From Streptomyces sp. PCS3-D2 (GTDB lineage Bacteria > Actinomycetota > Actinomycetes > Streptomycetales > Streptomycetaceae), in NCBI RefSeq assembly GCF_000612545.2, contig NZ_CP097800.1, positions 2,725,001 through 2,789,000 on the forward strand: DNA of 64,000 nt, given 5' to 3'. Numbering within the stretch: position 1 is the stretch's first letter; each line of letters begins with the position of its first letter. Positions 1 to 64,000 of this stretch are shown here, one piece after another. Under the pieces are notes generated by a model. It was not told where the DNA came from. It saw nothing but the letters and a program-made list of their open reading frames with translations, and did no database searches. The translations under genes and the position numbers were made by a program.

Positions 1-677
1 ATCAGACCCATGTTCATCTCGCGCTGGAGCTCCGCGAGCAGGTCCATGACCTGGGCCTGGACGGTCACGTCGAGAGCCGTGGTGGGCTCGTCGGCGATGA
101 TCAGGTCCGGCTCCAGGGCCAGCGCCATGGCGATCATGATGCGCTGGCGCATACCGCCGGAGAACTGGTGCGGGTAGTCGCCCACGCGCGCCTTCGCGGC
201 GGGGATCTTCACGCGGTCCATGAGCTCGATGGCCTTGGCCTTCGAGTCCTTCTTGGACATGCCGCGGTGGACCCGGAACATCTCGCCGAGCTGGTCGCCC
301 ACCGAGTAGACCGGGTTCAGGGAGGACAGCGCGTCCTGGAAGATCATCGCCATCTTGTCGCCGCGGAGCTTGCGGCGCTCCTCGTCGGACATCTTGAGGA
401 TGTCCCTGCCGTGGAAGCGCACCTCGCCGCCCGCTACGCGCCCGGGCGGGCTGTCGAGGATGCCCATGATCGCCTGCGCGGTGACGGACTTGCCGGAGCC
501 CGACTCGCCGAGCACGGCGAGGGTCTCGCCGGCGCTGACGCTGTAGCTCACGCCGTTGACGGCCTTGGCGACCCCGTCACGGGTCTTGAACTCGACCTGG
601 AGGTTGTCCACCTCCAGCAGCGGCGTTGCGGACCCGCCGCCCGTCTCCGCAACGCTGAGAATCTCCGACGTCGTCAC
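1..677 (-). CDS. Peptide ABC importer ATP-binding protein, DppD/OppD type (partial, 3' end outside window)
   Basis: Cytoplasmic ATPase that powers import of di/oligopeptides with the two permeases just upstream. The visible 226 residues contain Walker A GESGSGKS (about 57-64), the Q-loop glutamine in MIFQD (about 114), the signature FSGGMRQR (about 172-179) and Walker B LIIADE (about 192-197), so the nucleotide-binding core is intact. FSGGMRQR is the form usual in OppD/DppD. The GTG at 677 is preferred because GAAGG lies about 8 nt upstream; an in-frame ATG at 719 exists but has no Shine-Dalgarno. It follows the permease by about 50 nt on the same strand, so it is in the operon. A partner DppF/OppF ATPase would be expected further left. 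Substrate specificity cannot be read from the sequence. Confidence 0.93.
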
Positions 678-728
678 GCCGCCACCTTCGTCCTGCTTGC
701 TGATGTTGTCTCGGAGCATCGGGCGGCC

Positions 729-1652
729 CTACCGCAGCTTCGGGTCGAGCGCGTCGCGCAGGCCGTCGCCGACGAAGGCGAAGCCGAGCACGGTGACGAC
801 GACGAAGAGGCTCGGGTACAGCCACAGGTAGTCGTGGACCCCGATGAAGGCCTGCCCGGCCGCCAGCATGTTGCCCCACTCCGGCACGTCGACCGGGACA
901 CCGGCGCCGAGGAACGAGAGCGCCGCGACACCGATGATCGTGGTACCGACGTTGAACGTCGCGTAGACCAGGACCGGGGTCAGCGAGTTGGGCAGGATGT
1001 GGGTGCGGACGATCCGGCCGCCGCTGGCGCCGAGCGCCTTGGCCGCGTGGACGTAGTCCATCTCGCGCACCGACAGGATCGAGCTGCGCAGCAGTCGGGA
1101 GACGGTCGCCCACGAGAAGACCGCGAGCGAGATGATCACCGGGGTGATGCCGCGACCGGTGACGAGGATGATGACGACGGCGCCGATCATCAGCGGGAAC
1201 GCGAGGAAGACGTCCGCGACGCGCATGACGAGGGTGTCGGCGAAGCCGGCGAAGTAGCCGGCGATGGCGCCGAGGGCGACACCGATCAGCACGGCGAAGA
1301 AGATCGAGGCGAGGCCGACGAACATGGCCACGCGGGTACCGGCGATGAGGCGCGAGAACATGTCGCGGCCCAGGGCGTCGGTGCCCATCCAGTGCGTGCC
1401 GTTGGGCGACGCGAGGGTGTTCTCCAGGTCCTGCGCACCGGGGTCGAACGGCGTGAACATGTTGCCGAAGATCGCGGTGATGAACAGCAGACAGATGATC
1501 ACGAGACCGACGACGGCCAGCTTGTTCTGGACGAAGCGGTGGCGGATCTCGCCCCACTGGGTGAGCTGCTTGGGGGTTGCTTCGGGGGCGGCCGGGGTGG
1601 CCGGCACGGGGCTCTCGTCCCCGATCGCCGGGCTCTTGACGAGCTCAGACAT
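729..1652 (-). CDS. Peptide ABC importer permease, DppC/OppC type
   Basis: Inner-membrane permease of 307 residues, second channel subunit of the peptide importer. It has a soluble N-terminus of about 40 residues, a first membrane segment (KLAVVGLVIICLLFITAIF), the conserved HWMGTDALGRDMFSRL region typical of DppC, further membrane segments, and the EAA-type loop near REMDYVHAAKALGASGGRI that contacts the ATPase. The protein ends in DALDPKLR, as DppC proteins usually do. The ATG at 1652 is chosen because a perfect AAGGAGG lies 8 nt upstream; the frame stays open further upstream but would run into the preceding gene. It is 23 nt downstream of the DppB-type gene and 9 nt or about 50 nt before the ATPase, depending on the start used there. 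Confidence 0.95.
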   Translation of the reverse strand: MSELVKSPAIGDESPVPATPAAPEATPKQLTQWGEIRHRFVQNKLAVVGLVIICLLFITAIFGNMFTPFDPGAQDLENTLASPNGTHWMGTDALGRDMFSRLIAGTRVAMFVGLASIFFAVLIGVALGAIAGYFAGFADTLVMRVADVFLAFPLMIGAVVIILVTGRGITPVIISLAVFSWATVSRLLRSSILSVREMDYVHAAKALGASGGRIVRTHILPNSLTPVLVYATFNVGTTIIGVAALSFLGAGVPVDVPEWGNMLAAGQAFIGVHDYLWLYPSLFVVVTVLGFAFVGDGLRDALDPKLR

Positions 1653-1675
1653 GAGGAAATCCTCCTTGGGGGCGG

Positions 1676-2602
1676 TCAGCTGAGGCGGATACGCGGGTCG
1701 AGGGCCGCGTACAGCAGGTCCACGATGAGGCTGAGGACGACGAAGATGGCGACGCTGTAGGTCACCACACCGATCACGATCGGGTTGTTCTGCTGCTGGA
1801 TCGCCTGGACCAGTGCCAGACCGACACCGTCCCAGTTGAAGATCGCCTCGGTGATGAGCGCGCCACCGAGAAGTGCGCCGAACGAGATGCCCAGGTAGGT
1901 GACGACCGGGATGGAGGAGTTGCGGAGCACGTGCTTGAAGAGCACGCGGCGGCGCGGAAGTCCCTTGGCCACGGCGGTCTTCACGTAGTCGGCGCGCAGC
2001 ACCTCGAGCATCGTGCCGCGGGTGAGGCGCGCGACGAACGCGACGTCGGTGATGGCGAGGGTGATCGCGGGGAGGATCATGCCTTCGAGCTTGTCTCCAC
2101 CGAGCTGCGGGAACCACTGGAGTTCGACCGCGAACCACTTCATGAGCAGCATGCCGATCACGAACGTGGGGAAGCCCACCGCCATGGTCGTAAAGAATGT
2201 CGTGGCCATGTCCAAGATGCTGTATCTGTACAGGGCGGCAATGATGCCGACGCCCATACCGAACACCGTCACGAGGGCGATGGCCAGGAAGGCCAGCTTC
2301 GCGGTGTTCGCCAGCTTGGGGCCGAGGATCTCGGACACCTCGCGGCGCTGGATGAAGTCCTCGCCGAGGTCTCCGGTCGCGACCTTCGACACGTAGTTCA
2401 CATACTGCTCGGGCAGCGACTTGTCGAGCCCGTACCGCGCCTTGAGCTCCGCGACCACCGCTGGGTCGCGTGCCTTGTCGCTGCCTGCGATCGAGCCCAC
2501 GGGGTCACCGGGGAGAACGAACAGACAAGCGAACAGAACCATGGTCGCGCCTATGAGGACCACGACCATCTGCCCGAGGCGACGGGCGACGTACCTTCCC
2601 AT
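1676..2602 (-). CDS. Peptide ABC importer permease, DppB/OppB type
   Basis: Inner-membrane permease of 308 residues. It opens with MGRYVARRLGQMVVVLIGATMVLF, the usual DppB start: a short basic stretch followed by the first membrane helix. It then has the periplasmic RYGLDKSLPEQYVNYV region, and the EAA loop LEVLRADYVKTAVAKGLPRR at about residues 210-230. The C-terminus, LLYAALDPRIRLS, is typical of the family. It lies between the binding-protein gene (198 nt gap) and the DppC-type gene (23 nt), on the same strand, giving the classical order binding protein-B-C-D. The gap before it could hold an RNA processing or attenuation site, but no clear hairpin was identified. Confidence 0.95.
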   Translation of the reverse strand: MGRYVARRLGQMVVVLIGATMVLFACLFVLPGDPVGSIAGSDKARDPAVVAELKARYGLDKSLPEQYVNYVSKVATGDLGEDFIQRREVSEILGPKLANTAKLAFLAIALVTVFGMGVGIIAALYRYSILDMATTFFTTMAVGFPTFVIGMLLMKWFAVELQWFPQLGGDKLEGMILPAITLAITDVAFVARLTRGTMLEVLRADYVKTAVAKGLPRRRVLFKHVLRNSSIPVVTYLGISFGALLGGALITEAIFNWDGVGLALVQAIQQQNNPIVIGVVTYSVAIFVVLSLIVDLLYAALDPRIRLS

Positions 2603-2800
2603 GTTTGTGCCTCTCTACCTGGCCGCTTCTGGGAGCAGCGGCCTCCGGCCCGGTATACGGGCCGGCTCTCGGCCGGCGGGGATTGCCCGCGGATGTGAGG
2701 GGTGCCGAAGTAAAAACGGCCTGCCGAGCGGGGCCGCGGCCCACCGGTCACCCGGGGGCCGCGGCACGTTCGCTCCTGACGGATATACCGTCCGAACCGA

Positions 2801-4456
2801 TTACTTCTTGAGCGAGATCTTCTCGAGGATCGGGTCCTCGTTGAAGTTGATGTCGTCCAGACCGTTGAACTTGTCGGTCGCCATCAGGCGGAACTGGGAA
2901 CGGTTGAAGGTCGGGATGAGGGCCATGTCGTCCATGGCCATCTTCTCGGCCTGCTTGTACATCGCGATGCGCGCGGCCTCGTCCTTGGTGGCGCGGGCCG
3001 TGTCGATCAGCTTGTCGAACTCGGGGTTGTTGTAACGGACGCGGTTGTCACCGGTCACGTTGCCGTCCGCGTCCTTCGTCATCGAGGACGAGTGCAGCAG
3101 CGGGAACAGGAAGTTCTCCGGGGTCGGGTAGTCCGCGCCCCACGCGAAGCGGTAGACGCCGGTGGCGCCGGAACCCTGCTGCTCCTTGAGCATGCCCGGG
3201 AAGTCCTTGCCGTCCAGCTTGACCTTCACGCCGAGGACGTCCTCGAGCTGACGCGCGATGGCCTGGACCCACTCTTCGTGGCCCGCACCGGTGTTGAAGG
3301 AGAACTTGATCTCCGTACCCGGCTTCAGGCCGCCCTTCTCGGCGTGCTCCTTGGCCTTGGCGACGTCCTGCTTGAGGCAGGAGGTGCACAGGTCCTTCTG
3401 GTACGCCTTCGGGAACGACGGCGGCACGATGGTCGTCGACGGGGTCTGGAAGCCCTGGAAGACACCCTTGGCGATGGCCTGACGGTCGATCGCGTAGGAG
3501 ATCGCCAGACGGGCGTCCTTGTTGTTGGTCGGGCCGTTGTCACCGATCGGCAGAACGAAGTTCATGCCGCTGGTGTCCTTGGCGAACCACTTGTTCTGCG
3601 GCTTGAACTTCGCCTCGGCCGTCTTCAGCATCGGCGTCGGGATGTGCGCGTAGTCGAACGTGCCGGCCTGGAAGCCGTCGTACTCGAGCTGCTGCGCGGT
3701 CTTGTCGTTGAGGAGGGTGACCTGGACCTTGTCCAGCTTCGCCTTCTCCAGGCCGTAGTCGTCGTTGCGGACGAGGTTGATGGCCTTGTTGTGCTCCCAG
3801 CTGCCGTCCATCTTGAACGGACCGTTGCCGATGGGGGCCTCGCCGAACGCCTTGTCCTCTTCGCCGACCTTGGCGGCCTTCGGGACCGGGCTGTAGGCGG
3901 TGTGGGCCGTCTTCAGGACGAACTCACAGTCCGCCTTCTCCAGGTCCACCTTGAGGGTGTGCGGGTCCGGGGTGGCCACACCGGAGAAGGTCTTGGCCGA
4001 GCCGTCCTGCAGCTCCGCGTAGCCCTTGATGCCGGCGAAGTGGTACGCCACGTCGGACGCGGCGGCCTTGTGCGCGGAACGCGCCCAACCGCGGGCGAAC
4101 GCCTCGGCGTCCACGACCTCGCCGTTGGAGAACTTGGTGTCCGGCTTGATCTTGAAGGTCCACGAGGTGCAAGCCTCGTCCGAGGTCGCCGACTCGGCGA
4201 GCAGCGGCTCGGCCAGACCGTCGGGGGTGTTCCCGTACAGGCCGGTGAACAGGGCGTTCGACAGCAGGATGCCCGTGGACTCGTGGGCGCGCCCCGGGTC
4301 GATGGTGTCCGGCTCCGTGCTGCCCAGGCGGAACGTACCGCCGCCGGTAGCGCTGCCCTTGTCCTTGCTGTCACCGTCACCGCCGCCACAGGCGGTAGCG
4401 GCCAGGGCGACGACAACCGCGCCCACGACCCACTTGGCGCTCTTCGCACCGCGCAT
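2801..4456 (-). CDS. Peptide-binding lipoprotein of the ABC importer (SBP family 5)
   Basis: Extracellular solute-binding protein of 551 residues that delivers peptides to the downstream permeases. The N-terminus has basic residues, a hydrophobic stretch and the lipobox LAATAC, with the lipidated Cys at residue 23, followed by a Gly/Asp/Ser linker. The body shows the family-5 pattern, including FRLGSTEPDTIDPG near the start and a C-terminal YKQAEKMAMDDMALIPTFNRSQ segment. The ATG at 4456 is chosen because AGGAGG lies 8 nt upstream and it puts the lipobox at the right distance; the frame is open for another 39 codons upstream, but that would bury the signal peptide. It is the first gene of the operon, so the operon promoter is expected in the gap to its right. 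Confidence 0.95.
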   Translation of the reverse strand: MRGAKSAKWVVGAVVVALAATACGGGDGDSKDKGSATGGGTFRLGSTEPDTIDPGRAHESTGILLSNALFTGLYGNTPDGLAEPLLAESATSDEACTSWTFKIKPDTKFSNGEVVDAEAFARGWARSAHKAAASDVAYHFAGIKGYAELQDGSAKTFSGVATPDPHTLKVDLEKADCEFVLKTAHTAYSPVPKAAKVGEEDKAFGEAPIGNGPFKMDGSWEHNKAINLVRNDDYGLEKAKLDKVQVTLLNDKTAQQLEYDGFQAGTFDYAHIPTPMLKTAEAKFKPQNKWFAKDTSGMNFVLPIGDNGPTNNKDARLAISYAIDRQAIAKGVFQGFQTPSTTIVPPSFPKAYQKDLCTSCLKQDVAKAKEHAEKGGLKPGTEIKFSFNTGAGHEEWVQAIARQLEDVLGVKVKLDGKDFPGMLKEQQGSGATGVYRFAWGADYPTPENFLFPLLHSSSMTKDADGNVTGDNRVRYNNPEFDKLIDTARATKDEAARIAMYKQAEKMAMDDMALIPTFNRSQFRLMATDKFNGLDDINFNEDPILEKISLKK

Positions 4457-4637
4457 GGGTTTCCTCCTCATGAGTCCACTGATCGACTTGAGGGGCATGA
4501 AAACCTCGCCGACACCCCTGACGGCGAGTGGTTTCCTGCCCATAGTGTGCTCGTGAGTCGGCGCGATCCCCACATCGCGTGACCCATTGACCCGAGCTCA
4601 ATGGAGCCATCCTCAAGTACGGCCAGGCCGTAAACCA

Positions 4638-4647
4638 CACTTAAGTG
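4638..4647. promoter_or_regulatory. Palindrome CACTTAAGTG upstream of peptide importer
   Basis: Perfect 10-bp palindrome in an AT-richer stretch about 180 nt upstream of the binding-protein start. Its position fits an operator or upstream activator site, but no regulator can be named. Confidence 0.3.
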
Positions 4648-4804
4648 GTCTCGTTTTCACAACATCGATCCGCGGCAGAAACCCGAAATCCGGACAAACG
4701 GATAGGAGACAGACACGTGCGAAACGGACGGTTGGCTCATCATCCGGAGTGTCACGGTCGGTATGCGGACACGTGAACACAAAAATCCGCTTGACGTACG
4801 CGAA

Positions 4805-4843
4805 CAGCCCCTCCCCCCACGGAGTCCGTGAGAGGAGGGGCTG
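4805..4843 (-). terminator. Hairpin terminator downstream of typA
   Basis: CAGCCCCTCC (4805-4814) pairs perfectly with GGAGGGGCTG (4834-4843), and the loop holds a second small stem, CACGG/CCGTG (4818-4822 with 4826-4830). It lies about 85 nt after the typA stop codon. As usual in Streptomyces there is no strong U-tract. Confidence 0.6.
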
Positions 4844-4865
4844 CTGCTTCTCCCGGCCCTGACGG

Positions 4866-4887
4866 CCGGCCGCGCAGGCGCGGCCGG
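4866..4887 (-). terminator. Second hairpin downstream of typA
   Basis: CCGGCCGCGC (4866-4875) pairs with GCGCGGCCGG (4878-4887) around a 2-nt centre. It lies between the typA stop and the larger hairpin, so the two may act as a tandem terminator. Confidence 0.45.
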
Positions 4888-4928
4888 TGCCCGGGCAAAC
4901 CCCGGGACCGGCCGCCTGAACGCGGTTG

Positions 4929-6833
4929 TTACTTGGCGGACTTGGCCCGCGACGCGGTGCGCGAGCGCTCCTTCTGGTCCAGCACGACCTTGCGGATGCG
5001 CACGGCCTCCGGGGTCACCTCGACGCACTCGTCGTCGCGGCAGAACTCCAGGGACTGCTCCAGGGAGAGCTTGCGCGGCGGGACGATCGCCTCGAAGGTG
5101 TCGGCGGAGGAGGAGCGCATGTTGGTGAGCTTCTTCTCCTTGGTGATGTTCACGTCCATGTCGTCGGAGCGCGAGTTCTCGCCGACGATCATGCCCTCGT
5201 ACACCTCGGTGCCGGGGTCGGTGAACAGCACGCCGCGCTCCTGGAGGTTGGTCATCGCGAACGCGGTGACCGCACCGGCGCGGTCGGCGACCAGGGAGCC
5301 GTTGTTGCGGGTGACCAGCTGGCCGAACCACGGCTCGTGACCCTCGTGGATGGAGTGGCCGATGCCGGTGCCGCGGGTCTGCGTCAGGAACTCCGTACGG
5401 AAGCCGATGAGGCCACGGGACGGAACGACGAACTCCATGCGGACCCAGCCGGAGCCGTGGTTGGACATGTTGTCCATGCGGCCCTTGCGGACACCCATGA
5501 GCTGCGTGACGGCGCCCATGTGCTCCTCGGGCACGTCGATCGTCATGCGCTCGACCGGCTCGTGCACCTTGCCGTCGATCTCGCGGGTGACGACCTGCGG
5601 CTTGCCGATGGTCAGCTCGAAGCCCTCGCGGCGCATCTGCTCGACGAGGATCGCCAGCGCGAGCTCACCGCGGCCCTGGACCTCCCAGGCGTCCGGGCGG
5701 TCGGTGTCGAGCACGCGCAGCGAGACGTTGCCGATCAGCTCGCGGTCGAGGCGGTCCTTGACCTGGCGGGCGGTGACCTTGCGGTCCTTGACGGCGGACT
5801 TGGCGTCCGCGCCCTTGCCCGTGCCGCCGCGGCCGACCAGCGGGGAGGTGTTGGTGCCGATGACCATGGAGATGGCCGGCTCGTCCACCGTGATCAGCGG
5901 CAGCGCGATCGGGTTCTCCGGGTCGGCCAGGGTCTCGCCGATCATGATGTCGGGGATACCGGCGACGGCGCAGATGTCACCGGGGCCGGCGACCTCGGCC
6001 GGCTTGCGGGTGAGCGCCTCGGTCATCATCAGCTCGGTGATGCGGACGTTGGAGATGGTGCCGTCACGCTTGATCCACGCGACCGTCTGGCCCTTGCGCA
6101 GCTCGCCCTGCTCGACGCGCAGCAGCGCGATGCGGCCGAGGAAGTTGTCGGCGTCGAGGTTGGTGACGTGCGCCTGGAGCGGGGCCTCCTCGTCGTACGT
6201 CGGGGCCGGGACGTGCTCCAGGATCGTGGAGAAGAACGGCTCCAGGTTCTCGCTGTCGGCGGGGACGGTGCCGTCCTCCGGCTTGGTCAGCGAGGCGATG
6301 CCGTCACGGCCGCAGGCGTAGACGATCGGGAACTCGATCTGGTCCTCGTCGGCGTCCAGGTCCAGGAACAGGTCGTAGGTCTCGTTGACGACCTCGTCGA
6401 TCCGGGAGTCCGGGCGGTCCGTCTTGTTGATGCAGAGGATGACGGGCATCCGGGCCTGGAGGGCCTTGCGCAGGACGAAGCGGGTCTGCGGCAGCGGACC
6501 CTCCGAGGCGTCCACCAGGAGGACGACGGCGTCGACCATCGACAGACCGCGCTCGACCTCGCCACCGAAGTCGGCGTGGCCGGGGGTGTCGATGATGTTG
6601 ATCGTGATCGGGGCCCCGCCGTCCTTGGGGTGATACTTCACCGCCGTGTTCTTGGCGAGGATCGTGATGCCCTTCTCACGCTCCAGGTCGTTCGAGTCCA
6701 TCATGCGGTCGTCGAGCTGCTGGTGGGCGGCGAAGGCACCGGCCTGCTTGAGCATGGCGTCGACGATGGTCGTCTTGCCATGGTCGACGTGGGCGACGAT
6801 GGCGACGTTACGGATGTCGTGGCGCGTGGGCAC
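4929..6833 (-). CDS. typA: Ribosome-associated GTPase TypA/BipA
   Basis: Translational GTPase of 634 residues that binds the ribosome and supports growth under stress. The G domain starts at once: AHVDHGKT (about residues 14-21, G1), then [12 protein letters not shown] (G3) and [11 protein letters not shown] (G4). EF-G-like domains follow, and the C-terminus carries the TypA-specific region ([25 protein letters not shown] is a family hallmark). Length fits the family (about 600-640). The GTG at 6833 is used because it begins [18 protein letters not shown], the conserved N-terminus, with GGGAGAAG about 9 nt upstream; the open frame reaches 6968 but the extension is unlike the family. Hairpins on both sides suggest it is transcribed alone. 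Confidence 0.96.
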
Positions 6834-7060
6834 TTCGGCGCTTCTCCCGGGATCGTGGATGGCGTCACGTACGGCCTGGCACGCGCGCCTCGACCGGGCG
6901 AAAACCTGCCACGGCCTTACCCCATGGTACGTCGAATGGCGGGAACCGCCTGCCGGGGGGTCTGTCAAGAGGCCGGAGGAATGAGCACGGCCGAGCGCGA
7001 GGTGGGGTGCCCGGACCGCCGTTCCTGCCGGAAATCATGCGGGTCAACGGGTATCCACGA

Positions 7061-7090
7061 CCTTGCCCGCCGGAGTTCCGGCGGGCAAGG
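7061..7090 (-). terminator. Hairpin terminator downstream of the LpqW-like gene
   Basis: CCTTGCCCGCCGGA (7061-7074) and TCCGGCGGGCAAGG (7077-7090) form a perfect 14-bp stem. It lies about 80 nt after the stop of the LpqW-like gene and before typA, so the two genes are probably separate transcripts. The rest of the 334-nt gap (6834-7167) holds no gene that I can see; it must contain the typA promoter. Confidence 0.7.
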
Positions 7091-7167
7091 GACTTGAGTC
7101 ACATCTGAGGTTGCACCCCGCGGGTCAACCTGACAGGAACCGCTTTGTCACCACATCTTCGCCAGGG

Positions 7168-9459
7168 CTACTTCTTCTTGTCCTTGGCGGTCGGCGCCTT
7201 CTTCCAGCCGATGTCCTGGTAGCGGGGGGCTCCGAGGCCGAAGGCGCCGGCGTTGACGAGGCCGGGCCTGACGGCCACCAGCTCCGGGCGCTGGAAGAGC
7301 GGGATGGATCCGGCCGCCGCCCAGATCCGGGCGTCGGCCTTGCGCACCAGCTCGCGGGACCGCGCCTCGTCCAGCTCCCCGAGAGCCTGGTCGAACAACT
7401 GGTCGATGTGGTCGGTGCCGACCCTCGTGTAGTTCTGCTCGACGAGGAGCGAGCCGTCCGCCGCCGGCTCCGGCTTGGCGAAGATCGGCCGGGCGTCGGT
7501 GGCGGGGAAGGCCGTGGCCGGCCAGGAGTACAGGGCCAGGTCGTACTGGCCCGATGCGATGTGGTCCTTGAAGAAGCTGTCGTCGGCCACCTTGGTCGTC
7601 TCGGTGTTCACCCCGAGCTTGCGGAGCGTCTCGGAGATCCGCTCGCCGACCGTGCGCAGGGACTCCGAGCCGGGGCCGGCCGGGAGGACGAAGCGCAGGG
7701 TGAGCGCCTTGCCGTCCTTGGCGAGCATGTTGCCCGAGGTGCGGGTGGCCTGCTTGGCCGGGGCCGGCGAGCCCTTGGCCGGGTCGGCCGCGTCGCCGTC
7801 CCGGGCCGGGCTGCGCTTGCCGTCGTCGGCCACGGAGCGGGCGTGGGCCGCCTGGGCCAGGAGGGAGGCCTGCTGCTGGGCGCCGAAGGGGGCGGGGGCC
7901 AGCACCGGCGAGACACGGTCCCGGTCGTCTCCGGCCGCGGTGGTGTCGGCGCCGGCGGCCTGCGGCCGGTCTCCGTTGGCCCCGTCGTCCTGGCCCACGA
8001 TGTAGAGGCCGTCGTTCCCGGTGCCCGGGCCCGCGGGCGTCTTGCCGTCGTCCTGCGGGGCGCTCTCCGGGCCCGCCTTGGCACCGGCCGGCTCGGTGAT
8101 CTTGCCGCCGCGGCGCCAGCCGGCGTCGGCGAGGAGGGCCTGGGCCGCCTTGGCGTCCTGGCCGCCGAGGGCGTCGCTGTTGTCGGCGTACGCCTGCTGC
8201 CCGGCCAGGGCCACGTGGCTGCCGACCGGCTTCGCGGGCAGGCCGAGCGGTCCCAGCACGAGGTCGGCCAGCGCCTGGCGGTCCAGGGCGCGGGCCACCG
8301 CCCGGCGCACCCGTTCGTCCGCCAGCGGGCCGGACGCCCCGTTCATCGCCAGCTGCGTGTAGGCCGGCTCCAGGGACTTGCGGACCGTGAAGCCTCGCAG
8401 GCCCTTCTGCTCGTCCGCGTACCGCTTCACCGACTCGGCGTGCTTGGCGCGGTTCTCCTGCTCCTGCTCCGCCTTCTCCTCGTCCGTACCGAAGGCGGTC
8501 GCCCACGACAGCGTGGCCTGCGCCGGGGTCATCGCCGCGCCCGGACCGTGCGCCGGGGCCCCGCCCGCACCGGCACCGCCCTTGCCGGAGGCGTCCCGGT
8601 GGGCCAGGGCGATGCGGTCGGCTCCCGAACGGTCGATCTCCGCCAGATCGAGCTTCCCGGCAGCCAGCGCCGCGGGGCGGCCGGCCCGGGGCACCGCCGT
8701 CAGGACCAGCGTGTCCAGCTTGGCCTGCTTCCCCCACCAGCGTGGGTTGCGGGTCAGGGCGACGGTCCCGGTCTTCTTGTCGATCGCCCCGAGCCCGAAG
8801 GGGCCGGCGGTGGCCTTGAGCGCGCCGCGGGCACCCTCGTTGAAGGCGTCCGGGGTACCCATGACCTGCTTGGGGTAGAGCGGCGAGAACAGCGAGCGCC
8901 AGTCGGCGTACGGCTTGCCGAAGGTGACCCTGACCTCCAGGTCGGTCTTGCCCCTCTCGATCTTCTCGATGCGTTCGTAGCCGGCGTTGCGCGCCGTCCA
9001 GTAGGCCGAGTCCTTGCCGTTCAGGGCGCGCCACTGGGCCACGAAGTCGGGTGCGCCGATCTCCCGCCCGTCGCTCCACACGGCCTGCTGGTTCAGCTTG
9101 TACAGGACGACCTGCTTGGGCTCCCGCTCGATGACCTCGGCCTTCTCCAGGTAGTCGGGATTGGCCACCGGTCGCCCCTTGGCGTCCAGCACGAAAAGGT
9201 GCGGCAGCACGGCACCCGCGATCCTGCTCGTGGCGGCGTCCGCGTCGGCCTGGAAGGCGTTGAGGGTGTCCGGGAGGGCGTCCACCGCCCACCGCAGCAC
9301 GCCCCCGTCGGCGACCTTGTCGCGGGTGGTCGTCGCGATGTCCTGCCCTGCGGCGGCCGGGCCGCCCTCGTCGTCACCCGCGCCGCAGCCCGTGAGCAGC
9401 GGCAGTGCGAGGACTCCCGAGGTCAGGAGCGCCAAGGACCTGCGCCTTCTCTGGGACAT
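7168..9459 (-). CDS. LpqW-like lipoprotein of the SBP-5 family, orphan
   Basis: Lipid-anchored protein of 763 residues with a signal peptide and lipobox LLTGC (Cys25). It has the family-5 solute-binding fold but no permease or ATPase genes beside it. In mycobacteria the similar protein LpqW is encoded beside typA and acts in phosphatidylinositol-mannoside/lipoglycan metabolism rather than transport. The same neighbourhood here supports an LpqW relationship, but that is inference. Unusual are two long low-complexity inserts: a Gly/Ala-rich one (about residues 300-325) and a longer Ala/Asp/Gly/Pro-rich one (about 455-580), which make it larger than ordinary binding proteins. The ATG at 9459 has GGAGG 8 nt upstream. 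A plain orphan peptide-binding protein is the alternative. Confidence 0.85.
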   Translation of the reverse strand: MSQRRRRSLALLTSGVLALPLLTGCGAGDDEGGPAAAGQDIATTTRDKVADGGVLRWAVDALPDTLNAFQADADAATSRIAGAVLPHLFVLDAKGRPVANPDYLEKAEVIEREPKQVVLYKLNQQAVWSDGREIGAPDFVAQWRALNGKDSAYWTARNAGYERIEKIERGKTDLEVRVTFGKPYADWRSLFSPLYPKQVMGTPDAFNEGARGALKATAGPFGLGAIDKKTGTVALTRNPRWWGKQAKLDTLVLTAVPRAGRPAALAAGKLDLAEIDRSGADRIALAHRDASGKGGAGAGGAPAHGPGAAMTPAQATLSWATAFGTDEEKAEQEQENRAKHAESVKRYADEQKGLRGFTVRKSLEPAYTQLAMNGASGPLADERVRRAVARALDRQALADLVLGPLGLPAKPVGSHVALAGQQAYADNSDALGGQDAKAAQALLADAGWRRGGKITEPAGAKAGPESAPQDDGKTPAGPGTGNDGLYIVGQDDGANGDRPQAAGADTTAAGDDRDRVSPVLAPAPFGAQQQASLLAQAAHARSVADDGKRSPARDGDAADPAKGSPAPAKQATRTSGNMLAKDGKALTLRFVLPAGPGSESLRTVGERISETLRKLGVNTETTKVADDSFFKDHIASGQYDLALYSWPATAFPATDARPIFAKPEPAADGSLLVEQNYTRVGTDHIDQLFDQALGELDEARSRELVRKADARIWAAAGSIPLFQRPELVAVRPGLVNAGAFGLGAPRYQDIGWKKAPTAKDKKK

Positions 9460-9808
9460 GGGTGGTACCTCCGGGGCGGGGCTTGGGGGAAGCGTGATCA
9501 CGTTCGGCGGTATATGGAGCTGATCACACCGGTTGCCGGAATCCACTGAAATCGACGGCACTGCGCGCCCTCCGCAGCCGCCTCTCGCCACGCCGCGAAC
9601 CCCACCCGTGCGGACCAATCCCGTCGGCACGGCATGGGGGGCGTTCCCCCGGACGGGGGAAGAGAATGGGTGGCAGGGAGGGGCGCACAGTTCACGCCTG
9701 CGCGCCCGCAATCGCTGCACGTCCCTTCACAAGGGGGGACGCGAAGCGCGACACTCGCAGGCGCACATGAGCGTTGCCACCGCACCCTGGCGGAAATGAG
9801 GGCAAATC
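9460..9808. other. Divergent intergenic region (LpqW-like / small coiled-coil gene)
   Basis: A 349-nt gap without a credible gene. It must hold the divergent promoters of the LpqW-like gene (left) and the small coiled-coil/sdh genes (right). The palindrome CGTGATCACG (9493-9502) and a second TGATCA (9521-9526) flank an AT-rich patch with TATAT, which could be a regulatory site of the LpqW-like gene. Confidence 0.35.
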
Positions 9809-10033
9809 ATGTCCCTGCACGACGACCTGACCGCTGTACGACGCAACCTGGACGAGCTGACGCGCAAGGTCGAGCGGCTGGAGCAGCAGGCCGCGGCCGC
9901 CCGGCGGAAGCCCGCACCGGCTCCGCCGGAACCGTCCCGGATGGTGACGGTCCCGGACACCCCCTACGACAGCACCCTGTGGACGGACTCCGACGACGAG
10001 GGCCTCGGCGCCCGCGACCGCCGCGCGCCCTGA
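9809..10033 (+). CDS. Small coiled-coil protein of unknown function
   Basis: A 74-residue cytoplasmic protein. Residues about 5-35 (DDLTAVRRNLDELTRKVERLEQQAA) have a clear leucine/valine heptad pattern, so a short coiled coil is likely; the rest is Pro-rich and acidic. No enzymatic motif is seen. The ATG at 9809 has GAGGG about 9 nt upstream, and the codon usage matches real genes here. It lies 111 nt upstream of sdhC on the same strand and may be the first gene of that transcript, but nothing links it directly to succinate dehydrogenase. Confidence 0.65.
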   Translation: MSLHDDLTAVRRNLDELTRKVERLEQQAAAARRKPAPAPPEPSRMVTVPDTPYDSTLWTDSDDEGLGARDRRAP

Positions 10034-10144
10034 CGCCGCCCCGCCGCGTTCCGCACACCGTCCGCCCGTTCCCCCGTCCGGTCCGGCCGCCCCGAGGCGG
10101 GACCGGACAGGGGCGTCCCCTCATCACTCGTACCGGAGCCCTCC

Positions 10145-10969
10145 TTGGCCACAGGCACGGAACGACCCCAGCAGCGGCCCGGCGGCGTCCACGACGCCTC
10201 ACGGGCCGCGATCACGGCCCGGCACCTGCGGACCGACCGGTGGTGGCTCGCCCCCGCCGGCACCGCGGCCGGGCTGCTCGCCTTCATCGTCTACTCGACC
10301 TGGCGGGCCTTCGCCAACACCGACTACTACGCGGCCCCCTACGTCTCCCCCTTCTACTCCCCGTGCCTGGCGGAGAACTGCGTGGAGATGCGCGGCGGCC
10401 CCAACTGGGACCTGTTCGGCAGCTGGTGGGGCCTGTCCCCCGCGCTGCTGATCCTGGTCTTCCCGCTCGGCTTCCGGCTGACCTGCTACTACTACCGCAA
10501 GGCCTACTACCGGGGCTTCTGGGCCTCCCCGCCCGCCTGCGCCGTGGCCGAGCCGCACACGCGGTACACCGGTGAGACCCGCTTCCCGCTGATCCTCCAG
10601 AACGCCCACCGGTACTTCTTCTACGCGGCGGTACCGGTGGCGGGCATCCTCACCTACGACACCGCGCTGACCTTCCGCGACGAGCACTACCAGTGGGGCC
10701 ACATGGGCCTCGGGACCCTGCTGTTCCTGGTCAACATCGGGCTGATCTGGGCCTACACGCTGTCCTGCCACTCCTGCCGGCACATCATGGGCGGCCGGCT
10801 CAGGCACTTCTCGAAGCACCCGGTGCGCTACCGCCTCTGGGGCTGGATCAGCCGGCTCAACTCCCGCCACATGCAGCTGGCCTGGGCCTCCCTGATCAGC
10901 GTGGCCCTGTGCGACGTCTACGTGTACCTGCTGGCCAGCGGCGCCTTCACCGACCCGAGGATCTTCTGA
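10145..10969 (+). CDS. sdhC: Succinate dehydrogenase membrane anchor, Sdh1 type
   Basis: Membrane subunit of 274 residues with about five hydrophobic segments (starting near residues 35-52, 97-115, 155-172, 188-206 and 246-264). It is not a classical SdhC/SdhD; it resembles the single large anchor of actinobacterial Sdh1 (Rv0249c type). For the mycobacterial Sdh1 a membrane-embedded Rieske-type cluster has been reported. Here the candidate ligands are C208, H209, C211 and H213 in LSCHSCRHIMGG, with other conserved-looking Cys/His at C74, C79, H155 and H242. Assignment of ligands is inference. The start is TTG at 10145 with GGAG about 7 nt upstream. The stop overlaps the sdhA ATG by one base (TGATG), so translation is probably coupled. 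Confidence 0.88.
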   Translation: MATGTERPQQRPGGVHDASRAAITARHLRTDRWWLAPAGTAAGLLAFIVYSTWRAFANTDYYAAPYVSPFYSPCLAENCVEMRGGPNWDLFGSWWGLSPALLILVFPLGFRLTCYYYRKAYYRGFWASPPACAVAEPHTRYTGETRFPLILQNAHRYFFYAAVPVAGILTYDTALTFRDEHYQWGHMGLGTLLFLVNIGLIWAYTLSCHSCRHIMGGRLRHFSKHPVRYRLWGWISRLNSRHMQLAWASLISVALCDVYVYLLASGAFTDPRIF

Positions 10970-12870
10970 TGGCTCAAGTGGAACGGCAGCAGTGGGACGT
11001 GGTCGTGGTCGGCGCGGGCGGTGCCGGGCTGCGGGCCGCGATCGAGGCCCGCGAGCGCGGCGCCCGGACGGCCGTGATCTGCAAGTCCCTCTTCGGCAAG
11101 GCCCACACGGTGATGGCCGAGGGCGGGATCGCCGCCTCGATGGGCAACGTCAACGAGGGCGACAACTGGCAGGTGCACTTCCGCGACACCATGCGCGGGG
11201 GCAAGTTCCTCAACCAGTGGCGGATGGCGGAACTGCACGCGAAGGAGGCCCCGGACCGGGTCTGGGAGCTGGAGACCTGGGGCGCGCTCTTCGACCGCAC
11301 ACCCGACGGGAGGATCTCCCAGCGCAATTTCGGCGGCCACGAGTACCCGCGTCTCGCGCACGTCGGCGACCGCACGGGCCTGGAGCTGATCCGCACCCTC
11401 CAGCAGAAGACCGTCGCCCTCCAGCAGCAGGACTTCAAGGAGTACGGGGACCACGAGGCCCGGCTCAAGGTCTTCCAGGAGTGCACGGTCACCAGGGTCC
11501 TCAAGGACGGGCCGAGGGTCTCGGGGGCCTTCTGCTACGAGCGCGAGTCCGGACGCTTCTTCGTGCTGGAGGCCCCGGCCGTGGTCCTGGCCACGGGCGG
11601 CATCGGAAAGTCCTTCAAGACGACCTCCAACTCCTGGGAGTACACCGGCGACGGCCACGCGCTGGCCCTGCTGGCGGGTGCGCCCCTGCTGAACATGGAG
11701 TTCGTGCAGTTCCACCCGACGGGCATGGTCTGGCCGCCCTCCGTGAAGGGCATCCTCGTCACCGAATCGGTCCGCGGAGACGGCGGGGTGCTGCGCAACT
11801 CCGAGGGCCGGCGGTTCATGTTCGACTACGTCCCCGACGTCTTCAAGGAGAAGTACGCCGAGTCCGAGGAGGAGGGCGACCGCTGGTACGACGACCCGGA
11901 CCACCACCGGCGTCCGCCCGAGCTGCTGCCCCGCGACGAGGTGGCGCGGGCCATCAACGCGGAGGTGAAGGCCGGCCGGGGCTCCCCGCACGGCGGGGTG
12001 TTCCTCGACGTGTCCACGCGTATGCCGGCCGAACGGATCAGGCGGCGGCTGCCGTCCATGTACCACCAGTTCAAGGAGCTGGCGGACGTGGACATCACCG
12101 CCGAGCCGATGGAGGTCGGCCCCACCTGCCACTACGTGATGGGCGGCATCGCGGTCGACTCCGAGACCGCGGCCACCGTCGGGGTGCCCGGGCTGTTCGC
12201 AGCCGGTGAGGTCGCGGGCGGGATGCACGGCTCGAACCGGCTCGGCGGGAACTCCCTGTCCGACCTGCTGGTCTTCGGGCGGCGGGCCGGGCTGCACGCC
12301 GCCGGGTACGCGGCCTCGCGCCCGGGGCGCCCGGCCGTCTCCCCAACCGCGATCGACGCGGCGGCCGCGGAGGCGCTGGCTCCCTTCCACGCCGCCGAGG
12401 ACGCGGAGAACCCGTACAGCCTGCACCAGGAACTCCAGACGACCATGAACGACCTGGTCGGCATCATCCGCCGGGAGGGCGAGATGGCCGAGGCCCTGGA
12501 GCGGCTCGCGGCCCTGCGCGTGCGGGCCTCGCGGGCCGGCGTCGAGGGCCATCGGCAGTTCAACCCCGGCTGGCACCTCGCCCTGGACCTGCGGAACATG
12601 CTGCTGGTCAGCGAGTGCGTGGCCCGCGCGGCCCTGGAGCGCACCGAGAGCCGGGGCGGGCACACCCGCGAGGACTGCCCGGCGATGGAGCGGGCCTGGC
12701 GCCCGGTGAACCTGCTGTGCCGGCCGGTGGACCCCGTACCGGCGGACCCGGCGGCCGACCGGATCGAGCTGGTCCGGACCCGCACCGAGGCCATCCGCCC
12801 CGATCTGCTCGCCCTGTTCGACAAGGAAGAGCTGGCCAAGTACCTCGCCGAAGAGGAGCTGTACGGATGA
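10969..12870 (+). CDS. sdhA: Succinate dehydrogenase flavoprotein subunit
   Basis: Catalytic subunit of 633 residues that oxidises succinate to fumarate with covalently bound FAD. The N-terminal dinucleotide fold is GAGGAG (about 15-20). His46 in KAHTVMAEGGIAA is at the position of the FAD-linking histidine. The substrate loop MEFVQFHPTG, the helix GNSLSDLLVFGRRAG and the C-terminal capping helices are present. The ATG at 10969 overlaps the sdhC stop, and the gene ends inside the sdhB start (ATGA), so the three genes form a tight operon. This is the actinobacterial Sdh1-type subunit, which differs from the proteobacterial SdhA by its C-terminal extension. Confidence 0.97.
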   Translation: MAQVERQQWDVVVVGAGGAGLRAAIEARERGARTAVICKSLFGKAHTVMAEGGIAASMGNVNEGDNWQVHFRDTMRGGKFLNQWRMAELHAKEAPDRVWELETWGALFDRTPDGRISQRNFGGHEYPRLAHVGDRTGLELIRTLQQKTVALQQQDFKEYGDHEARLKVFQECTVTRVLKDGPRVSGAFCYERESGRFFVLEAPAVVLATGGIGKSFKTTSNSWEYTGDGHALALLAGAPLLNMEFVQFHPTGMVWPPSVKGILVTESVRGDGGVLRNSEGRRFMFDYVPDVFKEKYAESEEEGDRWYDDPDHHRRPPELLPRDEVARAINAEVKAGRGSPHGGVFLDVSTRMPAERIRRRLPSMYHQFKELADVDITAEPMEVGPTCHYVMGGIAVDSETAATVGVPGLFAAGEVAGGMHGSNRLGGNSLSDLLVFGRRAGLHAAGYAASRPGRPAVSPTAIDAAAAEALAPFHAAEDAENPYSLHQELQTTMNDLVGIIRREGEMAEALERLAALRVRASRAGVEGHRQFNPGWHLALDLRNMLLVSECVARAALERTESRGGHTREDCPAMERAWRPVNLLCRPVDPVPADPAADRIELVRTRTEAIRPDLLALFDKEELAKYLAEEELYG

Positions 12871-13637
12871 GCACGTACGACGCGAGCTTCCGGATCTGGC
12901 GGGGCGACGCGGAGGGCGGATCCCTCAGGGACTTCACGGTCGAGGTGCACGACGGGGAGGTGGTCTTGGACATCGTGCACCGGCTCCAGGCCACCCAGGC
13001 GGCCGACCTGGCGGTGCGCTGGAACTGCAAGGCGGGCAAGTGCGGCTCGTGCAGCGCGGAGGTCAACGGCCGGCCGCGGCTGATGTGCATGACGCGCATG
13101 TCGACCTTCGAGCGGACCGAGACGATCACGATCACCCCGCTGCGCGCCTTCCCGATCGTCCGCGACCTGGTCACCGACGTGTCCTTCAACTACCGCAAGG
13201 CCCGGGAGGTACCGGCCTTCGTGCCGCCGGAGGGGGTCGCCCCGGGTGCGTACCGGATGCAGCAGATCGACGTGGAGCGCTCACAGGAGTTCCGCAAGTG
13301 CATCGAGTGCTTCCTGTGCCAGGACACCTGTCACGTGGTCCGTGACCACGAGGAGAACAAGCCCGCCTTCGCCGGTCCGCGCTTCCTGATGCGGGTGGCG
13401 GAGCTGGACATGCACCCCCTGGACGCGGCCTCGGACGCGGGACTCGACCGCAGGCGGACCGCCCAGGAGGAGCACGGGCTCGGTCTGTGCAACATCACCA
13501 AGTGCTGTACCGAGGTCTGCCCCGAGGGCATCAGGATCACCGACAACGCGCTGATCCCGCTGAAGGAGCGGGCGGTGGACCGCACGTACGATCCGCTGGT
13601 CTGGCTCGGCAGCAGGATCGGGCGCCGGAAGGGCTGA
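12867..13637 (+). CDS. sdhB: Succinate dehydrogenase iron-sulfur subunit
   Basis: Electron-transfer subunit of 256 residues that passes electrons from the flavoprotein to the membrane anchor. The N-terminal ferredoxin domain has the 2Fe-2S cysteines in WNCKAGKCGSCS and RPRLMC. The C-terminal domain has CIECFLCQDTC and CNITKCCTEVCPEG, which supply ligands for the other two clusters. All expected cysteines are present. The ATG at 12867 overlaps the sdhA stop by 4 nt. A strong hairpin follows 6 nt after the stop codon. Confidence 0.97.
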   Translation: MSTYDASFRIWRGDAEGGSLRDFTVEVHDGEVVLDIVHRLQATQAADLAVRWNCKAGKCGSCSAEVNGRPRLMCMTRMSTFERTETITITPLRAFPIVRDLVTDVSFNYRKAREVPAFVPPEGVAPGAYRMQQIDVERSQEFRKCIECFLCQDTCHVVRDHEENKPAFAGPRFLMRVAELDMHPLDAASDAGLDRRRTAQEEHGLGLCNITKCCTEVCPEGIRITDNALIPLKERAVDRTYDPLVWLGSRIGRRKG

Positions 13638-13643
13638 GAGCGG

Positions 13644-13671
13644 CCGGGATCCTCTCGCGGGAGGATCCCGG
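13644..13671. terminator. Bidirectional hairpin terminator after sdhB
   Basis: CCGGGATCCTC (13644-13654) pairs perfectly with GAGGATCCCGG (13661-13671) around a 6-nt loop. It lies between sdhB and the convergent small secreted-protein gene, so it can serve both. Confidence 0.75.
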
Positions 13672-13682
13672 ACACCGCCCGG

Positions 13683-13922
13683 TCAGCGGCCGGAGTGGTC
13701 GGTGACGTTGCCGTTGGAGCAGTGGTTGGCGTGGTCGCCCACCCAGTCGCCCATGACCGGGACCACGGCCACCTCCTGGAGGCAGACCGCGGCCGCGGTG
13801 AAGTTCCAGTTGTTGGCCGCGTTCACCCTGCCCCCGAAGTCGGAGTCGTTGTCGGCGTGGGCGGGCGCGGCGAGGCCGAGGGCGGCTGCGGCGAGCAGGG
13901 TCGCCGTCATGATCTTCTTCAT
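13683..13922 (-). CDS. Small secreted protein with two cysteines, function unknown
   Basis: A 79-residue precursor. Residues 1-23 form a Sec signal peptide (KK, hydrophobic core, AAPAHA cleavage motif). The mature part of about 56 residues has exactly two cysteines (in AAVCLQEV and NHCSNGN), probably one disulfide, and many Asn, Asp and Val. It lacks the paired Gly/Asn motifs of chaplins and does not look like a rodlin. The ATG at 13922 has only a weak ribosome site (GGCAGG). It is convergent with sdhB and divergent from the TPM-domain gene. The function is unknown; Streptomyces secretes many small proteins of this kind. Confidence 0.7.
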   Translation of the reverse strand: MKKIMTATLLAAAALGLAAPAHADNDSDFGGRVNAANNWNFTAAAVCLQEVAVVPVMGDWVGDHANHCSNGNVTDHSGR

Positions 13923-14006
13923 GGCCTGCCAACGACGGCTCCTGCGCCGGGTCACTGCCCCTTGCTCCGGATGCGGGCCCGGTGGCCCGCTCATACCCTC
14001 CCAAAT

Positions 14007-16115
14007 GTGATCCTGCCGAGAAGCGCCCCGCGCAGCAGAGCCGTCGCACGGGCCGGGCTCGCCCTGGCCGCCGGGCTGCTGGCGCTCGGCGGCTGGGGCG
14101 TCGCGCAGGCTCCCGCCGTACGTGCCGAGGACCCCGTCGCCCTGGAACGGCAGGGGCAGACCACCGACCGCGTCGGCGCGCTCGGCGACCGCAAGCCCGC
14201 CGTCACCGCCGCCCTCGACGAGCTCTACGCCGACCGGAGGATCCAGCTCTTCGTGGTGTACGTGCGGGACTTCTCCGGACGCTCCGCGCAGAGCTGGGCG
14301 GACGCCACCGCGCAGCGCAACGGCCTCGGCCGGGACGACGTCCTGCTGGCGGTGGCCACCGGGGACCGCCAGTACGCCTATTCGGCCGATGTCGACTCCG
14401 GATTCACCGAGCGGCAGCTGGCGGAGGTGGCACGGACCGCGATCGAGCCGGCCCTGCGGCAGAACGACTGGGCGGGCGCGGCGATCGGCGCGGCGAACGG
14501 CTACGACGCGGTCCTCGGCGGGCAGCCCGTACCGGCGCCGACCATCACCCCCGGCCCGCCCGACCCCGGCGGCGGGGCCGGCGGGAGCGGCGCCGGGGAC
14601 TACGTGCTCCCGGTGGTCGCGGTCGGTGCGGCCGGGGCGCTCGGCGTGTACGCGTACACCCGCCGCAGGCGCAAGGACGCCGCGGCCGGCGGCCGCGGTA
14701 CGACGACCGGTCCGGGCTGGCCCGAGGGCGCGCCGGACCGCCTCCCGCTGCCGGAGCTGGACGGCCGGGCGAAGTCCCTGCTGGTGGAGACGGACGACGC
14801 GGTGCGCACCAGCACCGAAGAACTCGGCTTCGCCACGGCGCAGTTCGGCGAGGAGGCGGCCGCCCCGTTCACCGCGGCCGTGGAGTACGCCAAGGGGGAG
14901 CTGACGCACGCCTTCCGGCTGCGCCAGCAGCTCGACGACGCCTATCCGGAGGACGACGCGACCCGGCGCCGGATGCTGGACGAGATCCTCGCCCGCTGCA
15001 CCGAGGCGAACCGGCGGCTCGATGCCCAGGCGGCGGACTTCGACCGGCTGCGGGACCTGGAGAAGAACGCCCCGCGGGCCCTGGCGGCCGTGGAGGAGCG
15101 CTACCTGGAGCTGACCGGGCGCACCACCACCGCCGAGGCGACCCTGACCGCGCTGACCCGGCGGTACGCGGACTCCGCTTCCGCGCCCGTCGCCTCCAAC
15201 CCCGAGCAGGCCAGGGACCGGCTGCTGTTCGCGGCGACCAACCTGGGCCTGGCGCACGCGGCCGTCGACGCGGGCGAGAACGGCACGGCGGCCGTGCACG
15301 TACGGTCCGCCGAGGGTGCGGTGGGCCAGGCGGCGACCCTGATGGACGCGGTCGAACGGCGGGCGCAGGAGCTGGCGGAGGCGGCCGGGAAGCTGCCGGG
15401 TGCACTGACCGAAACGGAGACCGACCTCGCGGACGCCCGGGGGCTGCTGACCGGTACCGCGGAGGGCACCCCGACGGCGGACCTGCGCGGGCGCATCGGC
15501 CGGGCCGAAGCCGTGGTGGCCGACGTGCGGCAGGAGCAGGCGGCCGGCCGCTACGACCCGATCGACGCCCTGCGTCGGGTGGAGGAGGCCGACGAGGCCC
15601 TGGACGAGGCGCTCGCCGGGGCCCGGGAGCGGGAGTCGGGCCGGCGGCGGGCCGCGGCCCTGCTCGACCAGGCCATGCTCGCGGCGCGCAGCGCGATCGG
15701 CGCGGCGACGGACTACCTCACCACCAGCCGGGGCGCGGTGGGCAGCCAGGCCCGCACGCGGCTGGCGGAGGCGGGCCGGCACCTGGAGCGGGCCGCAGCG
15801 CTGGAGGCGGGCGACCCGTCGGAGGCGCTGGCGGAGGCCCGGCAGGCGGACGCGCTCGCACGGCAGGCGCAGCGGTTGGCGGAGCAGGACGTGCAGGCGT
15901 ACCGGGACCCGTACGCGGGCCGGCGCGGCGGCGGGCAGGGCGGCGCCGTACTGGGCGGGATCATCCTCGGCGAGATCCTGCGGGGCGGCCGCGGGGGTGG
16001 CGGATTCGGCGGATTCGGAGGCGGCGGCGGGGGCTCCGGCGGTTTCGGCGGCGGCCCGGGCTCCTTCGGCGGCGGCGGCACCCGGGGCCGCATGGGCGGT
16101 GGCGGCCGCTTCTGA
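14007..16115 (+). CDS. TPM-domain membrane protein with coiled-coil and Gly-rich tail
   Basis: Envelope protein of 702 residues. An N-terminal membrane/signal segment (about 10-35, ending near AVRAEDP) precedes a TPM domain (about 50-165: IQLFVVYVRDFSG, RDDVLLAVATGDRQYAYSAD, DWAGAAIGAANGY), a Pro/Gly linker and a second membrane helix (about 195-215) followed by RRRRK. A long Ala/Glu/Arg-rich helical region follows, then about 70 residues dominated by Gly and Phe. TPM domains were named from plant and bacterial proteins linked to membrane or photosystem repair; some have phosphatase activity. The GTG at 14007 lacks a clear Shine-Dalgarno, so the start is uncertain. The gene is 58 nt before pspA on the same strand, suggesting a shared membrane-stress role. 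Confidence 0.85.
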   Translation: MILPRSAPRSRAVARAGLALAAGLLALGGWGVAQAPAVRAEDPVALERQGQTTDRVGALGDRKPAVTAALDELYADRRIQLFVVYVRDFSGRSAQSWADATAQRNGLGRDDVLLAVATGDRQYAYSADVDSGFTERQLAEVARTAIEPALRQNDWAGAAIGAANGYDAVLGGQPVPAPTITPGPPDPGGGAGGSGAGDYVLPVVAVGAAGALGVYAYTRRRRKDAAAGGRGTTTGPGWPEGAPDRLPLPELDGRAKSLLVETDDAVRTSTEELGFATAQFGEEAAAPFTAAVEYAKGELTHAFRLRQQLDDAYPEDDATRRRMLDEILARCTEANRRLDAQAADFDRLRDLEKNAPRALAAVEERYLELTGRTTTAEATLTALTRRYADSASAPVASNPEQARDRLLFAATNLGLAHAAVDAGENGTAAVHVRSAEGAVGQAATLMDAVERRAQELAEAAGKLPGALTETETDLADARGLLTGTAEGTPTADLRGRIGRAEAVVADVRQEQAAGRYDPIDALRRVEEADEALDEALAGARERESGRRRAAALLDQAMLAARSAIGAATDYLTTSRGAVGSQARTRLAEAGRHLERAAALEAGDPSEALAEARQADALARQAQRLAEQDVQAYRDPYAGRRGGGQGGAVLGGIILGEILRGGRGGGGFGGFGGGGGGSGGFGGGPGSFGGGGTRGRMGGGGRF

Positions 16116-16173
16116 ACCGCCCGCGCGCGGGTCCCGTACCGGACAGACCATCCCCCACCAGGAAAGGCCCCTC

Positions 16174-16890
16174 ATGACCAAGCAGACGATCCTCGGCCGG
16201 GTCACCCAGCTCGCCAAGGCCAACATCAACGCGCTGCTGGACCAGGCGGAGGACCCGCAGAAGATGCTGGACCAGCTGATCCGGGACTACGGCAACAACA
16301 TCTCGGAGGCGGACCAGGCGGTTGCGACGACGATCGGCAACCTGCGGATGCTGGAGGCGGACCACAGGGAGGACGTGGACGCGGCCGCGGAGTGGGGCTC
16401 CAAGGCCCTGGCCGCGAGCCGGAAGGCGGACGAGCTCAGAGCGTCGGGGGCCGAGGCAGAGGCCGACCGGTTCGACAACCTGGCGAAGGTGGCGCTGGGG
16501 CGGCAGTTGCAGTCGGAGAAGGAGGCGCAGACGGCCGAGCCGACGATCGCCGCGCAGACGGAGGTGGTCGACCAGCTCAAGTCTGGCCTGGAGTCGATGC
16601 GGAACAAGCTGACGGAGCTCCAGGCGAAGCGGGACGAGCTGGTGGCCCGGGCCCGCACCGCCGCGGCGCAGAACACGATGCTGGACGCGGTGAAGAACAT
16701 CGACGTGATGGACCCCACGAGCGACCTGGGCCGCTTCGAGGAGAAGGTGCGACGGGAGGAGGCGCTGGCCCTGGGCCGGCAGGAGCTGGCCGCGTCCTCC
16801 CTGGACGCACAGTTCGAATCCCTGGACGACCTGGGCCGACGGAGCGAGATCGAGGCCCGTCTGGCCGCCCTCAAGCAGGGCGCCGCCTAG
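16174..16890 (+). CDS. PspA/IM30-family membrane-stress protein
   Basis: A 238-residue, almost wholly alpha-helical coiled-coil protein of the phage-shock family, which binds stressed membranes and forms oligomeric scaffolds. It starts with TILGRVTQLAKANINALLDQAEDP, the amphipathic membrane-binding helix plus conserved PspA motif, and continues with heptad-rich segments (ADQAVATTIGNLRMLEADH, LKSGLESMRNKLTELQAKRDEL). The length is typical. The ATG at 16174 has AGGAAAGG about 7 nt upstream. It is cotranscribed with the TPM-domain gene; a strong hairpin follows. No PspBC or PspF partners are nearby, as is usual in actinobacteria. Confidence 0.93.
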   Translation: MTKQTILGRVTQLAKANINALLDQAEDPQKMLDQLIRDYGNNISEADQAVATTIGNLRMLEADHREDVDAAAEWGSKALAASRKADELRASGAEAEADRFDNLAKVALGRQLQSEKEAQTAEPTIAAQTEVVDQLKSGLESMRNKLTELQAKRDELVARARTAAAQNTMLDAVKNIDVMDPTSDLGRFEEKVRREEALALGRQELAASSLDAQFESLDDLGRRSEIEARLAALKQGAA

Positions 16891-16908
16891 GCCGTACCGG
16901 GTCCGCAC

Positions 16909-16947
16909 CCGGCCGGGGGCTGCCGCGGTGCGGCGTCCCCCGGCCGG
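16909..16947. terminator. Bidirectional hairpin terminator after pspA
   Basis: CCGGCCGGGGG (16909-16919) pairs with CCCCCGGCCGG (16937-16947), and GCCGC/GCGGC form an inner stem. It sits between pspA and the convergent PAS/SpoIIE gene. Confidence 0.75.
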
Positions 16948-16959
16948 CCTGTCGGTGGG

Positions 16960-19590
16960 TCAGCCGTACAGGTCGAGGAGCTGTTCTGCCGAGAGCTCCC
17001 CGGCGGCCTCCTCCGCCGCTCCCGGCAGCGGCAGCTCGAACCACACGGTCTTGCCGCGGTGGGTCCGCCGGGTGCCCCACCCGGCGGACAGCATGCCCAC
17101 CAGTTGCAGGCCCCGGCCCCCCTCGTCAGTGTCGCGGGCGCGCCGGCGCCTCGGCTGGACCAGGTTCGCGTCCCACACCTCGCACACCAGCGTCCGGTCG
17201 AGCAGCAGCCTGAGCCGGATCTCGCCCTCGCCGTAGCGCAGGGCGTTGGTGACGAGTTCGCTGACCAGCAGCTCGGTGGTGTCCAGCAGGTCCTCCAGGC
17301 CCCACGCCGGCAGCTTGGCCCGGGCCAGTTCCCGCGCCCGGCCCACCGAACGCGCCTCGCGCGGCAGCTGCCAGTCCCCGACGGCGTCCACGGGCAGTCC
17401 CTGCACCCGGGCCATCAGCAGGGCGATGTCGTCCTCGCCGTGCCGGGTGTCGAGGGTGTTGAGCACGTGGTCGCAGACGTCCTCCAGGGGGCGGACCGGG
17501 TCGGCGAGCGCGGCGCGCAGGCCGCGCAGACCCTCCTCCAGGGGATGGTCCCTGGACTCCACGAGCCCGTCGGTGTAGAGGGCGAGCAGGGCGCCCTCGG
17601 GGAGATCGACCTCGACCTCCTCGAACGGCTCGCCGCCCACCCCGAGCGGCAGCCCGGGCGGCACCTCCAGCAGCAGGGCGGGCATGGGCTCGCGCTCCTC
17701 GTACGGGCCGGGCCGGTTCGGCGACACCAGGACCGGCGGCATGTGGCCGGCGTTGGCGATGGTGCAGCGCCGCGTCACCGGGTCGTAGACCGCGTACACG
17801 CAGGTGGCGAGGTACACCTCCGAGCGGTCGGAGTCGCGGGAGTGCAGGGCCGCGCGGGAGGCCTGCTGGGAGCCGCCGGGTGCGCCGAGCCCGCGCGCGA
17901 TCTCGTCGAGGGCGGTCAGCACCTCCGCCGGTTCGAGGTCGAGCAGTGCCAGGGTCCGCACGGCGGTGCGCAGTTCGCCCATGGCCACGGCGGCCCGCAG
18001 TCCCCGGCCCATGACGTCGCCGACGACCAGCGCGGTGCGGTGGCCGGGCAGTTCGATGACGTCGAACCAGTCGCCGCCGACCTCGGTGGCCGCGTTGCCC
18101 GGCAGGTAGCGGCAGGCGATGTCCAGGCCTGCCGCCGCCGGGTCGCCGGGGGGCAGCAGGCTGCGCTGCAGGATCAGCGCCCGCTCGTGCTCACGCCGGT
18201 ACAGCCGCGCGTTGTCGATGCACACCGCGGCCCGGGCGGCCAGTTCCACGGCCACCGCCCGGTCCCGTTCGCCGAAGGGCTCGCTGCCCTTCGTACGGGA
18301 GAACTGGGCGAGTCCGACCACCGTGTCGTGGGCGACCATCGGCACCACCAGGGTGGACTGCACGAGGTCTTCCGGCCCGCCGCCCTCGATCAGCCGCGGC
18401 CTCGCCGTGCGCAGGGCGAGCGCCCCCGGCGAGGCGGCCGGATAGCGGTGGATGTCGCCGACGGCGACCAGGGCGCCCGGACCGGACAGCGGTGCGTCCG
18501 ACACGGCGGAGGCGAAGGCCACCCGGCGCAGCGCGGCGGACGGCGTGCGGGCCGGTCCCTGGCCGGGCAGGCTGGGCACGCCCGGCCCCTGGGGGCGGGC
18601 GGGACGGTCGTCGTCGCCGAGCAGGAGCCCCTGGTAGAGGTCGACGGCGGCCAGGTCGCAGAAGCCCGGGACGGTGACGTCGAGGAGTTCCCGGGCGGTG
18701 GTCTCCAGGTCCAGGGAGTTGCCGATGCGGTGCCCGGCCTCGTTGAGGAGGGCGAGATTGCGCCGGACCCCGGCGGCCTCGCGGGCGGCGAGGTGGCGGC
18801 GGGTGACGTCGGTGCCGATGCCGGCGACACCGATGGGGCGGCCACTGCCGCCGTGCACGCGGTAGAGGTTGATCGACCAGTGGCGGTTCTCCCGGCTGCG
18901 CGGGGTGGATCCGGTGATCCGCAGGTCGGTGACCGCGTCGCCGGTGTCCAGCACCCTGCGCAGGGCCTCCGCCATCCGGTCCGCCTCGTGCGCGGGCAGG
19001 TAGTCGTGCACGGTGCGGCCGCGGTGCGTCTCGGCGGTGCCGCCGAAGACGGTGGCGAAGCGCCGGTTGGCCCGCTGCACGGTGAGGTCCGTACCGAAGA
19101 GCAGGAAACCGAAAGGAGATTGGCCGAATATGGCCTGTGACGCGGCGAGGTCGGATTCGATCCGGCGCAGCGCGCGTACGTCGACGACGACGCACAGTGC
19201 GGCCCGTTCCGCGGTTTCGGTCTGGGTGGGCATCACATAGATCTCGGCCACGCCGTGCGCGCCGTTCCCGCCCGGGATCCGGAAGGGGATCAGGCCGGTC
19301 CACTCCTTGCCGTCGAGGATCTCGGCGACCTTGCGGTGGGCGTCCGGGCGCAACTCGGCGGGCATGAAGGCGTCGACCGGGTCGCGCCCCACGGTCTGGG
19401 CGGCCGTCAGGCCGAAGAGCTCCTCGGCGCGCAGGCTCCACTGGTCGATGAACCCGTCGGGCCCGATCGAGAACGACGCGACCTTTATGTAGTCATATAT
19501 CGAGCCAGGCGGACTGCTGTGCCACAGGGCGTCGTGCCATGTCTCGCGCGGCACGTTGGCCTGATGTGCCTGCGCAGGTATTTCGCTCAC
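16960..19590 (-). CDS. PAS-PAS-GAF sensor phosphatase with SpoIIE and RsbW-like ATPase domains
   Basis: Large cytoplasmic signalling protein of 876 residues. Domains in order: PAS (about 35-140), second PAS (about 150-265), GAF (about 285-470), SpoIIE-type PP2C phosphatase (about 485-705) and a histidine-kinase-like ATPase of the RsbW type (about 730-860). The phosphatase metal residues are present in GGDWFD, VGDVMG, YTDGLVE and EDDIALL. The ATPase N-box (ELVTNALRYG) and G-box (DTDEGGRGLQL) are also present. Such proteins act in partner switching: they dephosphorylate anti-anti-sigma factors, and the kinase-like domain may phosphorylate them or bind sigma factors. The GTG at 19590 has GGAGGGG 8 nt upstream. 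No sigma or anti-anti-sigma gene is adjacent, so the target is unknown. Confidence 0.93.
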   Translation of the reverse strand: MSEIPAQAHQANVPRETWHDALWHSSPPGSIYDYIKVASFSIGPDGFIDQWSLRAEELFGLTAAQTVGRDPVDAFMPAELRPDAHRKVAEILDGKEWTGLIPFRIPGGNGAHGVAEIYVMPTQTETAERAALCVVVDVRALRRIESDLAASQAIFGQSPFGFLLFGTDLTVQRANRRFATVFGGTAETHRGRTVHDYLPAHEADRMAEALRRVLDTGDAVTDLRITGSTPRSRENRHWSINLYRVHGGSGRPIGVAGIGTDVTRRHLAAREAAGVRRNLALLNEAGHRIGNSLDLETTARELLDVTVPGFCDLAAVDLYQGLLLGDDDRPARPQGPGVPSLPGQGPARTPSAALRRVAFASAVSDAPLSGPGALVAVGDIHRYPAASPGALALRTARPRLIEGGGPEDLVQSTLVVPMVAHDTVVGLAQFSRTKGSEPFGERDRAVAVELAARAAVCIDNARLYRREHERALILQRSLLPPGDPAAAGLDIACRYLPGNAATEVGGDWFDVIELPGHRTALVVGDVMGRGLRAAVAMGELRTAVRTLALLDLEPAEVLTALDEIARGLGAPGGSQQASRAALHSRDSDRSEVYLATCVYAVYDPVTRRCTIANAGHMPPVLVSPNRPGPYEEREPMPALLLEVPPGLPLGVGGEPFEEVEVDLPEGALLALYTDGLVESRDHPLEEGLRGLRAALADPVRPLEDVCDHVLNTLDTRHGEDDIALLMARVQGLPVDAVGDWQLPREARSVGRARELARAKLPAWGLEDLLDTTELLVSELVTNALRYGEGEIRLRLLLDRTLVCEVWDANLVQPRRRRARDTDEGGRGLQLVGMLSAGWGTRRTHRGKTVWFELPLPGAAEEAAGELSAEQLLDLYG

Positions 19591-19786
19591 GCGACCGTCC
19601 CCTCCAGCTCACCGCAACCGGACCGGCCATGACGGCAGTATTCAGCACCACGCCCCCGGACGGCACGGCGTTCACGATCACAGCACGGTCTCGATGATTT
19701 CAAGCCATGTCGCGCGATCTCCCCCGACCCCTTCCCGGCCACCGCCGGAAGATGCCGCGAGGGGTCTCCCGCCACCGCTCACCTTG

Positions 19787-20302
19787 TTACTCACCAGGAA
19801 GAGCCAACTCGAACCACACGGTCTTCCCCGTTTTGCCGTGACGCGTCCCCCAGCGCTGGGAGGAGACGGCCACGAGGTGCAGTCCGCGACCCCCCTCGTC
19901 CTCCGAGTCCGCCACCCGCTCGCGGGGCGGATCCGGAAGCGGATCGGAGATCTCCACCAGCAGCGCGGGACCGCCCGACGGCGTGTCTGCGGCATCTCCG
20001 GCGGCCGGATTCCGCCGTACCAGCCGGACGCCGATGGGGCCGGAGGCGTAGCGCAGGGAGTTGGTCACCAGCTCGCTGACCAGCAGGACGGTCACGTCAC
20101 CGACCGCTTCGAGGCCCCACTCGTGCAGGGTGCCGCGCACGGCGTGGCGGGCGGTGCGGACGGCGCCGGGCTCGGCGGGGAAGGCCCACTCGGCACACTC
20201 ACCGTCTGTGTCGATCACGCCGATCACTTCCCGGGCCAGCAGCGACCCCAGTCCGGTTCGTCGGGAACGAAAGGAGGACGAGATAGGGATTAATAGCGAC
20301 AT
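19787..20302 (-). CDS. RsbW-like ATP-binding protein (anti-sigma-type)
   Basis: A single-domain HATPase_c_2 protein of about 171 residues, the kind Streptomyces carries in dozens. The N-box VSELVTNSLRYA and the G-box DEGGRGLHLV are clear, and the C-terminal GKTVWFELALPGE is shared with the ATPase domain of the neighbouring phosphatase. It is expected to bind or phosphorylate an anti-anti-sigma partner, but none is adjacent. The ATG at 20302 was chosen over an in-frame ATG at 20362; neither has a convincing Shine-Dalgarno, so the start is uncertain. It lies upstream of the PAS/SpoIIE gene on the same strand, separated by 196 nt. Confidence 0.88.
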   Translation of the reverse strand: MSLLIPISSSFRSRRTGLGSLLAREVIGVIDTDGECAEWAFPAEPGAVRTARHAVRGTLHEWGLEAVGDVTVLLVSELVTNSLRYASGPIGVRLVRRNPAAGDAADTPSGGPALLVEISDPLPDPPRERVADSEDEGGRGLHLVAVSSQRWGTRHGKTGKTVWFELALPGE

Positions 20303-20380
20303 ACCCGATATTCGGGGCGTCGTACCACTCGATCCCGAACCCACCGGCGCACTGTGGCGCATACGGCCCAGCCGTGAGCC

Positions 20381-20803
20381 TCAGACGCCCCCGCCACCGG
20401 CCCCGGCGCCGCCCGCGCGCAGCCGGCGGCCGGCCTCGGCGACCGCCGGACGGTCCTGGTCCAGCCAGTCCACCGACTCCAGCTCCTCCGGTCCCAGCCA
20501 GCGCAGTTCGTCGTGGTCCTCCAGCGGCGCCGGTACCCCCGAGAGCAGCCGGGCCGTCCACACGTGCAGGACCAGCCCGGGTTTCAGCGGCCACTCCCCC
20601 GGGATGCGCTCCAGCGGCTCGGTCTCCACGCCGAGCTCCTCACGCAGTTCGCGCACCAGCGCCTCGGGGACGGTCTCACCCGCTTCGGCCTTCCCGCCCG
20701 GCAGCTCCCAGCGTCCGGCGAGCTCCGGCGGTGCGCTGCGACGGGCGGCGAGCAGGCGCCCGTCATGACAAAGGGCTCCGCCCACGACCACGCGTACAGT
20801 CAT
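20381..20803 (-). CDS. NUDIX hydrolase, MutT-like
   Basis: A 140-residue hydrolase of nucleoside diphosphate-linked compounds. The complete Nudix box runs from GKAEAGETVPEA through REL to REELGV (about residues 37-60), with all catalytic Glu and Arg residues. The N-terminus VRVVVGGALCHDGRLLAARR and size fit MutT-type 8-oxo-dGTP or (d)CTP pyrophosphatases, but the substrate cannot be fixed from sequence. It starts at ATG 20803 and ends about 80 nt from the RsbW-like gene. The C-terminus is Gly/Ala-rich. Confidence 0.92.
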   Translation of the reverse strand: MTVRVVVGGALCHDGRLLAARRSAPPELAGRWELPGGKAEAGETVPEALVRELREELGVETEPLERIPGEWPLKPGLVLHVWTARLLSGVPAPLEDHDELRWLGPEELESVDWLDQDRPAVAEAGRRLRAGGAGAGGGGV

Positions 20804-20842
20804 GGGCGGAGCCTATGCCAGCGCCGCGAGGCGCCGCCCAGC

Positions 20843-21028
20843 TCAGTTCATCGTGGCGGTCTGACCGATCCGCTCGACCCAGTAGAGCTGCTTGTGTCCT
20901 CGGTCGTCGAGACTGTCGGCGACCTTCTGGGCCTCGGCCCGGGTGGCCTACTGCCCCACCCGGTAGCGGTTGCCGTTGTCGTCCTGACGTATGACCAGCC
21001 ACGGAAGCAGTGCACCGCTGTCGTTCAT
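20843..21028 (-). pseudogene. SPOR-like small protein gene broken by an in-frame amber codon
   Basis: Starting at ATG 21028 (GGAAGG about 8 nt upstream), the frame reads a 61-residue protein: PWLVIRQDDNGNRYRVGQ, then TAG at 20950-20948 (codon 27), then ATRAEAQKVADSLDDRGHK and LYWVERIGQTATMN to a natural TGA. The pattern (RYRVG..ATRAEAQ..ADSL) is that of the short SPOR-domain-like proteins common in Streptomyces, where I would expect a Tyr codon (TAC) at the stop. One base change, TAC to TAG, explains it, and the reading frame is otherwise intact. Either the gene is recently inactivated, or there is a sequencing error, or the amber is read through. Confidence 0.75.
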
Positions 21029-21712
21029 CGCGTTTCACCTTCCGTCGACGTATCTGCCCGGGAAACCGCATTGCGCATATGCCCGACCTTACGCCCGACC
21101 TTTACGGAGCGGATACGGTTTTTCACGAAGAGATACCTTGCAGGCGTACGCATCCGGCCACGCGTACGAGTGCGCCCCGTACGCCGGCCCGAACGGGCGC
21201 ACGCGCGGCACCGGGGCGCGCGACCGCGCGCCCCGACCTTCCTACGGACCGGTATACCCGCAGGTAGCTTCGGGGGGACGGTGCGCCCGGGCGGCCTGGA
21301 GGCCCGGGAAGCGGCCGGCTCCGGCCGCCGCAGGAGTGCCGCCAGGAACGCCGCGGCCGCCCCACAGGCCCGCGGAAGGCACAGTTCGGGGCGGCCGGGG
21401 GCGATCATCATCGCGCCGAAACCCGCCGCCTCGCCGGCTCCGGCGAGGCGGCCGCGGGGCCCGGCGGGCCCGGATCAGGAGCGGCTCAGCGCCACAGGGG
21501 ACACAAGGACTCTCCGGCCCGACCCGCGCGGTGCCCCGGGGCCCGCCCCGTCACCCCCGGGCGGATCGGCGCACGGCTCGGACGGCATCGGGCAGGTGGG
21601 TGCGTGGCGGGGCGGAGCGGCACGCCCCTACGGGGCGGATGCGGGCGGCCCGACAGCGGGGCGAGGAGCCGCAACCGCCGCCGCGCGGGCCAGGGGGACC
21701 ACGGGAGCGCCC
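21029..21712. other. Long intergenic region without convincing gene
   Basis: 684 nt. Several short open frames exist on both strands, but none has a ribosome site together with natural codon pattern or recognisable motifs. The part near 21029-21140 is less GC-rich and probably holds the promoter of the broken SPOR-like gene. A 12-bp hairpin at 21425-21452 may terminate the GntR-family gene. No tRNA was seen. Confidence 0.4.
21425..21452 (-). terminator. Hairpin downstream of the GntR-family gene
   Basis: GCCGCCTCGCCG (21425-21436) pairs perfectly with CGGCGAGGCGGC (21441-21452) around a 4-nt loop. It is about 260 nt past the GntR stop, so its role is only probable. Confidence 0.4.
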
Positions 21713-22477
21713 TCAGCGCACCGGCAGGTGGTAGGAGAGGCGGTAGCGGTCCGCCGGGACGACCACGTCAGCCGTCTCCACGGCACGGCCGGAGGCGAAG
21801 TAGGTGCGGCCGATCACCAGCACCACGTGCCCCGGCACCCCGCCGAGCAGGCTGAGCTCCTCGGCCAGCCCCGGCCGCGCACCGACGTCCTCCACCACGT
21901 TGTCGACGACGACATCGATCGCGGCCATCCGATCGACCACCCCGGAGCCGCCCAGCGGTCCCTCCTCAGGCAGCATCACCGGGGTCCGTCCGGTCACCGC
22001 GAGGGGCTCCCAGGAGGTCGAGAGCATCATCACCTCACCCGCGTCCCGGAAGACGTACCGCGTCCGCATCACCCGCTCGCCGGGCTCGATGCCGAGCCGC
22101 TTCGCGATCTCCGCGGGCGCGTCCGCCTGTTCGCTGCTCGACTCCCACGTCCCCCGCGCGCCGGAGTCGGCCTGCTCCTGGCGAAACGGCGTCGAGGCAC
22201 CGCCCGCGCGGTAGCCGGAGCGGGCCACCCGCCGCGGCACCGGCTGCTCGCGCACGTACGTACCAGACCCGGACCGGCCCTCGACGAGCCCCTCCGCCAT
22301 GAGGACCTTGCGCGCCTCCAGGGCCACGGTGTCGGAGACGCCGTACTCCTCGCGGATGCGGGCCTGGGAGGGAAGCCGGGCGTGCGGGGGCAGAGAGCCG
22401 TCGACGATCTGCCGCCGAAGATCCCCGGCCACGCGCAGATAGGCCGGCTGCTCACCGAAAGTCACTGGCACTCCCAT
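21713..22477 (-). CDS. GntR-family transcriptional regulator (HutC-type)
   Basis: A DNA-binding regulator of about 254 residues. The N-terminal winged helix is QPAYLRVAGDLRRQIVDGSLPPHARLPSQARIREEYGVS through ARKVLMAEGLVEGRSGSGTYV (about residues 8-75). The rest (about 100-250) is a UTRA-type ligand-binding domain (GERVMRTRYVFRDAGEVMMLSTSWEPL, PGHVVLVIGRTYFASGRAVETADVVVPADRYRLSYHL). It should respond to a small molecule, probably repressing a target that is not obvious here. ATG 22477 is used; an in-frame ATG at 22495 and a GTG three codons in are alternatives, and no strong Shine-Dalgarno decides it. Flanked by long gaps, it seems monocistronic. Confidence 0.93.
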   Translation of the reverse strand: MGVPVTFGEQPAYLRVAGDLRRQIVDGSLPPHARLPSQARIREEYGVSDTVALEARKVLMAEGLVEGRSGSGTYVREQPVPRRVARSGYRAGGASTPFRQEQADSGARGTWESSSEQADAPAEIAKRLGIEPGERVMRTRYVFRDAGEVMMLSTSWEPLAVTGRTPVMLPEEGPLGGSGVVDRMAAIDVVVDNVVEDVGARPGLAEELSLLGGVPGHVVLVIGRTYFASGRAVETADVVVPADRYRLSYHLPVR

Positions 22478-22601
22478 CAGGTTGACAGACAGCAACAGCC
22501 TGGCAACCGATGGTTGTGGACCGCAAGCAAGGGCCAGGGTTTCACCCGAAGTGATGAAGCCAGGTCACTCAAACCCGTTACCGCGCGTTACCCCGGCAGC
22601 G

Positions 22602-23792
22602 TCACACCGCCTCCGACGAGGGCGCCCGGCCGGGCCCGCCCTCCGGGTCCTGTGTGCTCTGCTGGTCCTCCTCCAGCCACCGCGGGATCTGGGTCGACAG
22701 TCCGTACGCACCGCGCAGCGCCCGCTCCGTCTCCAGGGACATCGCGGCCATCGCCCGGTCCCACAGCCGGTCGAACTCCGCCGCCGTCTTCGCCCGAGAG
22801 GCGCCCTGCCAGGCCGCGCGGGCCACTTCGATCTCCTTGAGCTGCACCGGCACGATCTTCTCCAGCCCCGGCCGGGTCGCGTCCTGCTGGAGGACCTTCG
22901 CCTCCTCGCCCAGCACCGCATCCATCTCGCGGGCCCACGCCCCGTAGCGGTGGAGCGCGTCCTCGACGTCCTCGTCGGGCGGCCTGCTCATGACGAACTC
23001 CACGCCGTTGGCCGCCCGCAGGAAGGCCGCCTGCTCCGGCCGGAGCATGCCCGCGTCCCGCCGCAGGCTGCCGCTCCACTCCTCCTCCGCCGTGCCGATC
23101 ACGCAGATCAGGCGCCGGTCCCCCTGGCGCCACGACGCACGCGACGGCGCGAAGTAGAACATCTCCGCGAACTCGGGCAGCGCCCAGGTGTCCATCGCGT
23201 ACTGGTCCTGGGCCTTCCAGCAGGCGTCCTCCGACGCCCGGTCGGCCTCCGCCGAGCCGGGTGCGTCCGCGGTGCCCACCGTCATCGACGCGGTGACCTC
23301 GCCGTGGTGCACGCGGGAGCAGTCGACCGCGTACGTGAGGGGCCGCTCGTCGAACAGGTCCCCGCCGGGGACGTTGAAGCAGTCGCCCGCCTTCAGGTCG
23401 TCGATGTCCCTCAGTTCGCCCTCGACCTCGTCGTAACCGGTCGGCCTGTCCAGCCGGCCGGGGACCGTCTCCACCAGCCGGCCGAGGGCGAACACCATCA
23501 CACCGGTCATCACGACGGAGACCACGAGCCCCGTGATCGCCAGGGCCCTGCCCGTGTCCCCCTTCCTCGCGATCTGCACCAGCGCCGCGATGCCGAAGGC
23601 GATGCCGAGGGGCGGAAAGCACAGCAGTCCGGCGAGCAGCGAGGCGAGCGCGAACCCGTTGAGCGACGGCGGCTGCTGCCCCTGGCCGAGCGGCGACCCC
23701 CATCCCCATCCCTGCTGCGGCGACGGCGGGGGCCAGGAGTGGCCCGATCCGGGAGGAGGACTCGGCGGGATGCTCAAGGGGTCGGACTCCAT
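22602..23792 (-). CDS. DUF4190 membrane protein with septum-formation-type domain
   Basis: A 396-residue membrane protein. The N-terminus is Pro/Gly/Gln-rich and cytoplasmic (about 1-45). Two membrane helices of DUF4190 type follow (NGFALASLLAGLLCFPPLGIAFG and ALAITGLVVSVVMTGVMVFAL). The extracytoplasmic part begins with DLKAGDCFNVPGG ... YAVDCSRVHHGEVTASM, the cysteine pattern of the septum-formation domain, and ends in a helical region. The true biochemical function is unknown; family members are linked to septum or cell-wall processes only by name. ATG 23792 is used, though no clear Shine-Dalgarno precedes it. It stands alone, upstream of the GntR gene on the same strand. Confidence 0.82.
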   Translation of the reverse strand: MESDPLSIPPSPPPGSGHSWPPPSPQQGWGWGSPLGQGQQPPSLNGFALASLLAGLLCFPPLGIAFGIAALVQIARKGDTGRALAITGLVVSVVMTGVMVFALGRLVETVPGRLDRPTGYDEVEGELRDIDDLKAGDCFNVPGGDLFDERPLTYAVDCSRVHHGEVTASMTVGTADAPGSAEADRASEDACWKAQDQYAMDTWALPEFAEMFYFAPSRASWRQGDRRLICVIGTAEEEWSGSLRRDAGMLRPEQAAFLRAANGVEFVMSRPPDEDVEDALHRYGAWAREMDAVLGEEAKVLQQDATRPGLEKIVPVQLKEIEVARAAWQGASRAKTAAEFDRLWDRAMAAMSLETERALRGAYGLSTQIPRWLEEDQQSTQDPEGGPGRAPSSEAV

Positions 23793-23935
23793 CGCAGGTG
23801 GCAGAGGGCATCGCGGGGTGCCAGGAGGCACCGCGGCGGGCGCGAACGGATGCGCGAATAGTACGCAGCGGGGGCGACCGTCCATCGGTCGCCCCCGCTG
23901 TTCCCCTACGGCTCACGCACCGCCGACCGGGCTCC

Positions 23936-25498
23936 TCAGAACTGGAGGGCCCAGGAGTCGATCTTCCCGGTGTCGCCGGTGGCGTTGTCGTTCACCCGGA
24001 GCTTCCACGTGCCGTTCGGCGCCGTCTCGGAGGAGGCGTTCACGGTGAAGGTCCTGATGATGTTGACGGCGCCCCCGTTGGTGCGGTTGTGCAGGGTGTA
24101 GACGGTGCCGTCCGGCGCGACCAGATCCACCTTCAGGTCGCCGATGTACGTGTGCTTGATGTCGATCGGGACCTTCAACGTCGTCGGGGCGCTGCCGACG
24201 ACACCGCTGACGGTGATCGGGGACTCGACGGTGGCGTTGTCGTTGATCGCGTGGTCGGCGGTGTTCTCGAACCGCTTGCCCGGCGGGACGGGGCCCAGGG
24301 CGGTGACGTGGAGCAGGCGGTTCGGCGAACCGGTGCCGGGCCCGCTCACCGTGTTCGAGGTGGCGGAGCCGATCAGCGCCGTGGCCACCTGCGCCGGGGT
24401 GCTGGCCGGGTTCTGCGAGAGGTAGACGGCGGCCGCACCCGCGACGTGCGGCGTGGCCATCGAAGTCCCGTTGATGGTGTTGGTCGCGTAGTCGCTCGTG
24501 CTCCACGCGGAGGTGATGGCGGAGCCCGGCGCGAAGAGGTCCAGGGCAGGACCGTAGTTGGAGTAGCTCGCCCTGGCGTCGGAGCTGGTGGTGGCGCCGA
24601 CGGTGATGGCCTCGGCGACGCGTGCCGGTGACTTGGTGGAGGCGTTGGCGGACTCGTTGCCCGCGGCCACGGCGTAGGTGATGCCGGAGGCTATGGAGTT
24701 GCGGACGGCCGTGTCCAGCGCGGTGTCCGCGCCGCCGCCGAGCGACATGTTGGCGACGGCGGGCTTGACGGCGTTGCGGGTCACCCAGTCGATGCCCGCG
24801 ACGACCTGGGCGGTCGTGCCGAAGCCGTTGTTGTCGAGGACGCGGACGCCGACGATCTTGGCCTTCTTGGCCACGCCGTGGGCCGATCCGGCGACGGTGC
24901 CGGCGACGTGCGTGCCGTGGCCGTGGCCGTCCTGGGCGGTGTTGTCGTTGTCGATGGCGTCGTAGCCGTAGGAGGCGCGACCGCCGAAGTCCTGGTGGGT
25001 GATGCGGACACCGGTGTCGATGACGTACGCGGTGACGCCCTCGCCCGCGGCGTCCGGGTAGCCGTAGCTCCGGTTCAGCGGGAGGGCCCGCTGGTCGACG
25101 CGGTCCAGGCCCCAGGACGGCGGGCTCGGCTGCGTGCTGCTGACGCTGAAGGTGCGGTTCTGCACGACCGACTGGACGGCCGGGTCGGCGGCGAGCTTCT
25201 CGGCCTGCGCCTGGGAGACCTTGACGGAGTAGCCGTTGAGGGCCGCGCTGTAGGTCCGGTCGATCTTCGCGCCGTACTTCTTGGCGACGAGTTTGCCCCG
25301 GACACTGGTCGAGCGGGGCGCGGTGTCCTTCAGGGTCACGATGTAGCTGTTGGGCACGGTCCCGGGAGCCCCCGCGTTCTGGACCACGCCCCGCGCTCCG
25401 CCGACGGCCGAAGCGGGCAGTGCGGCGGCGCCCAGCGCCAGGACCGCGACCGTGGTGATACCGGCGATCTTCCGGCGCCTGTGACGCATCACTGGCAT
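23936..25498 (-). CDS. Secreted subtilisin-like serine protease with P-domain
   Basis: A secreted endopeptidase precursor of 520 residues. Regions: signal peptide (about 1-31, ending ALPASA), I9-type inhibitory propeptide ([12 protein letters not shown] through [10 protein letters not shown]), the S8 catalytic domain and a C-terminal proprotein-convertase P-domain (about 395-520, [18 protein letters not shown] to IDSWALQF). The triad is visible: Asp in YVIDTGVR, His in GHGTHVAG and Ser in [12 protein letters not shown]; the oxyanion Asn is in AAGNES. Activation by removal of the propeptide outside the cell is expected. The ATG at 25498 has AGAGGAG about 10 nt upstream. It is divergent from the PLP enzyme gene. 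Confidence 0.96.
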
Positions 25499-25695
25499 GT
25501 GACGGGTTCTCCTCTGAGGTGGTGCGTTGCGGGGATGACGGGAACCCCGCAAACGTGGCCATGACAAAGCAGATGGCCCAACGGGCTGCCGCCTCCGAAA
25601 GGTTGACCCACCCCCGGCGCGACCCGACACGAGGACAACGAACGCGTAACATCCGTGCCATACACCGGCCATGACCGACCAAAGGCGCTCAGCAC

Positions 25696-26808
25696 ATGAC
25701 GCACGCACCCCCCGGTTACGTCTGCTCCGAGGACGGTACACGCGCCGATGTCCGGACCGCTCCTTGGGGGTGCCCTCTGTGCGGCGGCCCCTGGGACCTC
25801 GATTTCACGCCGGATCCGGACGCGGCCCTCGAACCCTCCGCCGGACCGAATTCGCTGTGGCGGTACGGGCCGGTGCTGCCTCTGCCCGGCGCTTTCTCCG
25901 TCTCCCTGGCGGAAGGGCACACTCCGCTGATCCCGCTCGGGGAACGGATTCACGCCAAGCTCGACTTCCTCATGCCGACGCTGTCCTTCAAGGACCGGGG
26001 CGCCGTGATGCTCGTGGAGCTCGCCCGGCGGCTGGCGCCGCAGCGCGTCGTGGCGGACAGCAGCGGCAACGCGGGGACATCGGTAGCGGCGTACTGCGCC
26101 CGGGCCGGACTCGACTGCGAGATCTTCGTGCCCGAAGGGACGTCGGAGAAGAAGACCGAGCAGATGCGGGCCCACGGGGCGGTGGTCCGCGTGATCCCCG
26201 GCGGCCGCGAGGCCGCCGCGCTGGCGGCGCGCAAGGAGGCGGACGCCCCCGGCGTCTTCTACGCCAGCCACGTGTTCAACCCCTACTTCTTGCACGGGAC
26301 CAAGACCTACGTGTACGAGGTGTGGGAGGAGATGGGCCGGCGGCTGCCCGAGGCGCTGGTGGTCCCGGTGGGCAACGGCACACTGCTGCTCGGGGCCGCG
26401 TTGGCCACGCAGGAACTGGCCCGACGCGGTGTCAGGCCGCCGGCCCTGATCGCGGTCCAGTCCGAGGCGGTGTCCCCGCTCGCCGACGCGTTCGCGGCGG
26501 GTGCGGAGGATGCCGCTCCGGTGGCACAGCGGCCGACGCTGGCCGAAGGGATCGCGATCCCGGCGCCGCCGCGCGCCCGCCAGATCCTGGCCGCGGTCCG
26601 AGCCTCCGGCGGCACCTTCGTCACCGTCCCGGACGACCGCCTGCGCGAGGCCCAGCTGGACCTGGCCCGACGCGGCCTCTTCGTGGAGCCGACGGCCGCC
26701 GCCTGCTGGGCGGCCGTGGGCCCGGCGGCCGCGACCGACCCCTTGCAGGGCCGTACGGCGGTCCTCCCCCTCTGCGGCGCGGGCGCCAAGACGGGCCTGG
26801 CCCGGTAA
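25696..26808 (+). CDS. PLP-dependent threonine-synthase-like enzyme
   Basis: A 370-residue fold-type II pyridoxal-phosphate enzyme. The PLP lysine is in TLSFKDRGAVM (about residue 98), the phosphate-binding loop is SSGNAGTSVAAYCARAG, and a second glycine loop is VVPVGNGTLLLG. The protein starts with a short region containing CPLCGG and CSEDG, which resembles a zinc-ribbon and occurs in threonine-synthase relatives. It may convert O-phosphohomoserine to threonine or act on a related amino acid; Streptomyces has a separate main ThrC, so the substrate is open. ATG 25696 has AAAGGCG about 10 nt upstream. No biosynthetic genes are next to it. Confidence 0.85.
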   Translation: MTHAPPGYVCSEDGTRADVRTAPWGCPLCGGPWDLDFTPDPDAALEPSAGPNSLWRYGPVLPLPGAFSVSLAEGHTPLIPLGERIHAKLDFLMPTLSFKDRGAVMLVELARRLAPQRVVADSSGNAGTSVAAYCARAGLDCEIFVPEGTSEKKTEQMRAHGAVVRVIPGGREAAALAARKEADAPGVFYASHVFNPYFLHGTKTYVYEVWEEMGRRLPEALVVPVGNGTLLLGAALATQELARRGVRPPALIAVQSEAVSPLADAFAAGAEDAAPVAQRPTLAEGIAIPAPPRARQILAAVRASGGTFVTVPDDRLREAQLDLARRGLFVEPTAAACWAAVGPAAATDPLQGRTAVLPLCGAGAKTGLAR

Positions 26809-27002
26809 GCACCCGCACCCCGGGGCCCGTCCCGCCACACCCCGGGGTGGGCCTTCGCGGGGGCCCGGGTGCGGCGCCCCCGCGAGGCGGCCGCACCCGG
26901 CGACGCACCGGCGGGACCCCGGATCCGCCGAGCCCCGCACCGGCCGAGGTCGATGTCGGAAATCCGCGCGCCGCGGCCCCGCCGGTCTGATCAACTGACC
27001 CC

Positions 27003-27821
27003 ATGAACACCCACGTTGGCCTCGCCGCCAAAGCCACCGCGTTCACCGCGCTGCACACCCCCACCGCCCCCCTCGCCCTGGCGAACGCCTGGGACGTCGC
27101 AAGCGCCCGGATCGTGGAGGCCACCGGGGCCGCCGCCGTCGCCACCACCAGCGCCGGCGTCGCCTGGTCCCTCGGCTCCCCGGACGGCGACGCGCTCGCC
27201 CGCGACCGCGCCCTCGACCTGATCGCCCGTGTGAGCGCGGCCGTGTCCCTGCCCGTCACCGCCGACATCGAGGGCGGCTTCGGCGCCGACCCGGCCGCGG
27301 TCGGCGAGACCGTCACCGGCGTCATCGCCGCCGGCGCGGTCGGGATCAACATCGAGGACGGCACCCGCGCCCCCGCCGAGTACGCCGAGCGCCTGGCGGC
27401 CGCACGCGCCGCGGCCGACGCCGCCGGGGTCCCGCTCTACATCAACGCCCGGATCGACACCTACCTCAAGGGCCTGGGCGATCCCGCCTCCCGCCTCGAC
27501 GAGACCCTCGCCCGCGCCGCCTCCTACCTCCGGGCGGGAGCCACCGGCATCTTCGTGCCCGGCGTCCTCGACCCGGCCGTCGTGGCCGAGCTGGCCAAGG
27601 GCATCGACGCTCCCCTCAACGTCCTCCTCGGCCCCGATGCCCCGCCCGTCGCCGCTCTCGGCGCCCTCGGGGTCGCCCGCGTCAGCCTCGGCTCCTGGGT
27701 GGCCGAAGCCGCGTACGCGGTGGTCCGCCGCGCCGCCGAGGAACTGATCACCGACGGCACCTACGGCTCGCTCGCGCGCCCGCTCCCGTACGGCGAACTG
27801 AACGGCCTGCTCAAGGGCTGA
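27003..27821 (+). CDS. Isocitrate lyase/PEP mutase family protein
   Basis: A 272-residue TIM-barrel protein of the PEP mutase/isocitrate lyase superfamily. Recognisable parts are LALANAWDVASARIVEATGAAAVATTSAGVAWSLG, VTADIEGGFG (metal-binding Asp and Glu), GINIEDG, and YINARIDTYL. It lacks the KKCGH catalytic motif of isocitrate lyase, so it is more likely a lyase or hydrolase of 2-methylisocitrate or oxaloacetate type, or a protein of unknown substrate. ATG 27003 follows a GC-rich spacer containing imperfect hairpins. It is not in an obvious operon. Confidence 0.88.
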   Translation: MNTHVGLAAKATAFTALHTPTAPLALANAWDVASARIVEATGAAAVATTSAGVAWSLGSPDGDALARDRALDLIARVSAAVSLPVTADIEGGFGADPAAVGETVTGVIAAGAVGINIEDGTRAPAEYAERLAAARAAADAAGVPLYINARIDTYLKGLGDPASRLDETLARAASYLRAGATGIFVPGVLDPAVVAELAKGIDAPLNVLLGPDAPPVAALGALGVARVSLGSWVAEAAYAVVRRAAEELITDGTYGSLARPLPYGELNGLLKG

Positions 27822-27876
27822 GACGCCCGGACGCCCGCGCCGACCGAACGGACGGCGGCGCTCTCCCGGGAAGGGC

Positions 27877-28671
27877 TCACGGCCCCGCGGCCCGCTCGTA
27901 CAGCGCCTTCGCACGCTCGTCGAACAGCGCGGCTGTGGAGTCCACGTCGGTGTCCCCGCCGCTGAGCACCCCGATGAGGTGCCCGGCGGGGTCCGCCCCG
28001 CCCCGGTCGGCGATCCAGGGGCTGCCGCTGGTACCCGTCCAGAAACCCGCGCAGCTCATGTACAGCATGTCGGGGTCCTCGTCGTCGTGACGGGTCTGCG
28101 TGGTGCAGGAGACGGGCCTGTTCTCCGGGTTGTGCCCGGAGTCCGGGTAGCCGACGACGGTGACGTCCCGCTCGTAGCCGGAGGTCCATTCGGGCCTGGG
28201 CGCCTCGGCGCGGCCGCCGACGGCCTCCTGGACGCTGCGCCCGTCCTCGTCGGGCTCGATGGTGAGGAACGCGAAGTCGGCGGTGTCCTCGCCCCACTTG
28301 GTCCAGCGGTCGTCGACGTGGATCGCCTCGACCTTCCACACCCCCAGGGGCCGGGTGCCGTCGCCCTCGCCGGAGAAGGCCGGGGCGAAGGAGAGCTCGC
28401 CGATGGCCAGGCCGTCGTGCGCCACCTCACCCGGCTGTCCGTCCTCGCCCGCGGGGGCGACGCAGTGCGCGGCGGTGGCGACGACATTGCCCTTGGGGCT
28501 GTCGACGACGCTCGCGGTGCACCAGTGCTCGCCGCCGGCCATGAGTACGCCGACGGTGGGGAAGGGGAGCACCGGCCGCTCGCCGGGCGCCTTCATGAAG
28601 GCCATGGCGCACACCGCCGCGACGCCCGCGGCGGCGGCCACCGATGCCCCCTTCACCACCGTGCTCGTCAC
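27877..28671 (-). CDS. Trypsin-like serine protease, membrane-anchored or secreted
   Basis: A 264-residue S1-fold serine protease. A hydrophobic N-terminus (KGASVAAAAGVAAVCAMAFM, about 7-26) acts as signal anchor or signal peptide. The triad is His in VATAAHCVAP, Asp in EDTADFAFLTI and Ser in GTSGSPW. Cysteine pairs near His and before Ser suggest disulfides. GTG 28671 overlaps the stop of the esterase gene (GTGA), so it is translated by coupling and belongs to an operon with that esterase. The coupling suggests a shared cell-envelope function, but the substrate is unknown. Confidence 0.9.
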   Translation of the reverse strand: MTSTVVKGASVAAAAGVAAVCAMAFMKAPGERPVLPFPTVGVLMAGGEHWCTASVVDSPKGNVVATAAHCVAPAGEDGQPGEVAHDGLAIGELSFAPAFSGEGDGTRPLGVWKVEAIHVDDRWTKWGEDTADFAFLTIEPDEDGRSVQEAVGGRAEAPRPEWTSGYERDVTVVGYPDSGHNPENRPVSCTTQTRHDDEDPDMLYMSCAGFWTGTSGSPWIADRGGADPAGHLIGVLSGGDTDVDSTAALFDERAKALYERAAGP

Positions 28672-29747
28672 ACGCCGGGATCGGGTGTCGGTCCCTTCAT
28701 CACCTTGCTGATCCACTCCAGGGAGCCCTCCCTCATGCCGCGCACATAGGACTTTCCGTTGTGCTCTCCATCCTGGATCACCTGGAGCGAAGTGTGCACG
28801 GGGCCCTTGCCGTACTCCCTCATGAACTTCTCGGCCTGCTCGCGACCGGTCTCCTTGGTACCGATCTGGAAGTTGATGTAGACGTCGGGACCCTTGGTGT
28901 CGATCAGCTTGGCGGCGAGCTTCTCCGGATTGTTCGCGTCCATGGCCTGCGTGTTCCCCTTCCAGAGCGGGGAGTCGGGCACGATGTCGGTCCCGCTCGC
29001 GATGGCCGCCTTGAACCGGTCGGGGTACTTCAGGAGCTGCTTGAAGCCGTTGAATCCGCCGGCCGAGGAGCCCATGAAGGCCCATCCGTCGCGGGAGGTG
29101 AAGGTACGGAAATTGGCCTTCGCGAAATCGGGGACGTCATCGGCCATCCAGGTGCCCATCTTGGGCTGGCCGGGGATGTCCGATCCGTCGAAGTGGTGCT
29201 TGGTGTCGGCGTTGGTCACCGGCATGATCAGGATGAAGGGCAGGCTCCTGCCCGCCTTGGCCCCGTCGGCGACCGCCTGCTGGAGGCCGAGGCCGGGGCC
29301 CGTGCCCCAGTAGTTCGTCGGATAGCCCCGGCCGCCGGGCAGCGAGATCAGAACCGGGAAGCCGCTCCTCGCGTACCGCGGATCGTCGTACTCCTTCGGC
29401 ACCCACACCCACACGTCACCTGTGAAGCCGGACTTCTTGCCCGCGAGGGTGGTCCTGCCGATCTGGGTGCCGTCGGGCAGCCTGCTGGTGCGGACGAAGG
29501 AGGCCGCCGGGCCGGTGGGCATGAGCACCTCCGGCAGAGCCTCGGAGGCGGTGGCCGTGTTCTCCTGGACCTTGCCGAAGGAGACCGGATCTCCTATGTC
29601 CGAGAAGAGGCCGAACTTGTACGCTGCCGCGCCGCCCCCGGCGAGGGTGAGCGCGAGACCGCCGCTGATCAGAAGCAGGCGCAGGCGGTGGGGGCGACGG
29701 CTGCCCGTGGTCGTGGGGCGGCCGTCGCCTTGCTGGTCATGCTGCAC
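28668..29747 (-). CDS. Alpha/beta-hydrolase esterase, membrane-anchored (paralogue 1)
   Basis: A 359-residue protein with a short basic cytoplasmic tail, one membrane helix (LRLLLISGGLALTLAGGGAA) and an extracytoplasmic esterase domain of the esterase-D/antigen-85-like class. The nucleophile elbow is GSSAGG in DGWAFMGSSAGGFNG; a late His is in DGEHNGKSYVRGMREGS. The preceding DVWVWVPKEYDDPRYARSG and FPVLISLPGG are typical of this class. GTG 29747 is the start best supported, though its Shine-Dalgarno is weak. Its stop overlaps the downstream protease start. It is closely related to the next gene upstream (29973-31178), from which it is separated by 225 nt; they are a tandem duplication. Confidence 0.9.
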   Translation of the reverse strand: MQHDQQGDGRPTTTGSRRPHRLRLLLISGGLALTLAGGGAAAYKFGLFSDIGDPVSFGKVQENTATASEALPEVLMPTGPAASFVRTSRLPDGTQIGRTTLAGKKSGFTGDVWVWVPKEYDDPRYARSGFPVLISLPGGRGYPTNYWGTGPGLGLQQAVADGAKAGRSLPFILIMPVTNADTKHHFDGSDIPGQPKMGTWMADDVPDFAKANFRTFTSRDGWAFMGSSAGGFNGFKQLLKYPDRFKAAIASGTDIVPDSPLWKGNTQAMDANNPEKLAAKLIDTKGPDVYINFQIGTKETGREQAEKFMREYGKGPVHTSLQVIQDGEHNGKSYVRGMREGSLEWISKVMKGPTPDPGV

Positions 29748-29972
29748 GGTTGTTGTCCCGTTCCTTCTCCGGCGCTCGCCTCGGAGCGCGGGCCGGACCG
29801 ATCGGTCCCCCTTACACCCTTTACAGAGGTACCAACGAAGGCGCGGGTTGCCTGGGACGGGGGGTGACGTGGCGAGCACCACCCGCCGGGAAGCGGCACA
29901 CGGGGATGGAGGCGGGGCGGGGTGCGCCCCGCCCCGCCATCCGCCCCTCACCCGCCGGCCGAGATCTCCGGC

Positions 29973-31178
29973 TCAGCCCGCTGCCGGCTCGGGTGCCTTC
30001 AGCACCTTGCTGATCCACTCCAAGGAGCCTTCCTTCATGCCCCGGACGTAGTGCCAGCCGTTGTGCTCGCCGTTCTGGATGTCACGGATGGTCGTCTTGA
30101 CCGGCCCCTTGCCGTACTGCTGCTGGAACTTCACCATCCGCTCCTTCCCGGACTCCTTGGTGCCGACCTGGAAGTTGATGTAGACCTCGGGTCCCTGCGT
30201 GTCGATCAGCTTCTGGGCGAGCTTCTCCGGGTTGTTCGCGTCCATCTCCGCCTGGTGCCCCTTCCACAGCGGGGAGTCGGGGACGATCTCGCCGCCACTG
30301 GCGATGACGGCCTTGAACTTCTCCGGATGCTGCAGGACCGTCTTCATGCCGACGAACGCGCCCGAGGAGGAGCCCATGAAGGCCCAGCCGTCACGGGACT
30401 TGTAGGTACGGAAGTTGGCCTTGGTGAAGGCCGGGACGTCCTCGGCGATCCACGTACCCATCTTGGCCTGGCCGGGGATGTCGGAGCCGTCGTAGTAGTA
30501 CTTCGCGTCCGGGTTGAGCACCGGCATGATCACGATGAACGGCAGGCTGGTGCCGGCGCGGACGCCGTCGCTGATGGCCTTCTGCAGGCCGAGGCTGCGG
30601 TCGGACCAGTAGTTGGCCGGGAAGCCGTTGCCGCCGGGCAGGGCGATGAGCACCGGGAAGCCGCTCTTCGCGTACTTCGGGTCGTCGTACTCCTTGGGAG
30701 CCCACACCCACACGTCGCCTTCGAACCCGGACTTCGCGCCCGCGAGGCGGGTCTTCGCGATGATCGTGCCGTCGTCGAGCTTGGTGGTCTGCTTGAAGTC
30801 CGACTTCGGACCCGTCGGCATGAGCACGTCGGGGTCGCCGGAGGGCTTGACCTCGGCGGCCGGCGTGCCCGGTTCCGGCTTGTCCGCGGCCGGGGACGGG
30901 TTCTTGCCGAAGGTCACGGCCTCGCCGTTGCCCGAGAACCAGTCGAGCTTCCAGGCGGCGAACCCGCCGCCACCGAGGAGCAGCGCGAGGGCGACCACGG
31001 CACTGATCCCTATGCGGCGCCGGGACCGTCCGGCCTGCGGCGTCTCGTACGACGGATGCTGTTGCTGGTGCTGGTGCTGCGGATACTGGTGCTGCTGGTG
31101 TCCGCCGTGCCCCTGGGGCGGGTACTCCTGGTAGGACGGCTGGTCGTCAGGCCGCGGGCGCTGCGGGTACTGGTGCAC
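29973..31178 (-). CDS. Alpha/beta-hydrolase esterase, membrane-anchored (paralogue 2)
   Basis: A 401-residue paralogue of the downstream esterase. It has a longer cytoplasmic N-terminus rich in Gln, His, Pro and Tyr (about 1-50, HQQHQYPQHQHQQQH), then RSRRR, a membrane helix (IGISAVVALALLLGGGGFAAW) and the esterase domain. The nucleophile is in GSSSGA, the late His in NGEHNGWHYVRGMKEGS. The sequence VLMPTGP through the end aligns residue by residue with paralogue 1. GTG 31178 has GGAG 8 nt upstream. The His/Gln-rich tail could bind metal or partner proteins, but that is speculation. It is the first gene of the esterase-esterase-protease row. Confidence 0.9.
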   Translation of the reverse strand: MHQYPQRPRPDDQPSYQEYPPQGHGGHQQHQYPQHQHQQQHPSYETPQAGRSRRRIGISAVVALALLLGGGGFAAWKLDWFSGNGEAVTFGKNPSPAADKPEPGTPAAEVKPSGDPDVLMPTGPKSDFKQTTKLDDGTIIAKTRLAGAKSGFEGDVWVWAPKEYDDPKYAKSGFPVLIALPGGNGFPANYWSDRSLGLQKAISDGVRAGTSLPFIVIMPVLNPDAKYYYDGSDIPGQAKMGTWIAEDVPAFTKANFRTYKSRDGWAFMGSSSGAFVGMKTVLQHPEKFKAVIASGGEIVPDSPLWKGHQAEMDANNPEKLAQKLIDTQGPEVYINFQVGTKESGKERMVKFQQQYGKGPVKTTIRDIQNGEHNGWHYVRGMKEGSLEWISKVLKAPEPAAG

Positions 31179-31313
31179 GAACTTCGCTCCGAACGGTCTT
31201 GACTGCCCCCGAGGGCAGAACGGCTTGTCTCCCCTAAGTCCTGATGAGCAAACCACCCGCACAGTTCCAAATTCGAGCAAAAAAAGGACGCGGCGGTGCA
31301 CGCGAGCGCGTTC

Positions 31314-31751
31314 TCACCTCTGGGCGTCGAGCACCTCCGCGCACCGCCCGAGCAGCTCGATGAGCAACTCCCTTTCCTCCTCGGTGAATGCGGCGGCGAG
31401 CGCCCGTTCCACCCGGACCGCACCCGCGTCCGCGAGCTCCATGACGGCGCGCCCCTCGCCGGTGAGCCGGGTCTCCAGCACGTTGCGGTGCCACTCGTGC
31501 GGGGTCCGCTCGATGAGCCCGCGCTCCTGGAGGTTCTTCAGCACGGTGTTCATGGTCGGCGGCGTCACCCCGCACAGGCGGGCGAGCGCGGCGGCGGAGA
31601 TGCCGGGTTTCTCGGCCAGCCAGAGCAGCGCGGCGTACTGCGGAACCGTTACGGCGGCCGGCTTGCAGGCCGCGTTCTTCGCCGCGAGAAGCGCCTGCTC
31701 GGCGCGCTTCACATGAGAGCCGATGCGCTCCTCGGGGGCCATGGAGGTCAT
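31314..31751 (-). CDS. MarR-family transcriptional regulator
   Basis: A 145-residue winged-helix dimer of the MarR type. Recognisable are QYAALLWLAEKPGISAAALARLCGVTPPTMNTVLKNLQERGLIERTPHE (helix-turn-helix plus wing, about 40-90) and the C-terminal dimer helices. ATG 31751 has AGGATG about 6 nt upstream; a second ATG three codons in is possible. It is divergent from a secreted SMP-30-like gene, with a 12-bp palindrome between them, so it probably represses both. The inducing ligand is unknown. Confidence 0.92.
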   Translation of the reverse strand: MTSMAPEERIGSHVKRAEQALLAAKNAACKPAAVTVPQYAALLWLAEKPGISAAALARLCGVTPPTMNTVLKNLQERGLIERTPHEWHRNVLETRLTGEGRAVMELADAGAVRVERALAAAFTEEERELLIELLGRCAEVLDAQR

Positions 31752-31778
31752 GACGGCATCCTATGACCCTTGCATTCA

Positions 31779-31790
31779 TTAGAGCTCTAA
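31779..31790. promoter_or_regulatory. Palindromic operator TTAGAGCTCTAA between marR and SMP-30 gene
   Basis: Perfect 12-bp palindrome in an AT-rich stretch within the 89-nt divergent region. MarR proteins bind such sites between divergent genes, so this is the best candidate operator. It is 28 nt upstream of the marR start and 51 nt upstream of the SMP-30 gene. Confidence 0.55.
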
Positions 31791-31840
31791 CATAGGTTCG
31801 CATTCGTTTAGTCACTAGAGGACATCCATCGGGGGATGCG

Positions 31841-32908
31841 ATGACGCGACAGACCATGCCGAAGGCACCGGCGGCGAAGAATCAGCAGGAGAGGGGGAGG
31901 CGGAAGCAGAAGGCCGCGAGGTCATTCCTGGTCGCGGCAGCGGCCGGGGTGTTCGCCCTCGGAGCGGCGGCGCCGACTCCGGCAGCGGCCGGGACGGCGG
32001 GCCCGGAGGGCGGCGACGCCCGGATTTCCACCGCCTTCTCCCTACCCGGGGCGAAGGTCTACCCGGAGGGCATTGCCGCGGACCCCCGCACGCGCACGGT
32101 CTACGTCGGCTCGTACGCGGACGGCACCATCTACCGCGCCCGGCCCGGCCGGGCGGAGGCCGAGGTGTTCCTGCCCTCCGGCACCGACGGCCGCCGCACG
32201 GCCAACGGCCTGCGGGTCGACGCCCGAGGCCGGCTGTGGGTCACGGACTCCACCACGGGCGTGGCCGTCTACGACACCGCGACCGGGACCCGGCTGGCCC
32301 ACTTCGAGGTGGCCGCGGGATCCACCGCCCGCTTCGTGAACGACCTGACCCTGACACCGGACGGCACCGCGTACCTGACCGACAGCATCCGCGGCGTGAT
32401 CTATCGCGTGACCCCGCGTCAGCTGGCCGCCGGCAGCGGCGTCCTGACCGAGGCCTACGACCTCACCCCGGCCCTGCGCCCCCGCCCGGCCGGCACCTTC
32501 GGCCTCAACGGCATCACCTCCGACAGGACGGGCCGCTACCTCCTCGCCGTCGACATGACGGCCGGCGACCTCTACCGTGTCGACCTGCGGACCGGCGCCG
32601 TCCGCCGCGTCACCCTCACCGGTGGGGACCTGAAGGCCGCCGACGGCCTCGACCTCTCCCCCGACGGCACGCTGCGGGTGGCGCACAACACCACCAACAC
32701 CCTGACCCGGTGGCGGCTCGGCGCGGACGGCACCCGCGCCAGGCTGACCCGTACGATCACGGACCCGTCCCTGCAGATCCCCACGACCCTGGCGCGCGTC
32801 CCGGGACGCGTCCTGGTGGTCCGCTCGCAGTTCGACCGGGGCGGCCCGATGAACCCCGGCTCGGGCACCCCGACCACCTTCACGGTGGCCTCGGTACGCG
32901 GCCTCTGA
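31841..32908 (+). CDS. Secreted SMP-30/gluconolactonase-like beta-propeller protein
   Basis: A 355-residue precursor with a basic N-terminus and a signal peptide ending near PTPAAAG (about residue 50). The mature part is built of repeated propeller blades (VYPEGIAADPRTRTVYVGSYADGTIYR, ANGLRVDARGRLWVTDS, FVNDLTLTPDGTAYLTDS, LNGITSDRTGRYLLAVD, ADGLDLSPDGTLRVAHN), the pattern of SMP-30/gluconolactonase or strictosidine-synthase-like proteins. A lactonase activity is possible but not shown. ATG 31841 has GGGGGATG just upstream. It is divergent from marR and probably under its control; a long hairpin follows. Confidence 0.88.
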   Translation: MTRQTMPKAPAAKNQQERGRRKQKAARSFLVAAAAGVFALGAAAPTPAAAGTAGPEGGDARISTAFSLPGAKVYPEGIAADPRTRTVYVGSYADGTIYRARPGRAEAEVFLPSGTDGRRTANGLRVDARGRLWVTDSTTGVAVYDTATGTRLAHFEVAAGSTARFVNDLTLTPDGTAYLTDSIRGVIYRVTPRQLAAGSGVLTEAYDLTPALRPRPAGTFGLNGITSDRTGRYLLAVDMTAGDLYRVDLRTGAVRRVTLTGGDLKAADGLDLSPDGTLRVAHNTTNTLTRWRLGADGTRARLTRTITDPSLQIPTTLARVPGRVLVVRSQFDRGGPMNPGSGTPTTFTVASVRGL

Positions 32909-32917
32909 CCGCGGAGC

Positions 32918-32968
32918 GGAAACCCGGGCCCCGAGTCCCGCAGCTCGGGACCCGGGGCCCGGGTTTCC
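32918..32968. terminator. Long bidirectional hairpin terminator
   Basis: Arms 32918-32940 and 32946-32968 pair over 23 bp with a single mismatch around a 5-nt loop. It lies between the SMP-30 gene and the convergent HAAS/PadR operon, 4 nt from the stop codon of the latter. Confidence 0.8.
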
Positions 32969-32972
32969 GCCG

Positions 32973-33536
32973 TCAGGCCTCGACGGCGGCGTTCCTACGG
33001 GCCCGTACGTCGGCGACGGCGTACGGCAGCCCGGGAAGCAGCAGGAGCGGGGGCGCCCACAGGGGCAGTGTGAACAGTGTGGCGTCGCCGGCGATCCGAC
33101 TGATGAGGATGGCCGCGGGCAGCGCGACGCAGATACCGAGCAGCCAGCTCCGCAGCAGGCCCAGACTGCCCCGGCGCAGCTCCCAGGCGACGGTGACCGT
33201 GCCGAGAACCGCCCAGAAGGCGACGTTGCCGGCGGTCACATCCAGCTGCGTGGTCCAACGGGTCAGGAACGGCATGAGGAGGACCCAGCCGGCGATGAAA
33301 CAGCCGATGGAGGCCGCGCGCAGCAGCCGGCGCGGGAACGGTGCGCGCGCCCGGGCCCAGGCCGCGGCGAAGGTGCGTACGTCGGGGCCGACGACGTCCC
33401 GCGCGGTGCGGCCCGCGGCCTCCGCGTCCTCCAGGTGTGCGGAGAGCTCGTCGAGCATCTCCCGCACGGACGCGTCGTCGATCCCGCGGTACTCCCAGTT
33501 GCTGCGGCAGGCGGCGATTATCTGCGCGTTCGTCAT
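32973..33536 (-). CDS. HAAS-domain membrane protein paired with PadR
   Basis: A 187-residue membrane protein. The N-terminus (about 1-60, MTNAQIIAACRSNWEYRG through LDELSAHLEDAEAAGRTARDVVG) is a helical HAAS-type signalling domain that commonly accompanies PadR regulators. Four to five hydrophobic segments follow (RLLRAASIGCFIAGWVLLMPF, VAFWAVLGTVTVAWEL, SWLLGICVALPAAILI, LPLWAPPLLLLPGLPYAV). The ATG at 33536 overlaps the padR stop by 4 nt (ATGA). The pair is thought to sense or adjust envelope state, but the function of this protein is unknown. Confidence 0.85.
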   Translation of the reverse strand: MTNAQIIAACRSNWEYRGIDDASVREMLDELSAHLEDAEAAGRTARDVVGPDVRTFAAAWARARAPFPRRLLRAASIGCFIAGWVLLMPFLTRWTTQLDVTAGNVAFWAVLGTVTVAWELRRGSLGLLRSWLLGICVALPAAILISRIAGDATLFTLPLWAPPLLLLPGLPYAVADVRARRNAAVEA

Positions 33537-33913
33537 GACGTGTTCTCCCCCGTGAAGGGCGTGGCGGTGGTCAGGATCCGGCCTACCGGTCCGGCGAAGG
33601 CGTGCCAATCGGCCCGGCCGCGGCCGAGTTCGGCCCGCCCTGCCTCGGTCAGCCGGTAGTACTTGCGCGGGGCGCCGCCGGTCGGGGACGGCGCGCGGTA
33701 CGAGGAGATGAGCCCCGCCCGCTCCATCCGGGCGAGCAGCGGATAGATGCTGCCGTCACTGACCAGCTCCAGCCCGTGGGCGGCGAGCGCCTCGGCGAAC
33801 TCGAATCCGTACCTGGGCCGTTCGGCGATGAGCGACAGCAGGCAGAGGTCGAGTACTCCGCGCAGGAGCTGGCTGCGCCGCTGGTCATCGGTCGCCGACC
33901 GCTCCTTTGTCAT
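33533..33913 (-). CDS. PadR-family transcriptional regulator
   Basis: A 126-residue winged-helix regulator. The conserved core is LLRGVLDLCLLSLIAERPRYGFEFAEALAAHGLELVSDGSIYPLLARMERAGLISSYR ... GGAPRKYYRLTEAGRAEL. ATG 33913 is the natural start. No Shine-Dalgarno precedes it, but a TATCTT box (33926-33921) lies 7 nt upstream with a TTGCGA box (33949-33944) 17-18 nt before it, so the transcript is probably leaderless. An inverted repeat covers the promoter, so autorepression is likely. The downstream HAAS-type gene overlaps by 4 nt. Confidence 0.93.
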   Translation of the reverse strand: MTKERSATDDQRRSQLLRGVLDLCLLSLIAERPRYGFEFAEALAAHGLELVSDGSIYPLLARMERAGLISSYRAPSPTGGAPRKYYRLTEAGRAELGRGRADWHAFAGPVGRILTTATPFTGENTS

Positions 33914-33920
33914 GCGACAC

Positions 33921-33941
33921 AAGATAGTGGGCGACTATCTT
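33921..33941 (-). promoter_or_regulatory. PadR operator overlapping a leaderless promoter
   Basis: AAGATAGT (33921-33928) and ACTATCTT (33934-33941) form a perfect 8-bp inverted repeat with a 5-nt spacer, starting 7 nt upstream of the padR ATG and covering the -10 box. A second small repeat, CTTGC/GCAAG (33940-33952), covers the -35 box. Confidence 0.65.
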
Positions 33942-34014
33942 GCATCGCAAGGTAGCGGGATCCGGGGCCGGACGGCGGCGGGAGGGCGGCGGGCACCCGG
34001 GGGAGCCTGGGGGC

Positions 34015-34623
34015 CTACCTGGGCGCGGCGACCTTGCGGGTGGCGGAACGCATCACCAGGGCCATCACCACTTCGAACACGCCGAGCAGGACGAGCCACA
34101 ACCCCAGCAGGCGCGTCAGGGCGACCGCGGAGTCCACCGGGAAGCAGAGCACGACGATTCCGGCCACGGTGCCGAGGGCACCCAGACCGAAGAGCAGGCC
34201 CCGGTGGACGAGGAGGCGGTCGGCGATCGAGACGTAGGCCGTGAGCAGCCCGGTGATCAGCCAGAACACTCCGACGATCAGGGAGAGCGCGCCGATCGTC
34301 TGCATCGGATGGCGCAGGACGAGGACGCCGGCGAGGAAGGCCAGGACCGCGATCAGCACGCTCGCCAGCCTGCTGCCTCCGGCGTCGTTGCTGTGCGAGA
34401 AGGCTCCGACGAAGCGGAACCCGCCCGCCACCAGGAGCTGCAATCCGATGATCACGGCCAGGATGTGCAGCGTCTCGTCCGGCCAGACGAGCACGAGGAT
34501 GCCCGGGATCAGGGTGGCGAGGGCGACACCGAGCGCCCAGTGCCAGGAGCTCCCGAGTTGGTTGAGCGTGTCCTCGGGATCGTGCTGCGCGCGCTGCGGT
34601 GCCGCGTCGGGATGTACGGACAT
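34015..34623 (-). CDS. HdeD/DUF308-family membrane protein
   Basis: A 202-residue membrane protein with six hydrophobic segments arranged as three repeated pairs, typical of DUF308/HdeD (WALGVALATLIPGILVLVWPDETLHILAVIIGLQLLVAGGFR is the hallmark unit). The N-terminal 25 residues are soluble. The family is linked to acid resistance in enteric bacteria; the role in Streptomyces is unknown. ATG 34623 has GGGAGG about 5 nt upstream and is preferred to upstream in-frame starts. It stands alone beside the accessory island. Confidence 0.87.
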   Translation of the reverse strand: MSVHPDAAPQRAQHDPEDTLNQLGSSWHWALGVALATLIPGILVLVWPDETLHILAVIIGLQLLVAGGFRFVGAFSHSNDAGGSRLASVLIAVLAFLAGVLVLRHPMQTIGALSLIVGVFWLITGLLTAYVSIADRLLVHRGLLFGLGALGTVAGIVVLCFPVDSAVALTRLLGLWLVLLGVFEVVMALVMRSATRKVAAPR

Positions 34624-34745
34624 CACGCCTCCCGGACCCACCTGGAGTATCTTTACGCCCATTTTATTCCGGAACTTCCCATCCCGCGGCTGCACCGTCG
34701 GCGCACCAGCCTGCCGGGACACACGCAGGTGGCTAGGGTGACGGC

Positions 34746-35027
34746 GTGAGCGGACCGGACAGCATGTGGTTCGACGCCTCGGCCGCGCACGCCTTCCGGC
34801 GCCTGGTCACCACGGCCGTCGAGTACGCGCGCCGCGACCCGGGGACCCGGGCGGAAGTCCAACGCGTCGAGACACCCGGCCGGTCCCCGCGAAAGCGCCG
34901 GTGGCCTCGGCCTGACGTTCCTGGGACTTGCCGGCTTCCTCCTTCGGCCGCTCGGCCGTCCCAGCGCCCCGAGGAGATCGGCTACGGCCATGTGGTCGAG
35001 CGCTACACGCGCACCGGCCTGACCTGA
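34746..35027 (+). pseudogene. Truncated ORF at the left edge of the accessory island
   Basis: GTG 34746 is preceded by TAGGGT 7 nt upstream (possible -10 of a leaderless transcript, or a ribosome site). The first about 40 codons (SMWFDASAAHAFRRLVTTAVEYARRDPGTRAEV) use G/C at nearly every third position, as real Streptomyces genes do. After about 34870 the pattern is lost, and the frame runs through Pro/Arg-rich sequence to a stop at 35027. I read it as the 5' end of a resident gene cut off by the island. No family is recognised. Confidence 0.4.
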
Positions 35028-35760
35028 CCCATGCGGTGGGCCGTGCCACCGCCTGATGTTCGATGGTCGGCTTGATCTGGGGTTCGCGGATGACGACGAC
35101 GGAGGCGGCCTGCATGTTGAGGCCGACGCCCGCTGCCTGGATCTGCCCCCGGGAGCACCGCCGGGCCCTGGACACCGGCGAAGTCGTCGACGATCTCTTG
35201 GCGACGCTGGGCCGGGACGCCGCCGGTCAGCGGACCGAACACCGGAGTGGTCCTGGAGGGTCCGGCCGCGAGGGCCTTCTTCACCACGCCCAGTACGTCC
35301 TTGAAGTTGGAGAAGACCACCGTCTTCTGCCCGTTCTCGCCGGCCTCCTGAACGATCTCCCGGAGCCGGTCCAGCTTGGCCGACTTTTCAGGGCGCATGT
35401 AGGCGGCCCTGCGCATGGCCATGACGTTGCCCGCGCGTACGGCTTCGCGGTACGCCTCCTCGTCCGAAGCGCTCAGCTCCTCCCACTCGTCGGCCTGCTG
35501 AAGGCTCGGGAGTTCCGTCAGCACGTCCTCCTGGTTGCGCCGCAGATAGACCGGGGCCACTGCCTTGCGGAAGGCGACCGATCCGGCCAGCGCGTCCCGT
35601 TCGCCGAGGGCGTCCGCGACGTCGCCGTCGAGCCCCCGTCGGTGACGTCCTGCAGCCGGGCGACGGGAATGGCGTCGAGCTCCCGCTTCACCGCCGCATC
35701 GTGGATCGGCTTCAGTGCCGCCCGTACCGCCTCCGCCGCCCTGGCGTGGTCACCGACCAC
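35008..35760 (-). pseudogene. SNF2-family helicase remnant with three frameshifts
   Basis: Read leftward, the remnant starts with GDHARAAEAVRAALKPIHDAAVKRELDAIPVARLQDV. It shifts frame near 35630 to AFRKAVAPVYLRRNQEDVLTELPSLQQADEWEEL and EKSAKLDRLREIV..GENGQKTVVFSNFKDVLGVV. It shifts again near 35160 to QIQAAGVGLNMQAASVVVIREPQIKPTIEHQAVAR, and once more near 35045 to AHRMGQVRPVRV. These are motifs IV-VI of SNF2 helicases in the right order. The N-terminal ATPase lobe is absent and all C-terminal sequence after motif VI is lost. It cannot make an active enzyme. Confidence 0.85.
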
Positions 35761-36019
35761 TGCCTGCGCCGCCTCGTGGAGTCACGCTCCCCTCGCGACG
35801 GTGTCCCGTTCGCCACGCCCCACGCTTCCCGCCCCTCTCTCGCAGTCCCCGCATCCTCCCACCACCCCCGCCGGCAGTGGTGCGTTGACCCGTACGGCCT
35901 TGGAGCGCTGAAACAAGGGCGAGCTCCACGACGCGGCAGTTCCTCGGCCGGACCCACGAGGGCAACCCCACCGCCCGAAACCCGCCCCGACCTCCGCCAT
36001 ACCGCGCTATGGTGTCAGT

Positions 36020-36286
36020 ATGGCTACCAAGAAGGTGACGATCACTCTCGACGAATCCCTGGTGGACGCCCTGGCCGGCGCAGCCGAGGAGGAGGGCATC
36101 CCGCTCTCCCGGCTCGTCGCCGGAGCAGCCGAACGAGAGTTGCGACTGCGGGCCGGGCGGGCGGTGATCCAGCAGTGGCAGGCGGAGCACGGCGCCTTCA
36201 CCCCGGAGGAGCTCGCCAACGCGCGCGCCGAGATGGCCGACGCCGATGCCGAGTACCTCAGCGGCACGCGGGCATCGTCCGCGTGA
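36020..36286 (+). CDS. vapB: VapB-like ribbon-helix-helix antitoxin
   Basis: An 88-residue antitoxin. Residues 1-35 (KKVTITLDESLVDALAGAAEEEGIPLSRLVAGAAE) match a ribbon-helix-helix DNA-binding domain. The rest is an acidic, helical toxin-binding tail. ATG 36020 has no good Shine-Dalgarno, but TATGGT lies 7-12 nt upstream, which would give a leaderless message. Its stop overlaps the toxin start (GTGA). It should neutralise the PIN toxin and repress the pair. The 35.76-36.02 kb stretch before it holds no gene that I recognise. Confidence 0.88.
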   Translation: MATKKVTITLDESLVDALAGAAEEEGIPLSRLVAGAAERELRLRAGRAVIQQWQAEHGAFTPEELANARAEMADADAEYLSGTRASSA

Positions 36287-36675
36287 ACATCCCCTACCTG
36301 TACGACGCCGGTGCGCTGATCGCCATCGACAACGACGACCGGCGCATGTGGGCTCGCCACAGCCTGGCTCTCGAAGACGGCAGGGACATCCACGTGCCTT
36401 CCGTGGTCGTCAGCCAGGCATGGCGGGACTCCCGGCGGCAGGTCAGGCTCGGCAAGTTCCTCGCGGGGTGCCATGTCGCACCCGTGGGCTTCGAAACCGC
36501 CAAGGCCGCGGGCATCCTCTGCGGCAAGGCCGGCACCGCAGACATCGTCGACGCCACCGTCGTCGTCATGGCTGCCAGTCTCGGGGCGATCATCTGGACC
36601 TCCGACCCGTACGACATCCGCGCCCTCATCGACGCCCAGGACGTCAAGCCCGCTCCCGTCATCCGCGCTGTCTGA
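36283..36675 (+). CDS. vapC: VapC-like PIN-domain ribonuclease toxin
   Basis: A 130-residue PIN-domain toxin, a Mg-dependent RNase that typically cuts tRNA or rRNA. Candidate acidic active-site residues are D8 (YLYDAGALIAID), D87 and D90 (TADIVDATVVV) and D108 (WTSDPYDIRAL), in the usual order. GTG 36283 overlaps the antitoxin stop by 4 nt. The gene ends 11 nt before the first copy of the 57-bp repeat. The pair is complete, so the module may be functional. Confidence 0.9.
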   Translation: MNIPYLYDAGALIAIDNDDRRMWARHSLALEDGRDIHVPSVVVSQAWRDSRRQVRLGKFLAGCHVAPVGFETAKAAGILCGKAGTADIVDATVVVMAASLGAIIWTSDPYDIRALIDAQDVKPAPVIRAV

Positions 36676-36686
36676 CCTCCGAAGGT

Positions 36687-36743
36687 CTGCGGACTCCTGC
36701 GGACAGCAGGGCGGCCTGACCGGCGTTCTCGCAGGTCAGGCCG
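36687..36743 (+). repeat. 57-bp repeat, copy 1 (type a)
   Basis: Begins CTGCGGACTCCTGCGGACAG and ends CTCGCAGGTCAGGCCG; about 82% identical to copies at 38003-38059 and 39951-40007, all exactly 57 bp and in the same orientation. It contains a doubled TGCGGAC and an inverted repeat CTGACC..GGTCAG. Unlike the other copies it is not followed by the ychF-like 15-bp core. Confidence 0.85.
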
Positions 36744-36745
36744 AC

Positions 36746-36853
36746 CCTGACCTGCGGCGGAGCCCCGCGCAGGGCCCTGACCAGGCATTTCTCCGTTGGC
36801 GTGTGTTGGGTCCCGACGGTGCCTTACGGGTGTCCTGCGGACTGTCTGCGGAC
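36746..36853 (+). repeat. 108-bp repeat, copy 1 (type b)
   Basis: Begins CCTGACCTGCGGCGGAGC and ends CTGCGGAC; the copy at 38108-38215 is the same length and closely similar. Here it directly follows the type a repeat with a 2-nt gap, whereas at 38.0 kb the two are separated by 48 nt that contain the 15-bp core. Confidence 0.85.
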
Positions 36854-36857
36854 GGGC

Positions 36858-37420
36858 CTACGGGGTCTCGACGGAGTCGAGGTGCCCGCACAGCTCCGCG
36901 GCGATGCCTTCGTCGCGCCCCCTCGGCAGGCAGCGGCCACCAGTGCTGCTCGCCGTTCGCCACAGCGAGGCTGCTCGCGAACCAGACGAGGTGGGGTGCA
37001 GGCACGAAGGAGCCCCGGAGCCACCGCGTGAAAACAGCGGCTCCGCCAGCCTTCACATCGGTCAGGGTGATATAGGCATAGTCGGGCTGAGGCATCGACG
37101 CCATCCCGTCGATCCATACGCCGGGTGCCGGCTCGATCTCAAAATCGAGGACGGGAACGCTGTGGATGGCCGAGATCCGGTACTCCACGATGGGCTCAGG
37201 GAATGCCTCCCGCAGAGCCCTCTCCGGGGGACTCGGCAGTGGCACGCCATGCTCCGCCGTCGCCCTGAGGCGGGTAGAAGGCGAAACTGGTGCGGATGTT
37301 CCGTTCAGTGGGCACGGTCTCCCTCTGCCCCACGACACGTATCGCATCGAGCCGCGCGTACCCGACATCACCCAGCCCGCCGTCGTAGCCGTTGGCTCCG
37401 TACATAGGCGACGAGTGCAT
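36858..37420 (-). pseudogene. Frameshifted remnant(s) of one or two unknown genes
   Basis: Leftward frames look natural in sections. An upstream section (about 37420-37200) reads MYGANGYDGGLGDVGYARLDAIR and NIRTSFAFYPPQGDGGAWRA. A second (GTG 37245 with GGAG upstream) reads PPERALREAFPEPIVEYRISA, VLDFEIEPAPGVWIDGM, YAYITLTDVKAGGAAVFTRW and NGEQHWWPLPAEG. Near 36920, at a run of G in GAGGGGGCG, the sense continues in another frame as EGIAAELCGHLDSVETP and stops with TAG at 36858. So at least one frameshift breaks the gene. No family is recognised. Confidence 0.55.
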
Positions 37421-37430
37421 GCGATCGCGT

Positions 37431-37440
37431 TGTGTACACA
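37431..37440. promoter_or_regulatory. Palindrome TGTGTACACA upstream of the Phd/RelE-type module
   Basis: Perfect 10-bp palindrome 24 nt upstream of the antitoxin start. Phd/YefM antitoxins bind sites with a TGTACA-type core, so this is a likely autoregulatory operator. Confidence 0.6.
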
Positions 37441-37464
37441 TGGCACACTCGGTACCCTTGAGGC

Positions 37465-37734
37465 ATGACTCAGCCGCTGCCCATAGAGTCCATCCGCGAC
37501 GTACGCGCCCACTTGGCCGAAGTCGTCGAACGGGCCGACCGCGACGACGTGCCCACTGTCATCACCCGTCGCGGAAAGCAGGTCGCCGCCGTGGTCTCGA
37601 TCGAGGTGCTGCGCAAGTACCAGGAGTGGGAAGAGCGTGAGATCAACCGCATCATCGACGAGCGCATGGCGAGCCCGGCCGTCGGCGTCCCGATCGAGGA
37701 CGTGATGAGGGAGACGCTGGCACGCAGTGAGTGA
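37465..37734 (+). CDS. Phd/YefM-family antitoxin
   Basis: An 89-residue antitoxin. The N-terminal DNA-binding part IESIRDVRAHLAEVVERADRDDVPTVITRRGKQVAAVVS is typical of Phd/YefM. The C-terminal part is acidic and helical and should wrap the toxin. ATG 37465 has GAGG about 4 nt upstream. It overlaps the RelE-type toxin gene by 8 nt. A palindromic operator lies upstream. Confidence 0.92.
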   Translation: MTQPLPIESIRDVRAHLAEVVERADRDDVPTVITRRGKQVAAVVSIEVLRKYQEWEEREINRIIDERMASPAVGVPIEDVMRETLARSE

Positions 37735-37990
37735 CTATCGCACGGTGTTCCGGCCCGAGGCCCAGGCCGAACTGCGCAAGATCCCGCGTGACATGGCGCT
37801 TCGCATCCTGGCCAAACTGACAGAGCTGGAGAGCGACCCCTTCGGCTTCAACACCACGGCACTCGTATCCCAGCCCGAGCGCCGCCGCCTACGGGTCGGC
37901 GACTACCGCGTCGTCTACACGATCGACAACGGGGAGCTGGTGGTGTGGGTCGTACACGTCGGACACCGCTCCACGGTCTACGACACGTAG
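37727..37990 (+). CDS. relE: RelE/ParE-superfamily toxin
   Basis: An 87-residue toxin of the RelE fold (YRTVFRPEAQAELRKIPRDMALRILAKLTELESDPFG, then RRRLRVGDYRVVYTID and VVWVVHVGHRSTVYDT). The basic residues of the C-terminal sheet, including the RVGDYRVVY arginines expected in ribosome-dependent mRNases, are present. GTG 37727 lies inside the antitoxin gene end. It is followed 13 nt later by the second copy of the 57-bp repeat. The module appears intact. Confidence 0.92.
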   Translation: MSDYRTVFRPEAQAELRKIPRDMALRILAKLTELESDPFGFNTTALVSQPERRRLRVGDYRVVYTIDNGELVVWVVHVGHRSTVYDT

Positions 37991-38002
37991 CCGCTCCCAG
38001 CT

Positions 38003-38059
38003 CTGCGGACTGTCGCGGACAGCAGAAGGGCCTGACTTGCATCCTCGCAGGTCAGGCCG
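38003..38059 (+). repeat. 57-bp repeat, copy 2 (type a)
   Basis: Same length and orientation as copies 1 and 3, about 82% identical to each. It contains the doubled CGGAC motif and the inverted repeat CTGACTTGC..GCAGGTCAG. The ychF-like 15-bp core follows 20 nt later. Confidence 0.85.
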
Positions 38060-38078
38060 CGTCTGGATACGCGATGAG

Positions 38079-38093
38079 ACGTTGAAGCGGAAT
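38079..38093. repeat. att-like core, distal copy
   Basis: ACGTTGAAGCGGAAT, identical to the last codons of ychF at 41117-41131 and in the same orientation. Read leftward it gives F-R-F-N-V, but the stop codon of ychF is replaced by TCA. It lies within the 48-nt stretch between type a and type b repeats. Confidence 0.7.
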
Positions 38094-38107
38094 GCCTAAA
38101 GCCCGAT

Positions 38108-38215
38108 CCTGACCTGCGGCGGAGCCCCGCGCAGGGACCTGACCTGGGATTTCGTGGTTTGCGTGCGTTGGCTCCCGACGGCCGTTGGCGGGTGTCCTGC
38201 GGACTGGCTGCGGAC
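38108..38215 (+). repeat. 108-bp repeat, copy 2 (type b)
   Basis: Same length as the copy at 36746-36853, with the same ends (CCTGACCTGCGGCGGAGC ... CTGCGGAC). It lies between the att-like core and the CPCC-type fragment. Confidence 0.85.
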
Positions 38216-38244
38216 TGGCCGGGCGGGCGGAGGCCGAGAAATCC

Positions 38245-38436
38245 ATGACGCACCGGCGGGACGACAAGGAGACTGCCCAGGTGGGCGACCGCTACCCCTG
38301 CCCATGCTGCGGACACCCCGCGCTGAGCACGATGCCCGGCTCGTACGAGATCTGCCCCATCTGCTCCTGGGACGGGGTCCAGCTCCGCCGGCCATGGGTA
38401 GCGGAGCGAGCAACAAGTTGCGCGTGCCCTGAGTGC
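38245..38436 (+). pseudogene. CPCC-family cysteine-rich protein, degenerate 3' end
   Basis: ATG 38245 (GAGAAATCC and GGAGG upstream) starts a frame with GDRYPCPCCGHPALSTMPGSYEICPICSWDGVQL, the hallmark of CPCC-type small Cys-rich proteins, probably metal-binding. After GVQLRRP the expected family sequence (a segment with GGANK) is found only in another frame as MGSGASNK, and the original frame drifts into unrelated sequence. It is therefore a broken or truncated gene. The function of the family is unknown; it often occurs near toxin-antitoxin or phage-like regions. Confidence 0.5.
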
Positions 38437-38488
38437 GCCTGTTCCGCACCGCCCATCGTGACTGATTCGGCAGTTTCGCGAGTTGCTC

Positions 38489-39625
38489 TCAGTGCGTGTA
38501 CGGATCAGCCAGCGCCAACGGCGTCCGGGCCGCTTCCAGAGCCGACCCCGGAAAGGCGGGGCCGACGGTGTAGAAGCGGGCACGGGTGCGGCCGACCGGT
38601 GTCAGGACCTCGCCCGCGACCAGGTCCCGCAGGTCGCGTTGGGCCCGCTGCAGGCTCAGGTCCTCCGTTCGTTCGTAGCGTGTACGACGCACCCGTCCGG
38701 ACATCGCCACATCATGCAAGGCGGAAACCACCCTCTCGTCCAGCCCCCGGCCCTCCGCGAACTCACCCAGCAGGAGCCACACCCGACTCGAACGATCCAG
38801 GCGATTGCGTACGGCCTGCGCTTGCTGGTGGTAAGCGGTGAGGTTGAAACGGATCCAATCGGAGACGTCCTGGTCGGGGCGGTAGGTGGCCCCCCGACGC
38901 TGCAACTCGCGGTAGTACTCCCAGGTATTGCCGGGGCGCCCCAGCCAAGCCTCGATCGAGGAGAACTCGGGAGCCAGTTCTCCCTGTCTCGCGATCATGA
39001 GCGTTTGGAGAGATCGGGACATGCGGCCGTTGCCATCCGCCCATGGATGGATGGCAACAAGGTGGAGATGCGCCATGGCGGCCCGCACCAGCGGGTGCGG
39101 GCCGTCGTCCGTGTTCAGCCATTCGACCAGTTCACCCGTCAACGCAGGCACCTCGGCTGCGTCCGGTGCCGCATATGCCGCGATGCTGGGGTCGCGGGCG
39201 TCTGTCACGTACACCGCTCCACGGCGCCACTGACCGGCCGGCTTCCGCGGGGTGTGGCGGTGTCCCTGCAGCATCCAGTGGAGCGCATTGAGCAGCTCCT
39301 TGCTGTACCGGAAGTCCGCGACGTCATGCAACGTCTGGATATAGGTCATCATCCGCTGATAGGCCAGCGTCTCCTCGCGATCCTCCTCGGAGACGTCGAC
39401 ATCCCGCTCGCCCTCCAGCAGGTCCTCGACGTCGACCGTGGACACTCTGAAGCCCTCGATCGAGTTGGAGGCCGCCACCGCATCGGCGGTCAAGAACTTG
39501 CGCAGCCCTTCGGTCCACTTCACCGGAGCGGACCGGACCTGGAGGCGCAACGAGCGACGAAGATCTTCGATCTCGCCGAGAACGCGCTGATCCTCGGCGG
39601 TGAGAGCGGGTGTGGGGAAGAGCAT
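38489..39625 (-). CDS. Fic-domain protein (putative AMP-transferase)
   Basis: A 378-residue Fic protein. The catalytic motif is HPWADGNGR (about 193-201), with Trp instead of the usual Phe. The N-terminal inhibitory helix motif SNSIEG (about 53-58, S-x3-E-G) is present, so it is a self-inhibited class II Fic. The Fic_N region is followed by the Fic core and a C-terminal winged-helix-like part (RTEDLSLQRAQRDLRDLVAGEVLTPVGRTRARFY). It probably transfers AMP from ATP to a protein; the target is unknown. ATG 39625 is chosen because a good -35/-10 promoter would start transcription at or next to it (leaderless); an in-frame ATG at 39652 lies inside the promoter. It is flanked by att-like cores at 38.08 and 40.03 kb. 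Confidence 0.93.
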   Translation of the reverse strand: MLFPTPALTAEDQRVLGEIEDLRRSLRLQVRSAPVKWTEGLRKFLTADAVAASNSIEGFRVSTVDVEDLLEGERDVDVSEEDREETLAYQRMMTYIQTLHDVADFRYSKELLNALHWMLQGHRHTPRKPAGQWRRGAVYVTDARDPSIAAYAAPDAAEVPALTGELVEWLNTDDGPHPLVRAAMAHLHLVAIHPWADGNGRMSRSLQTLMIARQGELAPEFSSIEAWLGRPGNTWEYYRELQRRGATYRPDQDVSDWIRFNLTAYHQQAQAVRNRLDRSSRVWLLLGEFAEGRGLDERVVSALHDVAMSGRVRRTRYERTEDLSLQRAQRDLRDLVAGEVLTPVGRTRARFYTVGPAFPGSALEAARTPLALADPYTH

Positions 39626-39631
39626 GCCCTC

Positions 39632-39667
39632 ACCATAGATTGACGCAAACATTACGTCAATGCGTCA
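39632..39667 (-). promoter_or_regulatory. Promoter and operator of the fic gene
   Basis: On the minus strand, TTGACG (39660-39655), a 17-bp spacer and TATGGT (39637-39632) form a near-consensus promoter 7 nt from the ATG at 39625. The half-site TGACG occurs at 39641-39645 on the plus strand and its complement CGTCA at 39655-39659 and 39663-39667, so an operator with three half-sites overlaps the -35 and spacer. Confidence 0.7.
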
Positions 39668-39950
39668 GTATGCATCGACACCTCTTTGTCGATCCCTCAC
39701 CGGAACGACAAAGAGGTCGAGCTCGCAAGAAGGGCAGGGGCGGCAGCCTGCTCCTCGATGGCGGCACGGCTGGTGAGAGACGGGGCCAGACCACGGTCAT
39801 GGCGCCCATGAGCGCCACTCGCCATGCGAACGCCGAGGCGACCGAACGAGCATCTACCATCAACCAGGACCCGGTGTTGCGACGGCCGGTTGAGTCCGGG
39901 CCGCTGCCGCGGTCCGAATGCACAATGCAGCCAGGCCAGGTCGAACCGCT

Positions 39951-40007
39951 CTGCGGACTGTTGCGGACAGCGCGACGGTCTGACTCGCGTTCCCGCAGGT
40001 CAGGCCG
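39951..40007 (+). repeat. 57-bp repeat, copy 3 (type a)
   Basis: Same length and orientation as the copies at 36687 and 38003. The att-like core follows 19 nt later, as in copy 2. No type b repeat follows. Confidence 0.85.
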
Positions 40008-40026
40008 CCTCCATACATGCGATCAG

Positions 40027-40041
40027 ACGTTGAAGCGGAAT
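40027..40041. repeat. att-like core with displaced ychF 3' end
   Basis: ACGTTGAAGCGGAAT, identical to 41117-41131 in ychF. Read leftward, the codons are TTC CGC TTC AAC GTC TGA, that is F-R-F-N-V-stop, as at the natural end of ychF. This is what a displaced gene end looks like after integration of an element at the 3' end of a gene. Confidence 0.75.
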
Positions 40042-40088
40042 CTCCAACGCGGAGCTTCCACCTGTGGAAACACGGTTCCCGCAGGCGC

Positions 40089-40117
40089 ATCCAGCACCGA
40101 TCCAGCACGGTGCAAGG
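40089..40117 (+). repeat. Double ATCCAGCAC repeat, left copy
   Basis: 29 bp with two direct ATCCAGCAC units 11 bp apart. It matches 41003-41031 with three differences. It is 47 nt inside the left att-like core, the sort of place where integrase arm-type sites lie. Assignment as arm sites is inference. Confidence 0.6.
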
Positions 40118-40381
40118 TCACCCAGCACCCGCGACCGCGACACGGAATCCACCCACCGCCACCGGTCGAGGGCACCCTGAGGGAGGCGCTGGTCGGCGGT
40201 GGATGAGTACCGGACCGCCAGCCATTCAGCGACTCTCCATTTCGCCACACGAATGGTTGAACCGGAACTCGGCTACAGCGGAACTGAACGTCGAACGCAG
40301 GGATCCCCCCTGCGAAAACCGAGGCTAAAGTAGGCCATCCCCGCATGGGAGAGACGCCCCAGCACACCGGACACTCACCGA

Positions 40382-40636
40382 TCAGTAGTGATACCGGGCA
40401 GCGAGAATGACGATCTCCTTTTCCGTCACCAGATAGACGAGGCGGTGCTCTTCGTCGATCCGTCGTGACCAGGCCCCAGGCAGGTGATACTTCAGCGGCT
40501 CCGGCTTGCCGATGCCAGTGAACGGATCACGCCTGAGATCTTCGATGAGCTTGTTGATCCGGGCGAGCATCTTGCGGTCGCTCTTGAGCCAGGACGTGTA
40601 GTCCTCCCAGCCCTGATCCTCGAAGACGAGCCTCAC
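40382..40636 (-). CDS. yoeB: Txe/YoeB-family mRNA interferase toxin
   Basis: An 84-residue RelE-fold toxin. The family pattern is complete: RLVFEDQGWEDYTSWLKSDRKMLARINKLIEDLRRDPFTGIGKPEPLKY, then GAWSRRIDEEHRLVYLV and the C-terminal ILAARYHY with the catalytic His-Tyr end. YoeB toxins bind the ribosome and cut mRNA. The ATG at 40636 overlaps the antitoxin stop by 4 nt. The only genes between the att-like cores at 40027 and 41117 are this and its antitoxin. Confidence 0.96.
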   Translation of the reverse strand: MRLVFEDQGWEDYTSWLKSDRKMLARINKLIEDLRRDPFTGIGKPEPLKYHLPGAWSRRIDEEHRLVYLVTEKEIVILAARYHY

Positions 40637-40914
40637 GCGGCACCCGCACCTGCGTCCGGTGACTCGGGGTCGATCAGCTCACGCTCCGACACGTTGATGT
40701 GCGACAGGGCGTTCTCGTACGCCTTGAGTAGCCGCCGGGCGTTCGCTGGCGAGCGCAGCAGGTAGGACCCCTCGCGCAGCGCCGTGTAGTCCTCGGCCGA
40801 GACAAGCACCGCGTTGCCGTGCTTGGAGACGATCTCGATGGCCTCATGGTTCTCGTTGACCTTTTTGATCAACGGAAACAGTTCCTTGCGGGCTTCACTC
40901 GCGGTGATGGACAT
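40633..40914 (-). CDS. yefM: YefM-family antitoxin
   Basis: A 93-residue antitoxin. The N-terminal MSITASEARKELFPLIKKVN and EIVSKHGNAVLVSAEDYTALREGSYLLRSPANA are family hallmarks; the tail (ELIDPESPDAGAGAA) is short and acidic. ATG 40914 has GGGAGGG 8 nt upstream. It should bind YoeB and, together with it, repress the operon through the inverted repeat at 40934-40957. Confidence 0.96.
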   Translation of the reverse strand: MSITASEARKELFPLIKKVNENHEAIEIVSKHGNAVLVSAEDYTALREGSYLLRSPANARRLLKAYENALSHINVSERELIDPESPDAGAGAA

Positions 40915-40933
40915 GACTTCAACCCTCCCATCA

Positions 40934-40957
40934 AGTGGTACTCAATAACGTACCACT
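40934..40957 (-). promoter_or_regulatory. yefM-yoeB operator
   Basis: AGTGGTAC (40934-40941) and GTACCACT (40950-40957) are perfect 8-bp inverted arms with an 8-nt AT-rich spacer. They begin 20 nt upstream of the yefM start, where the promoter should be. The GTAC core fits the YefM class. Confidence 0.7.
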
Positions 40958-41002
40958 CTTGGTGTCATCCGAGAGGGGAAATGGCCGATGGTCGCTCAGC
41001 TG

Positions 41003-41031
41003 ATCCAGCACCCATCCAGCACGGGGAAAGG
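41003..41031 (+). repeat. Double ATCCAGCAC repeat, right copy
   Basis: Matches 40089-40117 with 3 differences in 29 bp, in the same orientation. It is 85 nt inside the right att-like core. Between it and ychF a degenerate CTGACCTGC..CATCAG inverted repeat (about 41067-41091) echoes the end of the type a repeat. Confidence 0.6.
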
Positions 41032-41112
41032 CTAGGGGCCCACCTCCGGAGAGGTGAACCCCATCTGACCTGCATTTTTGCCACATCAGCGACGTGGTGT
41101 TTCCTCATCCGC

Positions 41113-42201
<1,089 letters not shown>

Positions 42202-42336
42202 GTTGGCGACTTCCCGTAGCTGGAGGGGGCGGCGGCCCGGGAGTGGGCCACCGGACAGTTTACTTTCCGATGAGTGGCGGTCGATGTACGCGTGTCCGGG
42301 CCCGGATCCAGCCGCCCTCCCGCCTAGTTTGGTGGA

Positions 42337-42852
42337 GTGGAGCAACACAGGACGCGACCGGCCCCTCACCCGCAGCGACCCCCGGCCCAGCGCCGAGGCC
42401 CGCGGCCCACGGGCGTGCCCGCCCAGGGTGGCGGCGCCCCGCGTCCGGCGCCCGCGCGCCGGATGCCCCGCCCCCGGCTGACCGGCCTGGGCGGCGGGCT
42501 CTTCGCGTGCGCCTCCATGGTGCTCGTCGGCGGGATCTGCTGGCTGCTCTTCGACTCCTCGCTGTTCGTCTACGGGCTGCTCTTCCCACCGGTGGCGGCC
42601 GCGACCGCGCTCTGGGTGCGGCCGGCCGACCTGATCACCGCGCCGATCGGCGTGCCCATCGCCTTCGCCGCCGGAGTGTGGCCCATCTCGGGCGGCTCCG
42701 GCGGCTTCGGCGGCCAGCTGATGGGGCTGGTCTCCGCCCTGTCCCTGCACGCCGGCTGGCTGTACGCAGGGACGCTCGTCGCCGCCCTCATCGCGCTGGT
42801 GCGCAAGGCCGTGCTCATCGGCCGGCGCCGCCTCCCCCGTCGCGTCGCCTGA
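42337..42852 (+). CDS. DUF6542 membrane protein
   Basis: A 171-residue membrane protein. The first about 45 residues are Pro/Arg-rich and cytoplasmic. Four hydrophobic segments follow (LTGLGGGLFACASMVLVGGICWLLF, SLFVYGLLFPPVAAATALWV, DLITAPIGVPIAFAAGV, GWLYAGTLVAALIALV), typical of DUF6542. The function is unknown. GTG 42337 is used; its upstream region is weak. It is divergent from ychF and convergent with ppgK. Confidence 0.82.
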   Translation: MEQHRTRPAPHPQRPPAQRRGPRPTGVPAQGGGAPRPAPARRMPRPRLTGLGGGLFACASMVLVGGICWLLFDSSLFVYGLLFPPVAAATALWVRPADLITAPIGVPIAFAAGVWPISGGSGGFGGQLMGLVSALSLHAGWLYAGTLVAALIALVRKAVLIGRRRLPRRVA

Positions 42853-42912
42853 CCGAGGGCGGCTCCCCCGGGGCCTCCCCCGGTTCCTCGTGCGCCGCCT
42901 TGCGTGTACCTC

Positions 42913-43665
42913 CTACGCGCTCGCAGCCTTCGCCGCCATCGCCGCTCCGACGATGCCCGCGTTGTTCTGCAGCCTGGCCGGGACGATCTCGGCGCGGACG
43001 CCCTCGATCAGGGACAGGAACTTGTCCGGCTTGCGGCTGACGCCCCCGCCGAGGATGAAGAGGTCCGGGGAGAAGAGCATCTCCACGTGCTGCATGTACT
43101 TGCTCAGCCGGTGCGCCCAGCGCTCCCAGGTGAGGTCCCCGTCCTCCTTGGCCTTCACCGACGCCCGGGTCTCCGCGTCGTGGCCCTTCAGCTCCAGATG
43201 GCCCAGCTCGGTGTTGGGCACCAGCCGCCCGTCCGTGAAGAGCGCGCTCCCGATGCCCGTGCCCAGGGTGAGCAGGATGACCGTGCCGCTCCGCCCGCGC
43301 CCGGCGCCGTACGTCATCTCCGCGACGCCCGCCGCGTCCGCGTCGTTCAGCACCGTGACGGGCCGGCCGCCGAGTTCGCCCGAGAGTAGCGCCGCCGTGT
43401 CGACACCGATCCAGGACTTGTCCATGTTGGCCGCCGTGCGGGTGACGCCGCCCGTGACCACGCCGGGGAAGGTCACCCCGACCGGCCCGTCCCAGCCGAA
43501 GTGGCGCACCACCTCGACGACGCAGCCGGCCACCCCGTCGGGGGTGGCCGGCTGCGGTGTCAGCACTTTGTGGCGCTCCTGCGCCAGGGCGCCCTGCTCC
43601 AGGTCCACGGGAGCGCCCTTGATCCCGGATCCGCCGATGTCCACGCCGAAGATCTGCATGGACAT
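42913..43665 (-). CDS. ppgK: Polyphosphate glucokinase
   Basis: A 250-residue ROK-family kinase that makes glucose-6-phosphate using polyphosphate (and usually ATP). The phosphate-binding motif is [17 protein letters not shown] (about 4-20), with [17 protein letters not shown] (catalytic Asp) and [16 protein letters not shown]. The family tail [29 protein letters not shown] is present. ATG 43665 is used; a second ATG two codons later is possible. It lies 15 nt downstream of ispH on the same strand, so they are probably cotranscribed. Confidence 0.96.
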
Positions 43666-43680
43666 ACCGTACGAAACGAG

Positions 43681-44685
43681 CTACTTGTCGGCGACCAGTT
43701 CCGCGGCCTCGGCCCGCAGATCACGGCGGAGTTCCTTGGGCAGGGAGAAGGTGATGTGCTCCTCCGCCGTCTTGACGATCTCCACGTCCGCGTAGCCGCG
43801 CGCGGCGAGCCACTCCAGGACCTCCTCGACCAGGACCTCCGGCACCGAGGCGCCCGAGGTGAGGCCGACGGTGCTGACGCCCTCCAGCCAGGCCTCGTCG
43901 ATCTCGCTCGCGAAGTCGACGAGGTGCGCGGCCTTGGCACCCGCGTCCTTGGCGACCTCGACCAGCCGGATCGAGTTCGAGGAGTTCTTCGAGCCGACGA
44001 CGATGACCAGGTCGGAGTCGGCGCCCATCACCTTGACGGCGGCCTGCCGGTTCGAGGTGGCGTAGCAGATGTCGTCACTGGGCGGCGAGACGAGCAGCGG
44101 GAACTTCGTCTTCAGCGCGTCGACGGTCTCCATGGTCTCGTCGACGGACAGCGTGGTCTGGGAGAGCCAGACGACCTTCGACTCGTCGCGCACGGTGACC
44201 TTGTCCACGTCGTGCGGGCCGTCGACGATGGTGATGTGGTCGGGGGCCTCGCCGGAGGTGCCGATGACCTCCTCGTGGCCCTCGTGGCCGATGAGGAGGA
44301 TGTCGAAGTCCTCGTTCGCGTACCGGATGGCTTCCTTGTGCACCTTGGTGACCAGCGGGCAGGTCGCGTCGATCGTCGCGAGCCTGCCGCGCGCCGCCTC
44401 CTCGTGCACGACCGGGGCGACGCCGTGGGCGGAGAACATCACGATGTTGCCCTCGGGCACCTCCTCCGTCCGCTCGACGAAGATGGCGCCCTTCCGCTCC
44501 AAGGTCTGGACGACGTACTTGTTGTGCACGATCTCGTGGCGGACGTACACCGGCGCCCCGTACTGCTCAAGGGCTTTCTCGACGGCGATCACGGCTCGGT
44601 CCACGCCCGCGCAGTAGCCGCGGGGCGCGGCGAGCAGGACACGGCGGGATGCGGGCGCAGGGGCGGGAGCAGTCATAGCCTCCAT
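43681..44685 (-). CDS. ispH: 4-hydroxy-3-methylbut-2-enyl diphosphate reductase
   Basis: The last enzyme of the MEP pathway, which makes IPP and DMAPP using a 4Fe-4S cluster. The three cluster cysteines are in [26 protein letters not shown] and [12 protein letters not shown]. The catalytic region [18 protein letters not shown] and the SGASVPE loop are also present. ATG 44685 is used (GGAG 11 nt upstream); the ATG three codons later would have GGAGG only 2 nt away, so the start is not certain. Length 334 fits the family. It is divergent from the permease gene and followed by ppgK. Confidence 0.97.
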
Positions 44686-44781
44686 CGTACGGGGGTCTCC
44701 CGGAGGCCGAACGTCGCCCGTTCGGCACCGGCCGGCCGGGGGGGTCCCGCAAGAACGTCCCACCCCTCACCCGGAGGACTG

Positions 44782-46173
44782 ATGGCGTCCGCGACGGATT
44801 CCGGCGGGGCCCCGGCGCCCGCGGCCCCCTCGACCCTGCGGCGGAGTCTCGGCTTCCGGGACCTGGTCGTCTACGGGCTGCTGTTCATCGCCCCGATGGC
44901 CCCGGTCGGGGTCTTCGGCGCGCTCGACGCCAGGTCGCACGGCGCCGTCGGGCTGGTCTACCTCGTGGCGACCGTGGCGATGGCCCTCACCGCCTTCTCC
45001 TACGCCCAGATGGTGCGGGTGGCCCCGCAGGCCGGTTCGGTCTTCACCTACGCCCGCAAGGGCCTGGGCGCGGGTCCGGGGCTGATCGCCGGGTGGATGG
45101 CGATGCTGGACTACCTGCTGATCCCCGCGGTCGCGTACCTCTTCTCGGGCATCGCGATGAACGCCCTGGTGCCGGAGGTCTCCCGGTGGGTGTGGACGGC
45201 CCTGGCGGTCGTGGTGACCACCGCACTGAACCTGTGGGGCGTGCGGGCTGCCGCACGGGTCGGGTTCGCCGTGCTGGTCATGGAGGTGCTGGTGCTGCTG
45301 GTCTTCGTGGTGGCCGCGGTGGCCGTGCTGGTCCAGGACGGACCCCGGCGCGGCTGGCTCTCACCGCTGACCGGTGACGGCTCGCTGGGCTTCAGCACGG
45401 CCGCGGTGCTGGGCGCGGTGTCGGTCGCGGTCCTGTCCTACCTGGGCTTCGACGCCGTCGCCTCGTTCGCCGAGGAGGTGACGGGCGGATCGGAGCGGGT
45501 GGCGCGGGCGCTGCTGTTCTGCCTGGTGCTGGCCGGGGCGTTGTTCGTCGTCCAGGGCTGGCTGGCGGCGCTGCTGATGCCGGTGTCCGCGGCGGAGCTG
45601 GCGGCGGATCCGGCGCGGCAGGGCCCGGCCTTCTACACCGCGGCGGAGTCCTCGGTCGGCTTCTGGCTGCACGACCTGGTGGCGATCAGCAAGGCGGTCG
45701 GGGCGGCCTTCGCCGCCCTGGCGGGGCAGGCGGCGGCCGGGCGGCTGGTGTTCGCAATGGCCCGGGAGCGGCGGCTGCCGCGGGTGCTGGCGCGGACCTC
45801 GGACGGCACCCCGCGGGCCGCCCTGCTGGTGGCGGCGGCCGTGACGCTGGTGGCCGCGGTGTGGGCGGCCCGGCGCGATGACGGGCTCGGCCATCTGGTG
45901 TCCGTGGTCGACGTCGGGGCGCTGGTGGCGTTCACCCTGCTGCACGCGTCGGTGGTGGGGTGGTTCGTGGTCCGGCGGCAGGAGGGCCCGCCGCACTGGT
46001 GGAAGCACCTCGTCCTGCCGGTGCTCGGGGCGGCGGTGACCGTCGCGGTGATCGTCGAGGCGTCCCGGACGGCGCAGCTGGTGGGGGCGGTGTGGCTGGC
46101 GGCGGGCCTGGCGGTGCTCGTCGTCCAGCGGGGGCGGCGGGACCTGCCGGGCGACACCGGCGCCGGGGCCTGA
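44782..46173 (+). CDS. APC-family amino-acid permease
   Basis: A 463-residue integral membrane transporter with about twelve helices. It has the APC-superfamily start RRSLGFRDLVVYGLLFIAPMAPVGVFG, then AFSYAQMVRVAPQAGSVFTYARKGLG, the FDAVASFAEEVTGGSERVARALL segment and a C-terminal VVQRGRRD. Substrate is probably an amino acid or amine; sequence alone does not say which. ATG 44782 has GGAGG 5 nt upstream. It is divergent from ispH and stands before xseA with a 33-nt gap, although a functional link is not expected. Confidence 0.93.
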   Translation: MASATDSGGAPAPAAPSTLRRSLGFRDLVVYGLLFIAPMAPVGVFGALDARSHGAVGLVYLVATVAMALTAFSYAQMVRVAPQAGSVFTYARKGLGAGPGLIAGWMAMLDYLLIPAVAYLFSGIAMNALVPEVSRWVWTALAVVVTTALNLWGVRAAARVGFAVLVMEVLVLLVFVVAAVAVLVQDGPRRGWLSPLTGDGSLGFSTAAVLGAVSVAVLSYLGFDAVASFAEEVTGGSERVARALLFCLVLAGALFVVQGWLAALLMPVSAAELAADPARQGPAFYTAAESSVGFWLHDLVAISKAVGAAFAALAGQAAAGRLVFAMARERRLPRVLARTSDGTPRAALLVAAAVTLVAAVWAARRDDGLGHLVSVVDVGALVAFTLLHASVVGWFVVRRQEGPPHWWKHLVLPVLGAAVTVAVIVEASRTAQLVGAVWLAAGLAVLVVQRGRRDLPGDTGAGA

Positions 46174-46206
46174 CGCACTGTCGGCGGCGCCGGATAGCCT
46201 GCGCAC

Positions 46207-47469
46207 ATGGGTCTGAATACGTCCGCGGAGGCGCCGCTGCCGGTGGGCCAGGTGTCCCGGCTCATCGGGGGCTGGATCGAGCGGCTCGGCCAGGTGTGGG
46301 TGGAGGGGCAGATCACGCAGCTCTCGCGGCGGCCGGGGGCGGGGGTGGTCTTCCTGACGTTGCGCGATCCGTCGCACGACATCTCGGTGAGCGTGACCTG
46401 CTTCCGCCAGGTCTTCGACGAGGTCGCGGACGTCGTCTCCGAGGGTGCGCGGGTCGTCCTGCTGGCGAAGCCCGAGTGGTACGCCCCGCGCGGGCAGCTG
46501 TCCCTGCGGGCGACGGAGATACGGCCCGTCGGCATCGGGGAGCTGCTGGCGCGGCTGGAGCGGCTGAAGCGGTCCCTGGCTGCCGAGGGCCTGTTCGCAC
46601 CGGAGCGCAAGAAGCCGCTGCCCTTCCTGCCGCAGCTGATCGGGCTGGTGGTCGGGCGGGCCTCGGCGGCCGAGCGCGACGTCCTGGAGAACGCCCGGCG
46701 CCGCTGGCCGGCGGTCCGCTTCGAGGTGCGCAACGTCGCCGTGCAGGGCGTGCACGCCGTGCCGCAGGTGGTTCGGGCGGTCGAGGAGCTCGACGCGCTG
46801 GACGAGGTCGACGTGATCATCGTGGCGCGCGGTGGCGGCAGCGTGGAGGACCTGCTGCCGTTCTCCGACGAGGAGGTCGTCCGCGCCGTCGCCGCGGCCC
46901 GTACCCCGGTGGTGTCGGCGATCGGCCACGAGCCGGACTCCCCACTGCTCGACCTGGTCGCCGACCTGCGGGCGTCCACGCCCACGGACGCCGCGAAGAA
47001 GGTGGTCCCGGATGTCGGCGAGGAGCTGGAGCGCGTACGCCAGTTGCAGGGCCGCGGGCTGCGCGCGGTGAACTCCCTGCTCGACCGGGAGGAGCGGGGG
47101 CTCGCGCACGCCCTGGCCCGGCCGGTCTTCGTCCACCCGCAGCGCATGGTGGAGATGCGGGAGGAGGAGCTGGACGCGCTGCTGGCGCGCGGCAGGCGCA
47201 CGCTGGGGCACCTGCTGGACCGGGCCGACTCGGAACTCGCCCACACCCTGGCGCGGGTGGTGGCGCTGTCGCCGGCCGCGACGCTGGAGCGCGGGTACGC
47301 CGTGCTGCAGCGGGCCGACGGCCACGTGGTGCGCTCGCCGCAGGAGGTGTCGGCGGGTGAGGTGCTGCGCGCCAGGGTCGCGGAGGGCACCTTCCGGGTG
47401 GAGGTCTCCTCCGAGGCGGCCGCCGCGGCCGCGGGACGGGAAACGGACGGGGCGGCCGCCGCGGAGTAG
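46207..47469 (+). CDS. xseA: Exodeoxyribonuclease VII large subunit
   Basis: The 420-residue catalytic subunit of Exo VII, which degrades single-stranded DNA. An N-terminal OB-fold ([27 protein letters not shown]) is followed by the nuclease domain with [27 protein letters not shown] and [29 protein letters not shown], the family hallmarks. A long helical part and the [15 protein letters not shown]-terminal motif follow. The small subunit gene is 92 nt downstream on the same strand. Confidence 0.97.
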
Positions 47470-47561
47470 CGGACCGTTGCCGCGCTCATGTGGTCGCGGT
47501 CGCGGTCGCGGTCGCACCACACTTTCGTCGTCGTCACTACACACACAGGGTGGAACAGGGA

Positions 47562-47780
47562 ATGGCTGAGGCCGAAACGGCGCTGGGGTACGAGCAGGCC
47601 CGCGACGAGCTCATCGAGGTGGTCCGCAAGCTGGAGGCCGGGGGGACCTCGCTGGAGGAGTCCCTCGCGCTCTGGGAGCGCGGTGAGGAACTGGCGAAGG
47701 TGTGCCGGCACTGGCTGGAGGGGGCCCGGGCCCGGCTGGACTCGGCGCTGGCGGCGCGCGAGGCGGCGGAGGAGGGGTGA
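47562..47780 (+). CDS. xseB: Exodeoxyribonuclease VII small subunit
   Basis: A 72-residue two-helix protein. The sequence [56 protein letters not shown] is the complete XseB pattern. ATG 47562 has AGGGA immediately upstream. Between xseA and xseB is a stretch of tandem TCGCGG hexamers (about 47490-47515) with no gene. Confidence 0.95.
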
Positions 47781-47878
47781 TCCCGGTCACGGCGAGAGCC
47801 ATTTAGTTGAAAGTTAATCTATCTGGGCCGTAGAGTCATGGGCATCGCTTCACCTCCGTTCGGAAGAAGGCTTTCCCG

Positions 47879-48469
47879 ATGTCTCTCGTACTTGACTCCG
47901 CCGCGCAGGACCTGCTGTTCCGCGAGGCCCGCACCGCCAACTCGTTCTCCGACGAGCCGGTGACCGAGGAGCAGGTCCAGGCGATCTACGACCTGGTGAA
48001 GTACGGCCCCACGGCTTTCAACGGCACGCCGCTGCGCATCACGCTGGTCCGCTCCGCCGAGGCCCGCGAGCGCCTCGTTCAGCACATGGCCGAGGGCAAT
48101 CAGGCCAAGACGCTGGCCGCGCCGCTGGTCGCGATCCTCTCCGCGGACAACGAGTTCCACGAGGAGCTGCCCCAGCTGCTGCCGCACTTCCCGCAGGCCA
48201 AGGACCTCTTCTTCGCCGAACGCCCGGCCCGCGAGCAGTCCTCGCTGGTCAACGCCTCGCTGCAGGCCGCGTACTTCATCCTGGGCGTCCGCGCCGCCGG
48301 CCTGGCCGCGGGCCCGATGACCGGCGCCGACTTCGCCGGCATCCAGAAGGAGTTCCTGGACGACGACCACACGCCGATCATGGTCGTCAACATCGGCAGG
48401 CCGGGTGAGGACGCGTGGTTCCCGCGCTCCCCGCGCCTGGCGTTCGACGAGGTCGTCACCACGGTCTGA
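47879..48469 (+). CDS. Malonic semialdehyde reductase, RutE-like nitroreductase
   Basis: A 196-residue flavin-dependent NAD(P)H reductase of the nitroreductase fold. The family pattern AQDLLFREARTANSFSDEPVTEEQ, YGPTAFNGTPLRITLV, and LGVRAAGLAAGPMTGAD matches RutE/HadB-type proteins, which reduce malonic semialdehyde to 3-hydroxypropionate in uracil breakdown. No other rut genes are near. ATG 47879 has GAAGAAGG about 8 nt upstream. An AT-rich TTAGTTGAAAGTTAA stretch lies at about 47803-47817, which resembles MarR-type operator DNA. Confidence 0.92.
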   Translation: MSLVLDSAAQDLLFREARTANSFSDEPVTEEQVQAIYDLVKYGPTAFNGTPLRITLVRSAEARERLVQHMAEGNQAKTLAAPLVAILSADNEFHEELPQLLPHFPQAKDLFFAERPAREQSSLVNASLQAAYFILGVRAAGLAAGPMTGADFAGIQKEFLDDDHTPIMVVNIGRPGEDAWFPRSPRLAFDEVVTTV

Positions 48470-48483
48470 GCGCGCGCACGAAC

Positions 48484-48543
48484 ACGCACGGAGGAGGGCC
48501 GTGTGTCCCGGGGCCCCGGGACACACGGCCCTCCTCCGTGCGT
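48484..48543. terminator. 60-bp perfect palindrome, terminator of the RutE-like gene
   Basis: The whole interval reads the same on both strands, with 30-bp arms and no mismatch; the centre is CCCGGGGCCCCGGG. It begins 15 nt after the stop codon of the RutE-like gene. As a single-stranded hairpin it would be extremely stable. Confidence 0.85.
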
Positions 48544-48640
48544 CGCGGCCGGTGCCACCTGGTCCGTACCGGCGGGACCGGGGCGGGCGACGGGCGTGGG
48601 GCCACTGCGGGAGCCGGCGGCGCTGCCACCCTCGTCGTCC

Positions 48641-49156
48641 ATGGATGTCAGCACCTTCTACGCCCTCTTCTCCGCCACCTGCTTCACCCTGGTCGGCCTG
48701 TGGTGGAACGTCGTCCAGAGCCACCACGACTGGATGCGCGAGCCCGCCCTGCGGCGGGTCGTCGGCGGGATCTACCTGTCGTTCCTGCTGCCCGCCCTGA
48801 TGGGCCTGTTCGCCCAGATCGGCGGCGCCGAACAGCCGCAGGTCTGGCGGGCCGCCTTCATCGTCCTCGCGGCGGTCGGCTGCGGGTGCACCCTGCGGCT
48901 ACTGGCCCGCGCACGCGGCAACCGGTTCCTGATCTGGCAGCAGGCCGCGGCGGCGCTGCTCTACGCCCTGATCGCGGCGATCGGGGCCTTCCCCGAGCTC
49001 GCCGAGCCCTTCGGACTGCGGCCGATCCAGGCCGAAGCGCTGATGCTGATCGGCCTGATCGTCCTGGGCCACGCCCTGGTCTGGCGGTTCATGGCCGGCG
49101 AGGGCCGGGCCGCCGAGGACCGGCCGCGGGACCGGCCCCGGCCGTCAGAGCACTAG
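48641..49156 (+). CDS. Small membrane protein of unknown function
   Basis: A 171-residue protein with four to five predicted membrane helices (STFYALFSATCFTLVGLWWNVV, VGGIYLSFLLPALMGLFAQI, VWRAAFIVLAAVGCGCTLRL, QQAAAALLYALIAAIGAF, EALMLIGLIVLGHALVWRFM). No known motif is visible. ATG 48641 has no Shine-Dalgarno. The stop codon overlaps that of the convergent DUF4245 gene by 4 nt. The function is unknown. Confidence 0.72.
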   Translation: MDVSTFYALFSATCFTLVGLWWNVVQSHHDWMREPALRRVVGGIYLSFLLPALMGLFAQIGGAEQPQVWRAAFIVLAAVGCGCTLRLLARARGNRFLIWQQAAAALLYALIAAIGAFPELAEPFGLRPIQAEALMLIGLIVLGHALVWRFMAGEGRAAEDRPRDRPRPSEH

Positions 49157-49671
49157 CCGCCCTGCTTGAACTCCAGGGCCGCCGCCAGCTCGCCGAGCTT
49201 CTCGAAGGAGGCGGTACCGGTCACCACGGTGACGTGACCCTGTTCCCGCCGCACCAGGGCGTCGTACTTCTCGCCGTCCCAGCGCTCCCAGGCCGTGTCG
49301 CCGACCTGCTGCGTCTGCCCCGAGGCCGCGGCCTTCTGGGTGACCCGCTCCAGGTACTTGTCGGAGGTGTCGCTGGACTGCTCGACCGCCGCGTACTGCT
49401 GCTCCGGGTCCAGGAAGCCCAGGTGCCAGGCGTCGGCGTTCTTGCGCTCGTACGTCACCGAGGTAGCCCGCCACTCCTGCGGAAGGCCCACCGGTGCGGC
49501 CAGCGGATACGGGGCCGCGCGCCGGGCCGTGATCGTCTCCACCCGGTAGTCGACCGTGCGCGTCGGATCGGCCTTGTCGTCATGCGGGACGAAGAGGTAG
49601 ATCCCGGCGACGAGAACCCCGATCACCGCCAGCGACCGCACCATGTCCCAGACCGTCTGCTTGCCTTTCAT
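49153..49671 (-). CDS. DUF4245 membrane-anchored protein
   Basis: A 172-residue protein with one N-terminal membrane helix (DMVRSLAVIGVLVAGIYLFV) and an extracytoplasmic domain. VDYRVETITARRAAPYPLAAPVGLPQEWRATSVTYERKNADAWHLGFLDPEQQYAAVEQS is typical of DUF4245. Function unknown; the family is conserved in actinobacteria near glpX. ATG 49671 is chosen to fit the membrane helix; upstream in-frame starts are possible and the ribosome site is weak. It is divergent from glpX. Confidence 0.85.
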   Translation of the reverse strand: MKGKQTVWDMVRSLAVIGVLVAGIYLFVPHDDKADPTRTVDYRVETITARRAAPYPLAAPVGLPQEWRATSVTYERKNADAWHLGFLDPEQQYAAVEQSSDTSDKYLERVTQKAAASGQTQQVGDTAWERWDGEKYDALVRREQGHVTVVTGTASFEKLGELAAALEFKQGG

Positions 49672-49920
49672 ACCTGCCACGGCACCATCGTCCCGCATCG
49701 CCCGGGGGCGATCGCCGCCGGGGTCGCGCGGGTGCGTCGCGCGGCGCACCCTTGAGTCGCCCCGCCCGCTGCCCGTATGGCCCGCAAGGCGTCCGCTCAG
49801 GACAATCGAATGACCGATATTCCGCTCATACGTGACCCGCCCTGCTCATTATGTCGACGTACCGATAGAGTTCCAGCACCCTCACTTCCCGGCCGTCGCC
49901 GTACAGAAAGGTGCGCTCCG

Positions 49921-50952
49921 ATGACCGAGCACAACCTGCCGCCCCAGCTCGAAGTCTCTCCGGAGGCCCCCGACCGCAACCTCGCGCTCGAACTCGTACG
50001 GGTCACCGAGGCGGCCGCCATGGCCGCTGGCCGGTGGGTCGGCCGCGGCGACAAGATCGGCGCCGACGGCGCCGCGGTCAACGCGATGAGGACCCTGATC
50101 TCCACCGTCTCGATGAACGGCGTCGTCGTCATCGGCGAGGGCGAGAAGGACGAAGCCCCGATGCTCTTCAACGGGGAACAGGTCGGCGACGGCACGGGTG
50201 CCGAGGTCGACATCGCCGTCGACCCGATCGACGGCACCACCCTGAACGCCAAGGGCATGCCGAACGCCATCGCCGTCCTGGCCGCCGCCGACCGCGGCAC
50301 GATGTTCGACCCGTCCGCCGTGTTCTACATGGACAAGCTGGTCACCGGCCCCGAGGCCGCCGACTTCGTCGACATCAACGCCCCCGTCTCGGTGAACATC
50401 CGCCGGGTCGCCAAGGCCAAGAGCATGGCCACCGAGGACGTCACGGTCGTCATCCTGGACCGCCCCCGCCACGAGGGCATCGTCCGGGAGATCCGCGAGA
50501 CCGGCGCGCGCATCAAGTTCATCTCCGACGGCGACGTCGCCGGCTCCATCATGGCCGCCCGCGAGGGCACCGGTGTGGACCTGCTCCTGGGCATCGGCGG
50601 CACCCCCGAGGGCATCATCTCGGCCTGCGCGATCAAGTGCCTGGGCGGTGTGATCCAGGGGAAGCTGTGGCCGAAGGACGACGCCGAGCGCCAGAAGGCC
50701 ATCGACGCCGGCCACGACCTGGACCGGGTGCTCACCACGACCGACCTGGTCTCCGGCGAGAACGTCTTCTTCGTCGCCACCGGCATCACGGACGGTGAGT
50801 TGCTGCGCGGCGTGCACTACCGCTCCGAGACCGCGACGACGTCCTCGCTGGTCATGCGTTCCAAGTCCGGCACCATCCGGAAGATCGACTCCACGCACCG
50901 CCTGTCGAAGCTGCGCGCGTACAGCGCGATCGACTTCGACCGCGCCCAGTAG
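49921..50952 (+). CDS. glpX: Class II fructose-1,6-bisphosphatase
   Basis: A 343-residue gluconeogenic phosphatase that removes the 1-phosphate of fructose-1,6-bisphosphate. The conserved parts are [17 protein letters not shown], the metal-binding [22 protein letters not shown], and [26 protein letters not shown] 49921 has AAAGGTG about 8 nt upstream. A strong hairpin follows. It is divergent from the DUF4245 gene. Confidence 0.97.
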
Positions 50953-50965
50953 GCGGCGGGACACG

Positions 50966-51014
50966 ACGCGGGAGGGGCGGTCACCCTGTGCGGGGGTGAC
51001 CGCCCCTCCCGCGT
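50966..51014. terminator. Bidirectional hairpin terminator after glpX
   Basis: Arms 50966-50986 and 50994-51014 pair perfectly over 21 bp around a 7-nt loop, 13 nt after the glpX stop. It also lies downstream of the convergent WhiB-family gene. Confidence 0.85.
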
Positions 51015-51147
51015 GTCCGCGTGCGAAGGCGCCGAGGTGCAGGGGATGCCCGGCGTGCATGGCGCGCCCGGGCCCCCGGTGTCCGTGGCGCGCGCCGCGG
51101 GCCGGGCCCCGCCCGGCCGGAGCCCGGCCCGCCCGGCGGCGGAGGGG

Positions 51148-51555
51148 TCAGCCCGCCGCTGCCACCGGCCCCGCGCCCGGGGCCTGTCGCAGCTCGGCGG
51201 ACCTGCGCCGCATCCGGGCCAGTACCACCCGGCGCTCGGCCGCGGTGAGCCCGCCCCAGACCCCGTACGGCTCGGGCTGGAGCAGCGCGTGCTCACGGCA
51301 GGCGACCATCACCGGACAGCGCGCGCAGACGCGCTTCGCCGCCTCCTCGCGGGAGAGCCGGGCGGCGGTCGGCTCCTTGGACGGGGCGAAGAACAGTCCC
51401 GCCTCGTCACGGCGGCACACCGCCTCCGCGTGCCATGGGCCGTCCTCCGCCCTGGCCGGCACCCGCGGCTGCGGCACCGCCGATGGGCGCGCCCCAGGAC
51501 CCTGAAGGCTCTTCACGGCGGCTACCTGCAGGGACTGATGCGGCGGGTGCGGCAC
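51148..51555 (-). CDS. WhiB-family iron-sulfur transcription factor
   Basis: A 135-residue Wbl protein. The four cluster cysteines are in EAVCRRDEAGLFF and KRVCARCPVMVACREHAL, with C-x2-C-x5-C spacing in the second part, followed by GVWGGLTAAERRVVLARMRRR, the Wbl signature and basic DNA-contacting tail. The N-terminal 40 residues are an extension rich in Pro and Gln. GTG 51555 has AGGAG 7 nt upstream. From memory of gene order it may correspond to wblI of S. coelicolor, but I do not assign the symbol. Wbl proteins usually act with sigma factor HrdB/SigA. Confidence 0.94.
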   Translation of the reverse strand: MPHPPHQSLQVAAVKSLQGPGARPSAVPQPRVPARAEDGPWHAEAVCRRDEAGLFFAPSKEPTAARLSREEAAKRVCARCPVMVACREHALLQPEPYGVWGGLTAAERRVVLARMRRRSAELRQAPGAGPVAAAG

Positions 51556-51702
51556 GGTCTACTCCTGACGACGCATACGTGAGCGAGAGACGACGCACCT
51601 GTCCCTACCCGCTGTGCGCGCCCCTATGCACTGTGTGCCACGGGGCGCCAGGGGTTCGTCCGAAACGCGACCCTCCGCCTCCGGATGCGCCTCCGCCCCG
51701 TG

Positions 51703-52359
51703 TCAGCCGTCGAGGTGCTTGCGGATTCTGCGCGCCAGGTCGACCAGGCGGGCGCCCAGCTTGGGCCGCGCCTCGATGTTGCCGAGCAGCGAGAACCCGC
51801 GGACGATCACCACCGGCGCCTGCGGGTCGGTCTCCCCGCGGCTCTCGCCGCGCACCTCGAAGTTGCCGAGGACCCCGCTGCCGTAGCCGCGCAGGGTGAC
51901 GTTCTCCGGGACCAGGACCTCCACGTTGCCGAGGACGCAGGTCACGTTGATCTCGGTGACCTGCTGCTCGAAGACCGCCTGGGTGAGGTCGATGGTGATG
52001 TCGCCCATGACCGAGACCGCGCGGGTGTGCGCTCCCGGCCGCCAGCGGCCCTTGCGGCTGGAGCTGCTGCACACGGCGACGATGGTCTCGACGGCCTGAC
52101 CGGCGGCCCCCGCGTACGCGGTCGGGGCCGGGGTGTGGGCGCCGCCGGGCGCGGGCAGATCCCGTACGAGCACCTCCAGCTCGCCGACGGTCTTGACCGC
52201 GTACAGCGTGTCCAGGCGTTCGGAGTGCTCCTCGGCGGTCAGCCGGCCCTCGGCGAGGGCGTCGGCGAGGACCTGCGCGGTCCGGTCCCGGTCGGCGTCG
52301 GAGGCGCGCAGCGCGGCGGGGCCGGGCGCGGGGGCGGCGGGGTGCTTTTCCAGGTCCAC
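51703..52359 (-). CDS. DUF1707 protein with LiaF-like C-terminal domain
   Basis: A 218-residue protein. DUF1707 (about 17-70) is seen in ALRASDADRDRTAQVLADALAEGRLTAEEHSERLDTLYAVKTVGELEVLVRDLP. The C-terminus (about 110-205) is a beta-rich region, SVMGDITIDLTQAVFEQQVTEINVTCVLGNVEVLVPENVTLRGYGSGVLGNFEV, like cell-wall-active-antibiotic response (LiaF) domains. No membrane helix is evident. GTG 52359 has no Shine-Dalgarno, but TATGCT ends 6 nt upstream, so the message may be leaderless. An ATCGCGAT palindrome (52386-52393) lies upstream. Confidence 0.9.
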   Translation of the reverse strand: MDLEKHPAAPAPGPAALRASDADRDRTAQVLADALAEGRLTAEEHSERLDTLYAVKTVGELEVLVRDLPAPGGAHTPAPTAYAGAAGQAVETIVAVCSSSSRKGRWRPGAHTRAVSVMGDITIDLTQAVFEQQVTEINVTCVLGNVEVLVPENVTLRGYGSGVLGNFEVRGESRGETDPQAPVVIVRGFSLLGNIEARPKLGARLVDLARRIRKHLDG

Positions 52360-52516
52360 GACGCCAGCATAGCGAGACACGATAGATCGCGATACTGCCG
52401 AGTCGTTGCCAGTGAGCCCTACCTCACAGACACCTGCCGGGCGGGAGGTTCTACGCTGGTGTACTGCGCTGCCAATGTGATCGCCAGTGCTGTCTGCCGA
52501 GTGAGGAATGGCCCCA

Positions 52517-54187
52517 ATGCCGGAGTTCGCGTACACCGACCTGCTGCCCCTGGGCGAGGACACCACCCCGTACCGGCTGGTGACCGCCGAGGGCGTGTCC
52601 ACCTTCGAGGCGGACGGCCGTACGTTCCTCAAGGTCGAGCCGGAGGCGCTGCGCAAGCTCGCCGAGGAGGCCATCCACGACATCCAGCACTTCCTGCGCC
52701 CCGCGCACCTCGCGCAGCTGCGCCGCATCATCGACGACCCGGAGGCCTCGTCGAACGACAAGTTCGTCGCGCTCGACCTCCTCAAGAACGCGAACATCGC
52801 GGCGGCCGGCGTCCTGCCGATGTGCCAGGACACGGGTACGGCGATCGTGATGGGCAAGCGCGGCCAGAACGTGCTGACCGAAGGCGGCGACGAGGCGGCG
52901 CTCTCACGCGGCATCTACGACGCCTACACCCGCCTGAACCTGCGCTACTCGCAGATGGCGCCCCTGACCATGTGGGAGGAGAAGAACACCGGCTCGAACC
53001 TGCCCGCGCAGATCGAGCTGTACGCGACCGACGGCGGCGCGTACAAGTTCCTCTTCATGGCCAAGGGCGGCGGCTCGGCGAACAAGTCCTTCCTCTACCA
53101 GGAGACGAAGGCGGTCCTCAACGAGGCCTCCATGATGAAGTTCCTGGAGGAGAAGATCCGCTCGCTCGGTACGGCGGCCTGCCCGCCCTACCACCTGGCG
53201 ATCGTGGTGGGCGGCACCTCCGCCGAGCACGCGCTCAAGACCGCCAAGTACGCCTCCGCGCACTACCTGGACGAACTGCCCCGCGAGGGATCTCCGCTGG
53301 GCCACGGCTTCCGCGACGAGGCTCTGGAGCAGCAGGTCTTCGAGCTGACCCAGAAGATCGGCATCGGCGCGCAGTTCGGCGGCAAGTACTTCTGCCACGA
53401 CGTCCGCGTCGTGCGCCTCCCCCGCCACGGTGCCTCGCTGCCCGTCGCGATCGCCGTCTCCTGCTCCGCGGACCGCCAGGCCACCGCGAAGATCACCGCC
53501 GAGGGCGTCTTCCTGGAGCAGCTGGAGCGGGACCCGGCGCGCTTCCTGCCGGAGACGACCGACGCCCAGCTGGACGAGGCGTCCGGCGTCGTCTCCATCG
53601 ACCTGAACCAGCCGATGGACGAGATCCTGGCGACCCTGACCGAGCACCCGGTCAAGACCCGCCTGTCGCTGACCGGTCCGCTGGTCGTGGCGCGGGACAT
53701 CGCGCACGCCAAGATCAAGGAACTGCTGGACTCGGGCGCCGAGATGCCGCAGTACCTCAAGGACCACCCGGTGTACTACGCGGGCCCGGCCAAGACCCCC
53801 GAGGGCTACGCGTCGGGCTCCTTCGGCCCGACCACGGCCGGCCGGATGGACTCCTACGTGGCGCAGTTCCAGGCGGCGGGCGGCTCCAAGGTGATGCTGG
53901 CCAAGGGCAACCGCTCCCAGCAGGTGACGGACGCGTGCGCCGCACACGGCGGCTTCTACCTGGGCTCGATCGGCGGCCCCGCGGCACGCCTGGCCCAGGA
54001 CTGCATCAAGAAGGTCGAGGTCCTGGAGTACGAGGAACTCGGCATGGAGGCCGTCTGGAAGATCGAGGTCGAGGACTTCCCGGCCTTCATCGTGGTCGAC
54101 GACAAGGGCAACGACTTCTTCACCTCGCGGGAACCCGAGCAGCCGACGTTCACCAGCATCCCGGTGCGGGGTCCCGGCCTGGCATAG
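52517..54187 (+). CDS. Fumarate hydratase, class I
   Basis: A 556-residue iron-sulfur fumarase of the TCA cycle. The first part has the cluster cysteine of [11 protein letters not shown]; others lie in [22 protein letters not shown] and SCSADRQ. The C-terminal domain carries [13 protein letters not shown] and GNRSQQV. The ATG at 52517 ([15 protein letters not shown]) is chosen because GAGGA lies 9 nt upstream; the ATG at 52508 would sit directly on that site. A hairpin follows. A class II fumarase is encoded 2.6 kb further on. Confidence 0.96.
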
Positions 54188-54207
54188 CCCGGCACCCACA
54201 CCCGCCG

Positions 54208-54240
54208 CAGAGCCCCTGGCGCCGGCCGCCGGGGGCTCTG
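54208..54240 (+). terminator. Hairpin terminator after class I fumarase
   Basis: CAGAGCCCC (54208-54216) pairs with GGGGCTCTG (54232-54240), with further G/C pairing inside the loop. It is 21 nt after the stop codon. Confidence 0.65.
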
Positions 54241-54355
54241 TCGTCACAGACGGCCGAGCGAGCGGCAGGAGGGCGGGGCCGGGTTCATCCGCTGTTCCGC
54301 CGCATGCGCGGCACGCGGTGCCGGGGCGGCCCGCGCATGCGGCTAACGTCGGGGC

Positions 54356-55123
54356 ATGACGCACACGCAGCCCCGTACCGACCGCGCCGTCCGGGTCGTC
54401 GCCCATCGCGGGGCCTCCCACGAGCATCCCGAGCACACCCTGGCCGCCTACCGGCAGGCCGTCGCGGACGGCGCCGACGCCCTCGAATGCGATGTCCGGC
54501 TCACCGCCGACCACAAGCTGGTGTGCGTGCACGACCGGCGCGTGGAGCGGACCTCGGACGGGCGCGGGGTGGTCTCCGCCATGACCTACGAGGAGCTGTG
54601 CGCGCTGGACTTCGGCGGCTGGAAGGGCGCGGAGCACCGCGGGGCGCAGGTGTTGCTCTTCGAGGACCTGCTGAAGGAGGCGCTGGCCGCGGACCGGCCC
54701 GTGGGGCTGGCCGTGGAGACCAAGCACCCCACGCGGGCCGGGGGCCGCCTGGAGGCCGAGCTCGTGCGGGTCCTGAAGGAGCACGGGCTGGCCGACGGCC
54801 GGGCCGGCCTGGTCGAGGTGATGAGCTTCTCGCGCAGCGCCCTGGTCCGGCTGAACCGGCTCGCGCCCGGCCTGCCGGCCGTCTACCTGATCGAGCGCCG
54901 GGTGCGGCCGGTGCGGCCGCCGTTCGCGGGGCACGCCGGGCCGGGCATCGACCTGGTGCGCAGGGATCCGGGGCTGGTGGGGCGGCTGAAGGCCAAGGGG
55001 CTGGGGGTTCGGGTGTGGACCGTGGACGAGCCCGAGGACGTGGAGCTGTGCGTGCGGCTCGGTGTGGACACCCTGATCACCAACCGGCCCCGTGAGGTGC
55101 GGGAGTACCTGGGCTCTTCGTGA
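54356..55123 (+). CDS. Glycerophosphodiester phosphodiesterase
   Basis: A 255-residue cytoplasmic GDPD that splits glycerophosphodiesters into glycerol-3-phosphate and an alcohol. The catalytic parts are VAHRGASHEHPEHTLAAY (His-Arg, Glu), ALECDVRLTADHKLVCVHD (Glu, Asp, His) and the C-terminal VWTVDEPEDVELCVRLGVDTLITNRP. No signal peptide is seen. ATG 54356 has CGGGGC upstream, a weak ribosome site. It stands alone between two hairpins. Confidence 0.95.
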   Translation: MTHTQPRTDRAVRVVAHRGASHEHPEHTLAAYRQAVADGADALECDVRLTADHKLVCVHDRRVERTSDGRGVVSAMTYEELCALDFGGWKGAEHRGAQVLLFEDLLKEALAADRPVGLAVETKHPTRAGGRLEAELVRVLKEHGLADGRAGLVEVMSFSRSALVRLNRLAPGLPAVYLIERRVRPVRPPFAGHAGPGIDLVRRDPGLVGRLKAKGLGVRVWTVDEPEDVELCVRLGVDTLITNRPREVREYLGSS

Positions 55124-55137
55124 CCGGTACGGGAACA

Positions 55138-55161
55138 CCCGGCCGGGGTGCGCCGGCCGGG
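55138..55161. terminator. Hairpin after the GDPD gene
   Basis: CCCGGCCGG (55138-55146) and CCGGCCGGG (55153-55161) form a perfect 9-bp stem, 15 nt after the GDPD stop and 46 nt before the end of the convergent SGNH hydrolase gene. Confidence 0.65.
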
Positions 55162-55206
55162 CGTGGGGGGATCGGGTGGAGCGGGCGGTGGTGACGGCGC
55201 GGAGGG

Positions 55207-56733
55207 CTATGCGAAGCGCTGGTTCGCGGATCCGTCGCAGCTGCGCAGGCGCAGCGGTTCGTGGGCGGCGGCCACGGTCAGGCACATGCTCGGGGCGGCG
55301 GCGGGGCGCAGCGTGGCGCCGTCGCGGACGAACTGCTGGTTGGCTCCGCCGTGGCAGTTCCAGATGATCAGGCCGGCGCCGGAGCCGTAGTCGGCGCCGG
55401 GGACGTCGAGGCAGCGGTCCTGGGTCAGTTCGATGTGGACGGACCTGCGGGCGGTGTCGTGCCACCAGCCCTGGTTGCGGCCGCCGTGGCAGTCCCAGCC
55501 GACGATCTTCGTCTGGTTGGCGCTGGAGCCGCCGAAGGAGTCGAGGCAGTTTCCGGTGGCCTCGTTCCTGAGCGGCGTGAACGCGTCGTCCCAGGCTCCG
55601 GCCCGCAGGACCGGGCGGCCGGTGCTGGCGGGGTCGGCGCAGGAGGCCTCACGCAGGCCCGAGTCGTAGAGCTGGGTCAGGCAGGACGCGAAGGCCCCGT
55701 GCCCGCGGTAGTTGGGGTGGAAGGACTGGCGGGCGGTGTTCTCGTCCCACGGGAAGTGGTCGCCGAGGTCCAGGTAGAGCCCGCGGGCCCAGGTGTCCTC
55801 CATGCACACTTCGTGGCCGTGGAAGAGGCGCGAGTTGTCGAGGTAGATCGCGCCGGAGGCCAGGGCGGCTGCGCGGATGCCCTTCTCGAAGGCGGGCACG
55901 GCGTGGTTGCGGCCCCAGGTGGCGTCCGAGTCGTAGCCGGCGCAGCCGCCCGGCAGCTTCCCGGGGAAGTTCGGGTTGTCGCGGAAGTCGGGGCCGATGG
56001 GGCTGGGGTAGCCCATCACGACGAGCTTGTAGTCGGTGTCGGCGTAGCCGGCGTCGCGCATGACCGTTCTGAGGTCCGCGACCGTGGCCTCCACCTTGGG
56101 CTTCAGACCGTCGACGCGGGCCTGCCAGCCCGGGGCGTAGGTGGGCTCGCAGGTGCCCTGGCTGAGGATCCAGCGGGTCACGCAGTCGGTCATGACCGGG
56201 CCGAACTGGAGGTCGTCGTTGGCTCCGGCGACCAGCAGGACCATCTTGATCCTGGTGTTGCGGGCCTTGATGGCGAGGTTGTCGCTCTGCACCAGCTCGT
56301 CGGGGTACTGCTTGCTGCCGCCGATCCTGATGTTGCCGGTGTAGCCGCCGGAGCAGGCGACGTTGAAGGTGAGGTCGGCCGGGATGCCGGTGCGGTGGAT
56401 CGCCGCGTCGGGCGAGCGGTGGCACTGGTTGTCCGGCGTGTTGGTCGCCGGGTCGTAGGTGCCGACGCCCTCGCCCGAGATCTCGCTGTCGCCCAGCGAG
56501 ATCAGGCCGGTCTTGCGGTCGGCCTGCGGGCGTACCGCGGGGTCTCCGTAGATCTTCACGGCCTCGGCGGCGCGGACCGCCTCCAGTTCGGGCGGCAGGG
56601 GTGTGACGACCCCGGTGGTGGCGGCCGCCTGGGCCATGGGGGTGACGGCGGTGACGCCCCCCAGGGCGGCCGCGAACGCCACGACGGCGGCGAAGGTAGA
56701 TCTGAGCGCGGGTCTGGTACGGGCACGTGCCAT
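55207..56733 (-). CDS. Secreted SGNH-family hydrolase with ricin-type lectin domain
   Basis: A 508-residue precursor. A signal peptide (about 1-36, ending MAQAAA) precedes an SGNH/GDSL esterase domain (about 60-360). Block I has the nucleophile in [12 protein letters not shown], the Asn block is GAND, and the Asp/His pair is in [14 protein letters not shown]. The C-terminal domain (about 380-508) has the repeated ricin-B features [59 protein letters not shown] and [25 protein letters not shown]. It likely deacylates a polysaccharide or lipid that the lectin part binds. ATG 56733 has GGGGAGG 6 nt upstream. It is divergent from fumC. Confidence 0.93.
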
Positions 56734-56841
56734 GGACGCCTCCCCGAATGTCGGTGTTACCCACGGTATTTACTGGTCGGTAGGGGAGTTGGGAACACTT
56801 TCAACAAGAGAATCGCTCAACTTTCCGAGGAGGCCACAGAC

Positions 56842-58245
56842 ATGACAGAAGATCAGCAGAACGACGGATTCCGAACCGAGCACGACTCCATGGGCGACGT
56901 GCGGGTCCCCCTGCACGCCAAGTGGCGCGCGCAGACCCAGCGCGCGGTGGAGAACTTCCCCGTCTCGGGACAGCGGCTGGAACGGGCCCACATCGAGGCG
57001 CTCGCCCTGATCAAGGCGGCGGCCGCCCTCGTGAACGCGCGCCTGGGCGTGGTGGACCAGGACGTCGCCGACGCGATCCGGTCCGCCGCCGCCGAGGTCG
57101 CGGCAGGACGCTGGGACGACCACTTCCCCGTGGACGTCTTCCAGACCGGGTCCGGGACCTCGTCCAACATGAACACCAACGAGGTCATCGCCACCCTGGC
57201 CACCGAGCGCCTGGGTCGGGACGTGCACCCCAACGACCACGTCAACGCCTCGCAGAGCTCCAACGACGTCTTCCCGTCCTCCATCCACATCGCCGCCACC
57301 GGCGCCGTCGCCGACGACCTGATCCCGGCCCTGGAACACCTCGCCGCCGCGCTGGAGCGCAAGGCGGCCGAGTTCGCGCACGTGGTCAAGGCCGGCCGGA
57401 CCCACCTGATGGACGCCACTCCGGTCACCCTCGGCCAGGAATTCGGCGGCTACGCGGCCCAGATCCGCTACGGCGTCGAGCGCCTGCGCGCGTCCCTGCC
57501 GCGCCTGGCCGAACTCCCACTGGGCGGAACGGCGGTGGGCACCGGCATCAACACCCCGCCCGGCTTCTCCGCCGCCGTGATCGCCGAGGTGGCGGTCGCC
57601 ACCGGGCTGCCGCTGACCGAGGCGCGCGACCACTTCGAGGCCCAGGGCGCGCGGGACGCGCTGGTGGAGACCTCGGGCATGCTCCGCACGGTCGCCGTCT
57701 CGCTCACCAAGATCTGCAACGACCTGCGCTGGATGGCCTCCGGCCCGCGGACCGGATTGGCCGAAATCAACCTCCCCGATCTGCAGCCCGGGTCCTCGAT
57801 CATGCCCGGGAAGGTCAATCCGGTGGTCCCGGAGGCCGTCCTGATGGTGGCCGCGCAGGTGATGGGGAACGACGCCACCGTCGCGGTGGCGGGCGCGGCC
57901 GGCAACTTCGAGCTGAACGTGATGCTGCCCGTGATGGCCAGGAACCTGCTCGAATCGATCCGGCTGCTGGCCGGCGCGAGCCGCCTGCTGGCCGACCGCA
58001 CGGTCGACGGGATCACCGCCGACGAGGCCCGGGCCAGGGAGTACGCCGAGTCCTCCCCCTCCGTGGTGACCCCGCTCAACCGCTACATCGGCTACGAGGA
58101 GGCCGCGAAGGTGGCCAAGAGGTCCCTCGCCGAGCGCAGGACGATCAGGGAGGTCGTCCTGGAGTCCGGCTACGTGGAGCGCGGCGCCCTCACCCTGGAA
58201 CAGCTCGACGAGGCCCTGGACGTCCTCCGCATGACCCATCCCTGA
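56842..58245 (+). CDS. fumC: Fumarate hydratase, class II
   Basis: A 467-residue oxygen-stable fumarase. It has the family motifs [14 protein letters not shown] (about 110-123), [16 protein letters not shown], and the catalytic loop [16 protein letters not shown]. The C-terminal [24 protein letters not shown] is complete. ATG 56842 has GAGGAGG about 8 nt upstream. Presence beside the class I enzyme gives the organism both iron-dependent and iron-independent versions. Confidence 0.97.
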
Positions 58246-58352
58246 CCAGCCGCCGCCCCGGGCGGGGTCCGGATCCGGACGTTCGCCGTGCCCGCATCGC
58301 TCCGTGACCCGCGCGGCGGCGGGCTTACGGGCCGCCACCCTAAGATCTGCGC

Positions 58353-59072
58353 ATGACAGGTACTTTCACGCCCGGGAGCGGCCGGGCGCAGGACGCGCCG
58401 CCGGGTCCCGCGCGCGGCACGCGCTGGGCGCCCGGGGACCGGATCCTCTGGCGCTACCGCGACCACGCCCCGGGGCTGGAGGGCGCGGTGCACATCTGCC
58501 GCCCGGTGACCGTGGTGCAGGACACCGACGAGACGCTCGCCGTCTGGATGGCCCCCGGCACCGAATGCGTCAAGCCGGTCCTCGCCGACGGCACCCCCGT
58601 CCACGAGGAGCCGCTCGCCACCCGGTACACCGCGCCGCGCACGACAGCGCGCTCGCGCTGGTTCGGCAGCGGTGTCCTGAAACTGGCCCGCCCCGGGGAG
58701 CCGTGGTCGGTCTGGCTGTTCTGGGGGCCGGGCTGGAGGTTCGAGAACTGGTACGTGAACCTGGAGGAGCCGCGGACCAGATGGGCCGGTGGAGTGGATT
58801 CCGAGGACCACTTCCTCGACATCGCCGTGTACCCCGACCGGAGCTGGAAGTGGCTGGACGAGGACGAGTTCGCCCAGGCCCAGCGGTCCGGTCTGATGGG
58901 CCGTGAGCAGGCCCGGCGGGTGAGGGAAGCAGGTCGTGCCGCGGTCGCGGTGATCGAGGAATGGGGGGCTCCGTTCTCGGCCGGCTGGCAGGACTGGCGG
59001 CCGGATCCGGCCTGGCGCATTCCGACCCTGCCCGAGGACTGGGACCACACCCCGGCGCATATGACCTCATGA
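58353..59072 (+). CDS. DUF402-domain protein
   Basis: A 239-residue cytoplasmic protein. DUF402 occupies about 120-225: FGSGVLKLARPGEPWSVWLFWGPGWRFENWYVNLEEPRTR, then VDSEDHFLDIAVYPDRSWKWLDEDEF. Related proteins include nucleoside tri/diphosphate phosphatases, with acidic residues such as those in WYVNLEEP, VDSEDHFLDI and WLDEDE binding metal. The actual substrate is unknown. ATG 58353 follows fumC by 107 nt on the same strand. Confidence 0.87.
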   Translation: MTGTFTPGSGRAQDAPPGPARGTRWAPGDRILWRYRDHAPGLEGAVHICRPVTVVQDTDETLAVWMAPGTECVKPVLADGTPVHEEPLATRYTAPRTTARSRWFGSGVLKLARPGEPWSVWLFWGPGWRFENWYVNLEEPRTRWAGGVDSEDHFLDIAVYPDRSWKWLDEDEFAQAQRSGLMGREQARRVREAGRAAVAVIEEWGAPFSAGWQDWRPDPAWRIPTLPEDWDHTPAHMTS

Positions 59073-59379
59073 GACCCTTGATGCGCCCCCGGGGTTCAAC
59101 CGTAGGATCGTCCTCCGCGGGGTCGCGCACGCGGGACGGTGCGTTCGGGCAGCGCATCGGCAAGTGTCCTTCTGCACACGGGATCTGACCGGAGGTCGGC
59201 TGACAAGGAGAGGCGACGACGGGGCGGGGATCCGCCCGGGGAGCTCCCTGCCACAGGCCGGGGGAGAAGTTCGAGCGAGGAACCTCTGGGCGATGGTGCC
59301 CGGGCCGCTGAGCGGGTATACCGCGACTGACCGAGTTGAGTGCAGCGCACATCGAGCGCAAACGGACGGAATTCCACGC
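59073..59379. other. Gap upstream of the GAF-SpoIIE phosphatase gene
   Basis: 307 nt with no gene. It should carry the promoter of the phosphatase gene. A GGGTAT hexamer (about 59315-59320) resembles the -10 box of stress-sigma (SigB-type) promoters, but I could not find a matching -35 box, so this is weak. Confidence 0.35.
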
Positions 59380-61620
59380 GTGACGGAGTACCCCACCTCC
59401 CAGGAGGGCCCGCAGCCCGTCGCCTCCGGCGGAGGTACGGACGAGCCCGGCCACGGCAAGGCGCCCATCGCCGCCTCCGAGGCCGTACGCACGCATGCCG
59501 CGGGCACCGCTCCCGCGGCCGAGCCCGGAGCGGCTGCGGCTGCCGACGTACGGGCCGCACGCTCGGCGGCCGGCCCGGGCCCGGGGCTCCCCCGGCCGCG
59601 CGCGGCGGCGTCGGCGGAGGCTCCGGGCGCCCCGGGCTCCGGCCAGAGCCACGACAACGCCCGCCCCAGGGAGGCCGAGGACGTCCACGGCGCCGCCGCG
59701 CGCGGCGCGGGAGCCGGTCCGGGGGCCGGTCCTGCGGCCCCCGCGGGCGCCGGTGGCGGCGCGGCGGGCCTCCCCGGTGCCGGGGAGGCTGTCCCGGCGG
59801 GCTCGGCTGCCGCAGGCGGGGGCGTCGCGGACGCGGGCGCCGCGCGCCGCGAGGGGGACCGGCTGCGCTTCGTCGGCGCCGCCACCCGGCGGATCGCCCG
59901 CGGCATCGACCTCGACGAGATCGTGCTCGGCCTGTGCCGGGCAACCGTCCCGACCTTCTCCGACGCCATCCTGGTCTACCTGCGCGATCCGCTGCCGGTC
60001 GGCGACGAACGGCCCGTCGGCCCGGTCGTTTTAAGGCTGCGCCGCACCGACCGGCTCCGGCCGATCGACGATCTCACCGACATCAGCAGCACCATCGGCG
60101 CGGGGATGGACCTCGCCGGGGCCGCGGGGGCCACCGGCGAGCTCGACTTCAGCCAGCTGCCGCTGGTCGGACCGCAGGGCGACCTGCCCGCGGCCGAGCT
60201 GTGCGAGATCCGGCCGGGCGGCGCGCTCGCCGAGGTGCTGCGCGGCGTACGGCCCGTCTTCGGGTCCTCCGCCGCCGCCCGGGCGGCGCTGCCCGAACTG
60301 CTCGGGCTGGACCATCCGCTGCCGAGCGGCGACCGGGCGGTGCTCGCGCCGCTGCGCGGCCGCCGCCGGGTGATCGGCGCCGCCGTCTTCCTGCGCAGCC
60401 CCGAGCGGCCCGCCTTCGAACAGAACGACCTGCTGGTCGCCGCCCAGCTGGCCACCCACACCGCGCTCGGTATCGACAAGGCGGTCCTCTACGGCCGCGA
60501 GGCGTACATCGCCGACGAGCTCCAGCGCACCATGCTGCCCGACAGCCTGCCGCAGCCCACCGGAGTGCGGCTGGCCTCCCGCTACCTGCCCGCGGCCGAG
60601 ACGGCCAGGGTGGGCGGCGACTGGTACGACGCCATACCGCTGCCCGGCAGCCGGGTGGCCCTCGTCGTCGGCGACGTCATGGGCCACTCCATGACCTCCG
60701 CCGCGATCATGGGCCAGCTCCGCACCACCGCCCAGACCCTGGCGCAGCTGGACCTGCCGCCCGCCGAGGTGCTGCACCACCTGGACGAACAGGCGCAGCG
60801 TCTGGGCACGGACCGCATGGCCACCTGCATGTACGCCGTCTACGACCCCGTCGCGCACCGGATCACCATCGCCAACGCCGGCCACCCGCCGCCGGTGCTG
60901 CTGCACCTGGGCGGCCGGGCCGAGGTGCTCCGCGTACCGCCCGGTGCCCCCATCGGCGTCGGCGGCGTGGACTTCGAGCCGGTGGAGCTGGACGCGCCCG
61001 CGGGGGCCACCCTGCTGCTCTACACCGACGGCCTGGTGGAGTCGCGCCTGCGGGACGTGTGGACCGGTATCGAGCAGCTGCGCGAGCGCCTGGCCACCAC
61101 CGCCCAGCTGACCGGCCTGGACCACCCGCCGCCACTGGAGGCCCTCTGCGACGACGTCCTGGACATGCTGGGCCCGGGTGACCGGGACGACGACATCGCG
61201 CTGCTCGCGGCCCGGTTCGACGGCATCGCGCCCAGTGACGTCGCGTACTGGTTCCTGGACCCGGAGGAGACCGCCCCGGGCCGGGCCCGCCGGTTCGCCC
61301 GCCGGGCGCTGACCCGGTGGGGCCTGGAGGAGCTGAGCGACTCCCTGGAGCTGCTGGTGAGCGAGGTGGTCACCAATGCGGTCCGGTACGCGGAGCGGCC
61401 CGTGACGCTGCGTCTGCTGCGTACGGACGTGCTGCGCTGCGAGGTCGGCGACGACTCCCCGCAGCTGCCCCGGCAGCGCCGGGCGCGGGACACCGACGAG
61501 GGCGGCCGCGGCCTGTTCCTGGTCAACCGGCTGGCGCGGCGCTGGGGCGCGACCCGACTCAGCAGCGGCAAGGTCGTCTGGTTCGAACTGCCGTTGCCGG
61601 GGACGGGCGAGCGGCGCTGA
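59380..61620 (+). CDS. GAF-SpoIIE phosphatase with RsbW-like ATPase domain
   Basis: A 746-residue signalling protein. Residues 1 to about 145 are low-complexity Ala/Gly/Pro. A GAF domain (about 155-370), SpoIIE phosphatase (about 380-610) and RsbW-like ATPase (about 625-742) follow. Metal-binding motifs GGDWYD, VGDVMGHS, YTDGLVE and DRDDDIALL and ATPase motifs SEVVTNAVRYA and DEGGRGLFLV are all present. It is built like the 16.9-19.6 kb protein but lacks PAS domains. It would reverse phosphorylation of an anti-anti-sigma factor. GTG 59380 is supported by frame and codon usage, but its ribosome site is weak, and a start upstream cannot be excluded. Confidence 0.93.
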   Translation: MTEYPTSQEGPQPVASGGGTDEPGHGKAPIAASEAVRTHAAGTAPAAEPGAAAAADVRAARSAAGPGPGLPRPRAAASAEAPGAPGSGQSHDNARPREAEDVHGAAARGAGAGPGAGPAAPAGAGGGAAGLPGAGEAVPAGSAAAGGGVADAGAARREGDRLRFVGAATRRIARGIDLDEIVLGLCRATVPTFSDAILVYLRDPLPVGDERPVGPVVLRLRRTDRLRPIDDLTDISSTIGAGMDLAGAAGATGELDFSQLPLVGPQGDLPAAELCEIRPGGALAEVLRGVRPVFGSSAAARAALPELLGLDHPLPSGDRAVLAPLRGRRRVIGAAVFLRSPERPAFEQNDLLVAAQLATHTALGIDKAVLYGREAYIADELQRTMLPDSLPQPTGVRLASRYLPAAETARVGGDWYDAIPLPGSRVALVVGDVMGHSMTSAAIMGQLRTTAQTLAQLDLPPAEVLHHLDEQAQRLGTDRMATCMYAVYDPVAHRITIANAGHPPPVLLHLGGRAEVLRVPPGAPIGVGGVDFEPVELDAPAGATLLLYTDGLVESRLRDVWTGIEQLRERLATTAQLTGLDHPPPLEALCDDVLDMLGPGDRDDDIALLAARFDGIAPSDVAYWFLDPEETAPGRARRFARRALTRWGLEELSDSLELLVSEVVTNAVRYAERPVTLRLLRTDVLRCEVGDDSPQLPRQRRARDTDEGGRGLFLVNRLARRWGATRLSSGKVVWFELPLPGTGERR

Positions 61621-61652
61621 CCGCCCGCCCGCGGACCGGGCCCCTGGAACAC

Positions 61653-61688
61653 CGCCGCCCCGCAGCCTTTCTCGGCTGCGGGGCGGCG
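61653..61688. terminator. Bidirectional hairpin terminator
   Basis: CGCCGCCCCGCAGCC (61653-61667) pairs perfectly with GGCTGCGGGGCGGCG (61674-61688) around a 6-nt loop, between the phosphatase gene and the convergent penicillin-binding protein gene. Confidence 0.8.
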
Positions 61689-61692
61689 TCCC

Positions 61693-63975
61693 TCAGTTGT
61701 TGCCCTGGATTTCACCCGGGACCGGCGGGTCCGGCGGCTTGGGACCGTTGGTCTTGGTGGCCGTGGCCGTCGGGGACGTCGTCCCGCTGGGCGACGGGCC
61801 CGTCGCGGTGGCGGTGGGACTCGGCGACGTCTGCGTCGGGGACTGCGTCGGGCTGCTGGTCACCGCCGACGCGCTGGCGGACGGGCTCGCCGAGGCCGTG
61901 GGAGAGGCGCTGCGCGACGGCGTCTGCACGGCGCCCATGTCGGCCTCGGAGAGCTGGAACCGGCCGGTGTCCACGCCCTTGAGGGCGGCGAGGGTGTACG
62001 CCCGCCAGATGGAGGCGGGGAAGCTGGAACCGCCCGCGCGCCCGAGGCCGGCGGTGCCGGTCAGAGTGACCTGGTTGTGGGTGGTGGGGTCCTCGCCGAA
62101 CATCGCGACGACCGTGACCAGCTCGGGCGTGTAGCCGGTGAACCAGGCCGCCACGTTGGACTCGGTGGTTCCGGTCTTACCGCCGGCCTGGTAGGCGCTG
62201 CTGCGGACCTTGTTGCCGGAGCCGCCCTCGTCCTCCACGACCCCCTGGAGCACCTTGGTGACGGTGTCGGCGGTCTTGCGGCTGATGGCCTGGCTGCCGA
62301 CGGCCTGCTGGGGCGTGAACTTGACGTCCTTGTGGTCCGCCTTCTTGATGATGGTCGGCGTGACCTTCTTGCCGTGGTTGTCGAACGTGGCGTAGACGCC
62401 CGCCATTTCCAGGGTGTTCGCGCTCATCGTGCCCAGCGCCATGGCCGGCTTGTCCTCGGGCCAGCCGTCGCGGTCCTGCATGCCGAGTTCCAGGGCCGTC
62501 TTCTTGGCGTTGACCGGCTTCACGTCCACGATCATCTGCGCGTAGACGGAGTTGACCGAGAGGTTGGTCGCCTCCTGGACCGTCATCATCGGGTTGCCGT
62601 AGTTGGCGTTGTCCTGGTTCTGCGGGTTGAACGGGATCTTGCTGCCGACGACCGGGCGCTTGCTCGTCCCGTCGTAGAGGGCGTTCGGGGTGATCGGCTT
62701 GCCGTCCTGGGTGTTCGAGCCGTTCTCCAGGGCGGAGGCCAGGACGATCGGCTTGAAGGTCGATCCCGGCTGGTAGTCGGTGCGCAGCGCGTTGCTCGCG
62801 GCCTTCTGCTCCATCCCCACGCCGCCGTACATCGCGACGATGGCGCCGGTCTTCGGGTCGACGGAGGTCGCGCCGGCCTGGACGCTCTGGTCCTGGGGCC
62901 TGCCCTTGGTGTCCTTGCGGTCGAGCTTGGACTCCAGCTCGTCCTGGACCGCCTTCTCCAGCGCCGACTGCTTGCCCTTCTCGATGTTGAGCGTGATGTT
63001 CCAGCCGCCCGCCGTGATCATGGCGTCGGTGATGTCCTGCTTGTTCAGCTCGTCGTTGGCCGCCTGGACCAGGTAGCTCTTCTGCCCGTCCATGCCCGGC
63101 CGGGGCTTCGGCTTGATGGGCTCCGGAAGGGTCATGGTCTTGCGCTTGGCCTCGTCCAGCTTGCCCATCTCGACCATGTTGTCGAGGACGGCGTTGAAGC
63201 GGATGTGGACCAGGCGCGTGCCGTTCGGGCCGGCGGTCGCCAGGTCGTACTGGCTGGGAGCCTGGATGACCGCGGCGAGATAGGCCCCCTGTTCCAGGGT
63301 GAGCTTGTCCGCGTCGACGCCGTAGAAGGCCTGGGCGGCGGCCTGGATGCCGTAGGCGTTGCGGCCGTAGAAGTTGGTGTTCAGGTAACCGGCGAGGATG
63401 TCGTCCTTCTCCATGCGCTGGTCGACCTTGAGGGCGATGACGAGCTCCCTGAGCTTGCGCGTCGCCGACTGATCCTGCGTCAAGTAGTAGTTCTTGACGT
63501 ACTGCTGGGTGATCGTCGAGCCGCCCGCCGTGCCCTTGCCCCGGACGGTGTTGAACAGGCCTCGGGCCACGCCCATCACGTCGACGCCGCGGTCGTGGTA
63601 GAAGGACTTGTTCTCGATGGCGATGAAGGCGGTGCGGACGTCGAGCGGGATCTTGTCGATGGGCACGATCTCGCGGTTCATCTCGCCGGTGCGCGCCATG
63701 ATCGAGCCGTCGGAGTACCGGTAGGTGTTGCTCTGGAGCGTGGCCTGGGCGTTCGGGTCGGTGGGCTCGTCCACCGAGAAGTACAGGACGATCGCCGCGG
63801 CCATGAGGAGCAGGACGAGCCCCAGGAACGTGCCCAGGATCTTCTTCCAGGTGAAGAAGCGGCCTATGCCGGTGCGCTTGCCGGTACCCCCGCTCCCCTT
63901 GGCGCCCTTCGCGCGTCCGCTCGGCGCCCGCCGCGCACCGCGCTGCTGCGCCTTACGCACTTCTGCTCGGCCCAT
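61693..63975 (-). CDS. Bifunctional penicillin-binding protein (class A)
   Basis: A 760-residue enzyme that polymerises and cross-links peptidoglycan. A basic cytoplasmic tail is followed by a membrane helix (ILGTFLGLVLLLMAAAIVLYF, about 46-66). The GT51 domain has AIENKSFYHDRGVD (catalytic Glu) and GGSTITQQYVKNYYL. The transpeptidase has PGSTFKPIVLAS (Ser-x2-Lys), NLSVNSVYAQ (S-x-N) and GGKTGTTE (K-T-G). The last about 90 residues are a Ser/Thr/Pro/Ala-rich tail, probably extracellular. ATG 63975 has GGAGCGGGAG just upstream. The gene is complete. Confidence 0.96.
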   Translation of the reverse strand: MGRAEVRKAQQRGARRAPSGRAKGAKGSGGTGKRTGIGRFFTWKKILGTFLGLVLLLMAAAIVLYFSVDEPTDPNAQATLQSNTYRYSDGSIMARTGEMNREIVPIDKIPLDVRTAFIAIENKSFYHDRGVDVMGVARGLFNTVRGKGTAGGSTITQQYVKNYYLTQDQSATRKLRELVIALKVDQRMEKDDILAGYLNTNFYGRNAYGIQAAAQAFYGVDADKLTLEQGAYLAAVIQAPSQYDLATAGPNGTRLVHIRFNAVLDNMVEMGKLDEAKRKTMTLPEPIKPKPRPGMDGQKSYLVQAANDELNKQDITDAMITAGGWNITLNIEKGKQSALEKAVQDELESKLDRKDTKGRPQDQSVQAGATSVDPKTGAIVAMYGGVGMEQKAASNALRTDYQPGSTFKPIVLASALENGSNTQDGKPITPNALYDGTSKRPVVGSKIPFNPQNQDNANYGNPMMTVQEATNLSVNSVYAQMIVDVKPVNAKKTALELGMQDRDGWPEDKPAMALGTMSANTLEMAGVYATFDNHGKKVTPTIIKKADHKDVKFTPQQAVGSQAISRKTADTVTKVLQGVVEDEGGSGNKVRSSAYQAGGKTGTTESNVAAWFTGYTPELVTVVAMFGEDPTTHNQVTLTGTAGLGRAGGSSFPASIWRAYTLAALKGVDTGRFQLSEADMGAVQTPSRSASPTASASPSASASAVTSSPTQSPTQTSPSPTATATGPSPSGTTSPTATATKTNGPKPPDPPVPGEIQGNN

Positions 63976-64000
63976 CGCTCCCGCTCCGCTCGATTACCCC

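Follow-up and report, generated by a model that had tools for sequence, protein, structure and literature searches.

The window analyzed here is a 64,000-nucleotide stretch of the Streptomyces sp. PCS3-D2 genome (contig NZ_CP097800.1, positions 2,725,001 to 2,789,000). In this window, the ychF translation (VSLTIGIVGLPN ... VEFRFNV stop) is complete, and the gene is adjoined at its 3' end by an island of four tandem units, with a YoeB/YefM pair nearest ychF, followed by Fic, Phd/RelE, and an RHH/PIN pair with a helicase remnant. The features, in window coordinates, are as follows.

41113–42201, minus strand: ychF, whole, 362 amino acids plus stop, start taken at VSLTIG
34689–41131: whole island, from the host flank up to and including the ychF core
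41117–41131, plus strand: core 1, predicted attachment core on the ychF side, encoding the last ychF codons; exact 15-mer
40042–41116: unit 1, a YoeB/YefM cassette with class II arms
40633–40914, minus strand: YefM antitoxin (PF02604, 2.5e-13)
40382–40636, minus strand: YoeB toxin (PF06769, 1.9e-40; TIGR02116, 7e-38)
40027–40041, plus strand: core 2, displaced gene end; exact 15-mer
38094–40026: unit 2, a Fic cassette with class I arms
38489–39652, minus strand: Fic-domain protein (PF02661, 7.3e-16; PADLOC SoFic, 3e-43)
38079–38093, plus strand: core 3, stop codon lost; exact 15-mer
36742–38078: unit 3, a Phd/RelE cassette with class I arms, outer core lost
37727–37990, plus strand: RelE/ParE-type toxin (TIGR02385, 6e-7)
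37465–37734, plus strand: Phd-type antitoxin (TIGR01552, 8e-11)
36684–36858, plus strand: fourth junction, fused left and right arms with the core deleted; repeat families D3 and D4
34689–36741: unit 4, decayed, with an RHH/PIN pair and the remnant of a helicase; its left arm (D3) runs from 36684
36283–36675, plus strand: PIN-like toxin candidate (PF01850, 5e-4; 21.1 bits, cut-off 23.6)
36020–36286, plus strand: RHH-type antitoxin-like protein (PF07878, 2.9e-4, below its cut-off)

The 15-mer ACGTTGAAGCGGAAT is present at all three cores in the same orientation, as a sequence-only reading of this DNA had reported, and that reading's view that such a triple does not arise by chance was borne out: 0.04 matches are expected at ≤2 mismatches, and none of 100 shuffles reached three. 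Rather than being frequent elsewhere, the 15-mer occurs in only three places in the whole genome (7,628,241 bases, ≤1 mismatch), all of them behind ychF. Core 2 still reads F-R-F-N-V followed by a stop, again as claimed, within an ORF at 40023–40367 on the minus strand, and TGAG stands at the place of the expected stop triplet at core 3. A tRNA or tmRNA gene as the target was rejected, as none lies within the window.

The fourth junction and the repeated arms that flank the cores had been overlooked in the earlier reading. A 103-bp stretch at 38000–38102 is 80% alike to 39948–40050, with a weaker copy (60%) at 36684–36786, and 121 bp at 38100–38220 are 84% alike to 36738–36858. Unit 1 carries ATCCAGCA pairs spaced 11 bp apart at both ends (40089/40100 and 41003/41014); unit 2 carries TGCGGAC pairs at 38198/38209 and 39952/39962; and unit 3 has TGCGGAC at 36836/36847 at one end and at 38004 at the other. 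Both cores and arms are kept in units 1 and 2, and unit 3 is without one core. The core between the Phd/RelE and RHH/PIN units is lost, no core-like 15-mer being found in 36684–36858 at ≤2 mismatches, and the outer end of unit 4 was not found. Arms that are 80–84% alike could be targets of recombination, and plain homologous recombination or tandem duplication might in principle have made the three repeats without site-specific integration. We regard this origin as very improbable, because the unit contents are unrelated, the unit 1 arms are different, and integrases that adjoin the core elsewhere (see below) already largely refute it. Unrelated contents likewise led us to reject an origin of the repeats by local duplication. 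In unit 4, positions 35000–35868 (minus strand) are 80–87% identical to two pieces of a 742-residue helicase of L048, a member of whose cluster is SNF2-type by Pfam. Sequence searches of the PDB with the PIN-like proteins gave chance-level matches only.

Comparison across genomes delimits the island. Judged by its flank, L227 is the nearest relative; its DNA aligns collinearly with window positions 31314–34688 (83.5%) and then again from 41115 (98.5%), and these breakpoints (34688 and 41115) therefore give an island of ~6.4 kb. Related genomes did not present the segment at 38–41 kb as ancestral; L227 is without the island, yet that genome has 1.65 kb of its own at this place and is not a bare site. 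L235 likewise carries other material at ychF, and L231 exceeds L235 by one 899-bp unit, but its left arm differs as well; we therefore claim neither a clean bare site nor a perfect empty–filled pair. On the opposite side of the site, ppgK is kept in 28 of 28 judgeable genomes. Among the 2415 pairs formed by 70 genomes, homology breaks off at a distance of 0–8 bp from the core in 1833, and the Val-plus-stop ending is restored at 64 of 79 internal cores (3 in 64 expected), although these counts and the arm counts below are not independent because the sites share ancestry. Among 35 further ychF loci, a sample biased against arrays because its members were picked for a single exact, C-ending core copy, a second core was absent from the stretch shown at ≤3 mismatches in 28; five of the 40 regions fetched (L091, L099, L111, L113, and L124) had been dropped for having no ychF match.

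A search for integrase elements that end in the core near ychF, which the earlier reading had proposed, uncovered two integrase families in other Streptomyces, IntA and IntB, which are ~25% identical and both match PF00589. IntB homologues of at least 90% identity have the core 116–117 bp beyond their 3' end, and in the same orientation, in seven of seven cases (one from the query's own genome, and two with 1 mismatch in the core), and no core adjoins any of 17 homologues at 42–45% identity. For IntA, a core with 0–1 mismatch lies within 200 bp 3' of the gene in the opposite orientation at 10 of 30 loci; another 17 of the 30 have no such core in the fetched stretch, and the IntA family is therefore mixed in specificity. 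An IntB element in L240 spans 17.8 kb between cores at 1271 and 19055 and, in a scan of selected IntB-element proteins, bears a MobA/VirD2-type relaxase. Searches with both integrases led us to reject a resident enzyme in the PCS3-D2 genome (best IntA match 26% identical, with no close copy; no IntB match at 1e-60), and the window units bear no trace of IntA or IntB; mobility of the units in that genome is accordingly conjectural. A plasmid origin (five records for IntB and none for IntA at 1e-30) and a phage origin (50 and four records, respectively, at 1e-30) were also rejected, with all matches below 60% identity. A single IMG/VR contig with a core and an arm offers no support for a phage: its genes include two for IntA, one for an AIPR protein, and one for a group II intron reverse transcriptase, and among the eight of its proteins scanned none was structural.

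Together with the core repeats, the position of these genes marks the 15-mer as the predicted core of a tyrosine-integrase attachment site. The arms fall into two classes, with 11 bp the usual spacing of the GCGGAC motif (39 of 61 spacings) and the commonest one of the CAGCAC motif (51 spacings). Of 57 core-bounded segments, 43 could be assigned a class at each end, and the two assignments match (I–I 19, II–II 14, I–II 8, II–I 2; p = 3.7e-4); the other 14 were unclassifiable, and the exact numbers depend on the motif, as an earlier, looser one gave 24, 10, 6, and 0 in 50 segments. Across one core, by comparison, the classes disagree (like 6 and 7, unlike 10 and 20; p = 0.026 in the opposite direction). 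The two integrase families appear to share the core and to differ in arm repeats, with class I (GCGGAC) matching IntB and class II (CAGCAC) matching IntA.

In our best explanation, which we hold with high confidence, the last codons of ychF are the attB site of Streptomyces integrative elements, and tyrosine-integrase units stack there while ychF is kept whole. A tyrosine integrase would recombine a circular element with ychF, joining the 15-bp cores of the two. One arm of the element would complete the final Val codon with its third base and add the stop codon and often a hairpin; for this reason ychF would stay whole. The former gene end would be displaced outward behind the new element, and repeated insertions would produce units stacked in the same orientation. 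IntA and IntB probably catalyzed these insertions. Cores, arms, integrase adjacency, breakpoints, and horizontal transfer of cargo make up the part of this explanation that is read from sequence; unlike arms in 10 of the 43 classified segments count against it. The earlier proposal that the ychF 3' end is an integration site is accordingly upheld by integrase adjacency, an island-free relative, breakpoints, and displaced gene ends, and the end of the gene serves as a landing place for stacked small mobile DNA, much of which carries a toxin–antitoxin pair only.

How units without an integrase reached this site is a separate matter. Units are mostly 0.5–4 kb and without IntA or IntB; in a scan of all 57 segments for these two families, two contained a complete gene, four contained pieces, and 51 contained neither. 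Many units are 0.8–1.2 kb, have a toxin–antitoxin pair as their only recognized cargo, and recur across species. Among core-bounded segments <1.3 kb, 17 of 19 carry a toxin–antitoxin-like pair (eight of the 17 weakly annotated), and PIN-like units of 992–1004 bp recur in L033, L057, L065, L067, L074, and L120. Sequence comparison also indicates that cargo has been transferred horizontally. The RelE/ParE and ychF trees reject each other in 21 genomes (p-AU 4e-12 and 2e-9), as do trees of another PIN-like pair and ychF in 10 genomes (p-AU 3e-11 and 1e-12). The window RelE cassette is 96–98% identical to those of L048, L051, L054, and L055, where ychF is 86–88% identical, but only 86–90% identical to those of L125, L069, and L078, where ychF is 94–95% identical; the RelE/ParE-type toxin is 100% identical as a protein in L048, whose ychF DNA is 87.5% identical.

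Two accounts within the best explanation bear on these observations. We lean slightly toward decay in place, in which the units are dead remnants of larger mobilizable elements (CIMEs) whose toxin–antitoxin pairs resisted deletion while later elements landed on top. Integrase-less units presumably derive from larger elements by internal deletion, a view supported by IntB C-terminal remnants that adjoin cores in L043 and L045, and decay also fits the helicase remnant and lost core of unit 4 and the existence of complete larger elements such as that of L240. For an identical short core-bounded unit to arise in this way in several genomes, however, the same deletions would have had to recur, unless it was the short form that spread. 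It is plausible, though less likely than not, that integrase-less cassettes still move in trans, using IntA or IntB of a co-resident element, with the ychF end acting somewhat like an integron-style collector. The recurrence of small units alike in size and content between cores of different genomes, the rarity of integrase genes in the segments, the retention of arms and cores by integrase-less units, and the rejection of the ychF tree by the cargo trees all favor such movement, but this spread could also reflect homologous recombination from ychF outward or transfer as one block with a larger element, and RelE/ParE pairs in both arm classes point to cargo swapping inside the arms. In its fullest form, which we likewise consider less likely than not, such an open collector would take up minimal circles consisting of an att site with arms and a toxin–antitoxin pair, moved in trans by two distant integrase families that had converged on the same 15-bp gene end, and each unit would provide ychF with a new stop codon and, in many cases, a terminator. 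Under the best explanation as a whole, toxin pairs probably help units persist. Counting against that explanation, integrase-less units could be shuffled through homologous recombination at their arms and cores.

The ychF arrays represent, in a new form, the tandem accretion known for site-specific elements. Integrons also form arrays of small cassettes at one site, often with toxin–antitoxin cargo, and the ychF array resembles them in both respects. Hallmarks of integrons are the IntI integrase and attC sites. The ychF sites differ from those of integrons in bearing arms of the phage type around a core that belongs to a host gene. The PAISt island of Streptomyces turgidiscabies is inserted by a tyrosine recombinase at the bacA 3' end, has an 8-bp palindromic core, modules of 105 and 569 kb, and an integrase on board, and shows an internal third gene-end copy, modular excision, and tandem insertion, which its authors liken to an integron (PMC4057263). 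The ychF arrays share the tyrosine recombinase, a protein-gene 3' end in Streptomyces, internal gene-end copies, and tandem insertion, but differ in their 15-bp core, their small units without IntA or IntB, and their two integrase families. CIMEs lack integration and transfer genes, keep both att sites, and stack at one gene end, and elements with very different integrases can share one site (PMC5704250). Units 1 and 2 keep both att ends, as in CIMEs and in tandem ICE/IME accretion; the many 0.8–1.2-kb units with toxin–antitoxin pairs as their only recognized cargo that recur across species are unlike them. A further hallmark of CIMEs is that an element in tandem with them can mobilize them in cis. 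According to a survey of AICEs, tyrosine integrases of these actinobacterial elements insert at gene 3' ends, in tRNA genes in the vast majority of cases, and tandem arrays at one site are called unstable (PMC3218068). The ychF target and the MobA/VirD2-type relaxase of the IntB element set our elements apart. Hallmarks of AICEs are FtsK/TraB-type double-strand transfer and a Rep initiator. In Streptococcus pneumoniae, phages and satellites integrate next to ychF, at a 26-bp intergenic sequence upstream of the gene; the Streptomyces site, in contrast, is the ychF 3' codons, and the neighborhood of ychF as a place of integration is common to both.

At the ychF end lies a hotspot that is common, has exact boundaries, and belongs to a genus of major practical importance. 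The predicted chromosomal target of IntA and IntB was not found in the papers searched, and these enzymes may be of use as integration vectors. The minimal toxin–antitoxin units provide a natural series for testing such pairs as selfish stabilizers of mobile DNA. Larger defense cargo adjoins the same core elsewhere: the IntA element at ychF in L061 carries a DNA methylase, and BREX genes adjoin the core in L060, where ychF lies outside the fetched stretch.

The ychF 3′ end had been proposed as an integration site from sequence alone, and this reading was borne out by integrases beside the core, alignment breakpoints at the core, a relative lacking the island, and restored gene ends. All three proposed copies of the 15-bp core, which encodes the last codons of ychF, were exact matches on the + strand (38079–38093, 40027–40041, and 41117–41131), and a whole-genome search at ≤1 mismatch found these three sites behind ychF and no others, rather than a 15-mer common across the genome. 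Four units are stacked outward from ychF in the following order:

40042–41116, unit 1: YoeB/YefM; ATCCAGCA pairs with 11-bp spacing near both ends
38094–40026, unit 2: Fic protein; TGCGGAC repeats at the ends
36742–38078, unit 3: Phd/RelE pair; TGCGGAC repeats at the ends
34689–36741, unit 4: RHH/PIN-like pair plus pieces of an SNF2-type helicase

Positions 38000–38102 and 39948–40050 are 80% alike, with a weaker copy (60%) at 36684, and 38100–38220 and 36738–36858 are 84% alike; the repeat similarity thus extends past the 15-mer. At 36684–36858 the core is absent and a left arm runs directly into a right arm, indicating a fourth, damaged junction in the window. G+C content per kb was 61–71% in the island and 72–75% in the flank at 32–34 kb. 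Elsewhere in the window, tandem paralogous stretches ~1300 bp apart are 76–79% alike (28690–28989/29992–30291 and 29307–29534/30606–30833).

Alignment with related genomes, the check suggested by the sequence-only reading, revealed a locus without the island: L227, from the nearest relative by flank, is collinear with 31314–34688 and then jumps to 41115. For 70 genomes, a chosen rather than random set, pairwise alignment through ychF gave 2415 comparisons: 1833 stopped at a distance of 0–8 bp from the core, 504 at 9–150 bp, and 78 farther away. As a control on the other side of ychF, ppgK was retained in 28 of 28 genomes for which the available sequence sufficed. No gene family occurred in the first 3 kb downstream of ychF in more than 12 of 62 genomes, the commonest being mostly toxin–antitoxin genes, and the distance from ychF to two host anchor genes varied from 1.6 to about 16 kb and from 2.9 to 17 kb. 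A Uma2-family gene, which may be another cassette, adjoins ychF or its neighboring cassette in three relatives (L227 4456–4938, PF05685 2.7e-20; L235 ~2905–3510; L231 1763–2368).

Across 393 Streptomyces genomes, including this one, the exact 15-mer was present in 48 and a C-ending variant in 286; a hand count found two or more copies of either form anywhere in the genome in 77 of 393, with ychF linkage checked for part of these. Stretches of up to 20 kb fetched from the 47 other 15-mer genomes included ychF in 27 cases and lacked it in 20. In 22 of the 27, the 15-mer lay downstream of a ychF gene whose own core differs from it, and in five it was the ychF end itself. Base 15 was C at 66 of 72 ychF sites and T in 55 of 79 internal cores, those outward of ychF; this change is at the third position of a Glu codon and is therefore synonymous. 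The window ychF core (41117–41131) carries the element-type base (GAA rather than GAG), seen in 6 of the 72 ychF cores; it may mark exchange beyond the usual crossover point.

A tyrosine integrase was a recurrent protein cluster adjoining cores in other genomes, and splits into two families, IntA and IntB, that are ~25% identical. Searched with IntA and IntB at a threshold of E ≤ 1, the island yielded no match, and neither integrase has a close copy in this genome. In 256 genomes, IntB had seven full-query matches at ≥90% (one being the query's own genome and one containing an internal stop), all of which have a core in the same orientation 116–117 bp beyond the 3′ end of the gene, two of these cores with 1 mismatch. 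The core was absent at ≤2 mismatches from the 3.4–4.1 kb fetched around 17 IntB matches at 42–45%, and likewise from the stretches fetched for matches at 60% and 53%. Of four partial IntB matches with loci, two had a core, at distances of 244 and 406 bp from the aligned region; in L134 a core was present but the best alignment there was a 29% match, and the fourth had no core. Among 30 IntA loci, several from one genome, a core with 0–1 mismatch lay <200 bp 3′ in opposite orientation in 10, farther off in three, was found only with 2 mismatches in two, and was absent in 15. Locus L240 contains a complete IntB element bounded by cores at 1271 and 19055; adjoining its integrase are genes for a relaxase, a DUF3631 protein, and a helix-turn-helix protein. 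An IntA element at ychF in locus L061 carries a DNA methylase and, next to the integrase, a small HTH_17 protein, a common excisionase form. The 64-kb IMG/VR contig L226 has two IntA genes ~9 kb apart (3021–4200 and 12869–14163), one adjoining a ychF-type core. The interval between the two genes encodes a group II intron reverse transcriptase, and an AIPR protein is encoded outside it; the contig resembles a defense island rather than a phage.

Arm motifs flanking the core, GCGGAC pairs (class I) or CAGCAC pairs (class II), are mostly spaced 11 bp apart, as in arm sites of a phage-type integrase. In counts that, like those for stems and stop codons below, share ancestry and are not independent observations, the two ends carried the same class in 33 of the 43 segments classifiable at both ends (57 core-bounded segments; p = 3.7e-4), and the two sides of one core were alike in 13 cases and unlike in 30 (p = 0.026). 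A search of the genome collection with one class I right-arm pattern plus core found it in 40 stretches, every one of them titled Streptomyces. Left arms contained a perfect stem of ≥7 pairs at ychF in 41 of 70 sites and at internal cores in 35 of 80; the corresponding figures were 4 of 80 for right arms and 6 of 150 for shuffled sequences (site totals differ slightly from those for core endings, as ychF sites were recognized another way). When three left arms from the window were folded as RNA, two were more stable than almost every one of 200 shuffled sequences (z −2.6 and −3.2), and the third was not (z 0.0). Together with Val-plus-stop endings in 64 of 79 internal cores, these stems and folds indicate that incoming elements supply a new gene end for ychF.

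The system is one of tandem accretion of site-specific elements, already known for CIMEs and for PAISt at bacA. What appears to be new is ychF as the target, the use of one site by two integrase families, and minimal toxin–antitoxin units. Among the papers listed in searches naming ychF, none describes integration at the 3′ end of the gene in Streptomyces, and among those listed in searches on cassettes, accretion, and toxin–antitoxin islands, none describes a comparable array; most subscription papers and all bioRxiv preprints lay outside both searches. The Streptococcus phages encountered there are inserted upstream of ychF.

A toxin or Fic gene was present in 35 of the 57 segments and in 17 of the 19 shorter than 1.3 kb, although eight of these 17 rest on a PIN-like protein with Pfam support of only E 0.1. 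IntA or IntB was complete in two segments, in pieces in four, and absent from 51. The ychF tree and the RelE/ParE tree are each rejected by the other, and the same holds for ychF and the second PIN-like pair. Similarity exceeded that of ychF in 42 of 136 genome pairs for the RelE cassette and in 7 of 15 for YoeB; cargo was less alike than ychF in the remaining RelE and YoeB pairs, the sole Fic pair, and two of three RHH/PIN pairs, as would be expected of a faster-changing gene. The Phd/RelE pair occurs in units of both arm classes (L231, L234, L072, and L090 versus the window, L054, and L069), and cargo thus seems to have been swapped between arms. In L060, a core whose right arm is of class II opens a stretch (1634–11889) with BrxH, BrxD, PglZ, and BrxC genes, the fetched sequence covering neither ychF nor the other end of this stretch; L036 and L079 have the same BREX-type cargo by protein cluster. 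Recurrent units at class I right arms, located in L240 (1057–3215), L053, L054, L058, L066, and L070, encode a Cys-rich CPCC protein (10 of the 57 segments) and a DUF6000 protein (5 of the 57).
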